From: Arthrobacter sp. H35-D1
Lineage (GTDB): Bacteria; Actinomycetota; Actinomycetes; Actinomycetales; Micrococcaceae
DNA length: 64,000 bases
Assembly: GCF_030063185.1 (NCBI RefSeq)
Contig: NZ_JASISP010000011.1
Coordinates: 1-64,000 of the forward strand
Direction of reading: 5' to 3'
Both the position numbers and the translations under genes were made by a program. Shown here one piece after another: positions 1 through 64,000 of this stretch (positions are counted from its first letter, which is position 1; the number at the start of each line of letters is the position of its first letter). The notes beneath the pieces were generated by a model. The model did not search any database. It was not told the origin of the DNA and saw only the letters and a program-made list of their open reading frames with translations.

Positions 1-2
1 CC

Positions 3-104
3 GAACTCTGCCAGCACCTGACCGCCACGAAAACCCGCTACCCCGGAACCAACCAGATCCTGCGCTACGAAGTCAAAGACAAAACATCATCTCGAAACAA
101 TTAA
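3..104 (+). pseudogene. C-terminal end of a transposase (partial at window edge)
   Basis: An open frame enters from the left edge and ends at TAA 102-104, giving 33 residues that include the stretch LTATKTRYPGTNQILRYEV. This resembles the C-terminal tail of actinobacterial DDE transposases, but the family cannot be fixed from so little. It abuts the truncated IS256-type transposase that follows, so this is IS-on-IS debris. It could be the end of an intact gene lying outside the window. Confidence 0.4.
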
Positions 105-124
105 CTCGCTATATCCGGAGTCCT

Positions 125-1099
125 GAGATCAGGCGCAGCTCGGCGGCGACCTTCTTGCGGTCACTGTAGGAAACGAAACGCATGGAGGAACGGATCAGGT
201 GCACCACGCACGTCTGCACGGTGGCGTAGGGCCAAGTGGCTTCGATGGCTTCGGGGAATCCGGTGAGTCCGTCGCAACACACGATCAGCACGTCCTTGAC
301 GCCACGGTTGGCCAGCTCTGAGCAGACCTGCGCCCAAAACTTTGCACCTTCAGTCTGAGCAATCCAGATCCCCAGCACATGCTTGATCCCGTCCATGTCA
401 ACACCAACCGCGATATGCGCGGCCTTGTTTTTCACATGCGCGCCGTCACGAACCTCGATCACGATCGCATCCAAATACATGATCGGATAGATCGGATCCA
501 ACGGGCGCCTCTGCCATGCGATCACCTCATCGAGGATCTCATCGGTGATCTTCGAGATCGTTTCTCGAGAGAGTTCGGTGCCAATGGTAGTGGCTAGATG
601 GTGCTCGATGTCCCGCACCGTCATGCCCCCCTGCGTAGAGGCTCACGATCATGTCCGCCAGCTGCCCGGTATGCCGTGAGCCCTTGGGAACCAGCCGTGG
701 GACGAAGGTCCCGGCACGGTCTCGCGGGATCGCCAGATCAATATCCCCGGCACTGGTGGACACCGTTTTAGGGTAGGCCCCGTTGCGGGAGTTCGCGACC
801 TCACGGCCAGCGTACTCATGCTTTTCATAACCAAGGTGCTCTGTCAATTCTGTCTTCAGCCCCCGTTCCAGCCCGGCCCGGATCAAGTGCTGAATAAACC
901 CGTCCTTGCCATCGAGCTCGATCTCACCCCGGTCAATCTGCCCCATCAATTCATCAAAAGCACCCGAGGCCTTCAGCGCTTCCATGTTCCCCACAGCAGC
1001 CATCCGCTCAGCCGCATCCGACGCATCCACTTTCCCAGCAAAATCCTTGTCTTCAATCACAGTCACAATTATCTCCAAATCAGATGGTGGCAAAGCCAC
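125..1099 (-). pseudogene. IS256-family transposase, frameshifted and 3'-truncated
   Basis: The N-terminal part (GTG at 1099) shows the IS256 (Transposase_mut) layout, ending in SLYAGG. The frame then shifts at a run of six C (626-631; G6 on the coding strand) where five would keep the frame. The catalytic part resumes with MTVRDIEHHL and includes YLDAIVIEVRDG and VCCDGLTGFPEAI, the regions that carry two acidic catalytic residues. It stops being recognisable after DRKKVAAEL near 125, so roughly the last 100 residues, including the final catalytic Glu, are missing. Its right end, near 1121, interrupts the phosphomannomutase remnant. The element is dead. Family assignment is secure; exact ends are not. 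Confidence 0.85.
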
Positions 1100-1120
1100 T
1101 TACACACTCCATCTGACACG

Positions 1121-1768
1121 CTCTTCTCCGCCGAAGACGGCGCCTTCGGCGGCCATGGTGGCCTTGATGAAGGAGTGGCCCACGCGGGTGCGGACGGCGC
1201 GGCCGCCGTCGTGGGTGATCAGTTCCGGGACCGCGCGGGAGGTGATGAGGTTGTGGATGACGGTGGGGTGGTCCTCGCCGAGGGCTTGGGCGCGGGCGAT
1301 TTCGCGCCGCGCCACCAGTGCCGTGACGGCCGAGGGGGAGAGCGGGGCGCCGGTTTCATCGATCACGAAGCAGCGGTCGGCGTCGCCGTCGAAGGCCAGG
1401 CCTATGTCCGCCCCGTGCGCCACGACGGCGGCCTGCAGGTCGAGCAGGTTGGCCGGTTCCAGCGGGTTGGCCGGTTCGAGCGGGTTGGCGGGGAGTCGGA
1501 GAGGCCAACGAGGTTGCGCAGGTACTGGGCGTATTGCTTCAGGATGTCGTCTTCGTCGATTTCCCCGGCAGTGCCGAAGACCAGGCCGTCCGGGATGCCG
1601 TTGGTCAGGTAGGACTGGGCGAGGTCGCGGATTTCGGTGAGGCCGGTTTCGGAGGAGAGCGGGCCCAGCAGGGTGACGTTGGCGCCGCGCCCGGCGGCTC
1701 CTTCGGCGAAGGCGTGGCAGAACTCAAGGGAGGAGGAACGCATGTCCCTGCCGTCCAGTTTGTGCCGA
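1121..1768 (-). pseudogene. manB: Phosphomannomutase/phosphoglucomutase remnant
   Basis: Recognisable pieces of an alpha-D-phosphohexomutase (interconverts mannose-6-P and mannose-1-P) lie in the right order but with gaps. The order is GRDMRSSSLEF, EIRDLAQSYL, LLDLQAAVVAHGADIG, the Mg-binding loop AFDGDADRCF, then ITSRAVPELI and RVGHSFIKATMA. The N-terminus and the SHNP catalytic region are deleted, the frame shifts around 1430-1500 at a short repeat (an NPLEPA-type motif twice), and the 3' end is cut by the IS256-type element near 1121. It lies directly downstream of manC on the same strand, so it probably supplied mannose-1-P for GDP-mannose synthesis. The phospho-sugar mutase at 42.5-44.4 kb might cover the activity, but that is inference. 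Confidence 0.85.
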
Positions 1769-1800
1769 GTGATGTAGTCATACCATCAGTAGGGCAGAGG

Positions 1801-2946
1801 TTACAGAACGTCGGTGTCGCCTTGTTCCTTGAGTCCGGCGACGGCGTTTTTCACCAGTTGGGAGTGGGCGCGCGTGGTGACAAGAAGGGCGTCGGGGGTG
1901 TCCACCACGACGACGTCCTGGATGCCGATCAGCGCGATGACGCGTTTGGTGTCGGAGACCACGATCCCGGTGCTGTCCTCGGTGAAGACTCGGGCGCCTT
2001 CGCCAATGACCTTCACGTCCTTGACTTCCTTGGCGCTGCTGAGCCGGGCGATCGCGGCGAAGTCGCCCACGTCGTCCCAGCTGAAGTCCGCCGGAATCAC
2101 TGCCACGTCACCGGCATCGGCCGCCGGTTCCGCCACGGCATAGTCAATGGCGATCTTCGGCAAGGTGGGCCACACCCGCTTCTTCACGGCCACCCGTTCC
2201 GGAGTGTCCCAGGCCAACGCAATTTCCATCAGGCCCTCGTAGAGTTCGGGCTCATTCGCCTTCAAGTGGCGCAGCATCAATTCCACCGGCGCCACGAACA
2301 TGCCCGCATTCCAGTTGTACTCACCGCTGGCAAGGTACGTTTCGGCGACTTCCCGGCTCGGCTTCTCCACAAATTTCACCACCGAATGCGCGCTCGGAGC
2401 GCCAGCCACCACCAGAGGCTCCCCGGTGCGAATGTAACCAAAACCAGTCGAGGGATGGGTGGGCTTGATGCCGATCGTGACAATCTTCCCGGTAGCTGCC
2501 GTGTAAATGGCCTCACGGACCGCGTCCTGAAACTTTTCCACCGGGCTAATGACCTGATCCGCGGCAAAGGAACCCATAATGGTGTCCGGGTCGCGCAGGA
2601 ACAGAATCGCCGCCGCCAAACCAATCGCCGCACCGGAATCTTTCGGCTCGGTCTCCAACACCAGGTTCTCATCGGCAACCTCGGGAAGCTGACGGCACAC
2701 CGCTTCCCGGTGCGCGTCCCCCGTCACCAACAGGACCCTGCTGCCACTGATCGGCTCCAGCCGGTCATAGGTGGCACGAATCAGGGTGCTGCCGCTGCCG
2801 GTGAGGTCATGCAGGAACTTCGGCGCCGCAGCCCGCGACAACGGCCACAGCCTGGTACCCACCCCGCCCGCCGGGATCACTGCATAAAACCTGTCCAGGT
2901 CATTAACGTTGGGCGCAGGAGAATCCCGAAAAGTATTAGTGTGCAT
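1801..2946 (-). CDS. manC: Mannose-1-phosphate guanylyltransferase
   Basis: A 381-residue GDP-mannose pyrophosphorylase that makes GDP-mannose from GTP and mannose-1-phosphate in the cytoplasm, for glycan or exopolysaccharide assembly. The nucleotide-binding signature VIPAGGVGTRLWPLSR is near residues 24-39. The sugar-phosphate binding motif FVEKP and the block EYNWNAGMFV follow in the expected places. It has only the nucleotidyltransferase domain; the phosphomannose-isomerase domain of long ManC proteins is absent. The start is the ATG at 2946. It is followed by the broken phosphomannomutase and preceded, about 100 bp upstream, by a same-strand tyrosine phosphatase, an arrangement reminiscent of polysaccharide loci. 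It appears intact. Confidence 0.92.
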   Translation of the reverse strand: MHTNTFRDSPAPNVNDLDRFYAVIPAGGVGTRLWPLSRAAAPKFLHDLTGSGSTLIRATYDRLEPISGSRVLLVTGDAHREAVCRQLPEVADENLVLETEPKDSGAAIGLAAAILFLRDPDTIMGSFAADQVISPVEKFQDAVREAIYTAATGKIVTIGIKPTHPSTGFGYIRTGEPLVVAGAPSAHSVVKFVEKPSREVAETYLASGEYNWNAGMFVAPVELMLRHLKANEPELYEGLMEIALAWDTPERVAVKKRVWPTLPKIAIDYAVAEPAADAGDVAVIPADFSWDDVGDFAAIARLSSAKEVKDVKVIGEGARVFTEDSTGIVVSDTKRVIALIGIQDVVVVDTPDALLVTTRAHSQLVKNAVAGLKEQGDTDVL

Positions 2947-3048
2947 TACCGCAACTTTAGTGAATGATGTCCCAATTAGTGAATTTGATTGTCCACCACT
3001 TGTTTGTGACGCAGAGCAGAGCTGTAGTTTCGAAGGCTGGATCAGGGA

Positions 3049-3624
3049 CTATGCGTGCGCCTTCTCCCAAGCGACAAGTGCCTGCACGGCCGGGACCAGT
3101 TGTTGGCGCATCTCTTCAAAGACCTTGTCCCCGCGGCGGTAGGGGTCCACCACATCGTCATCTTCGGCAGCGGCCCTGTGGAGTGTGCGGGAGCGCATGG
3201 CCAATGGAATGGCCAATTCCCAGCGTTCGGCGGGGTGGACACCGCGGGCCCCGTCAATGTGGGGCAGGACCCTGGCCAGCTCACGCAAGGTGAATGTCTT
3301 TTTCAGCAAGCCCGGATGTATCTCAACTATACGGCTGCGGTGCTCACGGGTCAGGGCGAGCACCAAGTCCTGCTTGTCCAAGATTTCCCGGGTGAGCTGG
3401 CGGGCGGCAAATCCTTCCGAAGATGCCCCCAACACCCGGACGAAACCCTCAATGTGGGGTTCCATATCGGATCCGACCATTGCGGCCGTGCCGGCACTTT
3501 CCACTGCGAAGACATTCGGGGCCGCGATGTCGAGCTCGCTTTGCAGTAGCCGCTCCGCCATGGGGGAGCGGCAGATGTTTCCCGTGCAGACGGTGAGAAC
3601 CCTGAACGGGAGAGTTGTTGTCAT
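3049..3624 (-). CDS. Low-molecular-weight protein-tyrosine phosphatase
   Basis: A cytoplasmic LMW-PTP (191 residues) that dephosphorylates protein tyrosines. The P-loop signature CTGNICRSPM (CX5R-S) sits near the N-terminus and the general-acid motif DPY lies near the C-terminus in DDDVVDPYRRG. I prefer the ATG at 3624; an in-frame TTG at 3633 would add three residues. In other bacteria enzymes of this family (Wzb/Etp type) act on bacterial tyrosine kinases controlling capsule or exopolysaccharide export. The adjacent manC fits such a role, but no cognate kinase is in the window. Confidence 0.88.
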   Translation of the reverse strand: MTTTLPFRVLTVCTGNICRSPMAERLLQSELDIAAPNVFAVESAGTAAMVGSDMEPHIEGFVRVLGASSEGFAARQLTREILDKQDLVLALTREHRSRIVEIHPGLLKKTFTLRELARVLPHIDGARGVHPAERWELAIPLAMRSRTLHRAAAEDDDVVDPYRRGDKVFEEMRQQLVPAVQALVAWEKAHA

Positions 3625-3694
3625 GAATCCCAACCTACAGGCACGAGGTCCGCATCTCCGGACTGTGCATCACCCAAGGGTGTAACACTGGACA

Positions 3695-4156
3695 TTAGTG
3701 GCCGTGATTCCCATCACCAGCGAGCACTACGTGGCGATTCTGGTGGTGTCTATGGCCAACGAAGTAGAGCGTCGCGCCAATACCGGCTCCCAGAGTATTT
3801 GCCAGCACGTCAAGACCGGAAGCGAACCTTTCCGCCAGAAACAGGGCCTGGGCCAACTCAATGCATACTGATGCCATGAACCCCACGAGCAAACCGGCCC
3901 ATGCTTGCTTGGTCCAAGCGGAGGCAATGATGCCCATGGGTATGAACATTGCGATGTTGGCGGAAAATTCGATCTTGCCGTAACCAATGAACGTTGGCAC
4001 GCTGCGGCGATGTATCCACGCAATAAAGTGGTTCAGGCTCCCTGCTGCCGGGCGGTCAACGGGGGTGGGCCAAAAGACGATGAGAACCAAGGCCACAAGG
4101 TAGGCAGCCATGAGGCACAGGGATATGCGGTGGAGTCTCCGGTTTGTGGGTGTCAC
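3695..4156 (-). CDS. VanZ-like integral membrane protein
   Basis: A 153-residue membrane protein with about four hydrophobic segments and the VanZ-family hallmarks NIAMFIPMG and CIELAQA. VanZ homologues are linked to low-level teicoplanin resistance, but most actinobacterial members have no known function. It starts 9 bp downstream of the HPt-like gene on the same strand, so the two are probably co-transcribed. The C-terminus is His-rich (HRHHQNRHVV), which is unusual for the family. Confidence 0.8.
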   Translation of the reverse strand: MTPTNRRLHRISLCLMAAYLVALVLIVFWPTPVDRPAAGSLNHFIAWIHRRSVPTFIGYGKIEFSANIAMFIPMGIIASAWTKQAWAGLLVGFMASVCIELAQALFLAERFASGLDVLANTLGAGIGATLYFVGHRHHQNRHVVLAGDGNHGH

Positions 4157-4165
4157 AGCACAACG

Positions 4166-4534
4166 TTACGCCACGTTGATGTAGGACATGGTCAATTGGC
4201 ACGTGGTTTGGTTGCCACAGACGAGCAGCGCAGTGAGCTTCTTGGCTGCGGCCGCATGGCGGCCGATTTCGAGGAGGTGGATCAGATTAGTGGTCAGGTC
4301 TCCCAATCGAGCTGCGCCGACCATCATGCTGGAGCTGCGCAGGCTCAGTGCCGCGTCCATGGCGTTCTCGTTGTTGCCTGCTGCCAGAGCAGCTTGAATG
4401 CGCTCAAAACGTCCCGGCCACATGTCAACGTATCGGTGCACAAAATTACGGCACAGGGCACGTTCACCGAAGAGGGAATCTTCCAAGGAATGCAGGGTTT
4501 CGTTGCAGACGAGCGGCAATTTGGTATGTGTCAA
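4166..4534 (-). CDS. HPt-like helical protein lacking the phospho-histidine (copy 1)
   Basis: A 122-residue protein resembling a histidine-phosphotransfer four-helix domain: residues 60-80 read DAALSLRSSSMMVGAARL. Active HPt domains have a pattern like AHxLKSSSxxxGAxxL; here the phospho-accepting His is Leu63. A second protein of the same length at 8948-9316 has Ile at the same position, so the loss is shared. The gene lies downstream of the broken sensor kinase and just upstream of the VanZ-like gene. A non-phosphorylatable adaptor that binds a kinase or receiver is one reading; a divergent helical protein unrelated to phosphorelay is another. The similarity to copy 2 is clear; the HPt assignment is moderate. 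Confidence 0.6.
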   Translation of the reverse strand: MTHTKLPLVCNETLHSLEDSLFGERALCRNFVHRYVDMWPGRFERIQAALAAGNNENAMDAALSLRSSSMMVGAARLGDLTTNLIHLLEIGRHAAAAKKLTALLVCGNQTTCQLTMSYINVA

Positions 4535-4687
4535 AATCTTCGCCTGCCTCCTGCCCGTGTATCCCGTTGCCCCTGTTCAGGCCTGCCTTAACAGTATCTG
4601 CCGCGCGCCCGACAATGACTAGTTTTTCCGGGATTGGAACGAACCTGACTAAACCTTAAGAAACGGGGCGGCATAGCGTCTTTTTGT

Positions 4688-4701
4688 TGTCCAAATGGAC
4701 A
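4688..4701. promoter_or_regulatory. 14-bp perfect palindrome upstream of HPt-like gene 1
   Basis: TGTCCA-AA-TGGACA is a perfect inverted repeat in the 232-bp gap between the broken sensor kinase (ends 4767) and the HPt-like gene (starts 4534). A related half-site (GGGACAG) lies about 25 bp further on. It is placed where an operator for the HPt-like/VanZ transcript would be. No bound regulator is known. Confidence 0.35.
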
Positions 4702-4766
4702 GTCTTTTGATCCGAAGGGACAGCCAATTGTGGCATCCAGAGGCAGGTCTTGAGGTGATCTTGAGC

Positions 4767-6494
4767 TTAGGGAGCATCTTCCAACGCAGGCACGGCGCTG
4801 ACGCGGTTTCCGAGTGTTGAGTCGACTGTGGCCAAACACTGCGGCAGCACGAAAGTAATGGTGGTCCCTGCCCCTCGAGCACTGCGCAAGTTGATGGTGC
4901 CGCCATGTTTTGCCACGATGGTCCTTGAAATCATCAACCCCAAACCGATGCCCGGAATGGAACGCTGGACTGCGGGCTGGGCGCGGAAGAACTTGGTGAA
5001 AGCCTCAGCTTGTTCCGCGCTGTTCATGCCCATCCCGGTGTCCTTAACCTCGCACCACAGATCAGGCCCTTGCGCCCAGGCCCGCACGGTGACCGTTCCG
5101 CCGTCGGGGGAGTACTTGACGGCATTGGAGACCAGATTGTCCAACACTTGGCCCACGCGGCGGGGGTCGATGAACGCTTCCAAGGCGGGCTGAACATTGG
5201 CGGACAGCGCAACGTTGTTAGTGGCAGCCGCAGGAGCTGCCGATCCCAGGCTGTCCGCGACCAGCTGGGCAACGCCCGTCCGTGCCACCGTGAGCGTCAC
5301 GGAATCGGTGGTGAGCAGGTCTGCAACCAAGGAACTGAGCCGATCCACGCTCCGTGAAGCAATGGTCAGATATTTGCGCACATCCGGCGGCAAATCGGCA
5401 GGCTCGTCCAACACCATCTCAAGATAGCCCCGGATCGATGTCAGCGGGGTGCGGAACTCGTGTGAAACATTGGAAACGAAGTCATTTTTCGCCTCAAGGG
5501 CAGCCGTCATGTCAGTGATGTCGTGAAAGGCGATCACGGCGCCGTCGAAGTTCCCTTCCGAGTCGCGCATGGGGCGTGCCGCGGTGGAAACAGCCCTTGC
5601 CGTCTCCCCAGATCCAAGCCACACCTGATAGTTGGTGAATTCTTCGCCCTTGATGGCCCGGCGAACGGGACGGTCTTCCCCAGCCACCGGGGTGGAGGTG
5701 TCCATAGCGAAAACGAGCAGCTCCTTCTCTTCCGGGTCGGCAATGTCAGAAGGCACTGCGTGGCCGTGGAGAACGGATTGGGCAGCATTCATCAGCAGGT
5801 CATTGCCGTCCGAATCCACAGCCACCACCCCAACGGCAACAGTATCCAACACCGTTTCCAGGAGCCGCTCACGCTGTTGGCTTGCCTCCAGTGCCGTCCG
5901 CAGCTGGAGGTCCTTGGCTTCGAGCGACTTCCGTTGCGCGTTGACGGTGTCCGTCACTGCGACCACGGTGATGGCGAAGGCAAGGACCACCAACGGGAAA
6001 AGCAACGGCTTGACCAGCAACGCCGGCGTAAACCCGCTGGGAGAGGTGTGGACAGGCAACCACACGATAAGCGAAGCGGCTGCAACACTGACCACAACGG
6101 CGGTGCGCCTGGCCAGTCCTGCTGAAGCCAGCCAAAAGACCGGGAAAAATATTAGCAAACCAATAGCGGTGAGAAACTGCTGGTTCACTCCGCGGAACAG
6201 GCCAATGGCAAGAATATCAAGGTACGGAATGATGAGGACCGTTCCACGGGGCAGGCTGCCTCAAGGCACCGAGAAGGCCGCCAGGAGAAGCAGCACATGC
6301 AACGCCAAGGCAGCCAAGAACAACGGCTGATGAAACGACTGCGGATAAAAAGCCAGCGCAATGAAGACAACCGCGAGCATGATCACCGACAACGGCAGTT
6401 GGGTAAGAAATACCCGTTTCCGCAGGCTTCGAGGCCGATAGGGCTGAGCAGCAGCTACATCTTTTGAACCGGTCTGAGTCATGGTTGCTTTCAT
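4767..6494 (-). pseudogene. Membrane sensor histidine kinase interrupted by one in-frame TGA
   Basis: A 575-codon kinase paralogous to the one at 13349-15052. It has several N-terminal membrane helices, a PAS-like region, an H-box (SNVSHEFRTPLTSIRGYL), an N-box (LDNLVSNAVKYSPDG) and G-boxes. Codon 78 is TGA (6261-6263, complement strand), exactly where the paralogue has Trp in VPWGKMPRG. The frame is otherwise open on both sides. A restart at the GTG at 6188 would still make a 473-residue protein keeping four membrane helices and the whole catalytic core. The gene may therefore be a simple nonsense pseudogene or a shortened functional kinase. The HPt-like gene follows on the same strand. Confidence 0.85.
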
Positions 6495-6530
6495 CGTGGA
6501 ATATATGCGGACCAGTTGCTTGTGTCGACG

Positions 6531-7777
6531 CTACTGTTGGTAGACGTCCGGAATGCCGTCGCCGTCCGCATCTTCGGTTTCGATCTCCGCCAGCTTACGG
6601 TAGTGCTTGTTGCGCAGGCGCAGCACAACGGCTGCCAGCAGGGCCGCGACGAGCGATCCGACGAGGATGGCCACCTTGGCGTGGTTGTAGTGCGGGGCGT
6701 CATCGCCGAAACTGAGTTCGCTGATCAGCAAGGAGACGGTGAAACCCACACCGGCCAAAAGCGCCAAGCCGGCGACATCCACCCATGCCAGTCCGTCGTC
6801 GAGCTTGGCCTTGGTGGTCTTGGTGACAATCCAGGTGGAACCGAAGACCACCGATGAACTTGCCCACCACCAGCGCCAGGACAATGCCAATGGCGACGGT
6901 GTCGGTGAGGGCGCTCTTCAACCCTGCCAACCCACCGACGGCTACGCCGGCTGAGAAGAACGCGAAGAGCGGTACGGCAAGCCCCGCCGATATTGGGCGC
7001 ATGCGGTGTTCAAAATGCTCAGCCAGTCCGGGGCCCGCTTTCGGACCGCCATGCTTGGTACTGCGGAGCACGGGCACCGCAAAGCCCAAGAGCACGCCGG
7101 CCACCGTGGCGTGGACTCGGGAGGAGTACACAAGTGCCCACGTGGCGGCTGCGAGCGGAATGAGCAGGTATCAGGAACGGATGCGTTTTTGCACCAGCCA
7201 GATGAAGAGCAGCAAGGGCAAAACGGCCAAGGCGAGGTGCTGGAAGTGCATTTCGCCGGGGTAGAACACGGCGATGATGGCGATGGCAATGAGGTCGTCC
7301 ACTACGGCCAATGTCAACCGGAAGGTGCGCAGGGCGCTGGGCAGGTGCGTGCTGATGACGGCCAGAACGGCCAAGGCGAAGGCAATGTCGGTGGCGGCGG
7401 GGATGGCCCAACCCTTGAGGATTTCCGGACCGGCGGAAATGTTCACAGCCACAAAGATCAAGGCAGGGACAATGACGCCGCCCACAGCCGCGGCAATGGG
7501 CACCACGGCCCGTGCCGGGTTGCGCAGGTCGCCGGCCACAAATTCACGTTTGAGCTCAAGCCCGGCAACAAAAGAAGAAGATCGCCAGCAGACAGTCCGC
7601 CGCCCACGTGCCCAAGCTCAGGTTCAGGTGGAGGGATTCCGGGCTGATTTGGAAATCTCGCAAGGCGAAGTAGCCATCTGCAAGAGGGGAGTTTGCCCAG
7701 ACTAGCGCCACGACCGTCGCCGCCAGCAGCAGTGCTCCACCAACAGTTTCGGATCGCAGAATCTGGCTGATGCGCAC
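6531..7777 (-). pseudogene. nhaA: Na+/H+ antiporter NhaA, multiply disrupted
   Basis: All parts of NhaA can be read in order but across three frames. The N-terminus is [21 protein letters not shown] 1-bp T insertion near 7570 shifts the frame; the protein resumes as [15 protein letters not shown] and includes [11 protein letters not shown] and [10 protein letters not shown], with the Asp pair of the ion-binding site. A TGA at 7171-7173 replaces an expected Trp before [14 protein letters not shown] second 1-bp insertion near 6850 (GKFIG) then shifts into the C-terminal part ending [13 protein letters not shown]. NhaA exchanges Na+ for H+ across the cytoplasmic membrane. Three independent lesions make function very unlikely, unless they are assembly errors. 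Confidence 0.9.
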
Positions 7778-7929
7778 GGACTCGCCTTAGCTGCCGCGGG
7801 AGAATATATTGAGCGGGGAAGGAAGGGTCATCGAGTTGTAACTTCTAGCTTTGGGTGATGTTCTGTGGGAACAATTGGGTTCGACAATGTCATTGCCGAC
7901 CAGACTTCCCGGCACACCTGATGAATACT

Positions 7930-8859
7930 TTACCGGCTGAGGGCCATTCTGGGCGTTTCCGGCTGCAGGCCGTTGGCGAATTCACCGAGCCACTCACGCA
8001 GGTCGGGGCCCAGGTCTTCGCTGTCGCAGGCCAAGGTCACCACGGCCTTGAGGTAGCTGAGCTTGTCTCCGGTGTCGTAGCGGCGACCACGGAACACCAC
8101 ACCGTACACGCCCCCACCTTCGCCTTCACTGACGGCGAGTGTCTGCAGGGCGTCGGTAAGTTGAATTTCATCCCCGCGTCCTGGAGGGGTCTTCTCGAGC
8201 ACGTCGAACACGGCCGGGTGCAGCACGTAGCGGCCAATCACGGCCAAGTTCGACGGCGCATCCTCCACCGAGGGCTTCTCCACCAAGTGGTTGACACGAA
8301 CGTAGTCCTCGCCCTCAATGACGCTCATGTCGGCGCAGCCGTAGGCGGAAATCTTGTCCTGCGGAACCTCGATCAAGGCCACCACTGAACCACCGGTGCG
8401 TTCCTGAACTTCAATCATGGTGGTCAGGAGCTCATCGCGCTCATCGATCAGGTCGTCGCCAAGGAGCACGGCGAAGGGTTCGTCGCCCACGTGAGTCTTG
8501 GCCCGCAGCACTGCGTGCCCCAGTCCCTTCGGGTCGCCCTGGCGAACGTAGTGGATTTCGCCCAAGGCGGTGGCGTGTTGAATGGCGGCGAGACGCTCGG
8601 TGTCGCCCTTGGCCTCCAGCAACTGCTCGGTGACGGGGACACGGTCAAAGTGGTCCTCCAAAGCGCGTTTGTTGCGCCCTGTGATCATCAAGACGTCGGT
8701 GAGGCCTGCACTGACCGCTTCCTGAACCACATATTGAATGGCAGGTTTGTCAACTACCGGCAGCATTTCCTTGGGCATCGCCTTGGTCGCGGGCAAAAAA
8801 CGCGTTCCCATACCGGCTGCGGGTATAACCGCCTTGCGTACATGCTTTGCAGAAGTCAT
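7930..8859 (-). CDS. galU: UTP-glucose-1-phosphate uridylyltransferase
   Basis: A 309-residue GalU making UDP-glucose from UTP and glucose-1-phosphate in the cytoplasm. The signature VIPAAGMGTRFLPATKAMPKE is at the N-terminus, with KPAIQYVVQEAV, LLGDDLIDE and VEKPS following in the usual order. I prefer the ATG at 8859; an in-frame GTG at 8865 would add two residues. It lies 88 bp downstream of the second HPt-like gene on the same strand. Together with manC it makes this end of the window rich in nucleotide-sugar precursor genes. Confidence 0.93.
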   Translation of the reverse strand: MTSAKHVRKAVIPAAGMGTRFLPATKAMPKEMLPVVDKPAIQYVVQEAVSAGLTDVLMITGRNKRALEDHFDRVPVTEQLLEAKGDTERLAAIQHATALGEIHYVRQGDPKGLGHAVLRAKTHVGDEPFAVLLGDDLIDERDELLTTMIEVQERTGGSVVALIEVPQDKISAYGCADMSVIEGEDYVRVNHLVEKPSVEDAPSNLAVIGRYVLHPAVFDVLEKTPPGRGDEIQLTDALQTLAVSEGEGGGVYGVVFRGRRYDTGDKLSYLKAVVTLACDSEDLGPDLREWLGEFANGLQPETPRMALSR

Positions 8860-8947
8860 TGCCACAGATTATCTGATGTTTTCCATGGTGGTTCCTGCAT
8901 GAAGCTCTCATGACGGACCGCTTTGGCTGGGGGAGGCCCCAGTGTCT

Positions 8948-9316
8948 CTAACCTTGCCGCAGGTATGAGGCAACGAGTTGGGCGACCGTTTGGTCTCCGC
9001 AGCGATGCAACTGGTCAAGCATCGTGGCTGCCTTGATGTAGTGCCCTCTTTTCAGCAGCTGGACAAGTTCTGCCGCCAGCCGACTCAGCCGTGGCACACC
9101 GGCCATGGAACTGGAAGAGTAAAGACTGATTGCTGCGTCAACGGCTTTCGCCCACTCACAGCTGTCGACGGCACCACGGATCCGTTCAAAACGCTGAGGC
9201 CACATCTTTGCGAAGCTGCGCACAAATTCGAGCGCCGGCGGCTTTTGACCTTGTAAGGAGTCTTCCAGTGCCTGCAGCGCTTCCGTATCTACCAAAGGCA
9301 ACTCTGTGTGCGCCAT
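8948..9316 (-). CDS. HPt-like helical protein lacking the phospho-histidine (copy 2)
   Basis: A 122-residue paralogue of the protein at 4166-4534. Both begin M(T/A)HT(K/E)LPLV, share MWPxRFERI near residues 38-46, and end in related tails. Residues 60-75 read DAAISLYSSSSMAGVP; position 63, His in active HPt domains, is Ile, and the following Lys is Tyr. It starts at ATG 9316 with GAGAGGAG and TTGGAG upstream and is divergent from the SipW operon across a 287-bp gap. If the SipW operon is ignored, it lies downstream of sensor kinase 2 on the same strand, as copy 1 does for kinase 1. This supports a regulatory partnership but does not prove it. Confidence 0.6.
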   Translation of the reverse strand: MAHTELPLVDTEALQALEDSLQGQKPPALEFVRSFAKMWPQRFERIRGAVDSCEWAKAVDAAISLYSSSSMAGVPRLSRLAAELVQLLKRGHYIKAATMLDQLHRCGDQTVAQLVASYLRQG

Positions 9317-9603
9317 CGCGGCTCCAACTCCTCTCGGAACAATTGGTGACTGCTCGGCCTTGGGGATCTGCCTGCAACAATACCGTGTGTTTGTGCAGCC
9401 GTGGCAGAGTTCTTGCGCGTTTCTTTGGGGCTCCCAAGGGTGGTCTTGCGTTGTTCTTGAGTATTTGGGATATCGGGTTTTTCTTCGGTTTTTCTTAGGC
9501 CGATCTTCCGGATTTTTAGTGCTATTTCTTGAGCTGGGAGCGGCATTGTTGTTCTTACCGGCAGGAAAGCTTGCTGGGAAGAACACGAACAAGGGGTCTC
9601 AGA
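9317..9603. promoter_or_regulatory. Divergent intergenic region: HPt-like 2 and SipW operon
   Basis: These 287 bp hold no gene. The half nearest the operon is strikingly T-rich on the plus strand (9440-9560, with repeated TTTTTC and TTCTTC runs), unlike the surrounding coding DNA. It should contain the promoters for both the minus-strand HPt-like gene and the plus-strand export operon. No clean palindrome or certain -10/-35 pair could be picked out by eye. Confidence 0.5.
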
Positions 9604-10143
9604 ATGAACAAGATGGCTAAAGGCGCAATTGCAACCGGTGTTGGCGTTATCCTGCTGGTGGGTGGCGGCGGAACGCTGGCTACCTGGAACCAAGCAAGCA
9701 ATGTTTCCATGGGCGAGGTTGTCTCCGGTGATTTGAACCTGGAACCCGGCGCAGGTGTGTGGACAAACGCCGCAGGGACCGAGATTCCTGTAATTAGCCA
9801 GTACAAGGTGGTTCCCGGGGATGCCCTGACGTATACGCAGCCTCTGAACGTTTCGCTCAAGGGCGACTTGATGGCCGCCAAGCTAACAGTGGCCCTCCCT
9901 GACAGCTACGCCCAGTATGCGGAATACGGCACTGTCTCGGCAACAACGTTGACCAAAGCTGGAAGCGCAGAGGTTTTGCCGGAGATTCTGAAGCCGGCGA
10001 ACGCCGGAAAGGTCAACGCCTCCACAACGTTTACGTTCAATGTGGATACCCCGGATCGGATTGGCACGAACGCTTCCGCTGACCTTGGCGAGATCAGCTA
10101 CAAGCTAGAGCAGCAGGCGCCGGCAAGTACCCTCCAGCCGTAA
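9604..10143 (+). CDS. SipW-dependent exported protein, cargo 1
   Basis: A 179-residue protein with an alternate-type signal peptide: a basic start (MNKMAKGA), a hydrophobic core ending VGGGGTLATWNQ, and the WN(Q/K)A pattern typical of proteins cleaved by SipW-like peptidases. Downstream, GEVVSGDLNLEPG matches the G-x-(V/I)-x-(S/A)-x-D-(L/F) spacing of cargo 2. The mature part is predicted mostly beta strand, in the style of TasA or camelysin-like fibre proteins, but similarity is only at pattern level. The ATG at 9604 is chosen because the signal peptide begins there; an earlier in-frame ATG at 9529 adds an unlikely cysteine/arginine-rich stretch. It is the first gene of the five-gene operon. 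Confidence 0.75.
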   Translation: MNKMAKGAIATGVGVILLVGGGGTLATWNQASNVSMGEVVSGDLNLEPGAGVWTNAAGTEIPVISQYKVVPGDALTYTQPLNVSLKGDLMAAKLTVALPDSYAQYAEYGTVSATTLTKAGSAEVLPEILKPANAGKVNASTTFTFNVDTPDRIGTNASADLGEISYKLEQQAPASTLQP

Positions 10144-10216
10144 CTCTCACCAACAAGACCCCGGTGGCGTGCGGGGCCCAGCCCGGCACGCCACCACCCC
10201 TCCGACAGAAGCAGCC

Positions 10217-10804
10217 ATGAAAAGCACCCGAGCACTGAAAGCAACCGGCCTTGTGCTGATTGCCGTGGTGTTGGGACTGCTCACCGTCCAAGGAAGTTAC
10301 GCACTTTGGAACAAAGCGGCCATTGCCGCTGCGGGGACAATTCAGGCAGCTGATTTTCGGATCAGCCTCACAGACACCATCACCAGCGTGGTGACTGACA
10401 TGACGTTGGCCGACGGGACAGCTGCGACACTTTCGCTGAGCACCACACCCGCAGGAGTGGTCATCCCAGGACAAAGCACATACGCGGGCGTGGAACTGGG
10501 CAATGAAACCAACGCCGGCGGGCTGTTCACGGTCCGGGCAAGCACCTCCACCCCCGTCGTCGACAACAATGCCGGCTCACCCTTGGCACCGTACTTGACC
10601 CTCAAGGTGGTCGCCGCGAATTCGTTGCCCCAATGTAGCTCAGCTGCACTGTACGAGGACGCCTCCGAGACGGCCGAAACAGACATCCCCAAGCAGGACA
10701 CCGGGGTGTTCTGCTTCCAAGTCAGCCTCGCAGACAACATGCCAGCAAGCCTCAGCGGACAGAGCGCCACAGTCGCCATTCCGATCACCGTCAATCAACT
10801 CTAA
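10217..10804 (+). CDS. SipW-dependent exported protein, cargo 2
   Basis: A 195-residue protein with an alternate-type signal peptide (MKSTRALKATG, then a hydrophobic core ending VQGSYALWNKAA). The ALWN motif and the downstream GTIQAADFRISL parallel cargo 1. Two Cys in the C-terminal half (PQCSS and VFCFQV) could form a disulfide outside the cell. The start is ATG 10217. It lies 73 bp after cargo 1 and 11 bp before the peptidase gene. The most likely role is a second structural or adhesive subunit exported and cleaved by the neighbouring SipW peptidase; the exact fold is not recognisable by eye. Confidence 0.75.
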   Translation: MKSTRALKATGLVLIAVVLGLLTVQGSYALWNKAAIAAAGTIQAADFRISLTDTITSVVTDMTLADGTAATLSLSTTPAGVVIPGQSTYAGVELGNETNAGGLFTVRASTSTPVVDNNAGSPLAPYLTLKVVAANSLPQCSSAALYEDASETAETDIPKQDTGVFCFQVSLADNMPASLSGQSATVAIPITVNQL

Positions 10805-10815
10805 AAGGGAACACC

Positions 10816-11427
10816 ATGTCTGTCATCAGCCACGCCAAGGCTCCTGTTGATCTCAACAGCGCGGCAATTGCCAATGAATCCCGTCAGGGCGGGCCCTTGC
10901 GCATGCTGGGACGCGGAGTGGCCTATGTGCTGCTGCTCATCGCCGCCCTTGGTGCATTGGCGATGATTGTTGTTCCCTTGGCCACTGGCTCACAGACTTA
11001 CACGGTGCTGACCAGTTCCATGGCGCCGAAGTATGCTCCCGGAACTTTCCTGGTGGTCAAGCCAGCTCCTTTCGCCAGCCTTCAGGTGGGCGACATCATC
11101 ACCTACCAGATTGAGTCCGGCAAACAAGGGGTCATTTCCCACCGAATCACGGCCGTGGGAGCCACCCAAAGCGGGGAACGGGTGCTGACCACCAAGGGCG
11201 ACAACAATTCGCTGGAGGATTCCGCCCCTGTCCAAGAAGTGCAGGTCATGGGCAAGATGCTCTATGCGGTTCCGTATGTGGGTTTTGTTGCCAACGCCGT
11301 GGGCCAGGACAGGGACATTATTTTGCCCGTCATTGCTGCCGCATTCATCGGATTTGGTGCGTTGAGCATGGTCAAGGGGACGTTGGAGAAGAAGCGCGGC
11401 ATACAGACGGGCCGACGCGCCAAATGA
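10816..11427 (+). CDS. sipW: SipW-type (ER-like) signal peptidase I
   Basis: A 203-residue membrane peptidase. One N-terminal helix (about residues 35-57) precedes the catalytic domain and a second hydrophobic segment lies near residues 168-186. The nucleophile is Ser68 in TSSMAPKYAPG. The general base of bacterial SPase I (Lys) is replaced by His109 in GVISHRIT, and Asp129 in TTKGDNN completes the triad, as in SipW and archaeal/eukaryotic Sec11 peptidases. Such enzymes are usually dedicated to a few neighbouring substrates. Here the two upstream genes and the last gene of the operon carry matching signal peptides. Its stop overlaps the next start (ATGA), indicating translational coupling. 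Confidence 0.92.
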   Translation: MSVISHAKAPVDLNSAAIANESRQGGPLRMLGRGVAYVLLLIAALGALAMIVVPLATGSQTYTVLTSSMAPKYAPGTFLVVKPAPFASLQVGDIITYQIESGKQGVISHRITAVGATQSGERVLTTKGDNNSLEDSAPVQEVQVMGKMLYAVPYVGFVANAVGQDRDIILPVIAAAFIGFGALSMVKGTLEKKRGIQTGRRAK

Positions 11428-12329
11428 GCACAAGCATGCCGCCAAACCGACTTGGCGGTCCCGCGCGGTTGGTCATGGCGGCGACGGTGGCAAGCGTTGT
11501 CACGGGACTGCTGTTGGCTGCCCCCGCGGCAGGCACCGAAAACAAGAACGACTTTCTACAACTCAGCAACGACGGCATGAACTACAACACCACTTTGGCA
11601 CCAACTCTTTTTAGGAGCACCAATGCCTACGTTCCAGGCGAATCAAGGCGTGACACCATTTGGGTACGCAACGGCGGAAGAGATACAGCGCACTTCTCCT
11701 TTGGGGTGCGAAGCACAGGCCAAGCAACAGGGGATACCCTGCCCGGATACATGCGCCTGCAAGCCAGCGCTCCAGGACATGAAGAAGCACTGGCCGCCCT
11801 TCCTTCCAAGCGTGGCTGCACTCCGGTCGTCAATGGTTGGACGCTGGCCGCAGGCCACGTACTGCTCCTGACCTTGGACTTGGACCTGGCTTTGCAGGCA
11901 CCGAATTCAACGCGAAAACAAGATTCAACTTTTGATCTTGTTTTCGTATTGCAGGGCATTGACGGGGGACAGCCCGTATCACCGTGCACTGCTCTACCCA
12001 TGGCCACCCTGGAGAGTGCTTCAATTGGCATTCTCCCCGTCGCCGGAGGCACAGCAGAAGCAAACTCGAAACTCCCGAATTTGCTGACCGACGCTGAAAC
12101 CGGCGCGCTCATTCACGATGCTGAATCCGGCATGGTGGCTTCATACGCAGCCACCGACCATGGTAGAGCCCCGCGGCTCAGGGCCAATTCGCGGGACGCC
12201 TGGCTCGTGGCCGAGCTACCCCACAGTAATGTTGTTGCCAACAGCCGCAGCCCATGGCCGTGGCTCTTGACGCTCAGTGCAAGCGCTTACGTGCTGATCT
12301 CGCTTAGGAGACGGAGAAGGACTCAATGA
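11424..12329 (+). CDS. Secreted, C-terminally membrane-anchored protein of the SipW operon
   Basis: A 301-residue protein with a conventional Sec signal peptide (hydrophobic core near residues 17-36, ending LLLAAPAAGTEN). A large extracellular part follows, then a C-terminal transmembrane helix (PWPWLLTLSASAYVLISL) with a stop-transfer tail RRRRRTQ. The N-terminal third (DGMNYNTTLAPTLF, AYVPGESRRDTIWVRNGG) resembles proteins often seen beside SipW substrates in actinobacteria, where a beta-sandwich is followed by an anchor. Unlike the cargo proteins it lacks the WN motif. It overlaps the peptidase gene by four bases and the next gene by four bases. It may anchor or nucleate the cargo on the membrane; that is inference. 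Confidence 0.7.
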   Translation: MSTSMPPNRLGGPARLVMAATVASVVTGLLLAAPAAGTENKNDFLQLSNDGMNYNTTLAPTLFRSTNAYVPGESRRDTIWVRNGGRDTAHFSFGVRSTGQATGDTLPGYMRLQASAPGHEEALAALPSKRGCTPVVNGWTLAAGHVLLLTLDLDLALQAPNSTRKQDSTFDLVFVLQGIDGGQPVSPCTALPMATLESASIGILPVAGGTAEANSKLPNLLTDAETGALIHDAESGMVASYAATDHGRAPRLRANSRDAWLVAELPHSNVVANSRSPWPWLLTLSASAYVLISLRRRRRTQ

Positions 12330-13345
12330 GCCCGCAGGAACCTCAGGAACACAGCCAAAAAGTGAACGAACCGGCGGTACGCCGTGGACAGAGCCTTCGC
12401 AATCTGCCGGGTTTCACCACTGCAGCCGTTGCGTTCGCCATGGTCCTGTTGCTGGGCGGCGGCGGAATCGCCATCGCCAAATGGAACCAAAGCGCTACGG
12501 CGACGATCAACATCACGGCTGGCGCGGCACCAACGTCTGCTCCAACTCCGGTCCCAACGCAGGCACCCAGTGCTTCGCCAAGCCCAACGCCCGCCCCGAC
12601 CGTTGCTCCCACGACTCCAGCCCCAGTTCCGGAGGGCTCCGGGAACATAGTTGCCAATCCAATGATCGCCAAGCGGCCAGCGCAGATGGACCTTGAAGAA
12701 CTCGGATGCAAAAACAAGGGGTCCGGAAAAGGCGGAACCGCCCGCTTCAAATTCGAGTGGGACGATGACGGGGAGAACACCACTCGCTACGTGGTGACTT
12801 TGACGGCCATTGCCGCAGGAAAGACCTACAGCCAGACCCAAATCGTGAAGGACGACGAAACCACTTTCAACCTTGAGAACAAGCCCGCAGACTACGGCGA
12901 ATACATCCTTCGGGTCCAGCCCATGAATGGCGATGTTGCCGGAGACCCGGTCTACTTAACCTTCCTTTACTCGGCAGGGCTGCGCGCCAACTGCTATGAC
13001 TACCGCCGGACGGGTCCGTCCCCACTGGGTGCCTTCACCGTCAATGCAGCCACGCATGACAACGTTCTCAACCTCACATGGACGGCAGCCAAGGCCACGG
13101 GCTACGTGGTGAGCATCGAGCAATCGGGCGAAGGTGGTTACGGGGCAGAGTTCGCCACCACCACGCTTGGATCTTCGCTAACTTTCCCGCCACGAGTCCT
13201 GGACCAATGGGGAAATACCGTGACGCGGGGCAACCACTACTTCGGAAAATATTCACTTCGCATCCAACCCATGAATGGGACCCAGGCCGGTGATCCGGTG
13301 TACAAGACCGTTCAATACGGTCCAAACGACTTCACCGTTTGGTGA
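12326..13345 (+). CDS. SipW-dependent exported protein with two repeated fibronectin-like modules, cargo 3
   Basis: A 339-residue protein. A hydrophobic signal segment ends LLLGGGGIAIAKWNQSA, carrying the same WN motif as cargo 1 and 2. A Pro/Thr/Ser/Ala-rich linker of about 35 residues (TPVPTQAPSASPSPTP) follows, then two homologous modules. Each module ends in a near-identical phrase: YILRVQPMNGDVAGDPVYLT and YSLRIQPMNGTQAGDPVYKT. The modules look like fibronectin-III-type beta sandwiches. The start is ATG 12326 (GGAGAAGGA upstream), overlapping the previous stop. A long N-terminal cytoplasmic stretch (about 30 residues) is typical of this signal class. It ends three bases short of the convergent kinase gene. 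Confidence 0.75.
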   Translation: MSPQEPQEHSQKVNEPAVRRGQSLRNLPGFTTAAVAFAMVLLLGGGGIAIAKWNQSATATINITAGAAPTSAPTPVPTQAPSASPSPTPAPTVAPTTPAPVPEGSGNIVANPMIAKRPAQMDLEELGCKNKGSGKGGTARFKFEWDDDGENTTRYVVTLTAIAAGKTYSQTQIVKDDETTFNLENKPADYGEYILRVQPMNGDVAGDPVYLTFLYSAGLRANCYDYRRTGPSPLGAFTVNAATHDNVLNLTWTAAKATGYVVSIEQSGEGGYGAEFATTTLGSSLTFPPRVLDQWGNTVTRGNHYFGKYSLRIQPMNGTQAGDPVYKTVQYGPNDFTVW

Positions 13346-13348
13346 TCA

Positions 13349-15052
13349 TCAAATGGCAGGCTCAAGGCTGAGGATGCAGGCAGGAATGACGAAGCTCATG
13401 GTGGTTCCCGCACCTTGCAGGCTCTCGACGGTCAAAGAACCACCATGAGTTTCAATGATGGTCTTGGAGATCATCAACCCCAAGCCAATGCCGGGGATTC
13501 CACGCTCCACAGCAGTTCCAGCCCTGAAGAACTTCTGAAAAAGTCCGGCTTGTTCCAAATTACTCATCCCAAGTCCAGTGTCCTTGACCTGGCAGTGCAG
13601 ATCGGTGCCGTCCACCCATGCGCTCACGGTGAGCGTGCCGCCGTCGGGGGAGTATTTCACGGCGTTTGAGACGAGGTTGTCCAGCACCTGGCTGATGCGC
13701 ACGCCGTCGACCATGGCCAGCAGCGGCTGCGGGCACAGCAGCTCCACGCTGACGGCGTTGGCTGCCGCAGCCGGAGCAGCAGAAGCCAGGGAATCGGCAA
13801 GCAGCAAGGCAACGTCGCTGGGGGACCGGTCCACGGACATGGTGGTGGTGGTCAACAAATCCGAGACCAGGCCATTGAGCCGTTCCGCGTTCCGATCCGC
13901 AATTCTCAGATACTTTTCAACTTCCTTTGGCGGCAACCCGGGCTCATCGAGCACCATGGCCAGATATGACTGGATGGCCGTCAGAGGAGTGCGGAACTCG
14001 TGGGAAACGTTCGCCACAAAGTCATCCTTGGCGGCCAAGGCGTTAACCATGTCGGTGACGTCGTGGAAGGCAATGACAGCGCCGTCCGCGACGCCGTCAT
14101 CTTGGATGATGGAGCGGGCCGTGGTTGACAGCGCCCTGGCTTGCTCGCCGACGCCAATCCAGATTTGATAATTGGTGAAGGACTCGCCTCTCACCGCGCG
14201 GCGAACGGGCCGGGCATCGGCCGCCAGTGAAACCCTGTCAGTGCCAAAGACCAGAAGTTCCTTCTCTTCAGGGTCGGGGATGTCTGCCGGGACGCCCAAG
14301 GCATGGATGGCTTCCTGGGTGGAGTTCATCAGGATGTCATGGCCATTGGAATCCACCGCTACAACGCCAACACCCACAGTGTCCACAATGGTCTCCATGA
14401 GCCGCTCGCGGCGCTGGCTCTCCTCCAAGGCTGCCCGCAGTTGCACATCCTGTGTCATCAAGGCATCGCGCTGTTTGTCCATGCTGGTGGTCAGGGCCAC
14501 GGCCGCAATGGAAAAGGCAAACATCATGAACGGAAACAGCAAGGGCCTGACCAATTGTTCCACCGAGGCTGGGCCGGGCTCCAGCATCACCGGAATCCAG
14601 ACAATCAGAAGACTGGCTACCGCGCTGGAAGCGATGGCCGTTTTGGGCGCGTACCCGGATGCGCAGAGCCAAAACACCGGAAACAGCGCCAACAGGCCCA
14701 CAGAGGACAACAGCTCCGTGCTCCCCTCGCGAAAGAATGACACGGCAACAAAATCAAGATAGGGAATGAGCAGAAACGAACCGCGCGGCATCTTGCCCCA
14801 AGGAACGGCCACGGAAGCGGCGAGCAATACCGCGCTCAGGGCCAGGGCCGTGATGAGTTGCGGTTCAGCAAAAAGTGACGGCTGCAGGAATGCAACGAGG
14901 GTGGTTGCCAAAGCCACAGTCAGTGTGAAGGGAAGCTGGGCCAGAAAAATCCGCGTCCGCACAGTGCGTTCGTGAAAATGACGCTGGATCAACGGGGTTC
15001 CAAGAGTTTCCAACAGTACTGCGGATGTGTAAGGCAAAGTAATTTCCGTCAC
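13349..15052 (-). CDS. Membrane sensor histidine kinase
   Basis: A 567-residue kinase. About six membrane helices occupy residues 35-190 with very short loops, so the ligand may be sensed in the membrane. A coiled linker and PAS-like domain (about 205-335) follow, then the dimerisation domain with phospho-acceptor His351 in SHEFRTPL. The ATPase domain has an N-box in LDNLVSNAVKYSPDG and a G-box in GIGLGLMISKTI. It is divergent from the response regulator at 15272, its likely partner, and convergent with the SipW operon with a 3-bp gap. It is paralogous to the broken kinase at 4767-6494. The start is a GTG at 15052. Confidence 0.9.
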   Translation of the reverse strand: MTEITLPYTSAVLLETLGTPLIQRHFHERTVRTRIFLAQLPFTLTVALATTLVAFLQPSLFAEPQLITALALSAVLLAASVAVPWGKMPRGSFLLIPYLDFVAVSFFREGSTELLSSVGLLALFPVFWLCASGYAPKTAIASSAVASLLIVWIPVMLEPGPASVEQLVRPLLFPFMMFAFSIAAVALTTSMDKQRDALMTQDVQLRAALEESQRRERLMETIVDTVGVGVVAVDSNGHDILMNSTQEAIHALGVPADIPDPEEKELLVFGTDRVSLAADARPVRRAVRGESFTNYQIWIGVGEQARALSTTARSIIQDDGVADGAVIAFHDVTDMVNALAAKDDFVANVSHEFRTPLTAIQSYLAMVLDEPGLPPKEVEKYLRIADRNAERLNGLVSDLLTTTTMSVDRSPSDVALLLADSLASAAPAAAANAVSVELLCPQPLLAMVDGVRISQVLDNLVSNAVKYSPDGGTLTVSAWVDGTDLHCQVKDTGLGMSNLEQAGLFQKFFRAGTAVERGIPGIGLGLMISKTIIETHGGSLTVESLQGAGTTMSFVIPACILSLEPAI

Positions 15053-15271
15053 TCATTGATTGCTGGCAATTTCGATGTACTTGACACCGTGGGTCTGTGG
15101 CTCGATATTCCTGGTGCGGTGCAACTCACAAGGTGCACCGCCACATACGTGGGAACGTGCACAGCCAATGCTAACGATGATGCCATACTGTAATTACAAA
15201 TGAACCTGGGGGTTCCAAACGGTCGTAACAGGCGCGTTTTTAGTGGTCTTGGCAATTCTATTGGGGGAAAA

Positions 15272-16078
15272 ATGGACAACTCTCGTGTGGCAGTCGTCGT
15301 TGAAGACGATGCGGATATTCGGGAACTTGTCAGTGTGATCCTGCACCAGTCAGGTTTTGAGGTGCACACCGCCTCCAATGGTGCGGACGGCGTGGCTGCA
15401 ATCCAAGCGCACCGTCCGGCCATTGTCACCCTTGACCTGGGTCTGCCGGACATTGACGGTTTCGAAGTTGCCAGGCGCGTCCGGCTCTTCAGCGACGCGT
15501 ACATCATCATGCTGACCGGGCGCGCCGATGAGATGGACACCTTGTTGGGCCTGGAAACAGGCGCGGACGACTATCTCACCAAACCGTTCCGGCCCCGTGA
15601 ACTACGCGCGCGCATCAGCGCCATGATGCGTCGCCCGCGGATTTCCGCTGAAGGAACTCCAGCAGCCGGGGAAAACGCCTCGCCAGCACACAACAGTGCG
15701 GAAACAGGGTCCGTTGGCGCGCCGGAGCATGCCCCGGCAGCGGTTGTTGCGGCCCCCCAACCGCAAAGCCTCAACGGCCTGATGCTGAACAGCGGCGACC
15801 GCACAGCGGAGGTGGACGGCAACGAACTCGAATTGACCCGCACCGAATTTGACCTGCTCCATGCACTCGTGGACAGCGGCAAGCAGGTGCGCACCAAGTC
15901 GGATCTTGTGCGCCGGCTCCGCGGGGAGGAATACGACGTGGGCAGCTACATCAGCGACGCCGACGAACGGACCATAGAAGTGCACATGGCCAACCTGCGC
16001 CGCAAAATGGGGGACAACCCGCGGGATCCACGCTGGATTAAAACAGTTCGAGGGGTGGGCTACCGCCTGGTGCACTGA
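15272..16078 (+). CDS. OmpR/PhoB-family response regulator
   Basis: A 268-residue regulator. The receiver domain has Asp12/Asp13, phospho-acceptor Asp55 in TLDLGLPD, Thr82 and Lys104. An Ala/Pro-rich linker of about 60 residues (127-185) separates it from a C-terminal winged helix (LTRTEFDLLHAL, DERTIEVHMANLRRKMG, TVRGVGYRL). The linker is much longer than the usual 10-20 residues. ATG 15272 is preceded by GGGGGAAAA; an in-frame ATG at 15200 gives an unlikely extension. It is divergent from sensor kinase 2, 219 bp away, so the two form a probable two-component pair. The SipW operon and HPt-like gene nearby are plausible targets. Confidence 0.92.
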   Translation: MDNSRVAVVVEDDADIRELVSVILHQSGFEVHTASNGADGVAAIQAHRPAIVTLDLGLPDIDGFEVARRVRLFSDAYIIMLTGRADEMDTLLGLETGADDYLTKPFRPRELRARISAMMRRPRISAEGTPAAGENASPAHNSAETGSVGAPEHAPAAVVAAPQPQSLNGLMLNSGDRTAEVDGNELELTRTEFDLLHALVDSGKQVRTKSDLVRRLRGEEYDVGSYISDADERTIEVHMANLRRKMGDNPRDPRWIKTVRGVGYRLVH

Positions 16079-16099
16079 GCCTTGCTGCACCAGGCGGTA
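16061..16099. terminator. Bidirectional hairpin terminator
   Basis: A perfect 14-bp stem (TACCGCCTGGTGCA / TGCACCAGGCGGTA) with an 11-nt loop. The left arm lies inside the last codons of the response regulator and its stop codon falls in the loop. The convergent DUF2505 gene ends 8 bases beyond. No long T-tract follows, which is common in high-GC actinobacteria. Confidence 0.7.
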
Positions 16100-16106
16100 G
16101 AGTCCT

Positions 16107-16607
16107 CTAAGCGTGCGTATTCAGCCATTCCTGGGCGAGCGTCGCCTGCAGGTTCAACGCGCGGCCAATGACGGGCTCTGCGGCGGAGGCGATCTTCGCG
16201 CCGAGGAAGGGCACTCCCGAAGTGACCTCGCCCGTGAGCTCCACCAAGGTGGAGGCTCCGTCGGCGCTCAACTTTTGCACGGCGGAGATATCAACCGGGG
16301 CTTTGGCAACCGTGAGCGTAAGGGCGTTGGTGCGGGAGCCGTCGGCCGCCGGAGCGCTCCAGGACTCGTCCTGCGTGACGGTCAGCGTTGCACCGACAAA
16401 CTTCTTCACAATGTCAGGCATCCCCGTCGTGGGCAGCGTGCGCACAGTCTGGGTGGTGAAAGCCGCCGTAGTGGGTCCGCTGATGGTGAAGGATATTAGC
16501 TCCCCGCCCACAGTTTCGCTCACGTGCTTGACGAAATCGGCATTGGTAAAGACATCTGTCACGTTCTGGGCCGGGGCCGAAAGTGTCGTTGAGGCGGCAA
16601 GCGCCAT
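16107..16607 (-). CDS. DUF2505 family protein
   Basis: A 166-residue protein fitting DUF2505 (a START-like fold family of actinobacteria): TDVFTNADFVKHVSETVGG at the start, a central beta-rich region and the C-terminal PVIGRALNLQATLAQEWL. Its biochemical role is unknown. It is divergent from mfd, an arrangement I associate with Arthrobacter-type genomes. It appears intact. Confidence 0.8.
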   Translation of the reverse strand: MALAASTTLSAPAQNVTDVFTNADFVKHVSETVGGELISFTISGPTTAAFTTQTVRTLPTTGMPDIVKKFVGATLTVTQDESWSAPAADGSRTNALTLTVAKAPVDISAVQKLSADGASTLVELTGEVTSGVPFLGAKIASAAEPVIGRALNLQATLAQEWLNTHA

Positions 16608-16787
16608 GGTTCCTCCAGGATCAGGGGGTGTTTGGGGCAGCTCCTAGGATACCAAGGCCCGCCGGCCACGAGTAAGCTGGAATGGTGCCTGGAACTTTTG
16701 TGGAATTCCGGGCCTTCGTGCTGCACCCGGCACGGCATTCGACGTACTCTAACGGCGGCCACCGTCAGGCCAAGGAGAAAATCACCC

Positions 16788-19700
16788 ATGAGTCTTGCAG
16801 GTTTGCGGACAGCGCTGTCACAGGATCCAAGCTTCGCCAGGGTTCGCACTTTTGCTGCCGCCGACCCGGCCAGCCGAAGTGCCGACGTCGCCTTCACCGC
16901 TCCTGCCGGCATGCGCGCGGTCCTGTTGGCGGAAGCTGCCGACGGTTTGGCCGAGGCTGCCGAACGACTGGCAGCTGATGTCAACGCCTCCCTGGACCGT
17001 TCCGGAGTGGTTTTGGCGGTGACGGCGACCGGCCGCGAAGCCGAAGATACCGTAGCAGCCCTGCGCTCCTACCTGCCCGACGACGCCGTGGCCGAGTTCC
17101 CCAGCTGGGAAACCCTCCCACACGAGCGCCTTTCGCCGCGCTCTGACACCGTGGGCCGCCGCCTGGCCGTGCTGCGTCGGCTGGCCCATCCCGAGTTCGA
17201 TGCCGGGAGCGGCCTGCGCGTCGTGGTAGCACCCATCCGTGCCGTGGTGCAGCCGTTGGTGGCCGGGCTGGGCGAACTGGTGCCGGTGCGGGTGAAGGTC
17301 GGGGAGGACATCCCCTTCACCGATCTCATCAGGAAGCTGTCCGATGCCGCCTACGCCCGTGTTGACATGGTCACGCACCGCGGCGAATTCGCCGTGCGCG
17401 GCGGCATTCTTGACGTGTTTTCACCGACCGAAAGCCACCCTGTCCGCATTGAGTTCTTTGGCGACGAGGTCGAGGCAATGCGCTGGTTCAGCGTCGCCGA
17501 CCAGCGCACCCTGACGAGTGTCTCCGGACCCATTGCACACCCGTCCGAACTGTACGCACCGCCATGCCGGGAAATCCTCATCACTCCCACCGTCATGGGC
17601 CGGGCCGCGAAGCTGAAGGATGCCATGCCTGCCGCGGCCGGCATGCTGGAGAAGATTGCCGGCGGCATTGCCGTGGAGGGCATGGAGTCGCTGGCCCCGG
17701 CGCTGGTGGACGGGATGGTGCCGATGACCTCGCTGCTGCCTGCCGGCTCCATCGCCGTGGTGCTTGATCCGGAAAAGGTCAGCGCCCGGGCCCACGACCT
17801 GGAATCCACCAACGAGGAATTCCTGGAGGCGGCCTGGTCCACCGCGTCCGAGGGTGGCACCGCACCGCTGGATTTGGCCTCGGCGCACCACACGGAAGGT
17901 GGCGTCGACTTGTCTTCCGCAGGGTTCAAGTCCCTGGCCCAGACGAGGGAAAGGGCGTTGGAGGACGGCGTGAGCTGGTGGACGTTGAGTTCGCTGGCCC
18001 AGGACGAAGAGCTCGACACCGGCACCGACGTGTTGAACCTGCATGCCCGCGAACCCCGCGGCTACCGCGGCGACGTGGCGGAGATGATGGAATTCCTTGG
18101 TTCCCGGATCAAGGACCAATGGCGGGTGGTGGTGGCCACCGAAGGCCCCGGCCCGGCCCAGCGCCTGGCCGAGCTGTTCCACGAAGCCAACATTCCGGCG
18201 TCGCGCGTGGAAACACTTGACCATGAACCGCAGCCGGGGATCATCGAAGTGACGACGGCAGACACCGGCCGCGGCTTCGTCTTCGACTCGCTGAAGCTGG
18301 GGCTGCTGACGGAGGCGGACCTGTTGGGGCGTGCGTCGGCGGTGTCCACCAGGGACATGCGCAAGATGCCCTCCAAACGGCGCAACGCGGTGGACCCGCT
18401 GCAGCTCACGGCGGGGGACTACGTGGTCCACGAGCAGCACGGCGTGGGCAAGTTCGTGGAGCTGATCCAGCGCAAGGTGGCCGGAGGGTCGGCCAGCTCT
18501 GCAGGCGGCGCCGGGCTGCGCGAGTACCTGGTGCTTGAATACGCCCCCTCCAAGCGCGGTGCGCCCGGGGACAGGCTGTTTGTGCCCACCGACCAGCTGG
18601 ACCAGGTGACAGCGTACGTGGGCGGCGACGCTCCGGCCCTGTCCAAGATGGGCGGCTCCGACTGGGCAGCCACCAAGGGCAAGGCCCGCAAGGCCGTGAA
18701 GGAGATTGCCGGGGAACTCATCCGGCTGTACTCGGCCCGCATGGCGAGCCGCGGGCACGCATTCGGGCCCGACACGCCGTGGCAGGCCGAACTGGAGGAG
18801 GCGTTCCCGTATGTGGAAACCCCCGACCAGCTCGTGGCTATCAACGAGGTCAAGGCGGACATGGAGAAGGAGGTCCCCATGGACCGGCTGATCTCCGGGG
18901 ACGTGGGCTATGGCAAAACCGAGATCGCCGTTCGTGCCGCCTTCAAGGCTGTGCAGGACGGAAAGCAGGTGGCCATCCTGGTCCCGACTACCTTGCTGGC
19001 GCAGCAGCACTATGAGACGTTCAACGAACGCTTTTCCGGATACCCCATCCGTGTGAGCCCGCTGTCGCGCTTCCAAACCAGCAAGGAATCCAAGGAAATT
19101 GTGGAGGGCGTGAAAAACGGGACGGTGGATGTTGTCATTGGCACGCACCGGCTGCTCTCCAAGGACTTCGCGTTCAAGGACCTGGGCCTGGTGATTGTGG
19201 ATGAAGAACAGCGGTTCGGCGTGGAGCACAAGGAAGCGCTGAAGAAGATGCGCACCAACGTGGACGTGCTGGCCATGAGTGCCACCCCCATTCCCCGCAC
19301 CCTTGAAATGTCCATGACGGGCATCCGCGAGACTTCCACCCTGGCCACCCCTCCCGAGGAACGCCACCCCGTGCTGACCTATGTCGGCGCGCACAGCGAC
19401 AAGCAGGTGGGCGCGGCCATCCGACGCGAGTTGATGCGTGAAGGCCAGGTGTTCTATGTGCACAACCGGGTCAAGTCGATTGATCGCACTGCGGCGCACA
19501 TTCAGCAGCTGGTGCCCGACGCCCGCGTGGCCGTGGCCCATGGTCAGATGAGCGAGTCGCGGCTGGAGCAGATCATTGTTGATTTCTGGGAAAAGCGTTT
19601 TGACGTGCTGGTGTGCACCACCATCATTGAAACCGGGCTGGACATTTCCAATGCCAACACGCTCATCGTGGAACAGGCCAACAATTACGGGCTCTCGCAG

Positions 19701-20468
19701 CTGCATCAGTTGCGCGGGCGCGTGGGTCGCGGACGCGAACGTGCTTACGCCTACTTCCTGTACCCGGCGGACAAGCCGTTGGGTGAGGTGGCGCTTGAGC
19801 GGCTGAAGGCGGTGGCCGCTCACAATGAGCTGGGTGCAGGCATGGCCTTGGCCATGAAGGATCTTGAAATTCGCGGGGCGGGAAACATGCTCGGCGGGGA
19901 ACAGTCCGGACACATCCAGGGTGTGGGTTTTGACCTGTACATTCGTTTGGTGGGGGAGGCTGTGGCCGATTTCCGCGGCGACGGCGAGGAGCGGGCCGCG
20001 GAGATGAAGATCGAGCTGCCCATCAACGCACACCTGCCGCACGACTACGTCCCGGGGGAGCGGCTGCGCCTTGAGGCCTACCGCAAGCTGGCCGCGGCCG
20101 ACACGCTTGACGGCATTGCCGAGGTGGAGGCTGAACTCATCGACAGGTATGGGGAATTGCCGCCGGCGGCAGTGAACCTTATTGCTGTGGCGCACTTCAA
20201 GGTGCTGGCCAGGGCTGCGGGACTCACCGATGTGGCGCTGCAGGGGAACTTCATCAAGTTTGCCCCGGCCGAGTTGCCCGAGTCCAAGGAGATGCGCCTA
20301 ACGCGCATGTACCCGGGGTCCTTGGTGAAGCCGGCGTTGAACTCTGTGCTGATCCCCAAGCCCAAGACTGCCCGTATTGGCGGACGCGACTTGGCCGATG
20401 CGGAAGTGCTCAAATGGGCCCAGGGAGTGTTGGAGGCCATCTTCGACACAACCCCGGCCAGCCTGTAA
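16788..20468 (+). CDS. mfd: Transcription-repair coupling factor Mfd
   Basis: A 1226-residue ATP-dependent translocase that displaces RNA polymerase stalled at DNA lesions and recruits UvrA. In order: a UvrB-like N-terminal module (about 1-350), an RNA-polymerase interaction domain starting near GDYVVHEQHGVGKF (about 543), then the RecG-like translocase. The translocase has Walker A SGDVGYGKTEIA (about 701), DEEQ in VIVDEEQRFG (about 803) and [16 protein letters not shown]. The C-terminal TRCF domain begins near LPHDYVPGERLRLEAYRKL. ATG 16788 follows AAGGAGAAA; an upstream in-frame start at 16632 would add a non-conserved stretch. Full length, so this is the functional copy; a 3' fragment is duplicated at 30178-31188. 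Confidence 0.96.
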   Translation: MSLAGLRTALSQDPSFARVRTFAAADPASRSADVAFTAPAGMRAVLLAEAADGLAEAAERLAADVNASLDRSGVVLAVTATGREAEDTVAALRSYLPDDAVAEFPSWETLPHERLSPRSDTVGRRLAVLRRLAHPEFDAGSGLRVVVAPIRAVVQPLVAGLGELVPVRVKVGEDIPFTDLIRKLSDAAYARVDMVTHRGEFAVRGGILDVFSPTESHPVRIEFFGDEVEAMRWFSVADQRTLTSVSGPIAHPSELYAPPCREILITPTVMGRAAKLKDAMPAAAGMLEKIAGGIAVEGMESLAPALVDGMVPMTSLLPAGSIAVVLDPEKVSARAHDLESTNEEFLEAAWSTASEGGTAPLDLASAHHTEGGVDLSSAGFKSLAQTRERALEDGVSWWTLSSLAQDEELDTGTDVLNLHAREPRGYRGDVAEMMEFLGSRIKDQWRVVVATEGPGPAQRLAELFHEANIPASRVETLDHEPQPGIIEVTTADTGRGFVFDSLKLGLLTEADLLGRASAVSTRDMRKMPSKRRNAVDPLQLTAGDYVVHEQHGVGKFVELIQRKVAGGSASSAGGAGLREYLVLEYAPSKRGAPGDRLFVPTDQLDQVTAYVGGDAPALSKMGGSDWAATKGKARKAVKEIAGELIRLYSARMASRGHAFGPDTPWQAELEEAFPYVETPDQLVAINEVKADMEKEVPMDRLISGDVGYGKTEIAVRAAFKAVQDGKQVAILVPTTLLAQQHYETFNERFSGYPIRVSPLSRFQTSKESKEIVEGVKNGTVDVVIGTHRLLSKDFAFKDLGLVIVDEEQRFGVEHKEALKKMRTNVDVLAMSATPIPRTLEMSMTGIRETSTLATPPEERHPVLTYVGAHSDKQVGAAIRRELMREGQVFYVHNRVKSIDRTAAHIQQLVPDARVAVAHGQMSESRLEQIIVDFWEKRFDVLVCTTIIETGLDISNANTLIVEQANNYGLSQLHQLRGRVGRGRERAYAYFLYPADKPLGEVALERLKAVAAHNELGAGMALAMKDLEIRGAGNMLGGEQSGHIQGVGFDLYIRLVGEAVADFRGDGEERAAEMKIELPINAHLPHDYVPGERLRLEAYRKLAAADTLDGIAEVEAELIDRYGELPPAAVNLIAVAHFKVLARAAGLTDVALQGNFIKFAPAELPESKEMRLTRMYPGSLVKPALNSVLIPKPKTARIGGRDLADAEVLKWAQGVLEAIFDTTPASL

Positions 20469-20893
20469 AGCCAAGGCCGAGGCGGCCCAAGATTCACAGT
20501 TGCTGCCGGTGGGCCAACACTGGCAGAACGCAGTCACTTCCGCGGAGATTCACACCCTACGCCGGAAAGAGTCCGTCCGTAAAAGTGGATGGGCATAGGT
20601 GCACATTGGGTGCGGCGGGTACCGGAATTAGTGGCCCCGAACAACCGTGGTTTTCTGTGCAACCAACGTGGGTGACAGGGCAGCTTCAACCCTTGGAACC
20701 AAGGGGAAGCCGTGGCGTTCCACGAAAATCCGATTCAGTTCGGTGTGATCCGGGCCAGTTCGGCAGGATAGGTGTTGAAATCGACAACACACCGGATCTG
20801 ACCGGCCCACCAACTCGTCGCGAACACTGCTACCGCACGAAGGTGTAAATGGCACCATTCGATGACACGCTTGAATGAGGAGAGGTCGCTGCC
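20469..20893. other. Intergenic region with decayed operator
   Basis: No gene is supported here. The first 60 bp (20469-20530) match the sequence after the duplicated mfd fragment (31189-31250). At 20850-20867 lies TGGCACC-ATTC-GATGACA, a version of the perfect palindrome TGTCACC-ATTC-GGTGACA in front of the intact TA copy at 33760-33777; two arm positions no longer pair. Confidence 0.5.
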
Positions 20894-21358
20894 ATGACAA
20901 CAAAAATCAATATTGACACACCCGCCGTAGCCGGGGCGCTGATCAGCGGCCCTCCCTTGCCTCGCGGCATTGATCACGATCCGCAGAGACGTGACTACGC
21001 TGCAACTTTCACTCAACTCTTGGCCAAGAATGACTTTGAGTTCGCCATTAAGATGCTCGCAGACTACGCCAGTGCATCACTGAAAGCTGGCCACCCGCTA
21101 CTCCAACACAGCCCACAGCTCAAAGACCCCAGATGGTCGGCAGCTTTGGCCGGGATCACCAATTACGTCGCGAACCGCCTGGACCAACCCGCCCCGGCAT
21201 GGACCAAGCACATCGAGCCTCTCGATGAGGCATGGCTACCGGCAGAGTCCTACCGAAGCATCCGCGAACCCATGAAACAGCTGACCCGCTCGCAAACACC
21301 ACGCGAGCTTGCGGCCCTGAACGTCTTTATTCGTGAACGCAGCCTGGCCACGACATGA
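20894..21358 (+). pseudogene. Antitoxin-like protein with in-frame deletion of its HTH domain (TA copy A)
   Basis: A 154-residue frame almost identical over its C-terminal 135 residues to the 206-residue protein at 33804-34424. After the shared start (INIDTPA(V/A)AGALI) about 52 residues are missing in frame, precisely the Xre-type helix-turn-helix present in copy B (LTQQTLADAAGVSRKFLIDLE). The product could still be made (GAGGAGAGG precedes ATG 20894) and might bind the partner, but it should not bind DNA. Its partner gene is truncated 41 residues in. I treat it as a decaying duplicate. Confidence 0.75.
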
Positions 21359-21480
21359 CTGCCGGCGAGCTTTCTGGCGATCAAATCCTGGCCCTGCTCC
21401 ATGAACTCGGCCGTTGTTTGAAGACTCGCGGTGTCCATGGGGACATCAAACTCGTCGACGGTGCAGCGCTGATTCTGTAA
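21355..21480 (+). pseudogene. Truncated nucleotidyltransferase (TA copy A partner)
   Basis: Forty-one codons matching the start of the nucleotidyltransferase at 34421-34981 (GELSGDQILALLHEL, GDIKLVDGAALIL). They end at a TAA where copy B has CAA (Gln), and homology is lost a few bases later at about 21484. The Gly-Gly of the active-site motif VGGAALIL reads VDGAALIL here. The start overlaps the previous stop (ATGA), as in copy B. Not functional. Confidence 0.8.
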
Positions 21481-21483
21481 GGA

Positions 21484-21849
21484 GCACGGCGATCTTCCTC
21501 CCGCGGAGAAGGTTGCCCAGGTTGAACGCAGCGAACTGGGAGCGCTGGCCGGCGCTGAGGAACTTCGCCGTGAAACCACGCGACAGGGATTCCGCGACGG
21601 TGTAGATCGTAGAAATACCACCAATCCGAAGATCTCTGAGGATTTTTCTCTTTCAGAAGCTCCACTGCATGATGGCCGGCAACTGTATCGCCATCCACAC
21701 CCAGAAAGTTGTCAAAGTTATCGCAGCCTGGGCGAACCCGTAATTCAACGGACCTGCCTTTTTGCCTTTGTTGGTCCAAATGTCATCGACAGACATCTCC
21801 ATCACGTACGTGGTGTACTGATAAACGGTCTCGTGGGGCCCGGCGAATT
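21484..21849 (-). other. Unidentified coding debris
   Basis: No intact gene. On the minus strand a 45-codon piece (21484-21625) reads TVAESLSRGFTAKFLSAGQ and LGNLLRGRKIAVLL, protein-like but not recognised. The rest shows only short interrupted frames. It lies between the truncated TA copy and a transposase remnant and probably marks successive insertions and deletions. Confidence 0.3.
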
Positions 21850-22190
21850 AGCGGGCTACTCTGAAGATTCGCTCAAGCGACACTGTCTGAACCTCAGTGC
21901 GTTGCGACTGATTCTCAGTCGCCCGGCGGGCCTCGGGTGCAAGTCGCTCCCGCGCCCAGCTGGGCGTGGCCGAGATGAAGGCGAGCGAAGACTTGATTCG
22001 GATGCGCCGCCGGGTGCTGGCCGGGAAGGACCCAGGGCTGCTTCCTGCACTGCTGGTCTTGGTGGAACCCGCCCTGACGGCGACTATGACGTTGGCGCGA
22101 ATACAGGCTGGGTGTCGGTGGGCACCTACCACGGGGCTGACCGTCCGGGCAGAACTGGACGCCGGCGGAACCTCGAATCGGCATGAATGA
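21850..22190 (+). pseudogene. ISAzo13-like transposase remnant
   Basis: Two pieces resemble ISAzo13-family transposases: GKDPGLLPALLVLVEP (about 22020-22070) and, one frame over after a deletion, DYDVGANTGWVSVGT (about 22080-22125). The latter recalls the segment before the family's HDTAxFAV motif. Everything between and after is missing. The assignment rests on memory of the family and needs a search. Confidence 0.45.
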
Positions 22191-22318
22191 CACCGCGGAC
22201 GGGAGTATACGCTCATCACCGGTGACACGCCCGCCGGAGAGCTGGTGGCCCCTTAATACTTCTTCGTTTCATGATCCAGGGCACTACTGTTCGAAGATCA
22301 CCCGGACGAGGAGCATAT

Positions 22319-23896
22319 ATGTCAGAAACACACTCGATCGGCCGTCGATCTGTTCTTTCCACCGGGCTTTTGCTCGGATCCGGCCTACTGCTGGGAGGAT
22401 TGACGGGCTGCGGCAGCGGCTCGAAAGTGGCCGAAATACCGATGGCAGCCGCAACGGGGGTCCCTGCGCCCGGACGCAGGCTGCGCATCGCCCGCCCCGC
22501 AGCCTCCGCAGCCGAAACCCTTGATCCCGCCAGCTCCCTTTCGGCCTACGAATACCTCGGCGCCATCTACAACCGGTTGGTCAAGCTGGATGACAAGGGC
22601 GTCACAGTTCCTGATCTGGCAGCGGAATGGTCTTCCACCTCTGATGGCAAAACCTGGACTTTCAACCTGCGCCGCGGGGTCATCTTTCACGACAGGCGCC
22701 CCTTGACGGCCGCCGACGTCGTCTACACGCTTGGACACATCCTGGATCCCGATGTGGGTTCCCCACAAGCCGGGGTGCTTTCCCCGATCCTGGAGGCCTC
22801 GGGGGTCACCGCAAGTGATCCTCACACCGTGGTCTTCAATCTGACCTCGCCGAACGCGGAATTCCCGTCGCTGCTCACCGCCTACCAGTGCTACATCATC
22901 CCCGTGGATTCGGCCGCAACGATTGGCGCCACCGGGATTGGCACCGGCCCCTTCAAGCTCAGCGACTACACACCGGCCGGCCGCGGTGCGGTAGAAGCCT
23001 TCGTTGACCACTTCGCCGGGCCGCCGGCACTGGCGGGGATTGATTTCTACTCGGTGCAGGACACCGGCGCCAGGGTCAACGCCCTCCTGGCCGGCCAAAT
23101 CGACCTCATCAGCCAGACCAACCTGGACTTCGCCACCGCACGCGTCGTGGCATCCTCGCCCAACGCGACGGTGGCCCGGGCCAAGGACGCCCAGTGGTAC
23201 ACGATCCCGATGCTTGCCACTTCCAAGGAATTCTCCGACCCGCTGGTGCGCCAGGCCATGAAGCTGGCCTACAACCCGAAGGACATCGTCGCCACCGCGC
23301 TGCAGGGCAACGGCAGCACCGGATGGGACAACCCAGTGCCGCCGGGTTACGAAGACCACTTGGACTTCACCCGCGAATACGATCCGGAGAAGGCAAGGTC
23401 GCTGCTGAAGAAGGCCGGTGCAGAGGGGTTGCAGCTGCCCATCTACACCTCGTCCTACGACTCGGTGTTCACCCCGATGGCCGTCGCCTACGCCGACGCG
23501 GTGAAGGCTGCAGGCATCAAGCTCACCGTCACCAGTGCCTCCTCGGACTCCTACTACACCGAGATCTGGATGAAGAAACCACTCTCGGTCAGTTACTGGT
23601 TCACCGGCCGGCCCGTTGACCAGCTGCTCAACCAGGTCTTCCGCTCCGGATCCTCCTACAACGAGTCGGCATGGTCGAACAAGACATTCGACCAGCTGCT
23701 CGTCTCGGCGCGCGGTGAAATGAACGACGCCAAGCGACGCGGCATCTACCAGGATGCCCAACGCGTGATCATCGATGACGGCGCGGACATGACACCCATG
23801 TTCGGCGACCGGCTTGTCGGGCTGTCCAAGGAAGTGGTGAACTACTCGGAGTTCGGCTTCGAGTTCGACTACATGTTGATCGGACTGAAATCATGA
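22319..23896 (+). CDS. Peptide-type ABC transporter substrate-binding lipoprotein
   Basis: A 525-residue SBP_bac_5 (DppA/OppA) protein. The N-terminus has a twin-arginine pair (SIGRRSVLS) and a lipobox LTGC with the lipidated Cys at 31, so it is probably a membrane-anchored lipoprotein, possibly Tat-exported. The family signature region AEWSSTSDGKTWTFNLRRGVIFHD and DVVYTLGHILDP follow. ATG 22319 is preceded by GAGGAGC. It is the first gene of a tight five-gene operon (overlaps of 4 bp) with two permeases, a fused ATPase and a CocE-type hydrolase. The substrate is probably a peptide or peptide-like ester/amide; that is inference. Confidence 0.92.
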   Translation: MSETHSIGRRSVLSTGLLLGSGLLLGGLTGCGSGSKVAEIPMAAATGVPAPGRRLRIARPAASAAETLDPASSLSAYEYLGAIYNRLVKLDDKGVTVPDLAAEWSSTSDGKTWTFNLRRGVIFHDRRPLTAADVVYTLGHILDPDVGSPQAGVLSPILEASGVTASDPHTVVFNLTSPNAEFPSLLTAYQCYIIPVDSAATIGATGIGTGPFKLSDYTPAGRGAVEAFVDHFAGPPALAGIDFYSVQDTGARVNALLAGQIDLISQTNLDFATARVVASSPNATVARAKDAQWYTIPMLATSKEFSDPLVRQAMKLAYNPKDIVATALQGNGSTGWDNPVPPGYEDHLDFTREYDPEKARSLLKKAGAEGLQLPIYTSSYDSVFTPMAVAYADAVKAAGIKLTVTSASSDSYYTEIWMKKPLSVSYWFTGRPVDQLLNQVFRSGSSYNESAWSNKTFDQLLVSARGEMNDAKRRGIYQDAQRVIIDDGADMTPMFGDRLVGLSKEVVNYSEFGFEFDYMLIGLKS

Positions 23897-24912
23897 CGCA
23901 GCTGATACTCCGCAGGCTGGGCACCGCAGTGCTGACCATTGTGTTGGCCTCGCTGCTGGTCTTCCTGGCGATCCAGGCGCTCCCCGGCGATGTGGCCCAA
24001 CAGATCCTCGGGCGGGATGCCACCGAGGAATCCATTGCCAAGATGCGCTCGGAACTGGGCCTGGACACCCCGGTGGTCCTGAGATATCTCCAGTGGCTCT
24101 TCGGAGCGGTGCAAGGGGACTTCGGCACGTCCCTGGTCTCCGGTGAACCCGTAGGACCGACCTTGCTGTTGCACTTCCGCAACACGCTGCTGATCGCCAT
24201 ACCCACCGTGCTGATCTCCGTCACGCTCTCTATCCTGCTTGGCGTGTTCGCCGGGCTGCGCCGGAACAAGTGGCAGGACAACTCCATCTCCTTGATCTCG
24301 CTGGTTGCCATGAGCATCCCCGAGTTCATGATGGGTGCGCTGCTGGTGCTCGCCTTCGCCATCGGGATCCCGCTGTTTCCGGCCGTGGTGCTCGACGGGC
24401 CCAACGCCACCGTGGCCGAACTGCTGCCCAGCATCTGGCTGCCGGTGATCGTGCTTTCCCTGGCGATGGCCGCCTATGTGATCCGAATGACGCGTACCTC
24501 GACCATTGACGTGATGACCTCCGACTTCATCACCACCGCCCAGCTCAAGGGCCTTCGGGAATCACGGGTGGTCCTGCGCCACGCCCTGCCCACGGCGCTG
24601 CTGCCCACGCTGAACGTCGTGGCCATCAACATCGCCTGGATGCTCGGTGGCGTGGTGGTGGTGGAGAACATCTTCAACTACCCCGGAATGGGCAACCTGA
24701 TGCTGGAGGCCGTTTTTAACCGCGACCTGCCGATCATCGAGGCTGTGGCAGTGGTCTCGGCCACCGTCTATGTTGCCTGCAACCTGCTCGCCGACCTCAC
24801 GGCAATGCTCCTTGACCCGCGCCAGCGCCTGGCCAAGGGTTCCAAGCGCAAGGCGAAGGCAACGGCCGCCGGTTCCCAAGCCACAGCCACCGGAGAAGGG
24901 ATCCAACCATGA
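23893..24912 (+). CDS. ABC transporter permease, DppB type
   Basis: A 339-residue membrane permease of the BPD_transp_1 family with about six helices. The N-terminal LGTAVLTIVLASLLVFLAIQALPGD and the EAA-like loop containing AQLKGLRESRVVLRHALPTALLP, which docks the ATPase, are typical of DppB/OppB. It overlaps the SBP stop by four bases. The C-terminal tail is Ala/Lys-rich. With DppC it forms the transmembrane channel of the importer. Confidence 0.92.
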   Translation: MTQLILRRLGTAVLTIVLASLLVFLAIQALPGDVAQQILGRDATEESIAKMRSELGLDTPVVLRYLQWLFGAVQGDFGTSLVSGEPVGPTLLLHFRNTLLIAIPTVLISVTLSILLGVFAGLRRNKWQDNSISLISLVAMSIPEFMMGALLVLAFAIGIPLFPAVVLDGPNATVAELLPSIWLPVIVLSLAMAAYVIRMTRTSTIDVMTSDFITTAQLKGLRESRVVLRHALPTALLPTLNVVAINIAWMLGGVVVVENIFNYPGMGNLMLEAVFNRDLPIIEAVAVVSATVYVACNLLADLTAMLLDPRQRLAKGSKRKAKATAAGSQATATGEGIQP

Positions 24913-25745
24913 AATCCGTGCTCCGCTCCGCCGAGCCGATGTTCATCATCGGCATCGCGCTGATCGCCATCAACGTGCTGCTGGCATTCCTTGCCCCCTG
25001 GATCTCCGCCTATGATCCCATCGCCAGCAATTCCGAGGCGGCCCTGCAGGGGCCCACCGGGGCACACTGGCTGGGGACGGACATGTACGGGCGCGACGTG
25101 CTCTCCCGGACGCTGAACGGCGGGCGCTACGCACTGCTGGTCACCTTCCTGGCCACAACGATCGCCGTGGCCATCGGGGCGCTCCTCGGCTGCCTGGTCG
25201 CGTTCCTGAACAACTGGGTGGACGACGTCGTGATGCGCGTTGTCGACGCGATCCTCTCGGTACCCACAATCCTGGCACTGCTGGTTGTGGTTGCCGTCTT
25301 CGGCAGCGGCATGTGGGTGATCGTGCTGGCCGTGGTGGTTGTCTACACCCCGGCAGTCACCCGCGTGGTGCGTGGCGCGGCCCGTTCGGTCAGCTCCCTT
25401 GACTACGTGACCGCGGCCAAGGCGCGCGGCGAGCGTGCCGGACCCATCGTGGTGCGCGAGATCCTTCCCAACGTGCTCGACGTCGTCCTGGTTGAGTACG
25501 CGATGCGCGCCAGCTGGGTGGTCCTGCTGATCTCCTCGCTGTCCTTCCTGGGCTTCGGCGCCAACCCGCCGGCCCCGGACTGGGGGCTGATGGTTGCCGA
25601 GAACCGCACGGCGCTGACGGTGGTCCCGCTGGCCACACTGGGCCCCATTGTGGCGCTGGCGACATTCGTGATCGGGCTGCACCTCACGGCCGACGGACTG
25701 GGCAAGAAACTCGGTGTTGACCGTGCCATGACAGGAGTGCAATGA
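24909..25745 (+). CDS. ABC transporter permease, DppC type
   Basis: A 278-residue permease, partner of the preceding gene. LAPWISAYDPIASN, HWLGTDMYGRDVLSRTLNGGR and the ATPase-contact loop AAKARGERAGPIVVREILPNV are characteristic of DppC/OppC. The start overlaps dppB by four bases and the stop overlaps the ATPase gene by four, indicating translational coupling. Confidence 0.93.
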   Translation: MKSVLRSAEPMFIIGIALIAINVLLAFLAPWISAYDPIASNSEAALQGPTGAHWLGTDMYGRDVLSRTLNGGRYALLVTFLATTIAVAIGALLGCLVAFLNNWVDDVVMRVVDAILSVPTILALLVVVAVFGSGMWVIVLAVVVVYTPAVTRVVRGAARSVSSLDYVTAAKARGERAGPIVVREILPNVLDVVLVEYAMRASWVVLLISSLSFLGFGANPPAPDWGLMVAENRTALTVVPLATLGPIVALATFVIGLHLTADGLGKKLGVDRAMTGVQ

Positions 25746-27529
25746 GTATCGATGCAAGTGTGAGTGGTCCGGTCCAGGCTCCGGCCCCTGCCGGTGCGGC
25801 CGTGTCCGTGGAGAACCTCTCGATTTCCTATGCCGCCGGCGATGCCCTGGTACCGGTGGTGCAGGAGGTTTCCTTCAGCATTGCCGCGGGCCAGACCTTC
25901 GGGCTGGTGGGGGAGTCCGGCAGCGGAAAATCCACGGTGGCACGAACCCTGTTGGCGCAGCTGCGGGCCGGCTCCAAGGTCATGGGCGGCACGGTCAAGG
26001 TGGGCGCCCAGGAAGTCTTTTCGCTCCCCGCACCCCGGCTGCGCGCCCTGCGCGGGGGAACTGTGGCCCTGGTGGCCCAAAACGCCGGGCAGGCCTTGAC
26101 CCCGTCCATGCGGATCGGCGGCCAGGTCCACGAGGCGCTGACCAGCCATGGCATGGCGGCCAGCCGGGCCCAGGTGCTGCAGGCCCTTGACCAAGTGCGC
26201 CTGCCCAACGTCAAGGACATGGCAAGGCGCTATCCCCACGAGCTCTCCGGGGGCCAGCAGCAGCGTGTCAGCATCGCCATGGCCATTGTCGCCCGTCCCG
26301 ACGTCCTGGTTCTTGACGAGCCGACCACCGCCCTGGACGTGGTGACCCAGGCCGCAGTGCTGCGGCTGATCAAGGACCTGTGCCAGGAATTGCAGACGGC
26401 AACGCTGATCGTCAGCCACGACCTCGGCGTCGTCTCGGGCATGGCCGATGACGTAGCGGTTATGCGCACCGGAAGGATTCTGGAGAACCAACCCACGGCC
26501 GCACTGTTCACCTCGCCCGAGAACGAGTACACCCGCGAACTGCTGCGCGATGTGCCCAAGCTCAGGACGCGAAGCGCACCCGCGGCCACGGCCGTCCCGT
26601 CCGAGGACGAAGGACCCGAGGACGAAGCGGCGACGAGCGAGGTCCTGGTGGAATGCAAGGACGTCACCATTTCCTACAACCCCGGCGGACCGCCGGCGGT
26701 GGATTCGGTGAACCTGCAGATTCACCGGGGGGAGACCTTGGCAATCGTCGGGGAATCGGGAAGCGGCAAGTCCACCCTCGCGTGGACCTTGGCCGGGCTC
26801 AGGGGGGCAACCTCCGGCACCCTGCGGGTCGAGGGCGGCAGCGCCGGACGTGCCGGCGGGGACCTGGGGAAGCCGGTGGCCAACCGCAGCCGCGAACTGC
26901 GCCGGATGGTCCAGCTGATCTTCCAAAACGCCGACACGTCGCTGAACCCGCGACGCACGGTGTCCGCCGCGATCAGGCGCCCGCTGCGCCTCTTCGGCAC
27001 CGTCCCGCGTTCGCAGGAAAAGGCACGCGTGGAGGAGCTGCTGACCGAGGTGGGCCTGCCGGCCAGCTTCGGCAAACGGCTTCCGTCCCAGCTCTCCGGT
27101 GGCCAGCGCCAACGCGTGGGCATTGCCCGAGCCCTGGCGGCGGGCCCCGATTTGATCATTGCCGATGAGATCACCACCGCGTTGGATGTCTCGGTGCAGG
27201 CCGACATCCTCGAACTGCTGGCCGGGCTGCAACGCACCCACGGGCTGAGCACGCTGTTCATCAGCCACGACCTCGCGGTGGTTGCCGATGTTGCGGACCG
27301 CGTGGTGGTCATGAAGAACGGGCGGATGGTGGAAGTTGGACCCGTCGAGGCGGTCCTTGCCGGGCCCAACCACCCCTACTCGGCTTCCCTGCTAGCCTCG
27401 GTGATCGAACCCGGCGACCTTGATTTGCCGTCGGCCCTATCTGAGGAACAGACTTGGATGGATGACCCCGACGGCGGCTGGGAAGAGCCGGGCGACGGGC
27501 ACCGCATCCGCAAATGGAAGGACGCGTAA
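25742..27529 (+). CDS. Fused peptide ABC transporter ATPase (DppD-DppF type)
   Basis: A 595-residue protein with two complete ABC domains in one chain. Domain 1 has Walker A GESGSGKSTVA (about 57-67), signature ELSGGQQQRV and Walker B VLVLDEPTTALD. Domain 2 has Walker A GESGSGKSTLA (about 337), signature QLSGGQRQRV and Walker B LIIADEITTALD, where Ile replaces the usual Pro. An acidic linker (PSEDEGPEDEAATSE) joins them. Many actinobacteria encode such fusions in place of separate DppD and DppF. It powers the permease pair encoded immediately upstream. Confidence 0.93.
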   Translation: MSIDASVSGPVQAPAPAGAAVSVENLSISYAAGDALVPVVQEVSFSIAAGQTFGLVGESGSGKSTVARTLLAQLRAGSKVMGGTVKVGAQEVFSLPAPRLRALRGGTVALVAQNAGQALTPSMRIGGQVHEALTSHGMAASRAQVLQALDQVRLPNVKDMARRYPHELSGGQQQRVSIAMAIVARPDVLVLDEPTTALDVVTQAAVLRLIKDLCQELQTATLIVSHDLGVVSGMADDVAVMRTGRILENQPTAALFTSPENEYTRELLRDVPKLRTRSAPAATAVPSEDEGPEDEAATSEVLVECKDVTISYNPGGPPAVDSVNLQIHRGETLAIVGESGSGKSTLAWTLAGLRGATSGTLRVEGGSAGRAGGDLGKPVANRSRELRRMVQLIFQNADTSLNPRRTVSAAIRRPLRLFGTVPRSQEKARVEELLTEVGLPASFGKRLPSQLSGGQRQRVGIARALAAGPDLIIADEITTALDVSVQADILELLAGLQRTHGLSTLFISHDLAVVADVADRVVVMKNGRMVEVGPVEAVLAGPNHPYSASLLASVIEPGDLDLPSALSEEQTWMDDPDGGWEEPGDGHRIRKWKDA

Positions 27530-27534
27530 ACGCG

Positions 27535-29649
27535 ATGAAGTACGTGGATTCGCCACAACAGATCTTGACTGAGGACGCATGGATCGAGCTATCGGACGGG
27601 ACCCGGCTGCATGCCAGGATCTGGCGCCCGGTGGACTCGGGGTCCACGCCGGTCCCGGGGCTGCTTGAATACCTGCCGTACCGGCTCGATGACTGGACGG
27701 CTCCGCGGGACAACGAGCGCCACCCCTACTACGCCGGGCATGGATACGCCTCGGTGCGTGTGGATATCCGCGGCACGGGAAGCTCCGACGGCCTGTTTAT
27801 CGACGAATACTCCGAACAGGAACAAGCCGACGGGCTGGAGGTCATTGCCTGGATCGCCGCCCAGCCCTGGTGCACCGGAAGCCTGGGAATGTTCGGCATC
27901 TCCTGGGGCGGGTTCAACTCGCTGCAAATGGCCGGGCACGCCCCGGAGGCGCTGAAGGCCATCGTGACCGTCTGCTCGACCGATGACCGGTACGACAACG
28001 ACGTGCACTACATGGGCGGGGCCATGCTGGGCATCGACATGGCCTCTTGGGGCGGCACCATGTTCGCGTTCAACGCCCGTCCGCCACGGCCCGAGATTGT
28101 GGGTCAGGACTGGATCGCGCAATGGCGCGACCGGCTGGAAAACACCCAGGCGATGACCGGTGAATGGCTGCGGCACCAGGAACGCGACGACTACTGGCGC
28201 CAGGGAAGCGTCTGCGAGGACTACTCCTCCATCAAGGCGGCGGTGCTGGCCGTCGGCGGCTGGCACGATCCCTATCGTGACACGGTGCTGCGCCTGCTGG
28301 CGAACCTCGAATCCCCGGTGCGCGGGATCATCGGACCGTGGTCGCACCAATACCCCGACCGCGGGTATGCACCGGGCCCGGGAATCAACTTCTTGGCCGA
28401 GACCCTTGCCTGGTGGGACAAGTGGCTCAAGGACGTGGACAACGGCGCCGATGAGGGCCCCACGCTTCTGGCCTACCTGCCCGAGGGCGACCCCCCGGCA
28501 ACATACTACGAAGAGCGCCGGGGTGCGTGGCTTGGCCTCGATGGCTGGCCCGCCCGCCAAATCGCCGGGCAGCTGCAGGAGCTCTCAGCGGGAAGCTGTT
28601 CGACACCGGTGGTCAACGGGTTGGCAACGGTGCGCAGTCCCCAGCAGACAGGCGCCGATGCCGGACGGTTCTTTCCCTTCGGCAATGCCACGGACCTGCC
28701 CCCGGACCAGCGCAGCGAGGACGGTCGATCCACGTGCATCGACTTTGCCCCGCTCGTCGAGGACACCGGGATTCTGGGCAACGCCCGGGTGAGCCTGCGG
28801 CTGGCCTCCGACCAGCCCGAGGCCAACATCATTGCGAGGTTGTGCGACGTCGCCCCCGACGGTTCCTCGACGCTGGTGACCCGCGGGGTGCTGAACCTGA
28901 ACAAGCGGGAGGGTCGCGACAAAGCGGTGCCGCTGCCCGCCGGCGAGTTCGTCGAGGTGGACTTCGAGCTGGTGGCCGTTGGCTACATCGTGCCCGCCGG
29001 GCACACCGTGCGCCTGGCGCTCTCCTCGAACTACTGGCCATGGATTTGGCCCCCGGCAGTTGAACCGACGCTTTCCCTTGACCTCGCCCGCAGCTCCCTG
29101 GAACTTCCGCTGTTCGGGGACCAAGCCGGGGACGGGGCCGCAACCGGCCTGCGTGCCGCGATCGAGGAGGCCCGCACCACGCACGGCTTGTTGGCAGGGG
29201 TCGAGCTGGGCGAGCCGGAGCAAGCCCCGCGGCTGCCCGTGGACTACCTCAGCAACGAAGGGGTGGAGGTCGATGCGAAGTACGTGGCGACATCCCAGCG
29301 CAGTGTCCACCGTGATATTGAAACCGGGGAATGGAAGCTGGATGTCGATCCGGGGTATGGCGGCTCGCGGCGGTACCCCGACGGACTGGTCTTCACCGAA
29401 TTCAGCCGGGAGACTTACACGATCCGCGAGGGCGACCCGCTCAGCGGGCAGGCGCGCTCGGCGTGGTTCATCGAGCTGTCCAACACCGGATGGTCCGCAC
29501 GCCTGGAAACCGAATCGGTGCTCGGCTCCACTTCCGGCGACTACGTACTGAGCAACAGCATCAGCGCGTGGGCCACCGTCGGCGACGGGGAAGAGGAACT
29601 GGTGGCACGGAAGCAATGGGAGGAAACCATTCCACGCACCTCCACCTGA
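27535..29649 (+). CDS. CocE/NonD-family hydrolase (X-Pro dipeptidyl-peptidase-like)
   Basis: A 704-residue alpha/beta hydrolase. The nucleophile elbow GISWGG places Ser at 123; candidate Asp (GGWHDPYRD) and His (GPWSHQYPD) follow at the right spacing. The C-terminal half is a beta-rich PepX_C-type domain. The family includes cocaine esterase, glutaryl-7-ACA acylase and X-Pro dipeptidyl peptidases. There is no obvious signal peptide, so it is probably cytoplasmic and acts on what the transporter imports. I prefer ATG 27535 (GGAAGGA upstream) to an overlapping ATG at 27514. Confidence 0.9.
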   Translation: MKYVDSPQQILTEDAWIELSDGTRLHARIWRPVDSGSTPVPGLLEYLPYRLDDWTAPRDNERHPYYAGHGYASVRVDIRGTGSSDGLFIDEYSEQEQADGLEVIAWIAAQPWCTGSLGMFGISWGGFNSLQMAGHAPEALKAIVTVCSTDDRYDNDVHYMGGAMLGIDMASWGGTMFAFNARPPRPEIVGQDWIAQWRDRLENTQAMTGEWLRHQERDDYWRQGSVCEDYSSIKAAVLAVGGWHDPYRDTVLRLLANLESPVRGIIGPWSHQYPDRGYAPGPGINFLAETLAWWDKWLKDVDNGADEGPTLLAYLPEGDPPATYYEERRGAWLGLDGWPARQIAGQLQELSAGSCSTPVVNGLATVRSPQQTGADAGRFFPFGNATDLPPDQRSEDGRSTCIDFAPLVEDTGILGNARVSLRLASDQPEANIIARLCDVAPDGSSTLVTRGVLNLNKREGRDKAVPLPAGEFVEVDFELVAVGYIVPAGHTVRLALSSNYWPWIWPPAVEPTLSLDLARSSLELPLFGDQAGDGAATGLRAAIEEARTTHGLLAGVELGEPEQAPRLPVDYLSNEGVEVDAKYVATSQRSVHRDIETGEWKLDVDPGYGGSRRYPDGLVFTEFSRETYTIREGDPLSGQARSAWFIELSNTGWSARLETESVLGSTSGDYVLSNSISAWATVGDGEEELVARKQWEETIPRTST

Positions 29650-29827
29650 ACCGCACAGAGAGGTGAAACGTCCCTTGGGCCAAGCAGCAACGTGGTGGTC
29701 AGCTCCGTGTTGGCGACCAGGCACCCCAGCAGAGCGTCGGTGACCACGCCGGGCGGCAGGCGGGTGGCCAGAAAGACCAGCGCCAGGGCCGCCGTCGTGC
29801 TTGAAGAAGAAGCAGTCCATGACGCAA
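29650..29827 (-). other. Intergenic remnant, possible permease fragment
   Basis: No intact gene. On the minus strand about 29680-29795 reads as a hydrophobic stretch (ALVFLATRLPPGVVTDALL, then ANTELTTTLLLGP) reminiscent of the last helices of an ABC permease, cut at both ends. Homology with the duplicate block (35032 onward) begins at about 29791, so the dpp/cocE insertion ends before that point. Confidence 0.3.
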
Positions 29828-29872
29828 AAATGGCCATTCGCGGCTGAATTTATCAGGCGCGGATGGCCATTT
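29828..29872 (-). terminator. Rho-independent terminator after small membrane gene (copy A)
   Basis: Two 15-nt arms (AAATGGCCATTCGCG and CGCGGATGGCCATTT) pair with one wobble around a 15-nt loop. On the minus strand the stem is followed by a T-run. It lies 21 bases beyond the stop of the small membrane gene. A second copy is at 35074-35118. Confidence 0.8.
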
Positions 29873-29893
29873 CACGGGCCATGCTCGGGCTCG

Positions 29894-30130
29894 TTACTCT
29901 CCAGCGGAGTTGGAGCGGCCGATGATCGTCACGGGGACGAAGATGGCCAGGGCGCACAAGCCGATGCCAAGGCCTGCCGGCACGAAGGCGTGCGCGAAGC
30001 TCTCGAGGCTCCAGTAGGAGAACGCAAAGATTCCGCCAAGGAACAAGGCGAAGAAGATGACAAACATAACGACGGACTGCACAAGGCTGTTCTCGCCCTG
30101 GTACTTGCTGGTGGAATTGTTGCTGGACAC
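29894..30130 (-). CDS. Small two-helix membrane protein (copy A)
   Basis: Seventy-eight residues: a polar N-terminus (SSNNSTSKYQGENS) and two hydrophobic segments (VMFVIFFALFLGGIFAFSYW and GLGIGLCALAIFVPVTII). The start is GTG 30130, fixed by AGGAGGAACC immediately upstream. Copy B at 35140-35376 differs at about one residue (VVM versus VVL). Function unknown; similar small proteins are common in Micrococcaceae. It is the end of the first unit of the tandem duplication; its upstream region runs straight into the duplicated mfd fragment at 30178. Confidence 0.75.
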   Translation of the reverse strand: MSSNNSTSKYQGENSLVQSVVMFVIFFALFLGGIFAFSYWSLESFAHAFVPAGLGIGLCALAIFVPVTIIGRSNSAGE

Positions 30131-30177
30131 GGTTCCTCCTGACCCCAAGGTGGGGGGCTGGGTGGTGCGTCGGCTGC

Positions 30178-31188
30178 CCGGGTCAAGTCGATTGATCGCA
30201 CGGTGGCGCACATCCAGCGGCTGGTGCCTGACGCTCGTGTGGCGGTGGCTCATGGTCAGATGAGCGAGTCGCGGTTGGAGCAGATCATTGTTGATTTCTG
30301 GGAGAAGCGTTTTGACGTGCTGGTGTGCACCACCATCATTGAAACCGGGCTGGACATTTCCAATGCCAACACGCTCATTGTGGAGCAGGCCAACAATTAC
30401 GGGCTCTCGCAGCTGCACCAGTTGCGCGGGCGCGCGGGCGCGTGGGCCGCGGACGCGAACGCGCGTACGCCTACTTCCTGTACCCGGCGGACAAGCCGTT
30501 GGGTGAGGTGGCGCTTGAGCGGCTGAAGGCGGTGGCCGCCCACAATGAGTTGGGCGCGGGCATGGCCTTGGCCATGAAGGATCTTGAAATTCGTGGGGCG
30601 GGAAACATGCTCGGAGGGGAACAGTCGGGACACATCCAGGGCGTTGGTTTTGACCTGTACATCCGTTTGGTGGGGGAGGCTGTGGCCGATTTCCGGGGCG
30701 ACGGCGAGGAGCGGGCTGCGGAGATGAAGATCGAGCTGCCCATCAACGCGCACTTGCCGCACGACTATGTGCCGGGGGAGCGGCTCCGACTTGAGGCTTA
30801 CCGCAAGCTGGCCGCGGCGGACACGCTTGACGGCATTGCCGAGGTGGAGGCTGAACTTATCGACAGGTACGGGGAGCTGCCGCCGGCGGCCGTGAACCTT
30901 ATTGCCGTGGCGCACTTCAAGGTGCTGGCCAGGGCTGCGGGACTCACCGATGTGGCGCTGCAGGGGAACTTCATCAAGTTTGCCCCGGCCGAGTTGCCCG
31001 AGTCCAAGGAGATGCGCCTAACGCGCATGTACCCGAGATCGCGGGTGAAGCCGGCGTTGAACTCTGTGCTGATCCCCAAGCCCAAGACTGCCCGTATTGG
31101 CGGACGCGACTTGGCCGATGCGGAAGTGCTCAAATGGGCCCAGGGAGTGTTGGAGGCCATCTTCGGCACAACCCCGGCCAGCCTGTAA
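30178..31188 (+). pseudogene. Duplicated 3' third of mfd
   Basis: The sequence matches mfd from 19466 to its stop, beginning within the translocase domain (RVKSIDRT) and containing the whole TRCF C-terminal domain. An extra 8 bp near 30430-30445 (GCGCGGGC duplicated) shifts the frame inside the LRGR motif. The 5' part differs from mfd by many synonymous changes, whereas 30900-31188 is nearly identical, suggesting recent gene conversion or a donor from another strain. There is no promoter or start of its own. The junction with the upstream block uses a 4-bp CCGG microhomology. Confidence 0.92.
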
Positions 31189-31365
31189 GGCGGTCCGAGG
31201 CGGCCTAAGATTCACAGTTGCTGTCAGCCGCCCAACATCTGCAAGGTTGTCACTATTTGCAAAGAAGATTCTTTTCTGCGCCGGAAAGTCGTCTGCCTTT
31301 GGGTCAGGAGAGGACGAGGCCTATGGCGCGTTCAGGTAGGGCAGATAGTGGGATTTATGGAGCTG

Positions 31366-31395
31366 TTGGGTGCACTTCTACTTTGGCCGTATAGT
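31366..31395 (+). promoter_or_regulatory. Promoter for a leaderless Fic/Doc-type operon
   Basis: A -35 TTGGGT (31366-31371) and a -10 TATAGT (31390-31395) are separated by 18 bp. Six bases after the -10 comes the ATG at 31402 with no Shine-Dalgarno sequence, the pattern expected of a leaderless transcript. Confidence 0.55.
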
Positions 31396-31401
31396 GAATC
31401 T

Positions 31402-31575
31402 ATGGCCACGATTACCCGCACAGATCATGATCAGCGCGAGCCGCTTACTTGGACAAACATGCCCAAACACCAAATTGGTGGGGTTTCGTACTTGGATTCG
31501 GACTCCCTCATGACTTTGATTGACCAACTGGCTGATGAAGAAGCTGAGTTTCTAGAGCGTCTTTCCAGACAGTGA
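31402..31575 (+). CDS. Putative antitoxin of the Fic/Doc-like pair
   Basis: Fifty-seven residues, acidic at the C-terminus (LIDQLADEEAEFLERLSRQ), too short for a clear family. It precedes the Fic/Doc-like gene and its stop overlaps that gene's GTG start (GTGA), the usual arrangement of an antitoxin with its toxin. Translation probably starts leaderless at ATG 31402. The conserved inhibitory Fic motif (S/T)xxxE(G/N) is not evident. Confidence 0.55.
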   Translation: MATITRTDHDQREPLTWTNMPKHQIGGVSYLDSDSLMTLIDQLADEEAEFLERLSRQ

Positions 31576-32444
31576 TTCACTACCTGTCAGCTGAAGATGT
31601 AATCCAGATCAACCTCCGGCATTGCCCGGATAGCTCAGGCGTAGTCGACCGAGGTGGGGTGGAAGGCGCTTGCGGGAGGCCGCTCACCGGTTTCGAGGGT
31701 CACGAAGAGTACCCAGATGTTTGGTCCAAGGCAGCAGTACTCCTTCATGGGATCGCCAGCACCCAATATTTCACTAACGGCAACAAGCGAACAGGGTGGC
31801 TGGCGGCCTCAGCCTTCCTGTTGGCCAATGGATCCCCCTTGCGGATATCTCCGATGATTAGCCGTGAAGCTTTCGTCGTGGCTGTAGCGACGGGCGTTTT
31901 TTCAGTCCCGCAAGCGGCCGAATGGTTTAAAGAGAATCGGGAACGAGCCTCGGATTTACTTGACTTCGCGGTACTTGCCTTGCATGCAGAGGAAGGGGTG
32001 CAGAATGGCGTCTGGAATGGGTCTGACTGCAACCTTGCAGGTGTGAGCCTAGGGGGGATCCCCCATGCGATGCCGTTGCATATTGTTTTCCGTATCAAAT
32101 GGCGAAAATTTGACCTTCATAAGATCCAAGAGATAACCGCCTCGCTACACACGGTTAGTCAAGGGACAGACCCTGCCGTATTCGCCACGGGCAAGAACGA
32201 TATGGTTTTGGACCGGACTCAGCCAGTGCAGACGGGCCATCGGAATCATTCGAACGGCATTATGCCTTATATCGGGGTAATGGAACTTCCACTAGTGTTG
32301 GTCGCCGAAGGTCGGATCCGGGTGGTTCTTAGACTAAATGGAGACGTCCTTGCCTCCCTTCCGCTGGACGTTACTCTTTTGCCGGACTTTAGTGCCGCTG
32401 GCAGTTTCGAGTCCGCAGTAAGGACCCTTCTCGATCGCGCCTGA
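31572..32444 (+). CDS. Fic/Doc-like protein fused to an unknown C-terminal domain, His replaced by Gln
   Basis: A 290-residue protein. Residues 1-125 look like a Doc-type Fic fold: HYLSAEDVIQIN at the start and QYFTNGNKRTGWLAA at 65-79. The canonical motif is HxFx(D/N)GNKR; Gln65 replaces the catalytic His, while the Asn-Gly-Asn-Lys-Arg anion hole is intact. Doc proteins normally end near 130 residues; here about 150 more form a beta-rich domain (PLHIVFRIKWRKFDLHKI, PLVLVAEGRIRVVLRLNG). The C-terminal part resembles stand-alone actinobacterial proteins of the DUF6941 type, but that is a guess. Base composition is lower in GC than the neighbours, suggesting transfer. It is either an inactive Fic scaffold or an enzyme with altered chemistry. 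Confidence 0.65.
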   Translation: MIHYLSAEDVIQINLRHCPDSSGVVDRGGVEGACGRPLTGFEGHEEYPDVWSKAAVLLHGIASTQYFTNGNKRTGWLAASAFLLANGSPLRISPMISREAFVVAVATGVFSVPQAAEWFKENRERASDLLDFAVLALHAEEGVQNGVWNGSDCNLAGVSLGGIPHAMPLHIVFRIKWRKFDLHKIQEITASLHTVSQGTDPAVFATGKNDMVLDRTQPVQTGHRNHSNGIMPYIGVMELPLVLVAEGRIRVVLRLNGDVLASLPLDVTLLPDFSAAGSFESAVRTLLDRA

Positions 32445-32462
32445 CCGGATCTATGTTGACCA

Positions 32463-33261
32463 CTACCGGGGAAGTATGGCGGACGCGATTTGGTCAGCGA
32501 CCCAACCCTGCCCCTTGTCTTTGTAATGCGCCTCGTCGGCATACAGTCCGAGTTCTGTAGCTTCGGCGGTGCCGTAGTCGGGCGTCCTGCGGCGCAGGTC
32601 GAACACGGTAATGTCCGGGTCTGCGGCGGCCACTGCTTCAATCTCTGCCCTGAATGATTCCCAGATTGGCTCGGTGGCGTTTCCGCGCTTTGGCATTTCC
32701 ACCAGCAGGATTGAGCCATTGAATCCTGCGGTTCGAGCCTGAGTGATGTTGAGTTCAAGTTGGGTGCGGAACGTGGCGGCGCTGGGTCCTCCCGTGGCGT
32801 CATTTTCGCCCCATGGCATTATGAGCAGTCCGAACGGGCCTGCTGTTGTGATTGCCTTGGTCCATGCGGCTGAACCTGTGAATACGCTCAACGTTGAACC
32901 GTGACGCGCACCGTCTATATCCCTCACTCCTTGCGCATGGTCGCTGTTGAACGTGAGTAGTCCCTCGGGGAAAGTGAGGCCGGGGTTAGCCGTGGTGCTT
33001 GCGTCGCGGGTTACTGTGACCGTGTGCGTGCTGTTTGCTATTGCCCCTGAGTCCCAAATGACTTGGCTGTACGCCAGCGACCCGCTGTTGAAGCCATCGA
33101 CAACTGTTCCGGCTGCACCGTCCAGACTAATGCTATATCGCCCAACAGACGGCGCTTTCGTTCCGAGCAGCTTGGCCCGGTCACCCTTGAACGTGAAAGT
33201 CAGGAATTGCCCCGCGCCTATTGATGCGGCCCTCAGCCCGAGACCATAGGATGCCGCTGAT
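32463..33261 (-). pseudogene. SGNH/GDSL-type hydrolase, N-terminally truncated
   Basis: About 265 residues of a secreted-type SGNH hydrolase remain: GLLIMPWGENDATGG (an Asn/Gly block III-like region), GSILLVEMPKRGN and the C-terminal LYADEAHYKDKGQGWVADQI with the Asp-x-x-His dyad. The nucleophile Ser block and any signal peptide are missing because an IS1380 3' fragment abuts it at 33261. The hybrid frame running into the IS fragment (to 33338) is not a real gene start. Its original function is unknown. Confidence 0.65.
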
Positions 33262-33693
33262 GACCACCGGGTGAACAGTGTGTGGATGTGGGCGGGACTG
33301 CTCGGCTGCGCCATCAGCGCGTGGATCCAGGAAGTCACCGGTCTGGACTATGGCAATGGGCGTGGGAGGCGGACCGTGGCCCGCCTCCGGCGGGAACTGA
33401 TCCGTATCCCGGCCCGCATCACCCGCCGCGCCGGTGAAATCCAGTTGAGACTGCCACCGGGACCACAGCTGCTCGCCACCGTGCTGCCCACCCTGCAGGG
33501 ACTGCCCGCCCCCGGCTGACAACCCGACTCTCCTGTCCCGCCACCAAAAGAAAGACGACCCGAGGCCTGGAACCTCCGCCCACCCGGCACGACAGCCGCG
33601 CCGTTGTCATGCCACGGAGCCAATCTTCGCCGAAATTCTCGCCCCGCCAGAAATTTCAGCCCCAAAAACCGCTACCCGCGGATTCGGGTCTGA
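33262..33693 (+). mobile_element. IS1380-family 3' fragment
   Basis: The fragment encodes the last 80 or so residues of the transposase found complete at 45032-46486 (VNSVWMWAGLLGCAISAWIQ to LPTLQGLPAPG, stop near 33519). The 3' flank ends in the right inverted repeat TACCCGCGGATTCGGGTCTGA at 33673-33693. It differs from the full copy at scattered bases, so it is an older or separate insertion. The 5' part of the element is gone. Confidence 0.88.
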
Positions 33694-33759
33694 AGGACAT
33701 TCACACTTAAGCCGAATAAGACCCGTCCCCAAAAGTGGACGCCACAAGTGAGGTGCAAT

Positions 33760-33777
33760 TGTCACCATTCGGTGACA
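33760..33777. promoter_or_regulatory. Palindromic operator of the HTH/nucleotidyltransferase TA pair
   Basis: TGTCACC-ATTC-GGTGACA is a perfect 7+7 inverted repeat 26 bp before the GTG start of the HTH gene. It is the natural candidate for autoregulation by that protein. The corresponding site before copy A (20850-20867) has two mismatched positions. Confidence 0.6.
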
Positions 33778-33803
33778 CACTGGAATGAGAAAGGGACGCT
33801 GCC

Positions 33804-34424
33804 GTGATAACCAACATCAATATAGACACACCCGCCGCGGCCGGTGCCCTGATTCGCGCCCAGCGCATGAATCAGGGACTGACGCAGCAGACGTTGGCCG
33901 ATGCAGCAGGGGTTTCGCGGAAGTTTCTCATTGACCTTGAAGGGGGCCACGAACGCGCCGAGCTTGGCAAAACCCTGGAGGTCCTGACGGCGCTCGGACT
34001 CTCGCTGACAACCGCGACGCCTATCCCTCGCGGCATTGATCACGACCCGCAGAGACGTGACTACGCTGCAACTTTCACTCAACTCCTGGCCAAGAATGAC
34101 TTTGAGTTCGCCATTAAGATGCTCGCAGACTACGCTAGTGCATCACTGAAAGCTGGCCGCCCGCTACTCCAAAGCAGCCCACAGCTCAACGAACCCAGAT
34201 GGTCGGCAGCTTTGGCCGGGATTACCAATTACACCGCGAACCGCCTGGACCAACCCGCCCCGGCATGGACCAAACACATCCTGCCTCTCGATGATGCATG
34301 GCTGCCGGCAGAATCTTACCGAAGCATCCGCGAACCCATGAAACAGCTGACCCGCTCGCAAACACCACGCGAGCTTGCGGCCCTGAACGTCTTCATTCGT
34401 GAACGCAGCCTAGCCACGACATGA
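33804..34424 (+). CDS. Xre-type HTH antitoxin (TA copy B)
   Basis: A 206-residue protein. Residues 15-70 form a helix-turn-helix (IRAQRMNQGLTQQTLADAAG, then VSRKFLIDLEGG and a C-terminal helix). The remainder (RRDYAATFTQLLAKNDFEFAI onward) is a helical domain of unknown function, shared with copy A. The start is GTG 33804. It overlaps the nucleotidyltransferase gene by four bases. By analogy with MNT/HTH and AbiE-type systems it is likely the antitoxin and autorepressor. Confidence 0.75.
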   Translation: MITNINIDTPAAAGALIRAQRMNQGLTQQTLADAAGVSRKFLIDLEGGHERAELGKTLEVLTALGLSLTTATPIPRGIDHDPQRRDYAATFTQLLAKNDFEFAIKMLADYASASLKAGRPLLQSSPQLNEPRWSAALAGITNYTANRLDQPAPAWTKHILPLDDAWLPAESYRSIREPMKQLTRSQTPRELAALNVFIRERSLATT

Positions 34425-34981
34425 TTGCCGGCGAGCTTTCTAGTGATCAAATCCTGGCGCTGCTCCATGAACTCGCCCGTCGTTTGAAGACTCGCGGTGT
34501 CCACGGGGACATCAAGCTCGTGGGCGGTGCAGCACTGATTCTGCAAGGTGTCGGCAACCGTCCCACGGCAGACATCGACGCCAGCTACGCCGAGAAGACC
34601 AGCATCAATACGATCGTGGCCGAGATGGCGAACGACTACGACTTGGCCCCGGACTGGCTCAATTCAAACGCAGCGGCCTTCGTTCCGGATAACGCCGTGT
34701 GGATCACACTCGAAGAACTGGATGGACTAACCATCCAGGCAGCTAATAGCGAAACGCTCCTGGCGATGAAGATCGCTGCCGAACGAGACAAAGATATTCT
34801 CGACATTGCCCGGCTCTTGCGCAAACTCAATATTGCTGACGCTGCCGACGCCGTCGACCTCGCGTACGACAAGTACGGCGAACACTCCATTCCGCTCTCC
34901 GCTGGACGGGAGAACTACCTGATCGTCGTCGACGACGCCCTTGAAGCGGCAACAACACTGGTGCCAGAAGCCGATCAGTAG
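34421..34981 (+). CDS. Nucleotidyltransferase-fold toxin-like protein (TA copy B, DUF6036-like)
   Basis: A 186-residue protein with a minimal nucleotidyltransferase core: KLVGGAALILQGVGNRPTADIDASYA carries the Gly-Gly and the Asp-x-Asp metal ligands. A helical region follows (LLAMKIAAERDKDILDIARLLRKL) like AbiEii and DUF6036 proteins. Such enzymes add nucleotides to tRNA or protein targets in toxin-antitoxin or phage-defence modules. The start overlaps the HTH gene (ATGA). It is intact, in contrast to copy A. Confidence 0.75.
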   Translation: MIAGELSSDQILALLHELARRLKTRGVHGDIKLVGGAALILQGVGNRPTADIDASYAEKTSINTIVAEMANDYDLAPDWLNSNAAAFVPDNAVWITLEELDGLTIQAANSETLLAMKIAAERDKDILDIARLLRKLNIADAADAVDLAYDKYGEHSIPLSAGRENYLIVVDDALEAATTLVPEADQ

Positions 34982-35073
34982 CCCCGTTGTCAATCAACTC
35001 AACTTGGGTTGACCCGGGCACCAAAGCCGGCCGGCCGCCGTCGTGCTTGAACAAAAACTAGCCCATGACGCAA

Positions 35074-35118
35074 AAATGGCCATCCGCGGCTGAATTTATC
35101 AGGCGCGGATGACCATTT
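35074..35118 (-). terminator. Rho-independent terminator after small membrane gene (copy B)
   Basis: Arms AAATGGCCATCCGCG and CGCGGATGACCATTT pair with a single mismatch. A T-run follows on the minus strand. It is the duplicate of 29828-29872; the imperfect pair sits at a different position in each copy. Confidence 0.8.
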
Positions 35119-35139
35119 CACAGGCCATGCTCGGGCTCG

Positions 35140-35376
35140 TTACTCTCCAGCGGAGTTGGAGCGGCCGATGATCGTCACGGGGACGAAGATGGCCAGGGCG
35201 CACAGGCCGATGCCTAGGCCTGCCGGGACGAAGGCGTGTGCGAAGCTCTCGAGGCTCCAGTAGGAGAACGCAAAGATTCCGCCAAGGAACAAGGCGAAGA
35301 AGATGACAAACAAAACGACGGACTGCACAAGGCTGTTCTCGCCCTGGTACTTGCTGGTGGAATTGTTGCTGGACAC
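35140..35376 (-). CDS. Small two-helix membrane protein (copy B)
   Basis: Seventy-eight residues, nearly identical to copy A at 29894-30130: a polar N-terminus and two hydrophobic helices (LFVIFFALFLGGIFAFSYW and IGLCALAIFVPVTIIG). GTG 35376 follows AGGAGGAACC. This copy keeps what is probably the ancestral context, next to deoC and separated from it by about 100 bp. Function unknown. Confidence 0.75.
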   Translation of the reverse strand: MSSNNSTSKYQGENSLVQSVVLFVIFFALFLGGIFAFSYWSLESFAHAFVPAGLGIGLCALAIFVPVTIIGRSNSAGE

Positions 35377-35479
35377 GGTTCCTCCTGACCCCAAGGTGGG
35401 GAGCTGGGTGGTGCGCCGGCTGCCCGGCACGCTGATCTATCCATGATCTTAGTACGGTTTGGCGGCCGGAACTGCCTGT

Positions 35480-36187
35480 TTAGTAGTTGGCGCTGCCCGT
35501 GCCGCCTGTGACAATGGCAATTCCTCCGCTGGTGCCGAGCCGGGTGGCCCCTGCGGCGATCATTTCCAGCGCTTGTTCGCGGGAGCGGACGCCGCCGGAG
35601 GCCTTCACACCGATGTCCGGGCCCACCGCCTTGCGCATGAGGGCCACGTCCTGGGCCGTGGCCCCGCCGGTGGAGAAACCCGTTGAAGTTTTCACGTAAT
35701 CGGCGCCTGCCTCCACTGCAGCTTCGCAGGCGAGGATTTTCTCATCGTCGCTGAGCAGGGCCGTTTCAATGATGACCTTCAACAGCGAATCCTCGCCGTG
35801 CACCACTTCTGCCACGGCGGAAATGTCCGAGACCAGGGCCTCGCGGTCCAAGGCTCTGGCGGAGGCGATGTTGATGACCATGTCAACCTCGTCTGCACCG
35901 TCCATGGTGGCACCGCGGGCTTCAAAAACCTTCACATCCGTGTTGTGGGTGCCTAGCGGGAAACCGATCACCGTACACGTCAGCACGCCGCTGCCCAGCA
36001 GCGCCTTCTTGGCCGTTTCAACCCAGATCGGGTTCACGCAGACCGCCTTGAAGTGGTGTGCAGCGGCTTCCTTGCACAGGCGCAGGATGTCGGCACGGCT
36101 GGCTTCGGGGGCAAGGAGCGTGTGGTCGATGTAGCGGGCCAGGTCGTTGGGGGCGTTTTCGCCCACGAAGGGGTCCTCGTATGTCAT
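35480..36187 (-). CDS. deoC: Deoxyribose-phosphate aldolase
   Basis: A 235-residue class I aldolase that splits 2-deoxyribose-5-phosphate into glyceraldehyde-3-phosphate and acetaldehyde in deoxynucleoside catabolism. The N-terminal ARYIDHTLLAPEAS, the Schiff-base lysine in DYVKTSTGF and the second conserved lysine in GVKASGGVR are present. ATG 36187 is supported by GGGAAGG upstream; a longer in-frame start at 36247 is unlikely. Purine-nucleoside phosphorylase (53.7 kb) acts in the same pathway and may once have been closer. Confidence 0.95.
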   Translation of the reverse strand: MTYEDPFVGENAPNDLARYIDHTLLAPEASRADILRLCKEAAAHHFKAVCVNPIWVETAKKALLGSGVLTCTVIGFPLGTHNTDVKVFEARGATMDGADEVDMVINIASARALDREALVSDISAVAEVVHGEDSLLKVIIETALLSDDEKILACEAAVEAGADYVKTSTGFSTGGATAQDVALMRKAVGPDIGVKASGGVRSREQALEMIAAGATRLGTSGGIAIVTGGTGSANY

Positions 36188-36257
36188 GGTGCTTGCCTTC
36201 CCTGGTGTGGATGTGTATCCCCATGGTGCCACACAGCAGGGTGCCACTTGGTTGCAC

Positions 36258-36433
36258 TCACGCGGTGGCGCCGAAGGGCAGCGCCTGCATGTGCAGGATA
36301 TTGCCGCCGTGGAATATGTTGTCGCTGAGGATCAAGGCAGCGAATACCGTGTCCATGTGGTCCTCGCCAAGAATGAATGCCTGGGCGACTCCGTCGGTGA
36401 ATTCGGGCAAGAATGAGGGCCGAAAGCGGGTAG
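36258..36433 (-). pseudogene. C-terminal remnant of an unidentified gene
   Basis: A 57-codon open stretch with strongly coding-like composition ends at TGA 36258-36260. It contains PSFLPEFTDGVAQAFILGED and NIFHGGNILHMQALPFGATA. There is no start codon and the frame is closed upstream by TGA. The protein is not recognised. The last 25 bp resemble the end of the YeiH gene (39556), perhaps by chance. The rest of the gap to 36666 shows nothing I can support. Confidence 0.35.
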
Positions 36434-36678
36434 TGGATCATGGGTTTTTCCTAGACCGGCACCAGTTGTTTGCTGGTACACTATGGCACTAAATGCAGTC
36501 TCGAGCCTTTTCGCCCGCAAGGGTAATTCCGGTCCAAGAGCAAGTTTTGCCGTGAGCTTTGGCGGAACGCAAGCACGGTGCCACATTGGGTGGGCAATGC
36601 CGTTTACCAGCATGTAAATGGAGACTTATCGACGGCAAGGCTAGTCCGTAGCTTGCAAGTTGGAAGGTGGGGAACTCT

Positions 36679-37830
36679 TTGAGCAGCAGGAAGCTAGTGA
36701 ACGACGCGACCGGGACTACATGGTTTGGTGCATTGTTTGACCCGCGAAACAACAGCCTCAACCTGATCCGTTTGTTCTTGGCTTTCGCTGTTTTGGTCCA
36801 CCACAGTTGGCCGCTTGCCGGCATTCCTGGCGATCCCAATTTTGCCGGAGACACTTTGGGCGGGTGGGCTGTTGCAGGATTCTTCGGCATCAGTGGGTAT
36901 TTGATCACCGCCAGCCGGTGGTCAAACTCGATTGGGACCTACCTTATTCACCGCATTGCACGAATCATGCCTGCCTTTTGGGTCTGTCTTCTGGCTATGG
37001 CGGCGTTTTTTGCTCCCATTGGCTATCTCGTGGCGCACGGGAGCTTGCACGGATATCTGACAGCGGATCACTCGCCCCTGAATTTTCTGATGTCGAACTT
37101 CTTTCTGAAGATGCACTTCTATGACATCGCAGGAACTCCGGTGAATGTCCCCTACCCGGGGGCGTGGAACGGGTCGCTCTGGAGTCTCTACTACGAGTTC
37201 ATTTGCTACCTCATCATTGCCGCGGTAGGGATCTTTGCGTTTGTACGCCGTTACCGGTGGCCATTGACACTGGCGTTCCTTTTGTCAGTCATAGCCCAAG
37301 CGAACATTGGCTTCATTGGCTGGCTGACGCACAATAATTACAACGTTGTGGTGCTGCTTCGCCTGCTGCCTTTCTTCCTTGCAGGTTCCGTGGTGTTCAT
37401 GTGGAAGGACAAACTTGGTTTCCATTGGATCCCCGGCGTGCTTTCATTCGCGGCAGCTTTTGTTGTTTCTTCAACGGTGCCGGGATGGGGAGTTCAAGCT
37501 TCGGCATTGTTTGCCATCTATGGGATTATCTGGCTCTCCACCGTCTTCAAGCAGCCCCAGTTGATCGCGAAGAATGATATTTCCTACGGTGTTTACATTT
37601 ACGCGTTTGCCGTTCAGCAGTTGCTTGTTGTGTTTGGTCTCCATGAGTGGGGCCTGCTGTGGTTTAGCGTTGTTGCAGCGATCCTGACGGTGCCGCTGGC
37701 CACGGCCAGCTGGCTCTTGATAGAGCGCCCCATCATGCGTCGAGTTCGGAGTGCCACGCGAAAGAAGAAGTTTCCAGAAGATGTTCCAGGCTTGGATGCT
37801 GCGCGGTACCCGGACGGAAAGACTGGCTAA
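36679..37830 (+). CDS. Acyltransferase 3 family membrane protein
   Basis: About 383 residues with roughly ten membrane helices, of the OafA/Acyl_transf_3 family that O-acylates glycans at the membrane. The N-terminal block NSLNLIRLFLAFAVLVHHSW has the family's conserved His, and FFGISGYLITASR and WSLYYEFICYLI match the expected motifs. The start is uncertain: TTG 36679 has GGTGGGG at good spacing, GTG 36667 lacks a ribosome-binding site. It is monocistronic in appearance. The target may be exopolysaccharide or a cell-wall polymer. Confidence 0.85.
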   Translation: MSSRKLVNDATGTTWFGALFDPRNNSLNLIRLFLAFAVLVHHSWPLAGIPGDPNFAGDTLGGWAVAGFFGISGYLITASRWSNSIGTYLIHRIARIMPAFWVCLLAMAAFFAPIGYLVAHGSLHGYLTADHSPLNFLMSNFFLKMHFYDIAGTPVNVPYPGAWNGSLWSLYYEFICYLIIAAVGIFAFVRRYRWPLTLAFLLSVIAQANIGFIGWLTHNNYNVVVLLRLLPFFLAGSVVFMWKDKLGFHWIPGVLSFAAAFVVSSTVPGWGVQASALFAIYGIIWLSTVFKQPQLIAKNDISYGVYIYAFAVQQLLVVFGLHEWGLLWFSVVAAILTVPLATASWLLIERPIMRRVRSATRKKKFPEDVPGLDAARYPDGKTG

Positions 37831-37881
37831 CGGGAGCACCACGGCGTGACCGTCAAAGCCCACCACGAGAAACCGCAGCAA

Positions 37882-38535
37882 TCAACTGTGCACCAGCACG
37901 TCGATGTGCAGCGGGGCGCAGAACCGGATCAGCCAATCCAGATCGGGGCCAGCGCAATACACCTGCCCGAACCCAGGATCGATAGCCAAGTCGGCGGGTC
38001 CCACCCGGTCGCCAAAGAGCACATAGGCCCGTTCCGAGTTGCAACGCCGACTCATCCAAACGGCACCATCGAACCCGGCGACATAGGCGGCATGAGCCCA
38101 AGCGACCGTCTGCTTGTAGGTGGTGGCCGGGGTGTCGATCAGCTGGGTTTGTTCAATGTGCAGGTGTTTTAGCCCGAGCCCCATGAAGGACGCCAAGCGC
38201 AGATCCCTGCCTGTGACGAGACGGGCACCGATCTTGTCGGAGTACGCATTCGGCCGCAGCAGACCTCCCGTTTGAGGAATGTCGTGGAGGATCGATTCAC
38301 AGATCGCGGCCTCGATGCTCTGGGCGCCATACAGGATCGGCACGGCAGGTGAATCGACTGTCACGGCCCGTGTGATGGAACCAAAAAAGGCGAAGCGGGT
38401 CCTGCCTCCGAGACCTGCATTGAAGGCATCCACATCTCGGGAGTTGCTGGCCACACGGTAGAAATCCGTACCGGAATCAAGGATATATTCCAGCGGTTCG
38501 AACGGACTCCCCGGCTCGGGAACCGCGGCTACCAC
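37882..38535 (-). CDS. RES-domain toxin
   Basis: A 217-residue RES-family protein. Members are NAD+ phosphorylase/glycohydrolase toxins. DFYRVASNSRDVDAFN contains the conserved Arg, and ILYGAQSIEAAICESILHD the conserved Glu; the C-terminal region includes WAHAAYVAGFDGAVWMSRR, typical of the fold. Its GTG start overlaps the antitoxin stop by seven bases. With the upstream gene it forms an Xre/RES (MbcTA-like) toxin-antitoxin pair. Confidence 0.85.
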   Translation of the reverse strand: MVAAVPEPGSPFEPLEYILDSGTDFYRVASNSRDVDAFNAGLGGRTRFAFFGSITRAVTVDSPAVPILYGAQSIEAAICESILHDIPQTGGLLRPNAYSDKIGARLVTGRDLRLASFMGLGLKHLHIEQTQLIDTPATTYKQTVAWAHAAYVAGFDGAVWMSRRCNSERAYVLFGDRVGPADLAIDPGFGQVYCAGPDLDWLIRFCAPLHIDVLVHS

Positions 38536-39308
38536 GACACCGTTTCGCCATGTAAAAACTTGTCGGCAAGTTCCGGGTCGGTGGAAAGGTGCTCAACCGG
38601 TTGCTCGTGGTCAAAATATGTGGATGGTGAGCACAGCCAATACACCAAGTCCTCATGGTCCAGGCCAATGGTCCGGGCAGCAGCCAGTAGTTCAGGGATG
38701 ACCGGGTGGACGGTCCCTGTTTTTCGGTCGAATTGAAACCCGGGATAGACGAAGGCGTTGCGCCGCTTAACCCCGATGAGCTGGTTCTTCTGGCGCAGGG
38801 TGGAGGGAAGGCTTCTTGTTCCTGTCTTCGCGCCGAGCAACGTCGCCACCTCGGTGCTCTTCAGCAACCCCCAGCGGTCTTCGATGCGGGCCCATAGGTT
38901 TTCCGTCGCCTGAATGGCAGCGGCCAGCGGAGGACTGGTTGGCACCTCCAGGGAGGAGATGGCCGGCCCAAGGGCGGCGATGCTTCGGGTCATGTTCACT
39001 ATGTCCTCGACGAGGCGGACTGCCGTCTGTGAAGGGCCTTGTTGCCCAACTTTGGCGGCTGGGGGAAGGCCGCGGCGGGGTTGGTTTGCCACCTCTGCTG
39101 CCAAGTTCTCATTAACGAGCACCCGCATTGCTGTTCCGCTTTTTGATTCCAAGAGCAGGATGGCATCTACCTGGCCGCGGTTCAGTTTGGCGGGCAACTC
39201 CAGGTCGAGGCCCAGTTCAGTGAATACCATCTCCAGGGGCATCAGGTCGGCAGCTGTCGCCCTGCCGGCGGTGGGACTTCCGATGTCGTTGCTTACTTTC
39301 CTTGCCAT
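38529..39308 (-). CDS. Xre/MbcA/ParS-type antitoxin partner of RES toxin
   Basis: About 259 residues. The C-terminal 110 resemble the toxin-binding half of RES antitoxins: STEVATLLGAKTGTRSL as a helix-turn-helix-like region, RRNAFVYPGFQFDRKTGTV, then WLCSPSTYFDHEQPVEHLST. The N-terminal half is long for the family (LVNENLAAEVAN, AVRLVEDIVNMTRSIAALG) and may be an extra dimerisation domain. ATG 39308 is preceded by CAGGTGGGAAC; a GTG at 39317 is the alternative. It is the first gene of the pair. Confidence 0.75.
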   Translation of the reverse strand: MARKVSNDIGSPTAGRATAADLMPLEMVFTELGLDLELPAKLNRGQVDAILLLESKSGTAMRVLVNENLAAEVANQPRRGLPPAAKVGQQGPSQTAVRLVEDIVNMTRSIAALGPAISSLEVPTSPPLAAAIQATENLWARIEDRWGLLKSTEVATLLGAKTGTRSLPSTLRQKNQLIGVKRRNAFVYPGFQFDRKTGTVHPVIPELLAAARTIGLDHEDLVYWLCSPSTYFDHEQPVEHLSTDPELADKFLHGETVSW

Positions 39309-39555
39309 TGTTCCCACCTGTTCTTGAACGTTTCCTACAGTTTACTCCTCTGTCTGATTCGTATCCAGGGGTGGCAAAATATGGCTGTTGCAACGGTCGC
39401 TGAGTTCGTGCCGTGGGCTTTCACTCAAGGCGAGGCATCCGCCTTGCGGGGATGATTTCGGCTCCGTCCAGCGACAACTGGGCCGTAGCACTGCACTGGA
39501 GGAGGGGCCACTCTCGGGTGTGGGGCACAAGGTCCACAGTGCCGCACAGTTGCGC

Positions 39556-40653
39556 TCATGCGGTGGCGCCGAAGAGCAGCAGCCCCGCCAATGCCAGGCC
39601 GGCCACCCACACAGTGGAAATGGTTGCCAGGATGAAGGGTTTCATGCCCACTGAGAGCAACGACTTCACGTGCACTCCGGCGCCCAGGGCGAACATGGCA
39701 GCGGCCAGCAGGAAGCTCTCGCCGTTCTTGGAAAAATCCAGTGCGGCCTCGGGCAGCCAGCCGGTGGCACGCAGGGCCATCATGAGGATGAAGGAGAACA
39801 CGAACAGGGGCATGATGGGTGGCTTGCGGCTGGTTTCGGACTGGCCTGCGTTGCGGCGCTGGCGGACGCTGACCACCGCCATGACGGGTGCCAGCATCAA
39901 CACCCTGGCCAGCTTGACGATCACTGCCACACCGAGGGCAGCTCCGCCGATGGTGCCGCCGGCGGCCACTACTTGGGCGACCTCGTGGATGGAGCCGCCG
40001 GCCCACAGACCGGCTTGGTAGTCGCTGAGGCCCAGCATCGAAGCGGCCGCGGGGAGGAGCGGAATCATCAGCGTTCCAAAGATCACCACCAGTGCCACGG
40101 CGGTCATCACCTCGCGGCGTTCCTTGGTTTCAACGACGCCGTCCACCGCGGCCACGGCGGCGGCCCCGCAGATGGAAAAGCCGCAGCCGATCAACAGCCG
40201 CTGCGTGGGGCTCACCCCCATCCACCGGCCCACCAGCATGGTGCCGGTGATGCCCAGGCCCACAATGCACACCACTACAAGAATCATGCCCACGCCCAGG
40301 GAGAGCACATCTGCCACCAGCAGCTGGTAGCCAAGAAGCACGACGCCGGCGCGCAGCAGGGTCTTGGCGGCGAAATTGAACCCGGCCTGCAGACTCTGCG
40401 GCACGGGGAGCAGGTTGCGCAACAGGACGCCGAAAACAATGGCGATGAGCAGGGTGCTGGCTCCGGGCCACAGCGCGCTGATGGTCATGGCTGCTGCGGC
40501 GGCCGTGGCGCTCACCAGGAGTCCGGGTGCCAGCGACTTCCACCGGGCCGGACCCCAACTACCAGCAAACGTGCCAAGCCTGCTTCCGGCTCGGGCCAGC
40601 GGTGAGGCGGTGTCGGTGGTGCGGACGGGTGGGGGGAGTTCCTTGGTGGTCAT
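39556..40653 (-). CDS. YeiH-family putative sulfate exporter
   Basis: A 365-residue membrane protein with about ten helices of the YeiH/YadS (Cons_hypoth698) family: IVFGVLLRNLLPVP, LLRAGVVLLGYQL, IGCGFSICGAAAVAAV and WAGGSIHEVAQVVAAGG are family landmarks. Members are annotated as sulfate exporters and are often controlled by a divergent LysR regulator, as here (40724). The 250 bp downstream to the antitoxin gene show no gene. Confidence 0.88.
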   Translation of the reverse strand: MTTKELPPPVRTTDTASPLARAGSRLGTFAGSWGPARWKSLAPGLLVSATAAAAAMTISALWPGASTLLIAIVFGVLLRNLLPVPQSLQAGFNFAAKTLLRAGVVLLGYQLLVADVLSLGVGMILVVVCIVGLGITGTMLVGRWMGVSPTQRLLIGCGFSICGAAAVAAVDGVVETKERREVMTAVALVVIFGTLMIPLLPAAASMLGLSDYQAGLWAGGSIHEVAQVVAAGGTIGGAALGVAVIVKLARVLMLAPVMAVVSVRQRRNAGQSETSRKPPIMPLFVFSFILMMALRATGWLPEAALDFSKNGESFLLAAAMFALGAGVHVKSLLSVGMKPFILATISTVWVAGLALAGLLLFGATA

Positions 40654-40710
40654 GCTTCAATGCTTTCGCGGCAGCGAGCCCGGCGGTAGACGCCAATAGT
40701 GCCCAAGGGT

Positions 40711-40725
40711 ATATCGTCTTGATAT
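40711..40725. promoter_or_regulatory. LysR-type palindrome overlapping the lysR start codon
   Basis: ATATC-GTCTT-GATAT is a perfect 5+5 inverted repeat with the T-N11-A form of LysR boxes. Its last bases are the first bases of the LysR ATG (40724). Binding would block translation start or transcription of lysR (autorepression) and could activate the divergent yeiH gene 58 bp away. Confidence 0.55.
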
Positions 40726-41632
40726 GATCACCCGTTGGCCGGACCTGGCCGCCCTTGAACTCTTTGTTGCCGTTGCCCGGGAGGGAAGCCTCAGTGCCGG
40801 TGCCCGCGCCGTGGGCATGGCCCAGCCCAATGCCGGCCGTGCCATGTCCCGACTGGAACGCGAGCTCGGTGTTCCACTCTTTGACCGCCGCACCTCGGGC
40901 TCGCGGTTGACGGATGCCGGCGGGAAACTCCTGAAAGCGGCCACGGCGGTGGTGGAGGGCGCTCGCGGATTGCTGCTGTCTTCCGTGCGGCTGGGCGAGG
41001 TGACGCGCGGGCAGCTGTCGGTGGGAGCCAGCCGGACAGTGGCCGAATACCTGATGCCCGGGTGGCTGACGGCGCTGAAGGAGCGCGACCCCGATTTGAA
41101 GATCGCCTTGGTGGTGGATAATTCCCGCCACGTCTTCGAGGAAATCACCCACGGTCACATCGATGTGGGCTTCGTTGAATCGCCCAACGTGCCTACGGGC
41201 TTGCGGCGACTGGTGGTGGCCTCTGACCGGCTGGCCGTGGTGGTGGCGCCGAAGCATCAGTGGGCGCGGCGCAACACACCGTTGGCCGCCCCGGACCTGG
41301 CGCAGGCCGAACTGGTGGCTCGCGAGCCCGGCTCAGGGACGCGAACGGCCCTGGACCGGGCCCTGCGGGGCCACGCCCAGGCAAAACCCGCCATGGAACT
41401 GGGCAGCAACGCCGCCGTTTGTTTGGCAGTTGCCGCCGGGGCCGGGGCCGCCGTGCTGAGCGAGTTCGCCGTCCGGGCCCAGGTGGAGCGCGGGGAGCTG
41501 GTGGAGGTTCCCGTGGCGGGCGTTTCCCTCACCCGCCGCATACGAGCCGTCTGGAAGGGCGGTCGCGGTTTGCCCGGACCGGCAGGGGAGCTGGTCAACG
41601 TGGCCCGCGCCGGTTACCACTCCAACCGCTAG
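40724..41632 (+). CDS. LysR-family transcriptional regulator
   Basis: A 302-residue LTTR. The N-terminal winged HTH reads WPDLAALELFVAVAREGSLSA, then GAVG-like recognition helix QPNAGRAMSRLERELGVPLFDRR. The remainder is the periplasmic-binding-like effector domain (RGQLSVGASRTVAEYLMPGW). It is divergent from yeiH, its likely target, in the style of CmpR/YeiE-type regulators. Its 3' end overlaps hemD, on the opposite strand, by four bases. Confidence 0.92.
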   Translation: MITRWPDLAALELFVAVAREGSLSAGARAVGMAQPNAGRAMSRLERELGVPLFDRRTSGSRLTDAGGKLLKAATAVVEGARGLLLSSVRLGEVTRGQLSVGASRTVAEYLMPGWLTALKERDPDLKIALVVDNSRHVFEEITHGHIDVGFVESPNVPTGLRRLVVASDRLAVVVAPKHQWARRNTPLAAPDLAQAELVAREPGSGTRTALDRALRGHAQAKPAMELGSNAAVCLAVAAGAGAAVLSEFAVRAQVERGELVEVPVAGVSLTRRIRAVWKGGRGLPGPAGELVNVARAGYHSNR

Positions 41633-42555
41633 GTGCGCTGCGGACCCGTCGCGCCCAGATGTTCACATATCAGCTTGATCAGGGCACCCATGCGGAACCG
41701 CTCCGGGACCAACGGTGTGATCCCTGCATCGAGCAGTGGCGCTGCCGTGACAGGTCCGACGGCGGCACTGACCACCGCTCCCAAGCCACCGGCATCCGGG
41801 CCTTGTCCTCGCAGCGCATCGCGGAACTCGTTGCCGCGGCCCAACGCATCCGCAGTGCTCAGCACTGCGTCCACGGCCGGGGCACTGGTGAACGTGAGCA
41901 CGTCAATGTCTTTGTTGATGACGGCGTCGATCAGCTGCGGCAATTTGTCCCCCTCTTCGGCATTGATCCAGCGGTAGGGTGTCACCGTCCAGACCGTAGC
42001 GCCGGCCGCGCGCAGCCGCTCCAGCGCAACGACGTCCGTATAGCCATGGACTTGAACAGCCACGCTTTTGCCCTGCACGCCGGCGGCAATCACCAGATCG
42101 ATGAGCATGGCAGTGGTTTCATCGGCACTAATGCCCGCATCATCCAAGCCGGCAGCCCGAACAGCCCCACGGGCCTTGGGGCCACGGACATAAATGGCGG
42201 CTGATGCCAGCATGTTCTGCAGTTCGGTGCCTTGGCCGCAGCCATCGGCGGCCTCCAACCAGCGCCGCAGTCCATAAGCCGTGGTCACCAAAACAATCTC
42301 AGGCGCGGCAGCAATGACGGCCGCTGTTTCGGCACGCAACGCTTCGTCGTCTTCCACGGGGGCGATCTTCAGCGCCGGCGCATGAAGCACCTGCGCACCT
42401 CGGCGCTGCAACGCCTCAATCAAGTCATCGGCCCGTCGATGAGCCGTGACACCGATCCGGAATCCGAGCAGCGTTTGGCCCACTGAAGGCTGGCCCACTG
42501 AAGGCTGGGCAGATTCGGGCAGCGGGGCGGGATCTGACTCGGGTTTCTGGCTCAC
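41629..42555 (-). CDS. hemD: Uroporphyrinogen-III synthase
   Basis: A 308-residue HemD-fold protein that would cyclise hydroxymethylbilane to uroporphyrinogen III in tetrapyrrole synthesis. Landmarks are FRIGVTAHRRADDLIEALQRRG, VDVLTFTSAPAVDAVLS-type DIDVLTFTSAPAV, and SAAVGPVTAAPLLDAGI. It may instead be the HemD-like half of an actinobacterial response-regulator family, but no such domain is fused here. An N-terminal SVGQPSVGQ comes from a 15-bp tandem duplication. The GTG start overlaps the pgm stop (GTGA), so the two are translationally coupled. Confidence 0.85.
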   Translation of the reverse strand: MSQKPESDPAPLPESAQPSVGQPSVGQTLLGFRIGVTAHRRADDLIEALQRRGAQVLHAPALKIAPVEDDEALRAETAAVIAAAPEIVLVTTAYGLRRWLEAADGCGQGTELQNMLASAAIYVRGPKARGAVRAAGLDDAGISADETTAMLIDLVIAAGVQGKSVAVQVHGYTDVVALERLRAAGATVWTVTPYRWINAEEGDKLPQLIDAVINKDIDVLTFTSAPAVDAVLSTADALGRGNEFRDALRGQGPDAGGLGAVVSAAVGPVTAAPLLDAGITPLVPERFRMGALIKLICEHLGATGPQRT

Positions 42556-44396
42556 GGATTATCCACGCCCAACGCAGCCTTGACGTCCCGCTCCACGGCG
42601 GCCAGCGCGAGGGCTGCCTCCTGGCGGGCGGCGGGTAGCTGCTCCCGGCTGGAAACGTCGATGACGACTTCCAGGTAGCACTTGAGCTTGGGTTCGGTGC
42701 CGCTGGGGCGCACGATCACCCGGGTGCCGTTCTCCGTCAAATACAGCAGCCCGTTGGTGGCCGGCAGGTCCGGGGTGCCCGCCGAGAGGTCGATGGATTC
42801 GGCCACGGGCGAGCCGCCAAGAACGGCCGGCGCCTGCGCGCGCAACAAGGCCATCATCGAGGAGATCTCCCCTAGGTCCTCGACCCGGATGCTGAGCTGC
42901 CCGCTGGCGTGCAATCCATGCTCCAAGGCGAGGCGGTCCAGGACGTCAAAGAGTGTTTTGCCTTCTGCTTTGAGGGCGGCCGCCATCTCGGCGACCAGCA
43001 GCCCGGCGGACATGCCGTCTTTGTCCCGCACCACTTCAGGGGCAACGCAATAGCCCAAGGCCTCCTCGTAACCGAAGGTCAGGCCGGGAACGCGAGAAAT
43101 CCACTTGAACCCCGTCAGCGTCTGGACATGGCCGTACCCCGCGCTGGAGGCAATGCGCTCCAACAGGCGCGAAGAAACAATTGAATTGGCAAACACGGGC
43201 TTCCGGGGGGTGTCCGCCGTGGAGCCGTTCCGGACCTTGACGCCGGCCTCCGCACCGACCTCGGTTTCAACGCTGCCGCCGCGGGCCGCGAGGTGCGCCC
43301 CGAGCAGGGCGCCCACCTCGTCGCCGTGGAACTTGCGCCACTGGCCGGTGGCCGGGTCGGGGGCGCCGATGGCGGCACGGTCGGCGTCGGGGTCGTTGGC
43401 CAGGACCACGTCGGCCCCCACCTTTTGAGCCAGGGCGAAGGCCAGATCCATGGCGCCGGGCTCCTCCGGGTTGGGGAAGGAGACGGTGGGGAAGTCCGGG
43501 TCCGGGCGGGCCTGTTCGGGGACGGCGTGGGTGTCGTTGAAACCGGCGTCGGTCAGCACTGCCATCGCGGTCTCGTGGCCAACACCGTGCAGGGACGTGT
43601 GGACAATGCGCAGCTTGCGGGACGGGAAGCGGGCCGTGTCCGCCAGCGCCACCACGGCCCGCTTGTAGCTGTCTGCAAGCTCCGGGCCCAGCACCGTCCA
43701 GCCCTCTGTTGCGAGCGGGATGTTGCTGGTGTCGCCCGCCTGGGCCGAACGGGAAACGGCGGCAATGTGCCCGGCAATCCGAGCGTCATGGGGTGCCACA
43801 ATCTGCACGCCGCGGGCCTCCGGTGCCACGGCGCGGCCGCCCAGGTACACCTTGTAGCCGTTGTCCGCGGCGGGGTTGTGGCTGGCGGTGACCATGACGC
43901 CGGCCTCGCAGTTCAGGTGCCTGACCGCAAACGCCAGCACGGGGGTGGGAAGCGCCGTGGGCAGCAGGAACGTTTCAATGCCTGCCGCCGTGAAGATGGC
44001 GGCCGTTTCCTGGGCGAAGATGGTGGAATGGCGACGGGCATCGAAACCGATGACGGCACGGGGACTGTACGGTCCGGCGTCGTGCGTGGCAGCCAGATCG
44101 AGCAGGTGCGCGGCCACCCCCGCTGCAGCGCGACGCACCACGGTGCGGTTCATCCGGTTGGGGCCCGGACCCATGGCGGCGCGCAGCCCCGCCGTGCCGA
44201 ACTGCAGCTCGCCTGCGAAGCTGTCGGTGAGTTCCGCCGCCGCCGTGGGATCCGTGGCGGACTGCTCAACCAGCCCGCGCAACTGCGCAGCCATCTCCGG
44301 CTCGGGATCCGTGCCGGCCCACTGCAGGGCGATGCCGGCCAAGGCCGCGGACTCACGGGCCGCGTTTGCTGCTGAACTGCTCGAAGAGTGTTTCAT
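42552..44396 (-). CDS. Phospho-sugar mutase (phosphoglucomutase/phosphomannomutase)
   Basis: A 614-residue alpha-D-phosphohexomutase, long form, as found in actinobacteria. The phospho-serine loop is VTASHNPAADNGYKVY, the Mg loop NDPDADRAA, the sugar-binding loop GYEEALGYCV and the phosphate loop RPSGTEPKLK. It could isomerise hexose or pentose 1- and 6(5)-phosphates; near deoC and punA relatives it may act as a phosphopentomutase. It may compensate for the broken manB at 1.1-1.8 kb. I prefer ATG 44396 over a TTG at 44423. Confidence 0.92.
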   Translation of the reverse strand: MKHSSSSSAANAARESAALAGIALQWAGTDPEPEMAAQLRGLVEQSATDPTAAAELTDSFAGELQFGTAGLRAAMGPGPNRMNRTVVRRAAAGVAAHLLDLAATHDAGPYSPRAVIGFDARRHSTIFAQETAAIFTAAGIETFLLPTALPTPVLAFAVRHLNCEAGVMVTASHNPAADNGYKVYLGGRAVAPEARGVQIVAPHDARIAGHIAAVSRSAQAGDTSNIPLATEGWTVLGPELADSYKRAVVALADTARFPSRKLRIVHTSLHGVGHETAMAVLTDAGFNDTHAVPEQARPDPDFPTVSFPNPEEPGAMDLAFALAQKVGADVVLANDPDADRAAIGAPDPATGQWRKFHGDEVGALLGAHLAARGGSVETEVGAEAGVKVRNGSTADTPRKPVFANSIVSSRLLERIASSAGYGHVQTLTGFKWISRVPGLTFGYEEALGYCVAPEVVRDKDGMSAGLLVAEMAAALKAEGKTLFDVLDRLALEHGLHASGQLSIRVEDLGEISSMMALLRAQAPAVLGGSPVAESIDLSAGTPDLPATNGLLYLTENGTRVIVRPSGTEPKLKCYLEVVIDVSSREQLPAARQEAALALAAVERDVKAALGVDNP

Positions 44397-44526
44397 CAGA
44401 CCAATGTATCCGCAGACTGCCAAAGCAGGTAGGAGCGGCAGCGGCTAGATCTTCGCGATGTCTCTGGGAGCCGGAATGACAGCGGGAGTGGTGAGGCAAC
44501 AATGACAGTACGCCCGCCCGAACCGG

Positions 44527-44906
44527 CTATCTGTTCGGGGTTCGTTGTGTCAGCACATCACTGCCGAGGGGCTGCCACGCTGCTGGTGGCCGCGTCATGG
44601 GCCGCACATCGTCACCTTGCTGGATGGCGCAACGTTTGGCCAGCTTTTCGTGAAATGCCGCGGGGAGCGCGGAGGCTTCACGGAGCAGGGGCTCAGCGGC
44701 CAAGACTTCTTCGAACGCTGCTGGCGCTTGGGCCACCATGTCGCGGACCGTGCCGGTCACATAATCGGGATCAAGGCCGGCCTTGGCGGCGAAATTGACC
44801 CAGTTCCTTTTCATGATTCGATCCACCCTGAATTCTCCGCCGACACTCATCTCCAGCTTGACCGGCTTCTCCTTCATGCCGAATTTGGCGTAGGGCAACA
44901 GGGAGT
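44527..44906 (-). pseudogene. HipA C-terminal fragment
   Basis: About 120 residues resembling the end of a HipA Ser/Thr kinase toxin: KLEMSVGGEFRVDRIMKRNW and GLDPDYVTGTVRDMVAQAP. The fragment is cut at 44906 by the left end of IS1380. The N-terminal part of a hipA gene, on the same strand and preceded by hipB, lies at 52896-53280. Together these suggest one gene split by an approximately 8-kb insertion, with the middle (kinase core) lost. Confidence 0.7.
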
Positions 44907-44956
44907 TCAGACCCGGATCCGCGAGTAAGAACTTTTTGACGGGGGCGTGTTAAACC

Positions 44957-45030
44957 GAACAGGTGCCGTCTTTGCTGGGAAAATAGTAGTCACTACACAA
45001 CATTTTCCAGACAAAGAAGGACACCTGTTC
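44957..45030 (+). promoter_or_regulatory. Leader hairpin in front of the IS1380 transposase
   Basis: Three successive paired segments form a long stem: GAACAGGTG with CACCTGTTC, TCTTTG with CAAAGA, and CTGG-AAAAT with ATTTT-CCAG (one bulged G). The purine-rich ribosome-binding sequence GAAGGA (45016-45021) sits in the 3' arm and the GTG start follows one base after the stem. Such a structure could keep read-through transcripts from being translated. Confidence 0.6.
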
Positions 45031-45031
45031 A

Positions 45032-46486
45032 GTGGCAAGTTTACGCGGCAAGAAACGTGGCAAGAAATCAGGCACGCGGGCGGGCAAGCGGGCCCGGGCA
45101 CGGCGGGTGCGGATCGGCGTCCCGGATGCGCGGCTGACGCCGGCGGCCGGGGTCGAGGCGCTCCGGGAGGTGGACCGGGTCTTGGGTGTCACGGCGGCCC
45201 TGGATGCGGGCATCGGTGCGGTGAAGAAACGCGCCCGGGGCCTGACCGGCGGCGAGCTGGTGGTCGCGATGGCCTCGGCCCAGCTGGCGGGGGAAGACTT
45301 TTTGGTGGGCCTGGACCGGCGCCGGGCCGACACGGCCGGGCAGGAACTGGAACCGGTGCCGACCTCGCCCTCCACCACCGCGGCCGGGATCGCCCAGCGC
45401 TTCGGCGGTGCCCAGCTCCAAGGGATCGAAACAGGCATCGGGACGGTCAACACCACCATGGTCTCCCTGCTGCCCCTGGTCCGACGGGCCACGTTGTTGA
45501 AGGTCGCCACGATCGACGGGGACGCGACCGATATCGAGGTGTACGGGCGCACCAAGGACAAAGCGGCACACGCGTACACCGGTGCGCTGACATTGCGCTC
45601 CCACATCGGGTTTTGGGCCGAGGCCGGGATCCCGGTGGCGGCGGAGTTGATGGGCGGCACCGAGGACCCCCGCTCCAATGCCGTGGATATCCTGGACCGC
45701 TCGATCGCGGCCCTGCCGGCCGGCGTGGAGAAGGTCCAGTGCCGCTGGGACGCCGGTTATTTCGCCGCCGAACTCGCCGCAGCCTGTGTGGCGCGCGGGG
45801 TCGATTTCGCGATCGGGGTCAAGCGCACCGCGAAGGTCATGGCCGCCGCCGCAGGGCTGGGCCGCTACACCTGGGTGCCGGCGGTGGGTATGGAGGATAC
45901 CGAGCTGGCTGTCATTGATTACCTCCCCGGTCCCTGGCCCAAGGACGCCCACATCACCTGCATTGCCCGGCGGACCAGGATCCCAGTGAACCGCATTCCC
46001 ACCGCCCGGGCCCGGAAACGCCGCACGATCGACAAGAACCAGCTCGCCCTGGCCGTGGAAGGCCGCATCGACGAGGTCTACGGCTACTCCTTCATCCTCA
46101 CCAACCTGGACGTCTCCACGGATGAAAGCCTTGCCCAGGTGGAGTGGTGGTACCGGCACCGCACCGACATTGAAGAACTCAACCGCAACGCCAAGATCGG
46201 CACCGCGCTGCGCCATCTGCCCTCCGCTGACCACCGGGTGAACAGTGTGTGGATGTGGGCCGGACTGCTCGGCTGCGCCATCAGCGCCTGGATCCAGGAA
46301 ATCACCGGCATCGACTATGGCAATGGGCGTGGCAGACGCACCGTGGCCCGCCTCCGGCGGGAACTGATCCGTATCCCGGCCCGCATCACCCGCCGCGCCG
46401 GTGAAATCCAGTTGAGACTGCCACCGGGACCACAGCTGCTCGCCACCGTGCTGCCCACCCTGCAGGGACTGCCCGCCCCCGGCTGA
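45032..46486 (+). CDS. IS1380-family transposase
   Basis: A 484-residue DDE transposase. ATIDGDATDIEVYG carries the first catalytic Asp region, VQCRWDAGYFAAELA the second, and QVEWWYRHRTDIEELNRNAK the Glu region (YREK-like), all in IS1380 order. The N-terminus is very basic (KKRGKKSGTRAGKRARARR). The start is GTG 45032. It appears intact and may be active. Confidence 0.92.
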   Translation: MASLRGKKRGKKSGTRAGKRARARRVRIGVPDARLTPAAGVEALREVDRVLGVTAALDAGIGAVKKRARGLTGGELVVAMASAQLAGEDFLVGLDRRRADTAGQELEPVPTSPSTTAAGIAQRFGGAQLQGIETGIGTVNTTMVSLLPLVRRATLLKVATIDGDATDIEVYGRTKDKAAHAYTGALTLRSHIGFWAEAGIPVAAELMGGTEDPRSNAVDILDRSIAALPAGVEKVQCRWDAGYFAAELAAACVARGVDFAIGVKRTAKVMAAAAGLGRYTWVPAVGMEDTELAVIDYLPGPWPKDAHITCIARRTRIPVNRIPTARARKRRTIDKNQLALAVEGRIDEVYGYSFILTNLDVSTDESLAQVEWWYRHRTDIEELNRNAKIGTALRHLPSADHRVNSVWMWAGLLGCAISAWIQEITGIDYGNGRGRRTVARLRRELIRIPARITRRAGEIQLRLPPGPQLLATVLPTLQGLPAPG

Positions 46487-46756
46487 CAACCCGACTCTCC
46501 TGTCCCGCCACCAAAAGAAAGACGACCCGAGGCATGGAACCCCCGCCCACCCGGCACGACAACCGGGACATTGTCACGCCATGGGCCCAATACTCGCCGA
46601 AATTTTCGCCCCGCCAGAAATTGTCGCCCAAAAAGCCGCTACTCGCGGATTCGGGTCTGACAAGAACGGTCGCATTGGTCCACCGCAGTGCACCCGGTTC
46701 CCGCCTCGTATCATCCGGCGCTTCCCGCTAGTGTCCGGGCAGTGCACAATGGGCTC

Positions 46757-47453
46757 ACGTGCGGACGATACGTAATGGCGAGGGCCACGGCTGATCTGGT
46801 GGGCCTGTTCGAGGTGGGCGAGGGATTGCCGGGGGCGGGGTGGAACATCAAACCCACGAACCGGGTGCCCGTGGTACTCGAATCCGCCAGCCAAGGGCGT
46901 AGATGCTGCGGTGCTCCGGCTGGAACCTGCCCGGTGGTCGCTGACGCCCTCGTACTCCAAGGAGCTGAAGACGAAATTCGCGACCTTCTACGCCCGGGCG
47001 GAGACGGCCGCCGAGAAGGCGACCTTCCGTGGCTCGGTCAAGAGCAAACGCGCCCTAATGCCGGCCGATTTCTACTATAAATGATTGACCGAAGGCAAGA
47101 CAAAAACCCCGCACGCGATCCACCTCGCGGGCAACGAGCTGATGCGATTCGCCGGCCTGTACACCTGGTGGCCGGACAAGACTTTGCCGGAAGACCACGC
47201 GGACTACTGGACATTGACGGCCACGATTTTGACCAGTGAAGCTGTGGGTGATGTTCGTCAGCTGCATGAGTGCACTCCGGTGACGTTGCCGCCCTCATTC
47301 TGGGATGAGTGGTTGGATTCGGACGAAGAGGGAGGTCAGTCCCTGGTCGATGCCGCGGTGGCTGCAGCCACGCCCATTGCGGAAGCCTTGGAGTTCTATC
47401 CGGTGGACCCGCTGCGGGGCGATGGGCCCGAGCTGGTGGAGCCGGCTTCGTAG
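46757..47453 (+). pseudogene. SRAP (HMCES/YedK-like) DNA-crosslink protein, three lesions
   Basis: The product reads as a SOS-response-associated peptidase-family protein that would trap abasic sites through Cys2. CGRYVMARATADLVGLF is present but its expected ATG is ACG (46757). A 4-bp duplication (GCCAGCCA, about 46888) shifts the frame; the protein continues RWSLTPSYSKELKTKFATFY and MPADFYYK. TGA 47082-47084 then replaces the Trp of FYYKW before LTEGKTKTPHAI. The catalytic His region (TAT-x-H like LTATILTSEA) follows. Clearly dead unless recoded. The 3' end overlaps the convergent gene's end. Confidence 0.85.
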
Positions 47454-48076
47454 AAGGTCTCAACTCGATCAGTGATCAGTTCGATGTCCTCCAGGGTGAT
47501 GTTGATGGAAGCTGAGCGATTGCGCAAGGTTTGCACGATTTCCTTTTGAGGCCACATCAGCTGGTCCATGAAAGTTGGGAACGTTCGACCGCTGTCCGCT
47601 GCGTACTGCAGGAGCGTCTGGGGGTCTGTCACACGGTGTCCGATGACGAGCTCAACATCGACATCACCCAGCGGGTCGATTGTCTTGTCCAGATAGCTGC
47701 CAAAGATCCTCAACCGTTGAACGTAGTACGGCCTGGTGAGATCGGAGTTGTAGAGCCGGGCCCGCTCCAGCATTTTCGACACCAATCTCTCTGCGGTCTT
47801 TCGGGAGATGGGTCTCCCAAAGCTGGCCATGGCCAGGGCATTGCCAAGGATCGTAGTCCTCCACCAGGGGGTTCCCTTATGTGAGGCGCCGGTTCGCTCG
47901 ATGTATCCCTGGGCTTCGAGCAGCCCCAGGACGACCACGGCAGGTTCTTCGTCAGGGGCGTCCAGAAGCGTGAGTGCCCATTCTTCATCGAAGTCCGCAT
48001 TTTTGACCCGTCTGAGGAAGCCCCTGACAACGGTGGCGGGCAAGCCTGCAATTGAGTCGGTCTTCGCAATCCTCAT
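47396..48076 (-). CDS. MNT-type nucleotidyltransferase with N-terminal HTH
   Basis: About 226 residues. The N-terminal half looks like a winged helix (VVVLGLLEAQGYIERTGA). The C-terminal half has the nucleotidyltransferase core RLRIFGSYLDKTIDPLGDVDVELVIG, with Gly-Ser and Asp-x-Asp. Proteins of this type occur alone or in toxin-antitoxin and resistance islands. The last 20 residues come from sequence shared with the SRAP remnant on the other strand, so the C-terminus may be a replacement after rearrangement. ATG 48076 is preferred over an earlier start at 48142. Confidence 0.65.
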   Translation of the reverse strand: MRIAKTDSIAGLPATVVRGFLRRVKNADFDEEWALTLLDAPDEEPAVVVLGLLEAQGYIERTGASHKGTPWWRTTILGNALAMASFGRPISRKTAERLVSKMLERARLYNSDLTRPYYVQRLRIFGSYLDKTIDPLGDVDVELVIGHRVTDPQTLLQYAADSGRTFPTFMDQLMWPQKEIVQTLRNRSASINITLEDIELITDRVETFYEAGSTSSGPSPRSGSTG

Positions 48077-48247
48077 GTGAGGGCCACCGTTCCAGTGCAC
48101 ATCTTGGTCACGCGGGACCTGGTTCCTGTCTACTCGGCTCAATTCTAGAAGGTCGAGGCAGGGAGGGCGACGGCCTCCAGTTTTGGTGTGAGATTTCCGT
48201 CGTTCCTAACCCCTGTTCAGTGGGGTGTGACTGCAGTAACGTGGCGT

Positions 48248-48264
48248 ATATACGAAATGTATAT
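48248..48264. promoter_or_regulatory. Palindromic operator of the zeta-type TA operon
   Basis: ATATAC-GAAAT-GTATAT, a perfect 6+6 inverted repeat, lies 25 bp before the antitoxin ATG (48289). The AT-rich site stands out from its surroundings and probably covers the promoter. The downstream HTH protein is the likely ligand. Confidence 0.6.
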
Positions 48265-48288
48265 GGCAAGCGTTAGGAGGAGATGACA

Positions 48289-48726
48289 ATGGAAACCATT
48301 CAAGATGAGCTGGCCAGAATCTATGCTGACCGGGAGTTGAATCGGATCGATCTGTTGCGCGGTTGCGCAGCTGCACGTGCTGCCGGCTTGTATCAGGAAG
48401 AGATCGCGCAACGCCTTCAAATTTCACAGGCGGAAGTCTCACGGATCCTTCGAAAGATCAAAAATTTTCCGGAGCTCCTTGATGAGACGCCCCGGGAGGT
48501 CATTCTTGATTTTCATGCCGAGAAGATCGCTCACGATGTGATGCTTGAAAAGCTCAAAAACTGGCAATACACCTTCACCCAAGATGCCGAGCCGAACAAC
48601 CCTGAAGGCGCGTTGACTGGAGGAAGCTGGGATGAGATCGTTGATGCTTTTCACCGGGATCTCATTGACATGGAGGACTACCAGGAGATCCTTCAGGCGG
48701 TTCAGCGAAGCGTAGCCTCTTCGTGA
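48289..48726 (+). CDS. HTH antitoxin of a zeta-type TA pair
   Basis: A 145-residue protein. Residues 22-60 form a helix-turn-helix (AAARAAGLYQEEIAQRLQIS, then QAEVSRILRKIKNF) of the sigma-70 region 4 / Xre style. The C-terminal part is acidic and helical (IVDAFHRDLIDMEDYQEILQ), likely contacting the toxin. AGGAGG at 48275-48280 is well spaced for ATG 48289 and too close for ATG 48283. The stop overlaps the toxin's GTG. Confidence 0.7.
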   Translation: METIQDELARIYADRELNRIDLLRGCAAARAAGLYQEEIAQRLQISQAEVSRILRKIKNFPELLDETPREVILDFHAEKIAHDVMLEKLKNWQYTFTQDAEPNNPEGALTGGSWDEIVDAFHRDLIDMEDYQEILQAVQRSVASS

Positions 48727-49652
48727 ACCGTGAAGTGCTCCAGCATGTTCACGACCAGCTAGCCTGGATGACCTCAGAGGGCGGTTCCCTCCACGGAAAC
48801 TCTCCGCGAGCTACCCAGCGAACGGATCGACCGCTGGATTTGCCGGGGGAACGGCTCCGGTTCCAACGGGCACTCCTGGATGAGCTACTTTCCGAGGGAG
48901 AGAAGCTTATCCAAAAGGAGGGGTTTGCCACTGTCGTCGTGACGGCTGGGCCACCCGGGGCGGGGAAGTCAACGCACATTGATGAGATGCATCTTGCTGA
49001 CGGGTGGAGAGAAATTGACGCCGATGAGATCAAGATCAGGCTTCTGAAAGCTGCCCTCAGGGACGGGCGCTTTGACGATTTCCTCACGGCCAACCTTGCC
49101 GATGGCCACCCCATCATGATGAACGAGCTCTCATCCCTGGTACACAACGAGAGCGTTGCCTTGGCTGATCTGATGATCAAGCGATGCCTGGAGCGCAAAG
49201 AGAATGTGGTCATTCAGGGAACTTTGTCGTGGGAAGGGCTCCCGCCACGCTATGCGAAGATGCTGGCCCTGTATGACTACTCTGCGGTAACCCTTCTGGA
49301 TATTGAGGTGCAGCAATCTGTTGCCTTGGAGCGAGCCTTCACCCGTTGGAGCGAGGGTCGCATCGACACGATAGCGGGACGCTGCGAAGGCGGCGGACGC
49401 TTCACTCCCACCGAGGCAATCACCTCGATCTACGATGCCTCTGGCCGCTACAGCCGTTGCAATCAGAACGCTGTTGATTTCTTCAACGCCAAGGGTGTCG
49501 AAGACCTTGACGGGATTCGATTGATCGTCTGCGACGGCGAAGGCCCCGATAGCCAGACTGAATACCGGAGGATTATGGGCGACTACAAAACCCCCATTCC
49601 CGGATATCTCAGAGACCAGGACAAGGACACAGTCCAGGCAGGATCCCTCTAG
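48723..49652 (+). CDS. Zeta-toxin-family P-loop kinase
   Basis: A 309-residue protein with Walker A GPPGAGKST at 76-84, followed by IDADEIKIRLLK, the Asp of which matches the catalytic position of zeta toxins. ENVVIQGTLSWEGLPPRYAKML matches the family's substrate region. Zeta/PezT toxins phosphorylate UDP-N-acetylglucosamine; related enzymes target other amino sugars. An N-terminal helical extension of about 60 residues precedes the core. The antitoxin gene overlaps it by four bases. Low GC for the window suggests acquisition. Confidence 0.85.
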   Translation: MNREVLQHVHDQLAWMTSEGGSLHGNSPRATQRTDRPLDLPGERLRFQRALLDELLSEGEKLIQKEGFATVVVTAGPPGAGKSTHIDEMHLADGWREIDADEIKIRLLKAALRDGRFDDFLTANLADGHPIMMNELSSLVHNESVALADLMIKRCLERKENVVIQGTLSWEGLPPRYAKMLALYDYSAVTLLDIEVQQSVALERAFTRWSEGRIDTIAGRCEGGGRFTPTEAITSIYDASGRYSRCNQNAVDFFNAKGVEDLDGIRLIVCDGEGPDSQTEYRRIMGDYKTPIPGYLRDQDKDTVQAGSL

Positions 49653-49709
49653 TTTCGTTCGGCACCAAGCACGGGAGCGAGGTGGGACGCGGGGGTGGCT
49701 TCTAGTACT

Positions 49710-50139
49710 ACAGTCGTTTTTGTAGGATGTGGCCGCGGGCTTTGTAATGGCATTGTTGGGCGCGGTGTTGGTGTTTTCGTCGCCAGAGTGAGCAGCGGAT
49801 CACGTGGTGTGGGTCCGGCTGCCGGTGCCAGGCGATTCGGGTGATGAGGTGCCTGATTTCGGGCAGTGAGAGCCTTACCAGTTGCTGGGCACCTGGGTTT
49901 GGACCCCCTTTTTAGAGCGGATGACGCTGAGAAAGGCGTGGGCGAACATGGACAGGGTGATGTGCCGGTACCAGCCGGTGTATTGGCGCACCTGGTAGTG
50001 GTCGAGGCCGGTTTCGCCCTTGGAGGTTTGGAAGGTTTCCTCAATGGCCCAGCGGGCCCCGGCGACCCGTGCCAGCTCGATCACGGTGACGTTCTCGGGG
50101 GTGTGGCAGATGAAGTAGGCCTTCTCCGTGGGGTCCTGT
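49710..50139 (-). pseudogene. IS701-family transposase, C-terminal remnant
   Basis: EKAYFICHTPENVTVIELAR, RWAIEETFQTSKGETGLDHYQV and YRHITLSMFAHAFLSVIRS are IS701 (DDE_5) landmarks, including the Glu of the catalytic triad. A stop and frame change near 49880 separates them from the tail LSLPEIRHLITRIAWHRQPD and HHVIRCSLWRRKHQHRAQ. The N-terminal two-thirds is missing beyond 50139. Confidence 0.85.
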
Positions 50140-50318
50140 TATGGAGCGCGGTGTTTGACGATGGCAGCGTCGCCTTGGGTGACGATGGGATTGGCAGGTT
50201 TGGTCGTCATGGTGACGTGGCGATCGTCAACGCTGGCGGGTGTTTGTGAATAGATTTCAGTGTCGTCGTCATGGTGACGTTTGGTCCAGGGCATGGCAAA
50301 GCAGGAATGCTCCGTTTT

Positions 50319-50897
50319 TTAGTTGCGCAGGGGTGGGCTGAGTAGGTTACCTCGTGTGAAGTACCCGATCACGGTCCACGGTGGCAGCTCCATTCTTGCC
50401 CGATGGTTGAAGGCCAGTGCGGCGCCTGCCAGGATGTTCAGGCTCCAGCCGAGCAGGCTCGGCCACGGCTTCGGGCCAGCCAGCATCTCTGGCTTGAGGC
50501 TAAATGCGTGCTTTACTGCCTGCTTGTGCAGCCAGTGGACGTGCTTCTCCGGGACCCGGCGCAGCCAGCGCCGCACCGTCGAGACGGGCCGGTCCAAGTT
50601 CGCGGCGATCGTGCGGTGGCCGCTGCCGGCAGCCTTGGCGGCCAGTGCGGTTCCGATAACCTCCACAGCATCTGCCCGTCGTAGGGCCAACGCGGCCGGC
50701 AACAGGACTTGGGTGCGTCTGCAGCCGGAACAGCGGGCCCGTCGCGGCCGCACGGTCAGCCGCTCCCGACCCAAGCCACGCACGGTCCGCTGCCGGGCGT
50801 GCCCGTGGGGGCGCAGTGGAACCGAACAGTGAGGGCAGGGTATTTCGCCTGCCAGCAAAGCTGTATCGGTCTGCTCGGGGCTGCCCACGACCAGCAT
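50319..50897 (-). CDS. DUF6431-like zinc-ribbon/HTH protein, mobile-element associated
   Basis: A 192-residue protein: a zinc-ribbon-like segment IPCPHCSVPLRPHGHARQRT and RCSGCRRTQVLLP with two Cys pairs, then a helix-turn-helix region (RTIAANLDRPVSTVRRWLRR). This layout matches proteins named DUF6431 that accompany transposases in actinobacteria. No intact transposase partner is adjacent; the IS701 remnant lies downstream. ATG 50897 has GGAG upstream. A 16-bp repeat (GTCGTCATGGTGACGT) occurs twice downstream at about 50206-50270. Confidence 0.6.
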   Translation of the reverse strand: MLVVGSPEQTDTALLAGEIPCPHCSVPLRPHGHARQRTVRGLGRERLTVRPRRARCSGCRRTQVLLPAALALRRADAVEVIGTALAAKAAGSGHRTIAANLDRPVSTVRRWLRRVPEKHVHWLHKQAVKHAFSLKPEMLAGPKPWPSLLGWSLNILAGAALAFNHRARMELPPWTVIGYFTRGNLLSPPLRN

Positions 50898-51224
50898 CGA
50901 GTCCGCTCCATTTCCTCGGCCAAAAGCTCATGTCAATGACTCTTGCCTACCATGCCCACAACGGGGAAGGGGCCAGTTCGTGTGGAACCGGCAGCACCCG
51001 GAACGGAAGTTTCAGCCCGCCACCGGCCAGACGGGCAAAATCACTGTGCCAACCTGGCTACTGAAATAGTCGAGGCGCCGGCGGGAATAGCGGATCTGGT
51101 GGTCACGCTGACGCCGCCAACGAAGCACGAACCGCAGCAGCCTGCATCGTCACCCACAATGACCAATGCTCCCCAAACTATGCGACGCGTAACAGGTCCT
51201 TGAGGTGTAGGTTCTCGTTTTGGA
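50898..51224. other. Gap without a recognisable gene
   Basis: About 330 bp between the DUF6431-like gene and the repeat at 51225. Short frames occur on both strands, but none has a convincing start, ribosome-binding site or recognisable protein. Confidence 0.4.
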
Positions 51225-51283
51225 TGTCACTATTCTCAGTTTCGTGTCACTAGCGTGTCACCGTTCTCAATTTCGTGTCACCA
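51225..51283 (+). repeat. IS-end-like repeat cluster (TGTCAC...TTTCGTGTCAC)
   Basis: TGTCACTATTCTCAGTTTCGTGTCAC is followed, after TAGCG, by TGTCACCGTTCTCAATTTCGTGTCAC. A single related unit is at 58239-58265 in the same orientation. Terminal repeats of this kind, with internal TGTCA copies, recall IS21-type ends; no istA or istB gene is present, so the family is a guess. Confidence 0.5.
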
Positions 51284-51491
51284 GAGCCCATCACGCGAGC
51301 ATGGAGGGCACAAACAGAAAAGGCCTGGTGGATGTTCCAGCCGGGTAACGGCATACGCTACAGATTGGCGCAGCCTATGGTTTCCGGCAGGAGGATTCTT
51401 TACCGAACGGTCAGGGGAGTCGGGTAGGGCTCTGCATTTGCCGTGACTGTCCATAGGCTTTGCCGCTCCCGCATTCACGTAGGTTTGGATC

Positions 51492-52415
51492 ATGCGATTC
51501 CAAGTACCTGACGTAGACCTTCTCGTAAAGCGAATACTCAACCAGCAGAGTCACGACCTTGCAAAACTATCTGGTGAGGTGCTTACCAGTTTCGCTAATC
51601 CGCTCGGGGACTCGCCGGCAGCCAAGGATCGAACCTGGGCCGCTCAAACCGAACATGTAGAGCTAACCCAAGGAGCTTATACAGCTGCTGCCCAATCTGT
51701 AGCCACCCTTCTACAGTCCATCGAGGAGTATCTCCAGGGAATCCTTGCGCTCTTATCGAGCGATCAGATGCTTGCCCTTCCCACCATGAACTGCGTTAGA
51801 GCGATTCATGATGCGGCACTGCGAGTTTGTTCCCTTGTGGATCCGCAGATCTCATCTCAGGAACGTCTGGCGAGATCAGCGGCCGACTTTCTGGCCGGCA
51901 TCCAAGGTGGAATCCCAGTTCTTCTAACTTTGAAAGACGCTTTGGGAGACAGCACCGGGGACCTACAAAGAGTTAGAACGTCGCGTGAAGGTGCCATTGC
52001 GCTGTTCCGCAGCATTGGCTTAACGGTGAAGGTAAACGACAGCACCGGGCAGGTTCAGAACGTTCGCTGCGAGGACAAAATCTCGAATGTAGATCTCAAG
52101 ACCACCGATCTCAGCTTGAAGTACACGCCTGATATCGACTTCAGTTGGAAAATGAACTCCGGAGCTACCCATTCATGTAGGTGGCTATCAAACGGACTGG
52201 ACGGTCCCTGGCCAGTACTGCTGACCTCAATGATCTTTCCATTGCTAGATATATCCGATGCGCTAACCACGAACTTGCTTGGGTATGTTGGACTGCCAAC
52301 GGGGGCCATCCACAAAGACACGCACATGCGGCGTTGCTTTCTCATGGGTCGAATCGGTGTGTCGCAGCCATATTCAGACCATGTTGAGTACTTGAGACGA
52401 GGCGCTCGTGTATAA
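51492..52415 (+). CDS. Unidentified protein of low-GC island
   Basis: A 307-residue protein with no recognised domain. It is soluble and mostly helical in the first 150 residues (LVKRILNQQSHDLAKLSGEV, LLQSIEEYLQGILALLSS), then a shorter mixed region (KISNVDLKTTDLSLKYTPDI). ATG 51492 lacks a strong ribosome-binding site. Codon use is clearly less GC-rich than in housekeeping neighbours. It stands alone between IS-end repeats and the 181-bp repeat, in an island of TA genes, so a defence or element-maintenance role is possible but unsupported. Confidence 0.55.
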   Translation: MRFQVPDVDLLVKRILNQQSHDLAKLSGEVLTSFANPLGDSPAAKDRTWAAQTEHVELTQGAYTAAAQSVATLLQSIEEYLQGILALLSSDQMLALPTMNCVRAIHDAALRVCSLVDPQISSQERLARSAADFLAGIQGGIPVLLTLKDALGDSTGDLQRVRTSREGAIALFRSIGLTVKVNDSTGQVQNVRCEDKISNVDLKTTDLSLKYTPDIDFSWKMNSGATHSCRWLSNGLDGPWPVLLTSMIFPLLDISDALTTNLLGYVGLPTGAIHKDTHMRRCFLMGRIGVSQPYSDHVEYLRRGARV

Positions 52416-52711
52416 GCTACCAAAACGATAAGTGGACGGCGTGCCTTTTCTAGGCCCAAAGTGAAGATCGCGGAGGTGAGGTCCCTGGTCAGCGCCCTCA
52501 CGGATCTTCGTGACGGGGTTAGAAAGCAGTCCAAACTGGGGGTCCAACGGGAGTCCTGTAAGCCGGTCGGTCGGTGGTGCGTTTAGGGAGCAAACTCGGT
52601 TTGCACCCATGTCAGCCTGCCATGTTCCGCTGGGTAACCTTATACGGGACAGAATTTCCGCCTTCCACGGGTCCGTTCTTCTGACTCCGACAAGCGTTGG
52701 CCCGATGCTCG
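52416..52711. other. Gap without a recognisable gene
   Basis: About 300 bp. A minus-strand frame (52374-52877) crosses it, but it runs into the 181-bp repeat and encodes nothing I recognise. Probably degenerate island sequence. Confidence 0.35.
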
Positions 52712-52892
52712 CCAATACCGCCTGACCCCAGTTGATTTGGTTATCGCACGTGGAACTGAATGGCGCGTCTTCACCAACGATGATGCGCCTCGTAGGAAAG
52801 TGACACGAATTTGAGAATTCCGCAGATCCAGCGTTGAGCATCGACGCAGGTCGGAGCGATCCGCCGGTGACAGACAACTTGGGATCCTACAC
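52712..52892 (+). repeat. 181-bp direct repeat, left copy
   Basis: The sequence starting CCAATACCGCCTGACCCCAG matches 60582-60762 over the full 181 bp without a gap and with about nine substitutions. It abuts the hipA N-terminal remnant at 52896. Content is unrecognised; it may be the conserved edge of a vanished element. Confidence 0.85.
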
Positions 52893-52895
52893 GGA

Positions 52896-53280
52896 GTCCG
52901 ATTTCTTGATCCGTTATGTTTTCCAGGCTGCCTTCGGACCAGCGGTTCTCATCGTCATGCATGGGGACAAAGCTGATGGCACCGGCGACGTCCCGGCGCA
53001 CGTGTTGAAGAAGTCCGAAAGTATTGCGTGGAGAGACCTGGAAGTTCTTGGCCCACCGCTGGATGACGTCGTCGTTGTCGGGCAGCTAGGCCCAGAGGAA
53101 GTTCTCCAGCCGGGCACCTCTGTAGGGTTGTTCTGCGATTGGCAGCGACAGGGACATGGGTGTCGAGGTGGTGTCATCGAGCCAGCTGGAGTTGTACTGG
53201 AACTGAGTCTGCCCGCCGTAGGTTTGTGTGAGAATGCCCATTGGCACTTCATCGAAGAGGACCCTGAGCTCCTTCTCCGC
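52896..53280 (-). pseudogene. HipA N-terminal fragment
   Basis: About 125 residues of the HipA N-terminal domain: RVLFDEVPMGILTQTYGGQT, FQYNSSWLDDTTSTPMSLSL, PIAEQPYRGARLENFLWA. A TAG near 53091 interrupts the usual NFLWGLLPDN, and the frame continues LPDNDDVIQRWAKNFQVS and GAISFVPMHDDENRW before ending at the repeat near 52893. It directly follows and overlaps hipB. The C-terminal part is at 44527-44906. Confidence 0.8.
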
Positions 53281-53602
53281 TCTTCCTTGCAGACTGGATT
53301 GCCTTGATTTCCTTCAGCTTTGAGTGGGTGTTGACGCGGCTGACATGGGTCTTGAGATCGACGACGTACTTCTCCGGCGGCCGTCGCGTTGTGAGCATTG
53401 AAAGTTCCAAGCCCGCAGCACGCAACACATCCAGAACCTTGCCGAATTCCGCGCGCGGGTGTCCCAACTCCAGATCGGAGACAAATTTGCGACTGACCCC
53501 TGCCAGCTGTCCTAGTTGTGTCTGGTTGAGGCCAAGTTCGGCCCGGCGTTCACGCACACGCTGCCCGGCGTGTTCCGCTGTTCCGATGAATTTCTCTGCC
53601 AT
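53249..53602 (-). CDS. hipB: HipB-like Xre antitoxin
   Basis: A 117-residue DNA-binding protein with an Xre-type helix-turn-helix: VRERRAELGLNQTQLGQLAG, VSRKFVSDLELG. It continues as HPRAEFGKVLDVLRAAGLEL, the HipB pattern. The start is ATG 53602 (MAEKFIGTAEH). It is intact although its toxin gene hipA is broken, so it is now an orphan antitoxin and perhaps still a repressor. Confidence 0.85.
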   Translation of the reverse strand: MAEKFIGTAEHAGQRVRERRAELGLNQTQLGQLAGVSRKFVSDLELGHPRAEFGKVLDVLRAAGLELSMLTTRRPPEKYVVDLKTHVSRVNTHSKLKEIKAIQSARKSGEGAQGPLR

Positions 53603-53710
53603 GGCTCCTCCTGCCTCCAGTATGCCACCATACGGTGTCAGTGAACATGTGTGCGGATACAAGAATGCCCCAGCCCGGATTTCTCCAAACTGGGGCATTC
53701 CCGGCGGCGG

Positions 53711-54532
53711 CTAGATCTTCGCGATGATGTCCGCCAGCAGCGCCGAGATGCGCGGACCCGCGGCGGCTCCGGCGGCCAGGACCTCCTGGTGCGAGAGCGG
53801 CTCGGCGCTGATGCCGGCGGCCAGGTTCGTCACCAGCGACATGCCAAAGACCTCCATTCCGGCAGACCGGGCGGCGATGGCTTCCAAGGCGGTGGACATG
53901 CCCACCAGGTCGGCGCCGATTCGCTTGGCGTACTGCACCTCTGCCGGGGTTTCATAATGCGGGCCGGTGAACTGCGCGTACACGCCCTGCGCCAGCGTGG
54001 GATCGACCTCCAGGGCAAGATTCCGCAGCCGGGATGAATACAAATCCGTCAGGTCCACAAAGGTGGCGCCCTCGAGCGGGGAGGCCGCCGTCAAGTTGAT
54101 GTGGTCGCTGATCAGCACGGGAGTGCCCGGTTCCCAGTCCCGGTTCAGGCCGCCGCAGCCATTGGTCAGCACCACCGTTTTGGCGCCGGCGGCAGCTGCC
54201 GTGCGGACGCCGTGGGCCACGGCCCGAACGCCCTTGCCCTCGTAAAAGTGCGTGCGGGCGCCCAACACCAGCACGTTCCTGCCGTCGGGCGTGCGCACCG
54301 AGCTGATGGTGGCCACATGCCCCGGGACCGACGGCGCGCTGAAGCCGGGCACGTCCTCGGCCGGAACCACGGCCGTGGTTTCACCGATCAGCCCTGCCGC
54401 ACCGCCCCACCCTGATCCCAGCACCAAGGCCAAGTCGTGCCGGGCGACGCCGGTTGCCTTGGCCAGGAATGCGGCCGCCGACGCTGCCAGGGCGGTGGGG
54501 TCCCCGGCCGGAAAAGTGTTTAAATCGCTCAT
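53711..54532 (-). CDS. punA: Purine-nucleoside phosphorylase
   Basis: A 273-residue trimeric-type PNP that phosphorolyses purine (deoxy)nucleosides in salvage. LVLGSGWGGAAGLIGE is the phosphate-binding start, VLVLGARTHFYEGKG, VVLTNGCGGLNRDWEPGTPV, FTGPHYETPAEVQYAKRIGA and MSTALEAIAARSAGMEV follow in family order. ATG 54532 (MSDLNTF) is chosen; an upstream in-frame ATG at 54742 would overlap the divergent flavoprotein gene. It supplies (deoxy)ribose-1-phosphate to the mutase and deoC. Confidence 0.95.
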   Translation of the reverse strand: MSDLNTFPAGDPTALAASAAAFLAKATGVARHDLALVLGSGWGGAAGLIGETTAVVPAEDVPGFSAPSVPGHVATISSVRTPDGRNVLVLGARTHFYEGKGVRAVAHGVRTAAAAGAKTVVLTNGCGGLNRDWEPGTPVLISDHINLTAASPLEGATFVDLTDLYSSRLRNLALEVDPTLAQGVYAQFTGPHYETPAEVQYAKRIGADLVGMSTALEAIAARSAGMEVFGMSLVTNLAAGISAEPLSHQEVLAAGAAAGPRISALLADIIAKI

Positions 54533-54654
54533 GCCACCAACATACCTGCCCGTGGTAAGTGCGCACCGGAACCGCCCCGCACAAGGCGCTCCACAGGGGC
54601 CGCGAAACAGCTGGAACTTGGTGTGCCGTAATAGATAGGCAAGAATGAACAACT

Positions 54655-56082
54655 GTGACCAGCGAACAAGATGCCTCCAAGCCCTTTGCCCTTCCCAGCC
54701 TTGCGATCCTCGGCGGTGGCCCCGGCGGTTATGAAGCCGCACTCGTGGCAGCCTCGATGGGCGCCCAGGTGACCATCGTTGAACGCTCCGGGGTGGGTGG
54801 TGCCGCCGTCCTGACTGATGTGGTCCCGTCCAAGACGCTCATTGCCACAAGCGAGGCCATGAACCGCAGCGCCGACTCCACCGAGCTGGGCGTGAACTTC
54901 AAGGCCCCCGACGGCAACCCCAAGGAGGCCATGAAGGCCGACTTGTTGCACATCAACGAACGCGTCATGCATCTGGCCCGCGAACAGTCCACCGACATCC
55001 GCCGGGGCCTTGAAGCCCTGGGCGTGAAAATTATCATCGGCACGGGACGTCTGCTGGACAGCCGCACCATCGAAGTGGACCGCGGCGAATCCACGGAAAT
55101 CGTCAAGGCCGACGCCATCCTGATTGCCGTCGGCGCCCACCCGCGCGAGCTGGCAACAGCCCAGCCCGACGGCGAACGCATCTTGAACTGGACGCAGATC
55201 TACGATCTTGACGAGCTGCCCGAAGAACTCATCGTGGTGGGCTCGGGCGTCACCGGAGCCGAGTTCGCCTCCGCCTACAACGGCCTCGGCTCCAAGGTCA
55301 CCCTCATCTCCAGCCGCGACCAGGTGCTCCCCGGCGAAGACTCCGACGCCGCCGCCGTGCTCGAGGACGTCTTTGCCCGCCGCGGCCTGCGCGTGCTCTC
55401 CCGTTCCCGCGCCGAGGCCGTCAAGCGCACGGAGAACGGCGTCATCGTCACCTTGAGCGACGGCAGCACCGTCACCGGCACGCACTGCCTGGTCTGTGTG
55501 GGGTCCATCCCGAACACCACCGACATTGGCCTGGAAAAGGCCGGCGTCGAGGTTACCCCCAGCGGCCACATTAAGGTCGACGGCGTCTCCCGCACCAGCG
55601 CCCCCAACATTTATGCGGCAGGGGATTGCACCGGTGTGTTTGCGCTGGCCTCCGTTGCAGCAATGCAGGGGCGCATCGCCGTGGCCCACCTGGGCGGGGA
55701 CGGCGTCCACCCGCTCAAGCTCCATCAGGTCTCGTCCAATATTTTCACTTCCCCCCAAATTGCGTCGGTTGGAGTATCCGAGGCTGACCTGGCTACCGGG
55801 AAGTACCAGGGCGACGTCATCAAGCTCTCGCTGAAGACAAACGCCCGGGCCAAGATGCGCAACGACGACGACGGTTTCATCAAGATCATTGCCCGCAAGG
55901 GGTCGGGAACCGTCATTGGCGGAGTGGTGGTCGGCGCCGGTGCCTGCGAGCTGATCTTCCCGATCGCCCTGGCTGTGACCCACAACCTGCACGTGGACGA
56001 CGTCGCGAACACCTTCACCGTGTACCCGTCCCTGTCGGGATCCATCTCCGAGGCTGCGCGCAGGCTGCACGTGCACATGTAG
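54655..56082 (+). CDS. lpdA: LpdA-type NAD(P)H-quinone dehydrogenase
   Basis: A 475-residue flavoprotein disulfide-reductase fold. The FAD motif is ILGGGPGGYEAALVAASMGA and the NAD motif VVGSGVTGAEFASAYNGLG. The redox pair expected in GGTCLNVGCIPSK is missing (GGAAVLTDVVPSKTLI), and the C-terminal catalytic His region reads FTVYPSLSGSISEAAR. This is how Mycobacterium LpdA (Rv3303c) differs from true lipoamide dehydrogenases; that protein reduces quinones. The start is GTG 54655. Confidence 0.88.
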   Translation: MTSEQDASKPFALPSLAILGGGPGGYEAALVAASMGAQVTIVERSGVGGAAVLTDVVPSKTLIATSEAMNRSADSTELGVNFKAPDGNPKEAMKADLLHINERVMHLAREQSTDIRRGLEALGVKIIIGTGRLLDSRTIEVDRGESTEIVKADAILIAVGAHPRELATAQPDGERILNWTQIYDLDELPEELIVVGSGVTGAEFASAYNGLGSKVTLISSRDQVLPGEDSDAAAVLEDVFARRGLRVLSRSRAEAVKRTENGVIVTLSDGSTVTGTHCLVCVGSIPNTTDIGLEKAGVEVTPSGHIKVDGVSRTSAPNIYAAGDCTGVFALASVAAMQGRIAVAHLGGDGVHPLKLHQVSSNIFTSPQIASVGVSEADLATGKYQGDVIKLSLKTNARAKMRNDDDGFIKIIARKGSGTVIGGVVVGAGACELIFPIALAVTHNLHVDDVANTFTVYPSLSGSISEAARRLHVHM

Positions 56083-56098
56083 CGCATGCACATGTGGA

Positions 56099-56175
56099 CT
56101 TCTGCGCACCGTTAAGGTCGGATGTGCCGCAGCTGCGGCAGTGGCGGCACATTCAGGGCAAATGGTGCGCAGAAG
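56099..56175. terminator. Nested hairpin between lpdA and the NSS transporter gene
   Basis: The outer stem CTTCTGCGCACC / GGTGCGCAGAAG (12 bp, perfect) encloses an inner stem ATGTGCCGC / GCGGCACAT (9 bp, perfect) with a 13-nt loop. It starts 17 bases after the lpdA stop. It is probably a terminator, though the two-stage fold could also be a regulatory RNA element for the downstream transporter. Confidence 0.55.
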
Positions 56176-56252
56176 CAGAAGTATCCGCAGGGGGTAGGGA
56201 TTCCTGCAGCTTGCAACTCGGCGTGGCCGTCCACATAATGGCACAAGCTCTC

Positions 56253-56277
56253 CATTAGCTGGACAGTTTGGCTAATG
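56253..56277. promoter_or_regulatory. Inverted repeat before the NSS transporter gene
   Basis: CATTAGC and GCTAATG (7+7, perfect) flank an 11-bp spacer and end 8 bases before the ATG at 56285. No Shine-Dalgarno sequence is seen between them. A candidate operator. Confidence 0.4.
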
Positions 56278-56284
56278 TGGCCTA

Positions 56285-57889
56285 ATGACAACATCACCCG
56301 CCGGCCGGGGTGGAACAGCTGCTCCGGCCCGTCGAGAAACTTTCTCCTCGCGAAAACTCTTTATTCTCTCAGCGATCGGCTCCGCCGTCGGCTTGGGCAA
56401 CATTTGGCGCTTCCCGTACATCGCCTATGAAAACGGCGGCGGGGCGTTCCTGATCCCCTACCTCGTGGCGCTGCTGTGTGCCGGCATCCCGCTGCTCTTC
56501 CTGGATTATTCAATTGGCCACCGCTTCCGCGGGTCGGCCCCGCTGGCCTACCGGCGCCTGCACCGCGCGGCCGAACCAATTGGCTGGTGGCAGGTGTTGA
56601 TCTGCTTCGTCATCGCCATCTACTACGCCGCGATCATCGCGTGGGCTGCCATGTACACGTGGTTCTCCCTGACCAAGGCCTGGGGTGATGATGCCCAGGG
56701 CTTCTTCTCCAACGACTTCCTGCACACGGCCGACCAGGCGGGGTTGTCCTTCGACTTCGTCTCGAAGGTCTTCTTCCCGATGCTTGCGGTGTGGATTGTG
56801 GTCATCGTGATCATGGTGGCCGGCGTGAACAAGGGCATTTCACGGGCCAACGCCGTGTTCCTGCCGCTGCTGGTTGTCATGTTCGTGGTCCTCGTGGTGC
56901 AGGCGCTTTTCCTTGACGGTGCCATGGTGGGCCTGAACGCCTTCTTCACCCCCGACTGGTCCGCCCTGGCGAACCCCGGTGTGTGGGCCGCGGCGTTTGG
57001 CCACATCTTCTTCTCCCTCTCCGTGGCCTTCGGCATCATGGTCACCTACTCCTCCTACCTCAAGCGCAAAACCGACCTGACGGGCTCGGGCATGGTGGTG
57101 GCCTTCGCCAACTCCGGCTTCGAACTCCTCGCCGGGATCGGCGTCTTCGCAGCCCTTGGATTCATGTCCGTGGCCTCAGGAACGGCCGTGGACGAAGTGG
57201 CCTCCGGCGGTATTGGGCTGGCCTTCGTGGCGTTCCCGACCATTGTCTCCGAGGCGCCCTTCGGTGCGGTGCTCGGCGTGCTGTTCTTCGGCTCGCTGGT
57301 GTTCGCCGGGCTGACGTCGCTGGTCTCCATTCTTGAGGTCATCGTGGCGGCGTTCCAGGACAAATTGGGGTGGAGCCGCAAGGGGGCCACCTTGGTGGTC
57401 ACCATCCCCATTGCGCTGATCTCGCTGATCCTGTTCCCGACCACCACCGGCCTTCAGCTGCTGGACACCTCGGATGCGTTTGTGAACCAGTTCGGCATCC
57501 TGGCCTGTGCGCTCGTCGCGGTCATCGTGATCTCGGCCGGGCTCGGCAGCCTCCCGCGCCTGCAGCAGCACCTCAACAAGTCCTCCACCATCAAGTTGGG
57601 CGCCGGATGGCGCATTCTGGTCGGCGGCATTGTTCCGGTGGTCCTGGGCTACTTGCTCATCAACGAGGTGCAGACCAAGAGCACGGAGCAGTATTCCGGC
57701 TATCCCGCCTGGTTCAACGGGGTCTTCGGCTGGGGCATGGCCGGTGCGCTGATTGTGGGAGCACTGCTGCTCTCACTGATTCCATGGAGCGAGAAGTCCA
57801 AGCTCAAGGATCCCGAGTATGAAGAGTTCAACGCCGCCGCGGAACTTGAAGGCGACATCGACAACAACAAGAAGGAGGTGGAGGCATGA
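56285..57889 (+). CDS. Neurotransmitter:sodium symporter family (NSS) transporter
   Basis: A 534-residue Na+-coupled amino-acid symporter of the LeuT fold with 11-12 helices. TM1 carries the unwound GSAVGLGNIWRFPYIAYENGG motif that binds Na+ and substrate; GHIFFSLSVAFGIMVTYSSY is the TM6 signature. The tail is acidic (EYEEFNAAAELEGDIDNN). A 45-residue small subunit overlaps it by four bases. In corynebacteria the equivalent pair (MetP/MetS) imports methionine and alanine, so that is the likely substrate range here. Confidence 0.93.
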   Translation: MTTSPAGRGGTAAPARRETFSSRKLFILSAIGSAVGLGNIWRFPYIAYENGGGAFLIPYLVALLCAGIPLLFLDYSIGHRFRGSAPLAYRRLHRAAEPIGWWQVLICFVIAIYYAAIIAWAAMYTWFSLTKAWGDDAQGFFSNDFLHTADQAGLSFDFVSKVFFPMLAVWIVVIVIMVAGVNKGISRANAVFLPLLVVMFVVLVVQALFLDGAMVGLNAFFTPDWSALANPGVWAAAFGHIFFSLSVAFGIMVTYSSYLKRKTDLTGSGMVVAFANSGFELLAGIGVFAALGFMSVASGTAVDEVASGGIGLAFVAFPTIVSEAPFGAVLGVLFFGSLVFAGLTSLVSILEVIVAAFQDKLGWSRKGATLVVTIPIALISLILFPTTTGLQLLDTSDAFVNQFGILACALVAVIVISAGLGSLPRLQQHLNKSSTIKLGAGWRILVGGIVPVVLGYLLINEVQTKSTEQYSGYPAWFNGVFGWGMAGALIVGALLLSLIPWSEKSKLKDPEYEEFNAAAELEGDIDNNKKEVEA

Positions 57890-58023
57890 CTCCCGCAGCC
57901 ATCACCATGATGATCATTGCCTTGCTGACGGTTTGGGGCGGCTTGGGACTCGCCCTGTGGAATCTCGCCCGCCACCCCGAGGACGAAGAACAGCTTCCGG
58001 AAGAAATGCCGCACGAGCTCTAG
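57886..58023 (+). CDS. metS: MetS-like small subunit of the NSS transporter
   Basis: Forty-five residues: one membrane helix (AITMMIIALLTVWGGLGLAL) followed by an acidic tail (HPEDEEQLPEEMPHEL). ATG 57886 overlaps the transporter stop (ATGA) and has AAGGAGGTGG upstream. Size, topology and position match the MetS family of methionine/alanine importer small subunits. Confidence 0.88.
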   Translation: MTPAAITMMIIALLTVWGGLGLALWNLARHPEDEEQLPEEMPHEL

Positions 58024-58158
58024 GCTGCGGCGCACCCCGGTGATGCACGCACGTGACCGGATTCTTTTTTGCACAGTTCTTCCCGCACGGCTCCTCCCTG
58101 CATGACATCCGTCCGGACGACGGCGCGAGGTGCCCTTCGATGGAAGGGCGAGTTCCAG

Positions 58159-58201
58159 CGGTCGTTGCAACACCTAATCTTTTTGGGAGTTGCAACGACC
58201 G
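58159..58201. terminator. Intrinsic terminator after the transporter operon
   Basis: CGGTCGTTGCAAC and GTTGCAACGACCG form a perfect 13-bp stem around a 17-nt loop that contains TTTTT. The plus strand continues TTTCGTCTTTT, a T-rich tail. Confidence 0.85.
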
Positions 58202-58238
58202 TTTCGTCTTTTCACCAAATGTAGGTTCCGGAGCTGCA

Positions 58239-58265
58239 TGTCACTATTCCGGGTTTCGTGTCACC
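58239..58265 (+). repeat. Single IS-end-like unit
   Basis: TGTCACTATTCCGGGTTTCGTGTCACC matches the units at 51225-51283 in the same orientation; the preceding GTAGGTTC is also shared. It is a solitary remnant with no transposase nearby. Confidence 0.5.
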
Positions 58266-58433
58266 AGTCATTGGCTTGGTTGCGGTCGTCATCAAGATTG
58301 GGATTCCCCGGCTAGACAATGTTCCGTGGTTCCCGCAAGCCGAGTCGTCTTCGGGACAGTGGCGGCAGTTGGCATGCGGTTGCTTGCGCTTCGCATCGTG
58401 AGTCGGCGAACGCTGCCGTGCCATACTGGCGAA

Positions 58434-59075
58434 GTGCTCAACGATTACTGGCCTCTCGCCCAATTGAAGCTTGCGACCAAGCGTTTGGAACTCCGCATTC
58501 CAAACGATGACGAGTTATCCGAACTGGCTCAGGTCGCAGCCAACGGGGTGCATGAGCCTGGTGAGCAGCCTTTCTTGACACCATGGACGGATCTTCCTCC
58601 TCGTGAGCGGGCGCTCCACGTGATGCAGCAGCATTGGAGCCGCCGGGGAGCATGGTGTGCGGAGGATTGGGCCTTGGAAATGGGCGTATTCCGTGGAAAC
58701 GAGCCGGTGGGCATGGTCACGCTAAAGGCACGCAATTTTCTTGTACTGCGTGAAGTAAAAACCGAGTCTTGGCTTGGCCTTGAATTTCACCGGCAGGGCA
58801 TTGGCGCTGAGGCCCGGACGGCTTTGCTGAGCCTTGCTTTTGAAGGGTTGGGAGCCGTCACCGCCCTGACCGAGGTGTTCCAAGACAACGTTGGTTCGCA
58901 AGGCGTCTCGCGTCGGCTCGGCTATCGTCACGATGGCATCTCGCGGGACGTCCTCGCAGGGCGAGCTGTAGTCTCCGACCGGTTGCGCCTCGATGCTTCG
59001 GATTGGGTCCCGATCGATCCCGCAGATCTGGTCGTCACCGGCCTGGCAAAAGCCCGTCCATTCTTCAGCATCTAG
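58434..59075 (+). CDS. GNAT-family N-acetyltransferase
   Basis: A 213-residue RimJ/RimL-type acetyltransferase. LKLATKRLELRIPNDDELSEL begins the fold, VGMVTLKARNFLVLREVKTESW precedes the acetyl-CoA site WLGLEFHRQGIGAEARTALL, and NVGSQGVSRRLGYRHDGISR is the typical end of the domain. GTG 58434 is chosen because homology-like sequence begins there; a frame open from 58053 would cross the IS-end repeat. The substrate is unknown. Confidence 0.82.
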   Translation: MLNDYWPLAQLKLATKRLELRIPNDDELSELAQVAANGVHEPGEQPFLTPWTDLPPRERALHVMQQHWSRRGAWCAEDWALEMGVFRGNEPVGMVTLKARNFLVLREVKTESWLGLEFHRQGIGAEARTALLSLAFEGLGAVTALTEVFQDNVGSQGVSRRLGYRHDGISRDVLAGRAVVSDRLRLDASDWVPIDPADLVVTGLAKARPFFSI

Positions 59076-59112
59076 AAAGCAGTTCAGGGCGACGCCGCCC
59101 GCAGGGGAACCT

Positions 59113-59811
59113 CTACCGGGTACCTCGTAGGAAGCCGTCCATTGCGTACCCGCCATTCTTGTTCAGTACATCGCCAGCGATTTTTGCCAACTGATATTGG
59201 TCGTGGTCCGGTGACGCTGCCCAAGCCAAGAGCCCCACGGCGTCCCTGACGTTGGGTAATTGCTCCAAACGACGGAGCGCCCATTTACCTTTTCCCAACC
59301 ACATTCGGTGCTGGAGCAAGAGCAATTCAGCTGTTTGGTTGAATACTTCAGAGGCGATGGCGAATGTCTCGGCTGGAACCACTGAACCTAAAAGGTCATC
59401 CAGTGAGCAACTGAGATCGTACCGGCGTAGGTCTCGTTCGCCATCGGTCAACGGCATAGGGCCCTGTTCCATGTAGCGGCGCGCCGCATCCTGCCATTTC
59501 TTGCCAGGACCATTGTCCGTCAGCAACAGTCCGCGGGCACAGATATCCCCGATGACGGCACATCGCATGGTCCGTTCTTTCTCATACCAGAAGTCCAGGC
59601 TGGCCGGGGTATGAACGAAGGCTTCCACGATCCATCCGCGATACCGGACCGTCTCGGCATAGTTGGATTCACCATCCTCATAGAGGATGGCTATGTCAAG
59701 ATCTGAGGTTGACGTTGCCCGGCCGAGGGCCGCGCTACCGCCAAGGATGGATGCATCCGCCCCGACGTGCATCTCTTCAACGAATGAACGGGCAATTGCG
59801 ATAGGCTCCAT
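59113..59811 (-). CDS. Nucleotidyltransferase-domain protein
   Basis: A 232-residue protein with the Pol-beta-type core at the N-terminus: ADASILGGSAALGRATSTSDLDIAILYE has Gly-Ser and Asp-x-Asp. A helical C-terminal region follows (IASEVFNQTAELLLLQHRMWLGKG, RLEQLPNVRDAVGLLAWAAS). It resembles actinobacterial nucleotidyltransferases of unknown substrate, distantly like aminoglycoside nucleotidyltransferases. ATG 59811 is chosen over TTG 59814. It seems monocistronic. Confidence 0.75.
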   Translation of the reverse strand: MEPIAIARSFVEEMHVGADASILGGSAALGRATSTSDLDIAILYEDGESNYAETVRYRGWIVEAFVHTPASLDFWYEKERTMRCAVIGDICARGLLLTDNGPGKKWQDAARRYMEQGPMPLTDGERDLRRYDLSCSLDDLLGSVVPAETFAIASEVFNQTAELLLLQHRMWLGKGKWALRRLEQLPNVRDAVGLLAWAASPDHDQYQLAKIAGDVLNKNGGYAMDGFLRGTR

Positions 59812-59931
59812 CAATCTATGATGGCCTACTCTATTGGTTCGTTCACAAAGTGAGCGAAGAATGCAAACATTCCATAGGGGAACTTTCTGCGGGACACCGG
59901 GGTGACGAAAAGCTGATTTATCGGCGGGCAG

Positions 59932-60189
59932 TCAGCGTTCGTAGACATTGCTGCGATGACCAAGCGTGATCACTGCTACAACGAGGATGTTGTCGTCAAC
60001 CGTGTAGACGATGCGGTAGTCTCCTATGCGAACTCTGAGGCCGGGACGCCCTTGGAGGGCCTTGGCGCCTGGCGGCCGTGGATCCTCACCGAGGAGCGCG
60101 ATCGCTCCACGGATGCGGTCGCGATCCTGATGGTCAATTCGTTTCAACGCGCGAACTGCGGCAGGACGCAACTCGACTTGGTAGGTCAT
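59932..60189 (-). CDS. relE: RelE/ParE-family toxin
   Basis: An 85-residue ribosome-dependent mRNA interferase of the RelE type: YQVELRPAAVRALKRIDHQD at the start, GLRVRIGDYRIVYTVDDNIL with the conserved Arg and Tyr, and VITLGHRSNVYER at the end. The ATG overlaps the antitoxin stop by four bases. Confidence 0.92.
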   Translation of the reverse strand: MTYQVELRPAAVRALKRIDHQDRDRIRGAIALLGEDPRPPGAKALQGRPGLRVRIGDYRIVYTVDDNILVVAVITLGHRSNVYER

Positions 60190-60434
60190 ACCCAGCCCAG
60201 ATCGGCTTTCACTTGAGCCCAAGGGATGTTGGGGCCCTCCTCTGCCATAGCCTCATCGAATGCGGCGACATCTTCGGCTTCTTCCAGAGCTTCAAGCATC
60301 TGCTCGTAGCGCTCAGGGCTGACAACCACGGCGGCGCGATGACCGCGGCGCTCGATGAACACCGCTTCGGTCTTCGAGCGATCGATGACGTCTGAAAAGT
60401 GGTTGCGTGCGTCTGCGACGCTGACAATGGACAT
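60186..60434 (-). CDS. relB: Phd/YefM-family antitoxin
   Basis: An 82-residue antitoxin. The N-terminal Phd fold reads SIVSVADARNHFSDVIDRSK and AVFIERRGHRAAVVVSPERY; the C-terminal acidic tail (ALEEAEDVAAFDEAMAEEG) would wrap the toxin. ATG 60434 follows a -10 hexamer by six bases with no Shine-Dalgarno sequence, so translation is probably leaderless. Confidence 0.92.
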   Translation of the reverse strand: MSIVSVADARNHFSDVIDRSKTEAVFIERRGHRAAVVVSPERYEQMLEALEEAEDVAAFDEAMAEEGPNIPWAQVKADLGWV

Positions 60435-60440
60435 AGCTAA

Positions 60441-60469
60441 ATTGTACATCCAGCATTTTGAAATGTACA
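60441..60469 (-). promoter_or_regulatory. RelBE promoter with overlapping operator
   Basis: On the minus strand -35 TGTACA (60469-60464) and -10 TACAAT (60446-60441) are 17 bp apart, and the relB ATG follows six bases later. Inverted TGTACAT / ATGTACA arms (60443-60449 and 60463-60469) coincide with both hexamers, so antitoxin binding would block RNA polymerase directly. Confidence 0.6.
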
Positions 60470-60581
60470 TGATTTAGGTTCTTTGAAGGGAAAGCCACGT
60501 TGATCGCGATACCTACTGAAGGAAGGATGAGCGGGATAAATGTTTTGGATTTTCGGCGTCACGACGAACCGAGGACAGCCA

Positions 60582-60762
60582 CCAATACCGCCTGACCCCA
60601 GTTGATTTGGTCATCGCACGTGGAACTGGATGGCGCGTCTTCACCAACGATGATGCGCCTCGTAGGAAAGTGATACGAATTTGAGAATTCCGCAGATCCA
60701 GCGTTGAGCATCGACGCAGGTCAGAGCGATCCGTCGGTGACAGACAGCTTGGGATTCTACAC
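60582..60762 (+). repeat. 181-bp direct repeat, right copy
   Basis: Ungapped match to 52712-52892. Here it sits between the RelBE region and the metallophosphoesterase gene; the two copies bracket 7.7 kb of mostly ordinary genes in direct orientation. Confidence 0.85.
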
Positions 60763-60910
60763 CAAAGGGGCGGGACCGCCGTCGTACCGGACGTTCACCC
60801 ACTGTTACCACGCCGTCCGCCCCGTGTTGCCGATTTGGCTGATCCAGCTCTCTATTGTCGTGGTGCAGCCGCGGCCCAAACAGGCGCCGCGCAACCTTTG
60901 GGAGGCAGCA

Positions 60911-62095
60911 ATGACGGCAAGCATCAACCAGCCAAAACTCAGCCGGAGGACGGCACTGGCTGCCGCGGGAACACTGGGGGCGCTGGGCATCACCGTGGCG
61001 GCCGGATCCGAGAGCAAGGCGGCACCCGGGCCCAAGCCGCCCAAGCCGAGCCTCGCGTTCCGGCCCAACGGCACCTTCAAGATTGTCCAGTTCAATGACA
61101 CGCAGGACGACGAACGCACCGACCGCCGCACCATCGAACTCATGGAGCGCACCCTCGACGCGGAGAAGCCCGATTTCGTAGTCATCAATGGTGACGTGAT
61201 CACCGGGGGCTGCGACAACGAACTGGAGGTCAAGCAGGCCCTGAACCATGTGGTGCTCCCCATGGAACGGCGCAGGACCAGCTGGGCAGTGACGTTCGGC
61301 AACCATGATGAGGACTCGCTTGCGCGAACTGGCATGACGGAAGCCAAGATGCTTGCGTTCCTGCAAAGCTACGAGTTCAACGTAAACGCAGACTCCACGC
61401 CGGGCCTCACTGGAACCTCCAATACGCAGCTGCTCATCAAGTCCGCCAAATCCAAGGTGCCCGCCTTTGGCCTCTGGCTCATCGACACGGGCCGCTATGC
61501 GCCGGGCACCATCAACGGGCAGAGCTTTGAGGGCTACCCCGATTGGGACTGGGTGCGCATGGACCAGGTCAACTGGTATCGCGAAATGTCCCTGGCAACG
61601 GAGCGCAAATACGGGAAGAAGGTGCCCTCCCTGATGTGGGGCCACATCGCCCTGCACGAGCACCGCAACATGTGGTTTGCCAGCCTTGACTCACGCCAGG
61701 AATCTGACCACGCACGGGCGCTCACCCGGCACACCATCGTCGGGGAGCGCAACGAGGATGAGTGCCCCGGCCCCATCAACTCCGGATTGTTCAATGCCTT
61801 CCTGGAGCGTGGGGATGTCAAGGGATACTTTGTGGGCCACGACCACGTGAACACTTACGTGGGCAACTACTATGGCGTTGAGCTGGGCTACGCGCCGGGT
61901 ACGGGCTTCGGGGCTTACGGCCTGCCCGGTGCCGAGCGGAACCGCCTGCGCGGTGCGCGCGTGTTTGAGCTGGATGAGAACCACCCCGGCATTTACAAGG
62001 ACACGCGCGTTGTCTTTGCCAAGGACTTCGGGATCGACCTGACCGCCAATGACCAGCCGATAGAGCCGCTCCCGCTGGGTCCCGGCCAGCTCTAG
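60911..62095 (+). CDS. Tat-exported metallophosphoesterase
   Basis: A 394-residue calcineurin-like phosphoesterase. The N-terminus has a twin-arginine signal (KLSRRTALAAAGTLGALG) ending near AGSESKAAPG. Metal motifs follow in order: FNDTQDD in place of the usual D-x-H, VINGDVITGG, TFGNHDE, WGHIALHEH and VGHDHVN. The DxH motif reads NDT, so the first metal site is altered. Members of this group act outside the membrane on phosphodiesters or phosphomonoesters. ATG 60911 has GGAGG upstream. Confidence 0.88.
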   Translation: MTASINQPKLSRRTALAAAGTLGALGITVAAGSESKAAPGPKPPKPSLAFRPNGTFKIVQFNDTQDDERTDRRTIELMERTLDAEKPDFVVINGDVITGGCDNELEVKQALNHVVLPMERRRTSWAVTFGNHDEDSLARTGMTEAKMLAFLQSYEFNVNADSTPGLTGTSNTQLLIKSAKSKVPAFGLWLIDTGRYAPGTINGQSFEGYPDWDWVRMDQVNWYREMSLATERKYGKKVPSLMWGHIALHEHRNMWFASLDSRQESDHARALTRHTIVGERNEDECPGPINSGLFNAFLERGDVKGYFVGHDHVNTYVGNYYGVELGYAPGTGFGAYGLPGAERNRLRGARVFELDENHPGIYKDTRVVFAKDFGIDLTANDQPIEPLPLGPGQL

Positions 62096-62111
62096 CCTCT
62101 TTGGCCCGGAG

Positions 62112-62147
62112 GCAGGGCCCGCGATGCACTCCTGCCGCGGGCCCTGC
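62112..62147. terminator. Hairpin terminator after the phosphoesterase gene
   Basis: A perfect 12-bp stem (GCAGGGCCCGCG / CGCGGGCCCTGC) with a 12-nt loop, 17 bases after the stop. No T-run follows, as is common in high-GC actinobacteria. Confidence 0.7.
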
Positions 62148-62197
62148 TGTGCCAGGGACCCTTCAACTTTCATCCCGCCCCGGCGTACCGTAGAGAA

Positions 62198-62629
62198 ATG
62201 ACCATGTGGACCTGCCAAGCGTCAGTGGTGGAATTCCCTGATGGCCGGCGCGTAAGGGGCGCGAGCCGGCGTGATTCCCGCCAAACAGCCGAACATGCTG
62301 ACTTCGCCGTCTACTTGCTGGGCAGCGCACCCCGCCACCCGTTGCCCGAGTACCGCTGGGTGAAGTGGCGGGACTTCGGGGTGCCGGCGTCGAGCGCGGA
62401 TGCTGTGGACGCTTTGCGGGAAGCCTTCGAGCGGTCATTGGGGGAGCGGGTTGAGATTGTCTGCCGCGGCGGCGTTGGGAGAACTGGCACGGCCCTTGCA
62501 CTGCTGGCCATGATGGCCGGAATTGGCGGTGCCGACGCCGTGGACTGGGTTCGGGCGAACTACCACCCCCGCGCCGTCGAAACCACCGGCCAGCAGCGGT
62601 GGTTGCGTGAGGCGGCAGCCCTGATCTGA
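62198..62629 (+). CDS. Protein-tyrosine/dual-specificity phosphatase-like protein
   Basis: A 143-residue protein with the phosphatase signature VCRGGVGRTGTALAL, where C-x5-R holds as CRGGVGR. Upstream, EYRWVKWRDFGVPASSADAV may provide the general acid (Asp). It ends QQRWLREAAAL. It looks like the short actinobacterial PTP group (DSPc-like); the substrate is unknown. Confidence 0.82.
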   Translation: MTMWTCQASVVEFPDGRRVRGASRRDSRQTAEHADFAVYLLGSAPRHPLPEYRWVKWRDFGVPASSADAVDALREAFERSLGERVEIVCRGGVGRTGTALALLAMMAGIGGADAVDWVRANYHPRAVETTGQQRWLREAAALI

Positions 62630-63116
62630 CGCTTGTCTGCGCCTGAGTTTCCGTGAGGAGCCTGCGGTGGGCCAGAGCTGGGCCGTGCGGGGTTCGACGT
62701 CGATCCACACCATGGCAGGGGCGGACCACGGACCCTTGGAGCCCTAGCTCACCAGCTGGCTGCCGAGACAGGGGATTTTTCGTAAACGGCAAGCCGAAAC
62801 CGCCCACTGAAGTTGGACATTACGGCCAGGAAATGTCATGGCCACTCAGTGTGGCGGCCTGGGCTGGAAGTGCTGTGACCAGAAAACTCATGATCATAGC
62901 CAGAGTTGCAAGCACGCTTTGGATCAGAAGTCGGCTGGCCATATTCGCATTCCTTCAGGCCGCCCATTCCTCCAACTCATTGCCTGATCAAGTCCTGCAC
63001 GCTTACCTCGAGCGCACATAACGGAATCCTTGAAAAGTTCTGGACGCCGCCGTGTCCTTCTGGCTACAGTACTGTCTAATGCTCAAACCGCCACCCGTCC
63101 ATCAGGAGACCGGACC
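62630..63116. other. Gap without a recognisable gene
   Basis: About 490 bp. Short frames exist on both strands (for example 62653-63021, plus), but none has a ribosome-binding site or recognisable sequence. A promoter for the DUF4287 gene is expected near the right end. Confidence 0.4.
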
Positions 63117-63407
63117 ATGTCATTTCAGGCGTACCTCAACACGATTGAAGACAAGACCGGACTCACTCCCCGGGAACTTCTGGTGCTGGCACATCAACGC
63201 GGCCTGGATGAAGAGCCCGTCAAAGCCGGGGCGATCATCGACTGGCTCAAGGAAGACTACGGACTGGGCCGCGGGCACGCGATGGCCCTGGTGCACGTGA
63301 TCAAGAACGGGCCCACCATTAGTGAAAAACACGTTGGTTCAGACGGAACGCACCGGGATGAATCCACTGAACTTTGGCTGGACGGCAAGAACAACCGCCC
63401 CGGTTAG
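63117..63407 (+). CDS. DUF4287 domain protein
   Basis: A 96-residue protein fitting DUF4287: SFQAYLNTIEDKTGLTPREL, then GAIIDWLKEDYGLGRGHAMALVHVI. Function unknown; such proteins are common in actinobacteria, often beside DUF5655. ATG 63117 follows AGGAGACC, which decides against the longer frame from 63030. The C-terminal 25 residues are polar and probably disordered. Confidence 0.85.
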   Translation: MSFQAYLNTIEDKTGLTPRELLVLAHQRGLDEEPVKAGAIIDWLKEDYGLGRGHAMALVHVIKNGPTISEKHVGSDGTHRDESTELWLDGKNNRPG

Positions 63408-63523
63408 CTGCCGGCAGTGGTCCAGGATCCGGCAGGAACGCTGCCGGGGCGCCTCCCGCCGTCGTACTTTTTTGCGCAAAACACCTGTGAGTGGGAGGTG
63501 GGATGTCCAGATGGTGGCATCAG

Positions 63524-63542
63524 TTGTCCACCAGGCGGACAA
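63524..63542. promoter_or_regulatory. Inverted repeat upstream of the MHS permease gene
   Basis: TTGTCC and GGACAA arms flank a 7-bp spacer, 86 bp before the permease ATG. It could be a regulator site; no regulator gene is adjacent. Confidence 0.3.
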
Positions 63543-63628
63543 GTTCGCTAATATTGTTCCCTGACATCACCATGACACAGCCGCGCCATGGTTCCTGGGC
63601 TACGCGCGGCGCTAAAGAAAGCTGCCTC

Positions 63629-64000
63629 ATGAGTACTTCCCACAACGCGGGAAAAGTGGACACCCCCGCAGCGAACAGCCGGGGTCGCGTGATTGTGGCA
63701 AGCCTCGTTGGCACCACCATCGAGTTTTACGACTTTTACGTCTACGCCACGGCGGCCGTGCTGGTCTTCCCGGCGCTGTTCTTCCCCACTGCCGACGCCG
63801 CCACGGCCCTGCTGAGCTCCTTCGCCATCTTTGGCGTGGCGTTCGTGGCCCGGCCGCTGGGCTCCATTGTGTTTGGCCATTTTGGCGACAAGGTGGGGCG
63901 CAAGGGAACCCTGGTGGCATCGCTGTTGACCATGGGCATCGCCACGTTCCTGATTGGCGTCCTGCCCACTGCGCTGGTGCCGGGCTGGACCATTCTGGCT
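63629..64000 (+). CDS. MHS-family MFS transporter, N-terminal part (runs off the window)
   Basis: The first 124 residues of a major facilitator protein of the metabolite:H+ symporter family. The MHS hallmark SLVGTTIEFYDFYVYATAA opens TM1, FGVAFVARPLGSIVFGHFGDKVGRKGTL holds the MFS loop 2-3 motif GHFGDKVGRK. Substrates of the family include proline, betaine, shikimate and dicarboxylates; none can be singled out here. The start is ATG 63629. Confidence 0.9.
   Translation, partial: MSTSHNAGKVDTPAANSRGRVIVASLVGTTIEFYDFYVYATAAVLVFPALFFPTADAATALLSSFAIFGVAFVARPLGSIVFGHFGDKVGRKGTLVASLLTMGIATFLIGVLPTALVPGWTILA

Follow-up and report, generated by a model that had tools for sequence, protein, structure and literature searches.

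Detailed knowledge of SipW-dependent fibres comes from Bacillus, and plant pseudo-HPt proteins are known to have the Hpt fold without the phospho-acceptor His. The NCBIfam models TIGR04089 and TIGR04090 describe SipW-dependent exported proteins, the latter under the name of BsaA family SipW-dependent biofilm matrix protein. The available passages of PMC9674648 place the donor strand of TasA at residues 28-38, directly after the signal. For the TasA/CalY/CapP system of B. cereus, excerpts of PMC13082335 describe at least two SipW-type subunits together with a partner held at the cell surface by its C-terminal part. In the open-licence PMC literature (titles and abstract openings), no report of an actinobacterial SipW/TasA-like operon was found, and no report of bacterial Hpt proteins lacking the His was found in the open-licence PMC literature either. 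Here we analysed a 64,000-nucleotide stretch of the genome of Arthrobacter sp. H35-D1 (hereafter the window), in which the genes at 9604-13345 are best read, with slightly better than even confidence, as encoding a SipW-processed, donor-strand-type, TasA-like surface fibre.

Gene content and conservation of the operon

The operon consists of five open genes, namely those for a SipW/ER-type signal peptidase, three cargos with SipW-like signals (G1, G2, and G5), and an anchored protein (G4). The coordinates matched the five reading frames of the preliminary description, including the 4-bp overlaps joining the consecutive genes for the peptidase, G4, and G5. The features of the locus are listed in Table 1. 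The Hpt-like gene, the kinase, the regulator, the repeats, and the PapD-like fold of G4 had been absent from that description.

Table 1. Positions of the features of the operon and its surroundings in the window.
Feature	Position	Strand	Basis
Second pseudo-Hpt copy, start codon unclear	4166..4534	-	147.4 bits with the Hpt profile
Perfect TCTTGAG-N4-TCTTGAG pair adjoining the second pseudo-Hpt	4748..4765	+	Repeat scan
Second kinase copy, HK2	4767..6188	-	57% identity to HK1 over 455 aa
Hpt-fold protein encoded divergently to the operon, with Ile at codon 63 in place of the phospho-acceptor His	8948..9316	-	Pfam Hpt, alignments
TCTTGAG-like direct repeats at 9411, 9444, 9455, and 9527	9411..9533	+	Repeat scan upstream of G1
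Putative hairpin ahead of the ribosome-binding site, seen in close relatives only; a weak lead	9558..9577	+	Covariation
G1, the first cargo, a TIGR04089 member modelled as a beta-sandwich; probable main subunit	9604..10143	+	Profile, conservation, fold model
G1 residues 28-47, where the mature chain is predicted to begin; putative donor strand, common to G2	9685..9744	+	Profile comparison
G2, the second cargo, with a conserved pair of Cys and a domain akin to the one in G4	10217..10804	+	Profile comparison
SipW/ER-type signal peptidase	10816..11427	+	Ser68/His109/Asp129
G4, with a signal-like N-terminal helix, an Ig domain modelled as PapD-like, and a membrane anchor at the C-terminus	11424..12329	+	Structure model, profiles
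G5, the third cargo, with a Pro-rich stalk and a pair of FN3-like modules	12326..13345	+	Sequence, module comparison, profiles of relatives
Membrane sensor histidine kinase, HK1	13349..15052	-	HisKA and HATPase_c
OmpR-type response regulator	15272..16078	+	Response_reg and Trans_reg_C

The peptidase scored 88.7 bits against TIGR02228, above the cut-off of 51.85, and its closest PDB relatives were SEC11A/C. The score against NF046067, the equivalog model of the Bacillus SipW, was 72.5 bits, below the cut-off of 190. The catalytic residues Ser68, His109, and Asp129 were located where they had been first placed, and were invariant in all 130 rows of an alignment of the window protein and its relatives (ORFs of 330 aa or longer were left out, and some strains were present twice). 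G1 matched TIGR04089 over the entire profile (1-179 of 179) with 131 bits (cut-off 60). NCBIfam already names G1 and the peptidase; G2, G4, and G5 of the window fell below every curated cut-off. TIGR04089 was detected in 62 of the 148 genomes sampled for the family and in 5 of 296 genomes across the phylum. A SipW gene adjoined it in all of the 60 fetched loci, which had been picked for TIGR04089. As the gene order was conserved in many genomes, the operon is not a chance arrangement. The scores against TIGR04089 and TIGR02228, together with the conservation among relatives, give good support to the original claim that this actinobacterium has a SipW-type peptidase with cargo of its own.

Cargo signals and the segment shared by G1 and G2

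All three cargos had been described as carrying signals that end in a WN motif. Indeed, their hydrophobic N-termini finish with ATWNQ (G1), ALWNK (G2), and AKWNQ (G5), but the profile support differed among them. Among the window cargos only G1 passed the SipW-signal model TIGR04088 (24.6 bits, cut-off 19), and it was the sole place in the genome to do so. The window G2 gave no match to TIGR04088 at E <= 0.1, a threshold reached by 31 of 48 relatives of G2. For G5, one of 15 relatives matched TIGR04088, and the window protein showed a score of 16.4 bits against TIGR04089 at residues 33-75, below the cut-off. Because of these different profile results, the SipW-like signal was graded as firm in G1, good in G2, and resting mainly on the motif in G5.

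The likeness between mature G1 and G2 was confined to the first 20 residues (score 33.1), when compared with 17.9 for the best of 30 column shuffles and 12.2 for the reversed control. According to passages in PMC9674648, this is the place occupied by the donor strand in TasA.

Structure prediction, which covered G1 and G4, gave a beta-sandwich for G1. Foldseek returned nothing at E <= 0.001 for this model, and the likeness to TasA was weak: the TasA fibre ranked second (E 0.0098, prob 0.98) in Foldseek, and tenth among the rows listed by VIA with Z 5.5, tied with sortase pilins. Hyper2, TasA, and CanA, all found in the Foldseek list, are extracellular, self-assembling proteins. With the Hyper2 tube first and CanA fourth in Foldseek, and CanA first in VIA, the product might be imagined not as a linear fibre but as a coat or tube, comparable to the cannulae of archaea or to a surface layer with patchy coverage. 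This is improbable, as the Hyper2 and CanA rows were tied with TasA, and the gene set appears closer to the Bacillus sipW operons than to cannulae loci.

The PDB profile search with G1 provided no sequence link to TasA; it returned photosystem subunits and low-complexity helices of designed knot proteins, the latter with a best E of 0.00034. The PDB single-sequence search gave no match. The Pfam TasA/camelysin family PF12389 was not matched anywhere in the genome at E 0.001, and the B. subtilis control was found.

G2, G4, and G5

G2 and G4 share a domain over 103 columns with a score of 39.5 (best shuffle 15.4). This domain differs from the segment common to G1 and G2. Searches of PDB profiles gave an unusable best E of 0.12 for G2 and no match for G4.

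In G4, helices were predicted at 13-31 (N-terminal, signal-like) and at 278-300 (C-terminal, followed by RRRRR), in agreement with the signal and C-terminal anchor first proposed. Foldseek with the G4 model found CEP192 PapD-like (1e-5) and chains of a FimC complex (3.8e-4), and VIA gave CEP192 (9.6), a Caf1M complex (9.1), and WxLIP (8.1) among many tied rows. Glycosidase domains were also present among the fold matches of G4. The window G4 did not match the LPXTG-type anchor PF00746, which was matched by 3 of 24 relatives, and a sortase pilus was set aside on the lack of this match. G4 occurred in 37 of the 148 genomes, 36 of which had TIGR04089, and 40 of its 42 places were within 4 kb of TIGR04089. 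Among the loci of type A, G4 was found in 14 of 30, so that G4 is not an obligate base there unless another protein substitutes for it; an obligate role in these loci is unsupported.

The Pro-rich stalk and the twin modules reported for G5 were both present, and the two modules are related, agreeing at 17 of the 26 positions over which they match. Matches to fn3 were detected in 6 of 15 relatives (best E 3.1e-5), and none in the window protein. The PDB profile search gave a best E of 0.046, which was unusable, and apart from the signal the profile of G5 resembled neither that of G1 nor that of G2.

The cargos had been regarded as structural rather than enzymatic, and this is favoured because of the G1 model and because no window protein reached an enzyme family cut-off. 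Secreted enzymes or binding proteins using the SipW route for another purpose are very improbable: Ig-like folds are common and the glycosidase matches of G4 would suit such proteins, but no window cargo reached a curated enzyme family cut-off, and the relatives of G2, G4, and G5 showed scattered weak matches with no recurring enzyme family. A set of separate, non-polymerising surface proteins processed by the peptidase deserves more weight, although we consider it rather unlikely. They would form an adhesion complex held on the membrane by G4, in which the FN3-like G5 binds a ligand, and the stalk and modules of G5, the membrane anchor of G4, and the weak fibre match of G1, tied with other Ig-like proteins, are consistent with it. 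However, a 20-residue segment common to otherwise unlike mature cargos is hard to explain as non-working, and fibre-forming proteins top the Foldseek list for G1.

Control genes and repeats around the operon

The Hpt-fold protein scored 30.3 bits against Pfam Hpt (cut-off 24.6). The column of the acceptor His, as aligned with the His of the solved Hpt domains 7c1i and 3iqt, was occupied by Leu in 60 of the 62 rows, which represent 49 distinct sequences, and by Ile in the other two. A true phosphorelay via this protein was ruled out, with the acceptor missing in 62/62 rows. The pseudo-Hpt family was present in 66 of the 148 genomes; some of these had no TIGR04089 match, and a strict tie between the family and the operon was therefore rejected. 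His351 of HK1 was kept in all 57 rows with a letter at this position (58 rows in total), and Asp55 of the response regulator in 61 of 62. HK2 has an in-frame stop upstream in the same frame.

TCTTGAG was enriched upstream of G1, with 125 matches versus 16.9 in shuffles for 52 loci and 51 versus 6.9 for 30 loci. The spacings were mixed, 52 bp being the commonest (16), followed by 22 (14), 11 (13), 45 (8), and 34 (5). In the window, the repeats at 9444 and 9455 are 11 bp apart, and a pair with this spacing and at most one mismatch occurred at two places in the genome. For the possible hairpin upstream of G1, the covariation score was reached by 24 of 500 shuffles and the number of pairs with changes in both partners by 193 of 500; many distant loci showed no such hairpin. 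Scans for sigma-70 promoters and terminators were no better than shuffles.

Proposed mechanism

Returning to the TasA-like surface fibre, the five genes probably serve to make, trim, and anchor surface protein fibres under their own sensor system. The gene content, conservation, catalytic residues, predicted folds of G1 and G4, shared segments, and repeats are documented above; for cleavage, polymerisation, the subunit roles, and regulator binding, we infer the following course. G1, G2, and G5 would be exported via the alternate signal, and the co-encoded peptidase would cut near the conserved Trp, freeing the N-terminal segment. The freed segment of G1 and G2 may act as a donor strand filling the groove of a neighbouring subunit, and cleavage would thus, as in TasA, license polymerisation. 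The main subunit is likely to be G1, with G2 in a minor role or at junctions. In the loci that have it, G4, with its ordinary signal, could be a membrane-bound base or assembly chaperone, comparable in function to TapA or CapP, and G5, with its stalk and FN3-like modules, could be an adhesin at the tip or the side. The neighbouring kinase and OmpR-type regulator would act on the promoter through the TCTTGAG repeats, with tuning by an Hpt-fold protein unable to hold phosphate on the usual His.

More tentatively, and with doubt prevailing, the locus may be a fibre system of the Arthrobacter group's own, combining SipW-licensed donor-strand polymerisation, an anchored PapD-like G4 related to G2, and a kinase/OmpR/TCTTGAG switch gated by a non-phosphorylatable Hpt. 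A conserved system of this kind in Arthrobacter and its relatives would offer harmless soil bacteria for studying the licensing of donor-strand assembly by signal removal, the attachment of a Gram-positive fibre to the membrane, and the role of a His-less Hpt protein in a two-component system.

Comparison with known systems

G1 is a member of TIGR04089; the models TIGR04089 and TIGR04090 name proteins only, and the other operon parts and their control are outside their coverage. The G4 model resembles PapD-like chaperones (Caf1M and FimC complex chains) and the Gram-positive WxLIP in fold only, and differs from them in being membrane anchored and encoded in a SipW operon, among whose products there was neither an usher nor a WxL protein. 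The window Hpt-fold protein, as likened by description, lacks the acceptor His as the plant pseudo-HPt proteins do; in contrast to them, it is bacterial and has an ordinary kinase and an OmpR-type regulator as neighbours. With B. cereus, to the extent that the excerpts of PMC13082335 describe it, the operon shares at least two SipW-type subunits and a surface-held partner. CapP and G4 are likened by description, and G4 differs in its membrane helix and PapD-like model.

The closest comparison is with B. subtilis tapA-sipW-tasA, of which the preliminary description had proposed a counterpart, an interpretation that is partly supported. The SipW-type peptidase with its own cargo, the conserved segment directly after the signal, and a subunit that is modelled here as a beta-sandwich are common to both. 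The fold likeness to TasA was weak, however, and the Arthrobacter operon had no Pfam TasA/camelysin match; its peptidase scored under the Bacillus SipW cut-off, and the locus adds G2, G4, G5, and a two-component system next to them. It is plausible that the operon is a counterpart of the TasA system, and it is probably like the building of biofilm fibres in Bacillus but with different parts.

Signal peptidase operon

The five ORFs of the operon lay where the preliminary description had placed them, the 4-bp overlaps among the last three were confirmed, and the Ser, His and Asp that it had named in the peptidase were indeed residues 68, 109 and 129. These three residues were unchanged in all 130 aligned rows, comprising the window and relatives shorter than 330 aa (longer ORFs were left out, and some strains were present twice).

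Features of the window
Feature	Positions	Strand
second pseudo-Hpt and second kinase	4166-6500	
nhaA-like antiporter gene	6480-7780	-
pseudo-Hpt (Hpt fold, no phospho-acceptor His)	8948-9316	-
TCTTGAG repeats	9411-9533	
G1 (cargo 1)	9604-10143	+
G2 (cargo 2)	10217-10804	+
SipW/ER-type signal peptidase	10816-11427	+
G4 (anchored protein)	11424-12329	+
G5 (cargo 3)	12326-13345	+
HK1 (histidine kinase)	13349-15052	-
OmpR-type response regulator	15272-16078	+
mfd	16788-20468	
duplicated mfd end, first copy	19466-20505	
duplicated mfd end, second copy	30178-31223	
further short duplications	between 20960 and 60762	
484-aa transposase-like ORF	45032-46486	

The peptidase scored 88.7 bits against TIGR02228 (cut-off 51.85) and 72.5 bits against the Bacillus SipW model, below the cut-off of 190, and its closest PDB relatives were SEC11 subunits of the ER signal peptidase complex (E 3.5e-9). 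TIGR02228 exceeded its cut-off at one place in the genome, with two weaker places elsewhere. G1 occupied the single genomic place of TIGR04089 (131 bits; cut-off 60) and also matched the SipW-signal model TIGR04088 (24.6 bits; cut-off 19). The search of this genome with TIGR04088 matched neither G2 nor G5; among their relatives, it matched 31 of 48 for G2 and just 1 of 15 for G5. The peptidase and the main cargo G1 are members of families already named by NCBI, and searches of open-licence PMC papers turned up no description of the other operon parts or their control.

Distribution and operon layouts

The system is real and conserved. Within the family, 62 of 148 genomes had a TIGR04089 match (59 above cut-off); across the phylum, 5 of 296 did, two of them, the window's own included, above the cut-off. 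A SipW relative was present in all 60 loci, each picked for a TIGR04089 match, and their gene maps revealed several layouts. Type A, the layout of the window with the order G1, G2 and SipW, accounted for 30 of the 60; within a search reach of about 6-7 kb, these contained G5 in 29, G4 in 14, the Hpt gene in 22, the kinase in 19, the regulator in 20, and all three control genes in 17. Type B ran from G1 through a different cargo, SipW, G4 and one more cargo to a larger protein that includes a SipW-like part. A second layout (L061, L063, L067, L102, L103, L105 and others) ended in a protein of about 350-400 aa with a SipW-like part and its own cargo adjoining.

A scan of named genomes yielded 78 loci, chiefly from Arthrobacter, Pseudarthrobacter and Paeniglutamicibacter, along with Citricoccus, Tessaracoccus, Rothia, Leifsonia and several metagenome bins, which is no census because the query favored type A. 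The nearest G1 matches were from Arthrobacter (60-64% identity), except for one record. This best named match (L141) is labelled Sporosarcina beigongshangi; since its 18.5-kb locus has 66.9% GC and an Arthrobacter-type operon, the label or the contig may be wrong.

Control genes and upstream repeats

The operon is flanked by genes absent from the preliminary description, namely a divergent Hpt-fold gene on one side, and a histidine kinase and an OmpR-type regulator on the other. His351 of the kinase was kept in all 57 rows with a letter there (58 rows in total), and Asp55 of the regulator in 61 of 62. The acceptor His of the Hpt domain was replaced throughout 62 rows (49 distinct sequences), by Leu in 60 and by Ile in two, one of them the window; alignment to the solved Hpt domains 7c1i and 3iqt confirmed the column. 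The pseudo-Hpt family occurred in 66 of 148 genomes, in at least 24 of which it lay no more than 6 kb from a TIGR04089 place.

TCTTGAG repeats were located upstream of G1. Counted with up to one mismatch in the 250 bp upstream of G1, with related strains not being independent, 52 distinct type-A loci that had an Hpt, a kinase or a regulator gene close by gave 125 matches, compared to 16.9 in base-shuffled sequences and 40 on the other strand. Another 30 distinct type-A loci without these genes nearby gave 51 (6.9 shuffled), and 24 loci of other types gave 12 (8.2 shuffled). The commonest spacings were 52, 22, 11, 45 and 34 bp, of which 11 and 22 bp agree with OmpR-type sites, whereas 52 bp does not.

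Two places in the genome carried the pair TCTTGAG-N4-TCTTGAG with no more than one mismatch: one lies upstream of G1, and the other adjoins a second set of pseudo-Hpt and kinase genes, also in the window. Relaxing the limit to two mismatches gave 14 places, compared to 10 for the reversed pattern. The second kinase is 57% identical to HK1, and an in-frame stop interrupts it close to the N-terminus; a perfect pair lies between the two genes. This second set appears to resemble the same control module with the operon missing.

Other features were observed in the window. The nhaA-like gene appears broken, with pieces in different frames and an internal stop. The end of mfd is duplicated about 10 kb apart at 94% identity, the further short duplications share 93-96% identity, and the 484-aa ORF resembles, as judged by eye, an insertion-sequence transposase.

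Anchored protein G4

G4 was found in 37 of 148 genomes by profile and in 28 by single-sequence search. A TIGR04089 place of at least 50 bits was present in 36 of the 37 (Fisher p 1.7e-16, kinship ignored), and 40 of 42 G4 places lay within 4 kb of a TIGR04089 place; one of the remaining two was on a contig without such a place, and the other was borderline, in a genome lacking TIGR04089.

In the structure model, a signal-like helix (13-31) is followed by a beta domain with its strands between 45 and 209, then by a disordered region and a further helix (278-300); the 10-residue mean pLDDT was at least 90 for residues 71-190 and 80-85 for 41-70. Foldseek retrieved AvmM (E 3.4e-6), the PapD-like domain of CEP192 (1e-5), Spo0M (3.6e-5), several glycosidase domains and FimC complex chains (3.8e-4), and VIA gave a glycosidase domain (9.7), CEP192 (9.6), Caf1M complex chains (9.1), FimH lectin (8.9) and WxLIP of Enterococcus faecium (8.1). 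Because many of these rows were tied, the claim for the predicted structure stops at a PapD-like Ig fold. The LPXTG anchor family matched 3 of 24 G4 relatives and did not match the G4 of the window. Two conserved Cys occur in each of G2, G4 and G5. The fold, anchor and synteny suggest that G4 is a base or chaperone; half of the type-A loci lack it, which argues against an obligate role there.

Fold of G1 and segments shared among the cargos

The G1 model, built with 69 sequences, had a mean pLDDT of 83, with a core that is confident from residue 41 onward and an N-terminus lacking structure. The likeness to TasA was weak: the TasA fibre (E 0.0098, prob 0.98) was among the best Foldseek rows, next to the Hyper2 tube (E 0.0093) and with CanA fourth, but no row reached E 0.001 or better. 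VIA scored CanA 6.2, Hyper2 5.8 and TasA 5.5 at rank 10, with sortase pilins intermixed; the TasA superposition had an rmsd of 5.7 over 140 aligned residues at 16% identity.

Whole-protein profiles matched over 75 columns for G1-G2, signal included, and over 112 for G2-G4, with no match between G1 and G4. After removal of the signals, only the first 20 residues of the mature chains still matched between G1 and G2 (score 33.1, against 12.2 reversed and 17.9 for the best of 30 column shuffles). G2-G4 kept a match of 103 columns (39.5, against 15.4 for the best shuffle), and G1-G4 scored 22.2 (best shuffle 19.3). Comparisons with G5 were no higher than shuffles, and the shared N-terminal segment therefore applies to G1 and G2 only.

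Comparison with known systems

According to PMC9674648, the donor strand of TasA spans residues 28-38, directly after the signal, and its removal impairs fibres and pellicles; the G1 segment sits at the same place. TapA is described in PMC10151520 as initiating TasA filaments by donating its own N-terminus, and PMC13082335 gives CapP of B. cereus a job related to that of TapA. The system is probably structural. The step from a conserved operon to a possible fibre draws on the weak fold match of G1 and the segment shared by G1 and G2. We rate the system as a variant of the SipW/TasA kind.
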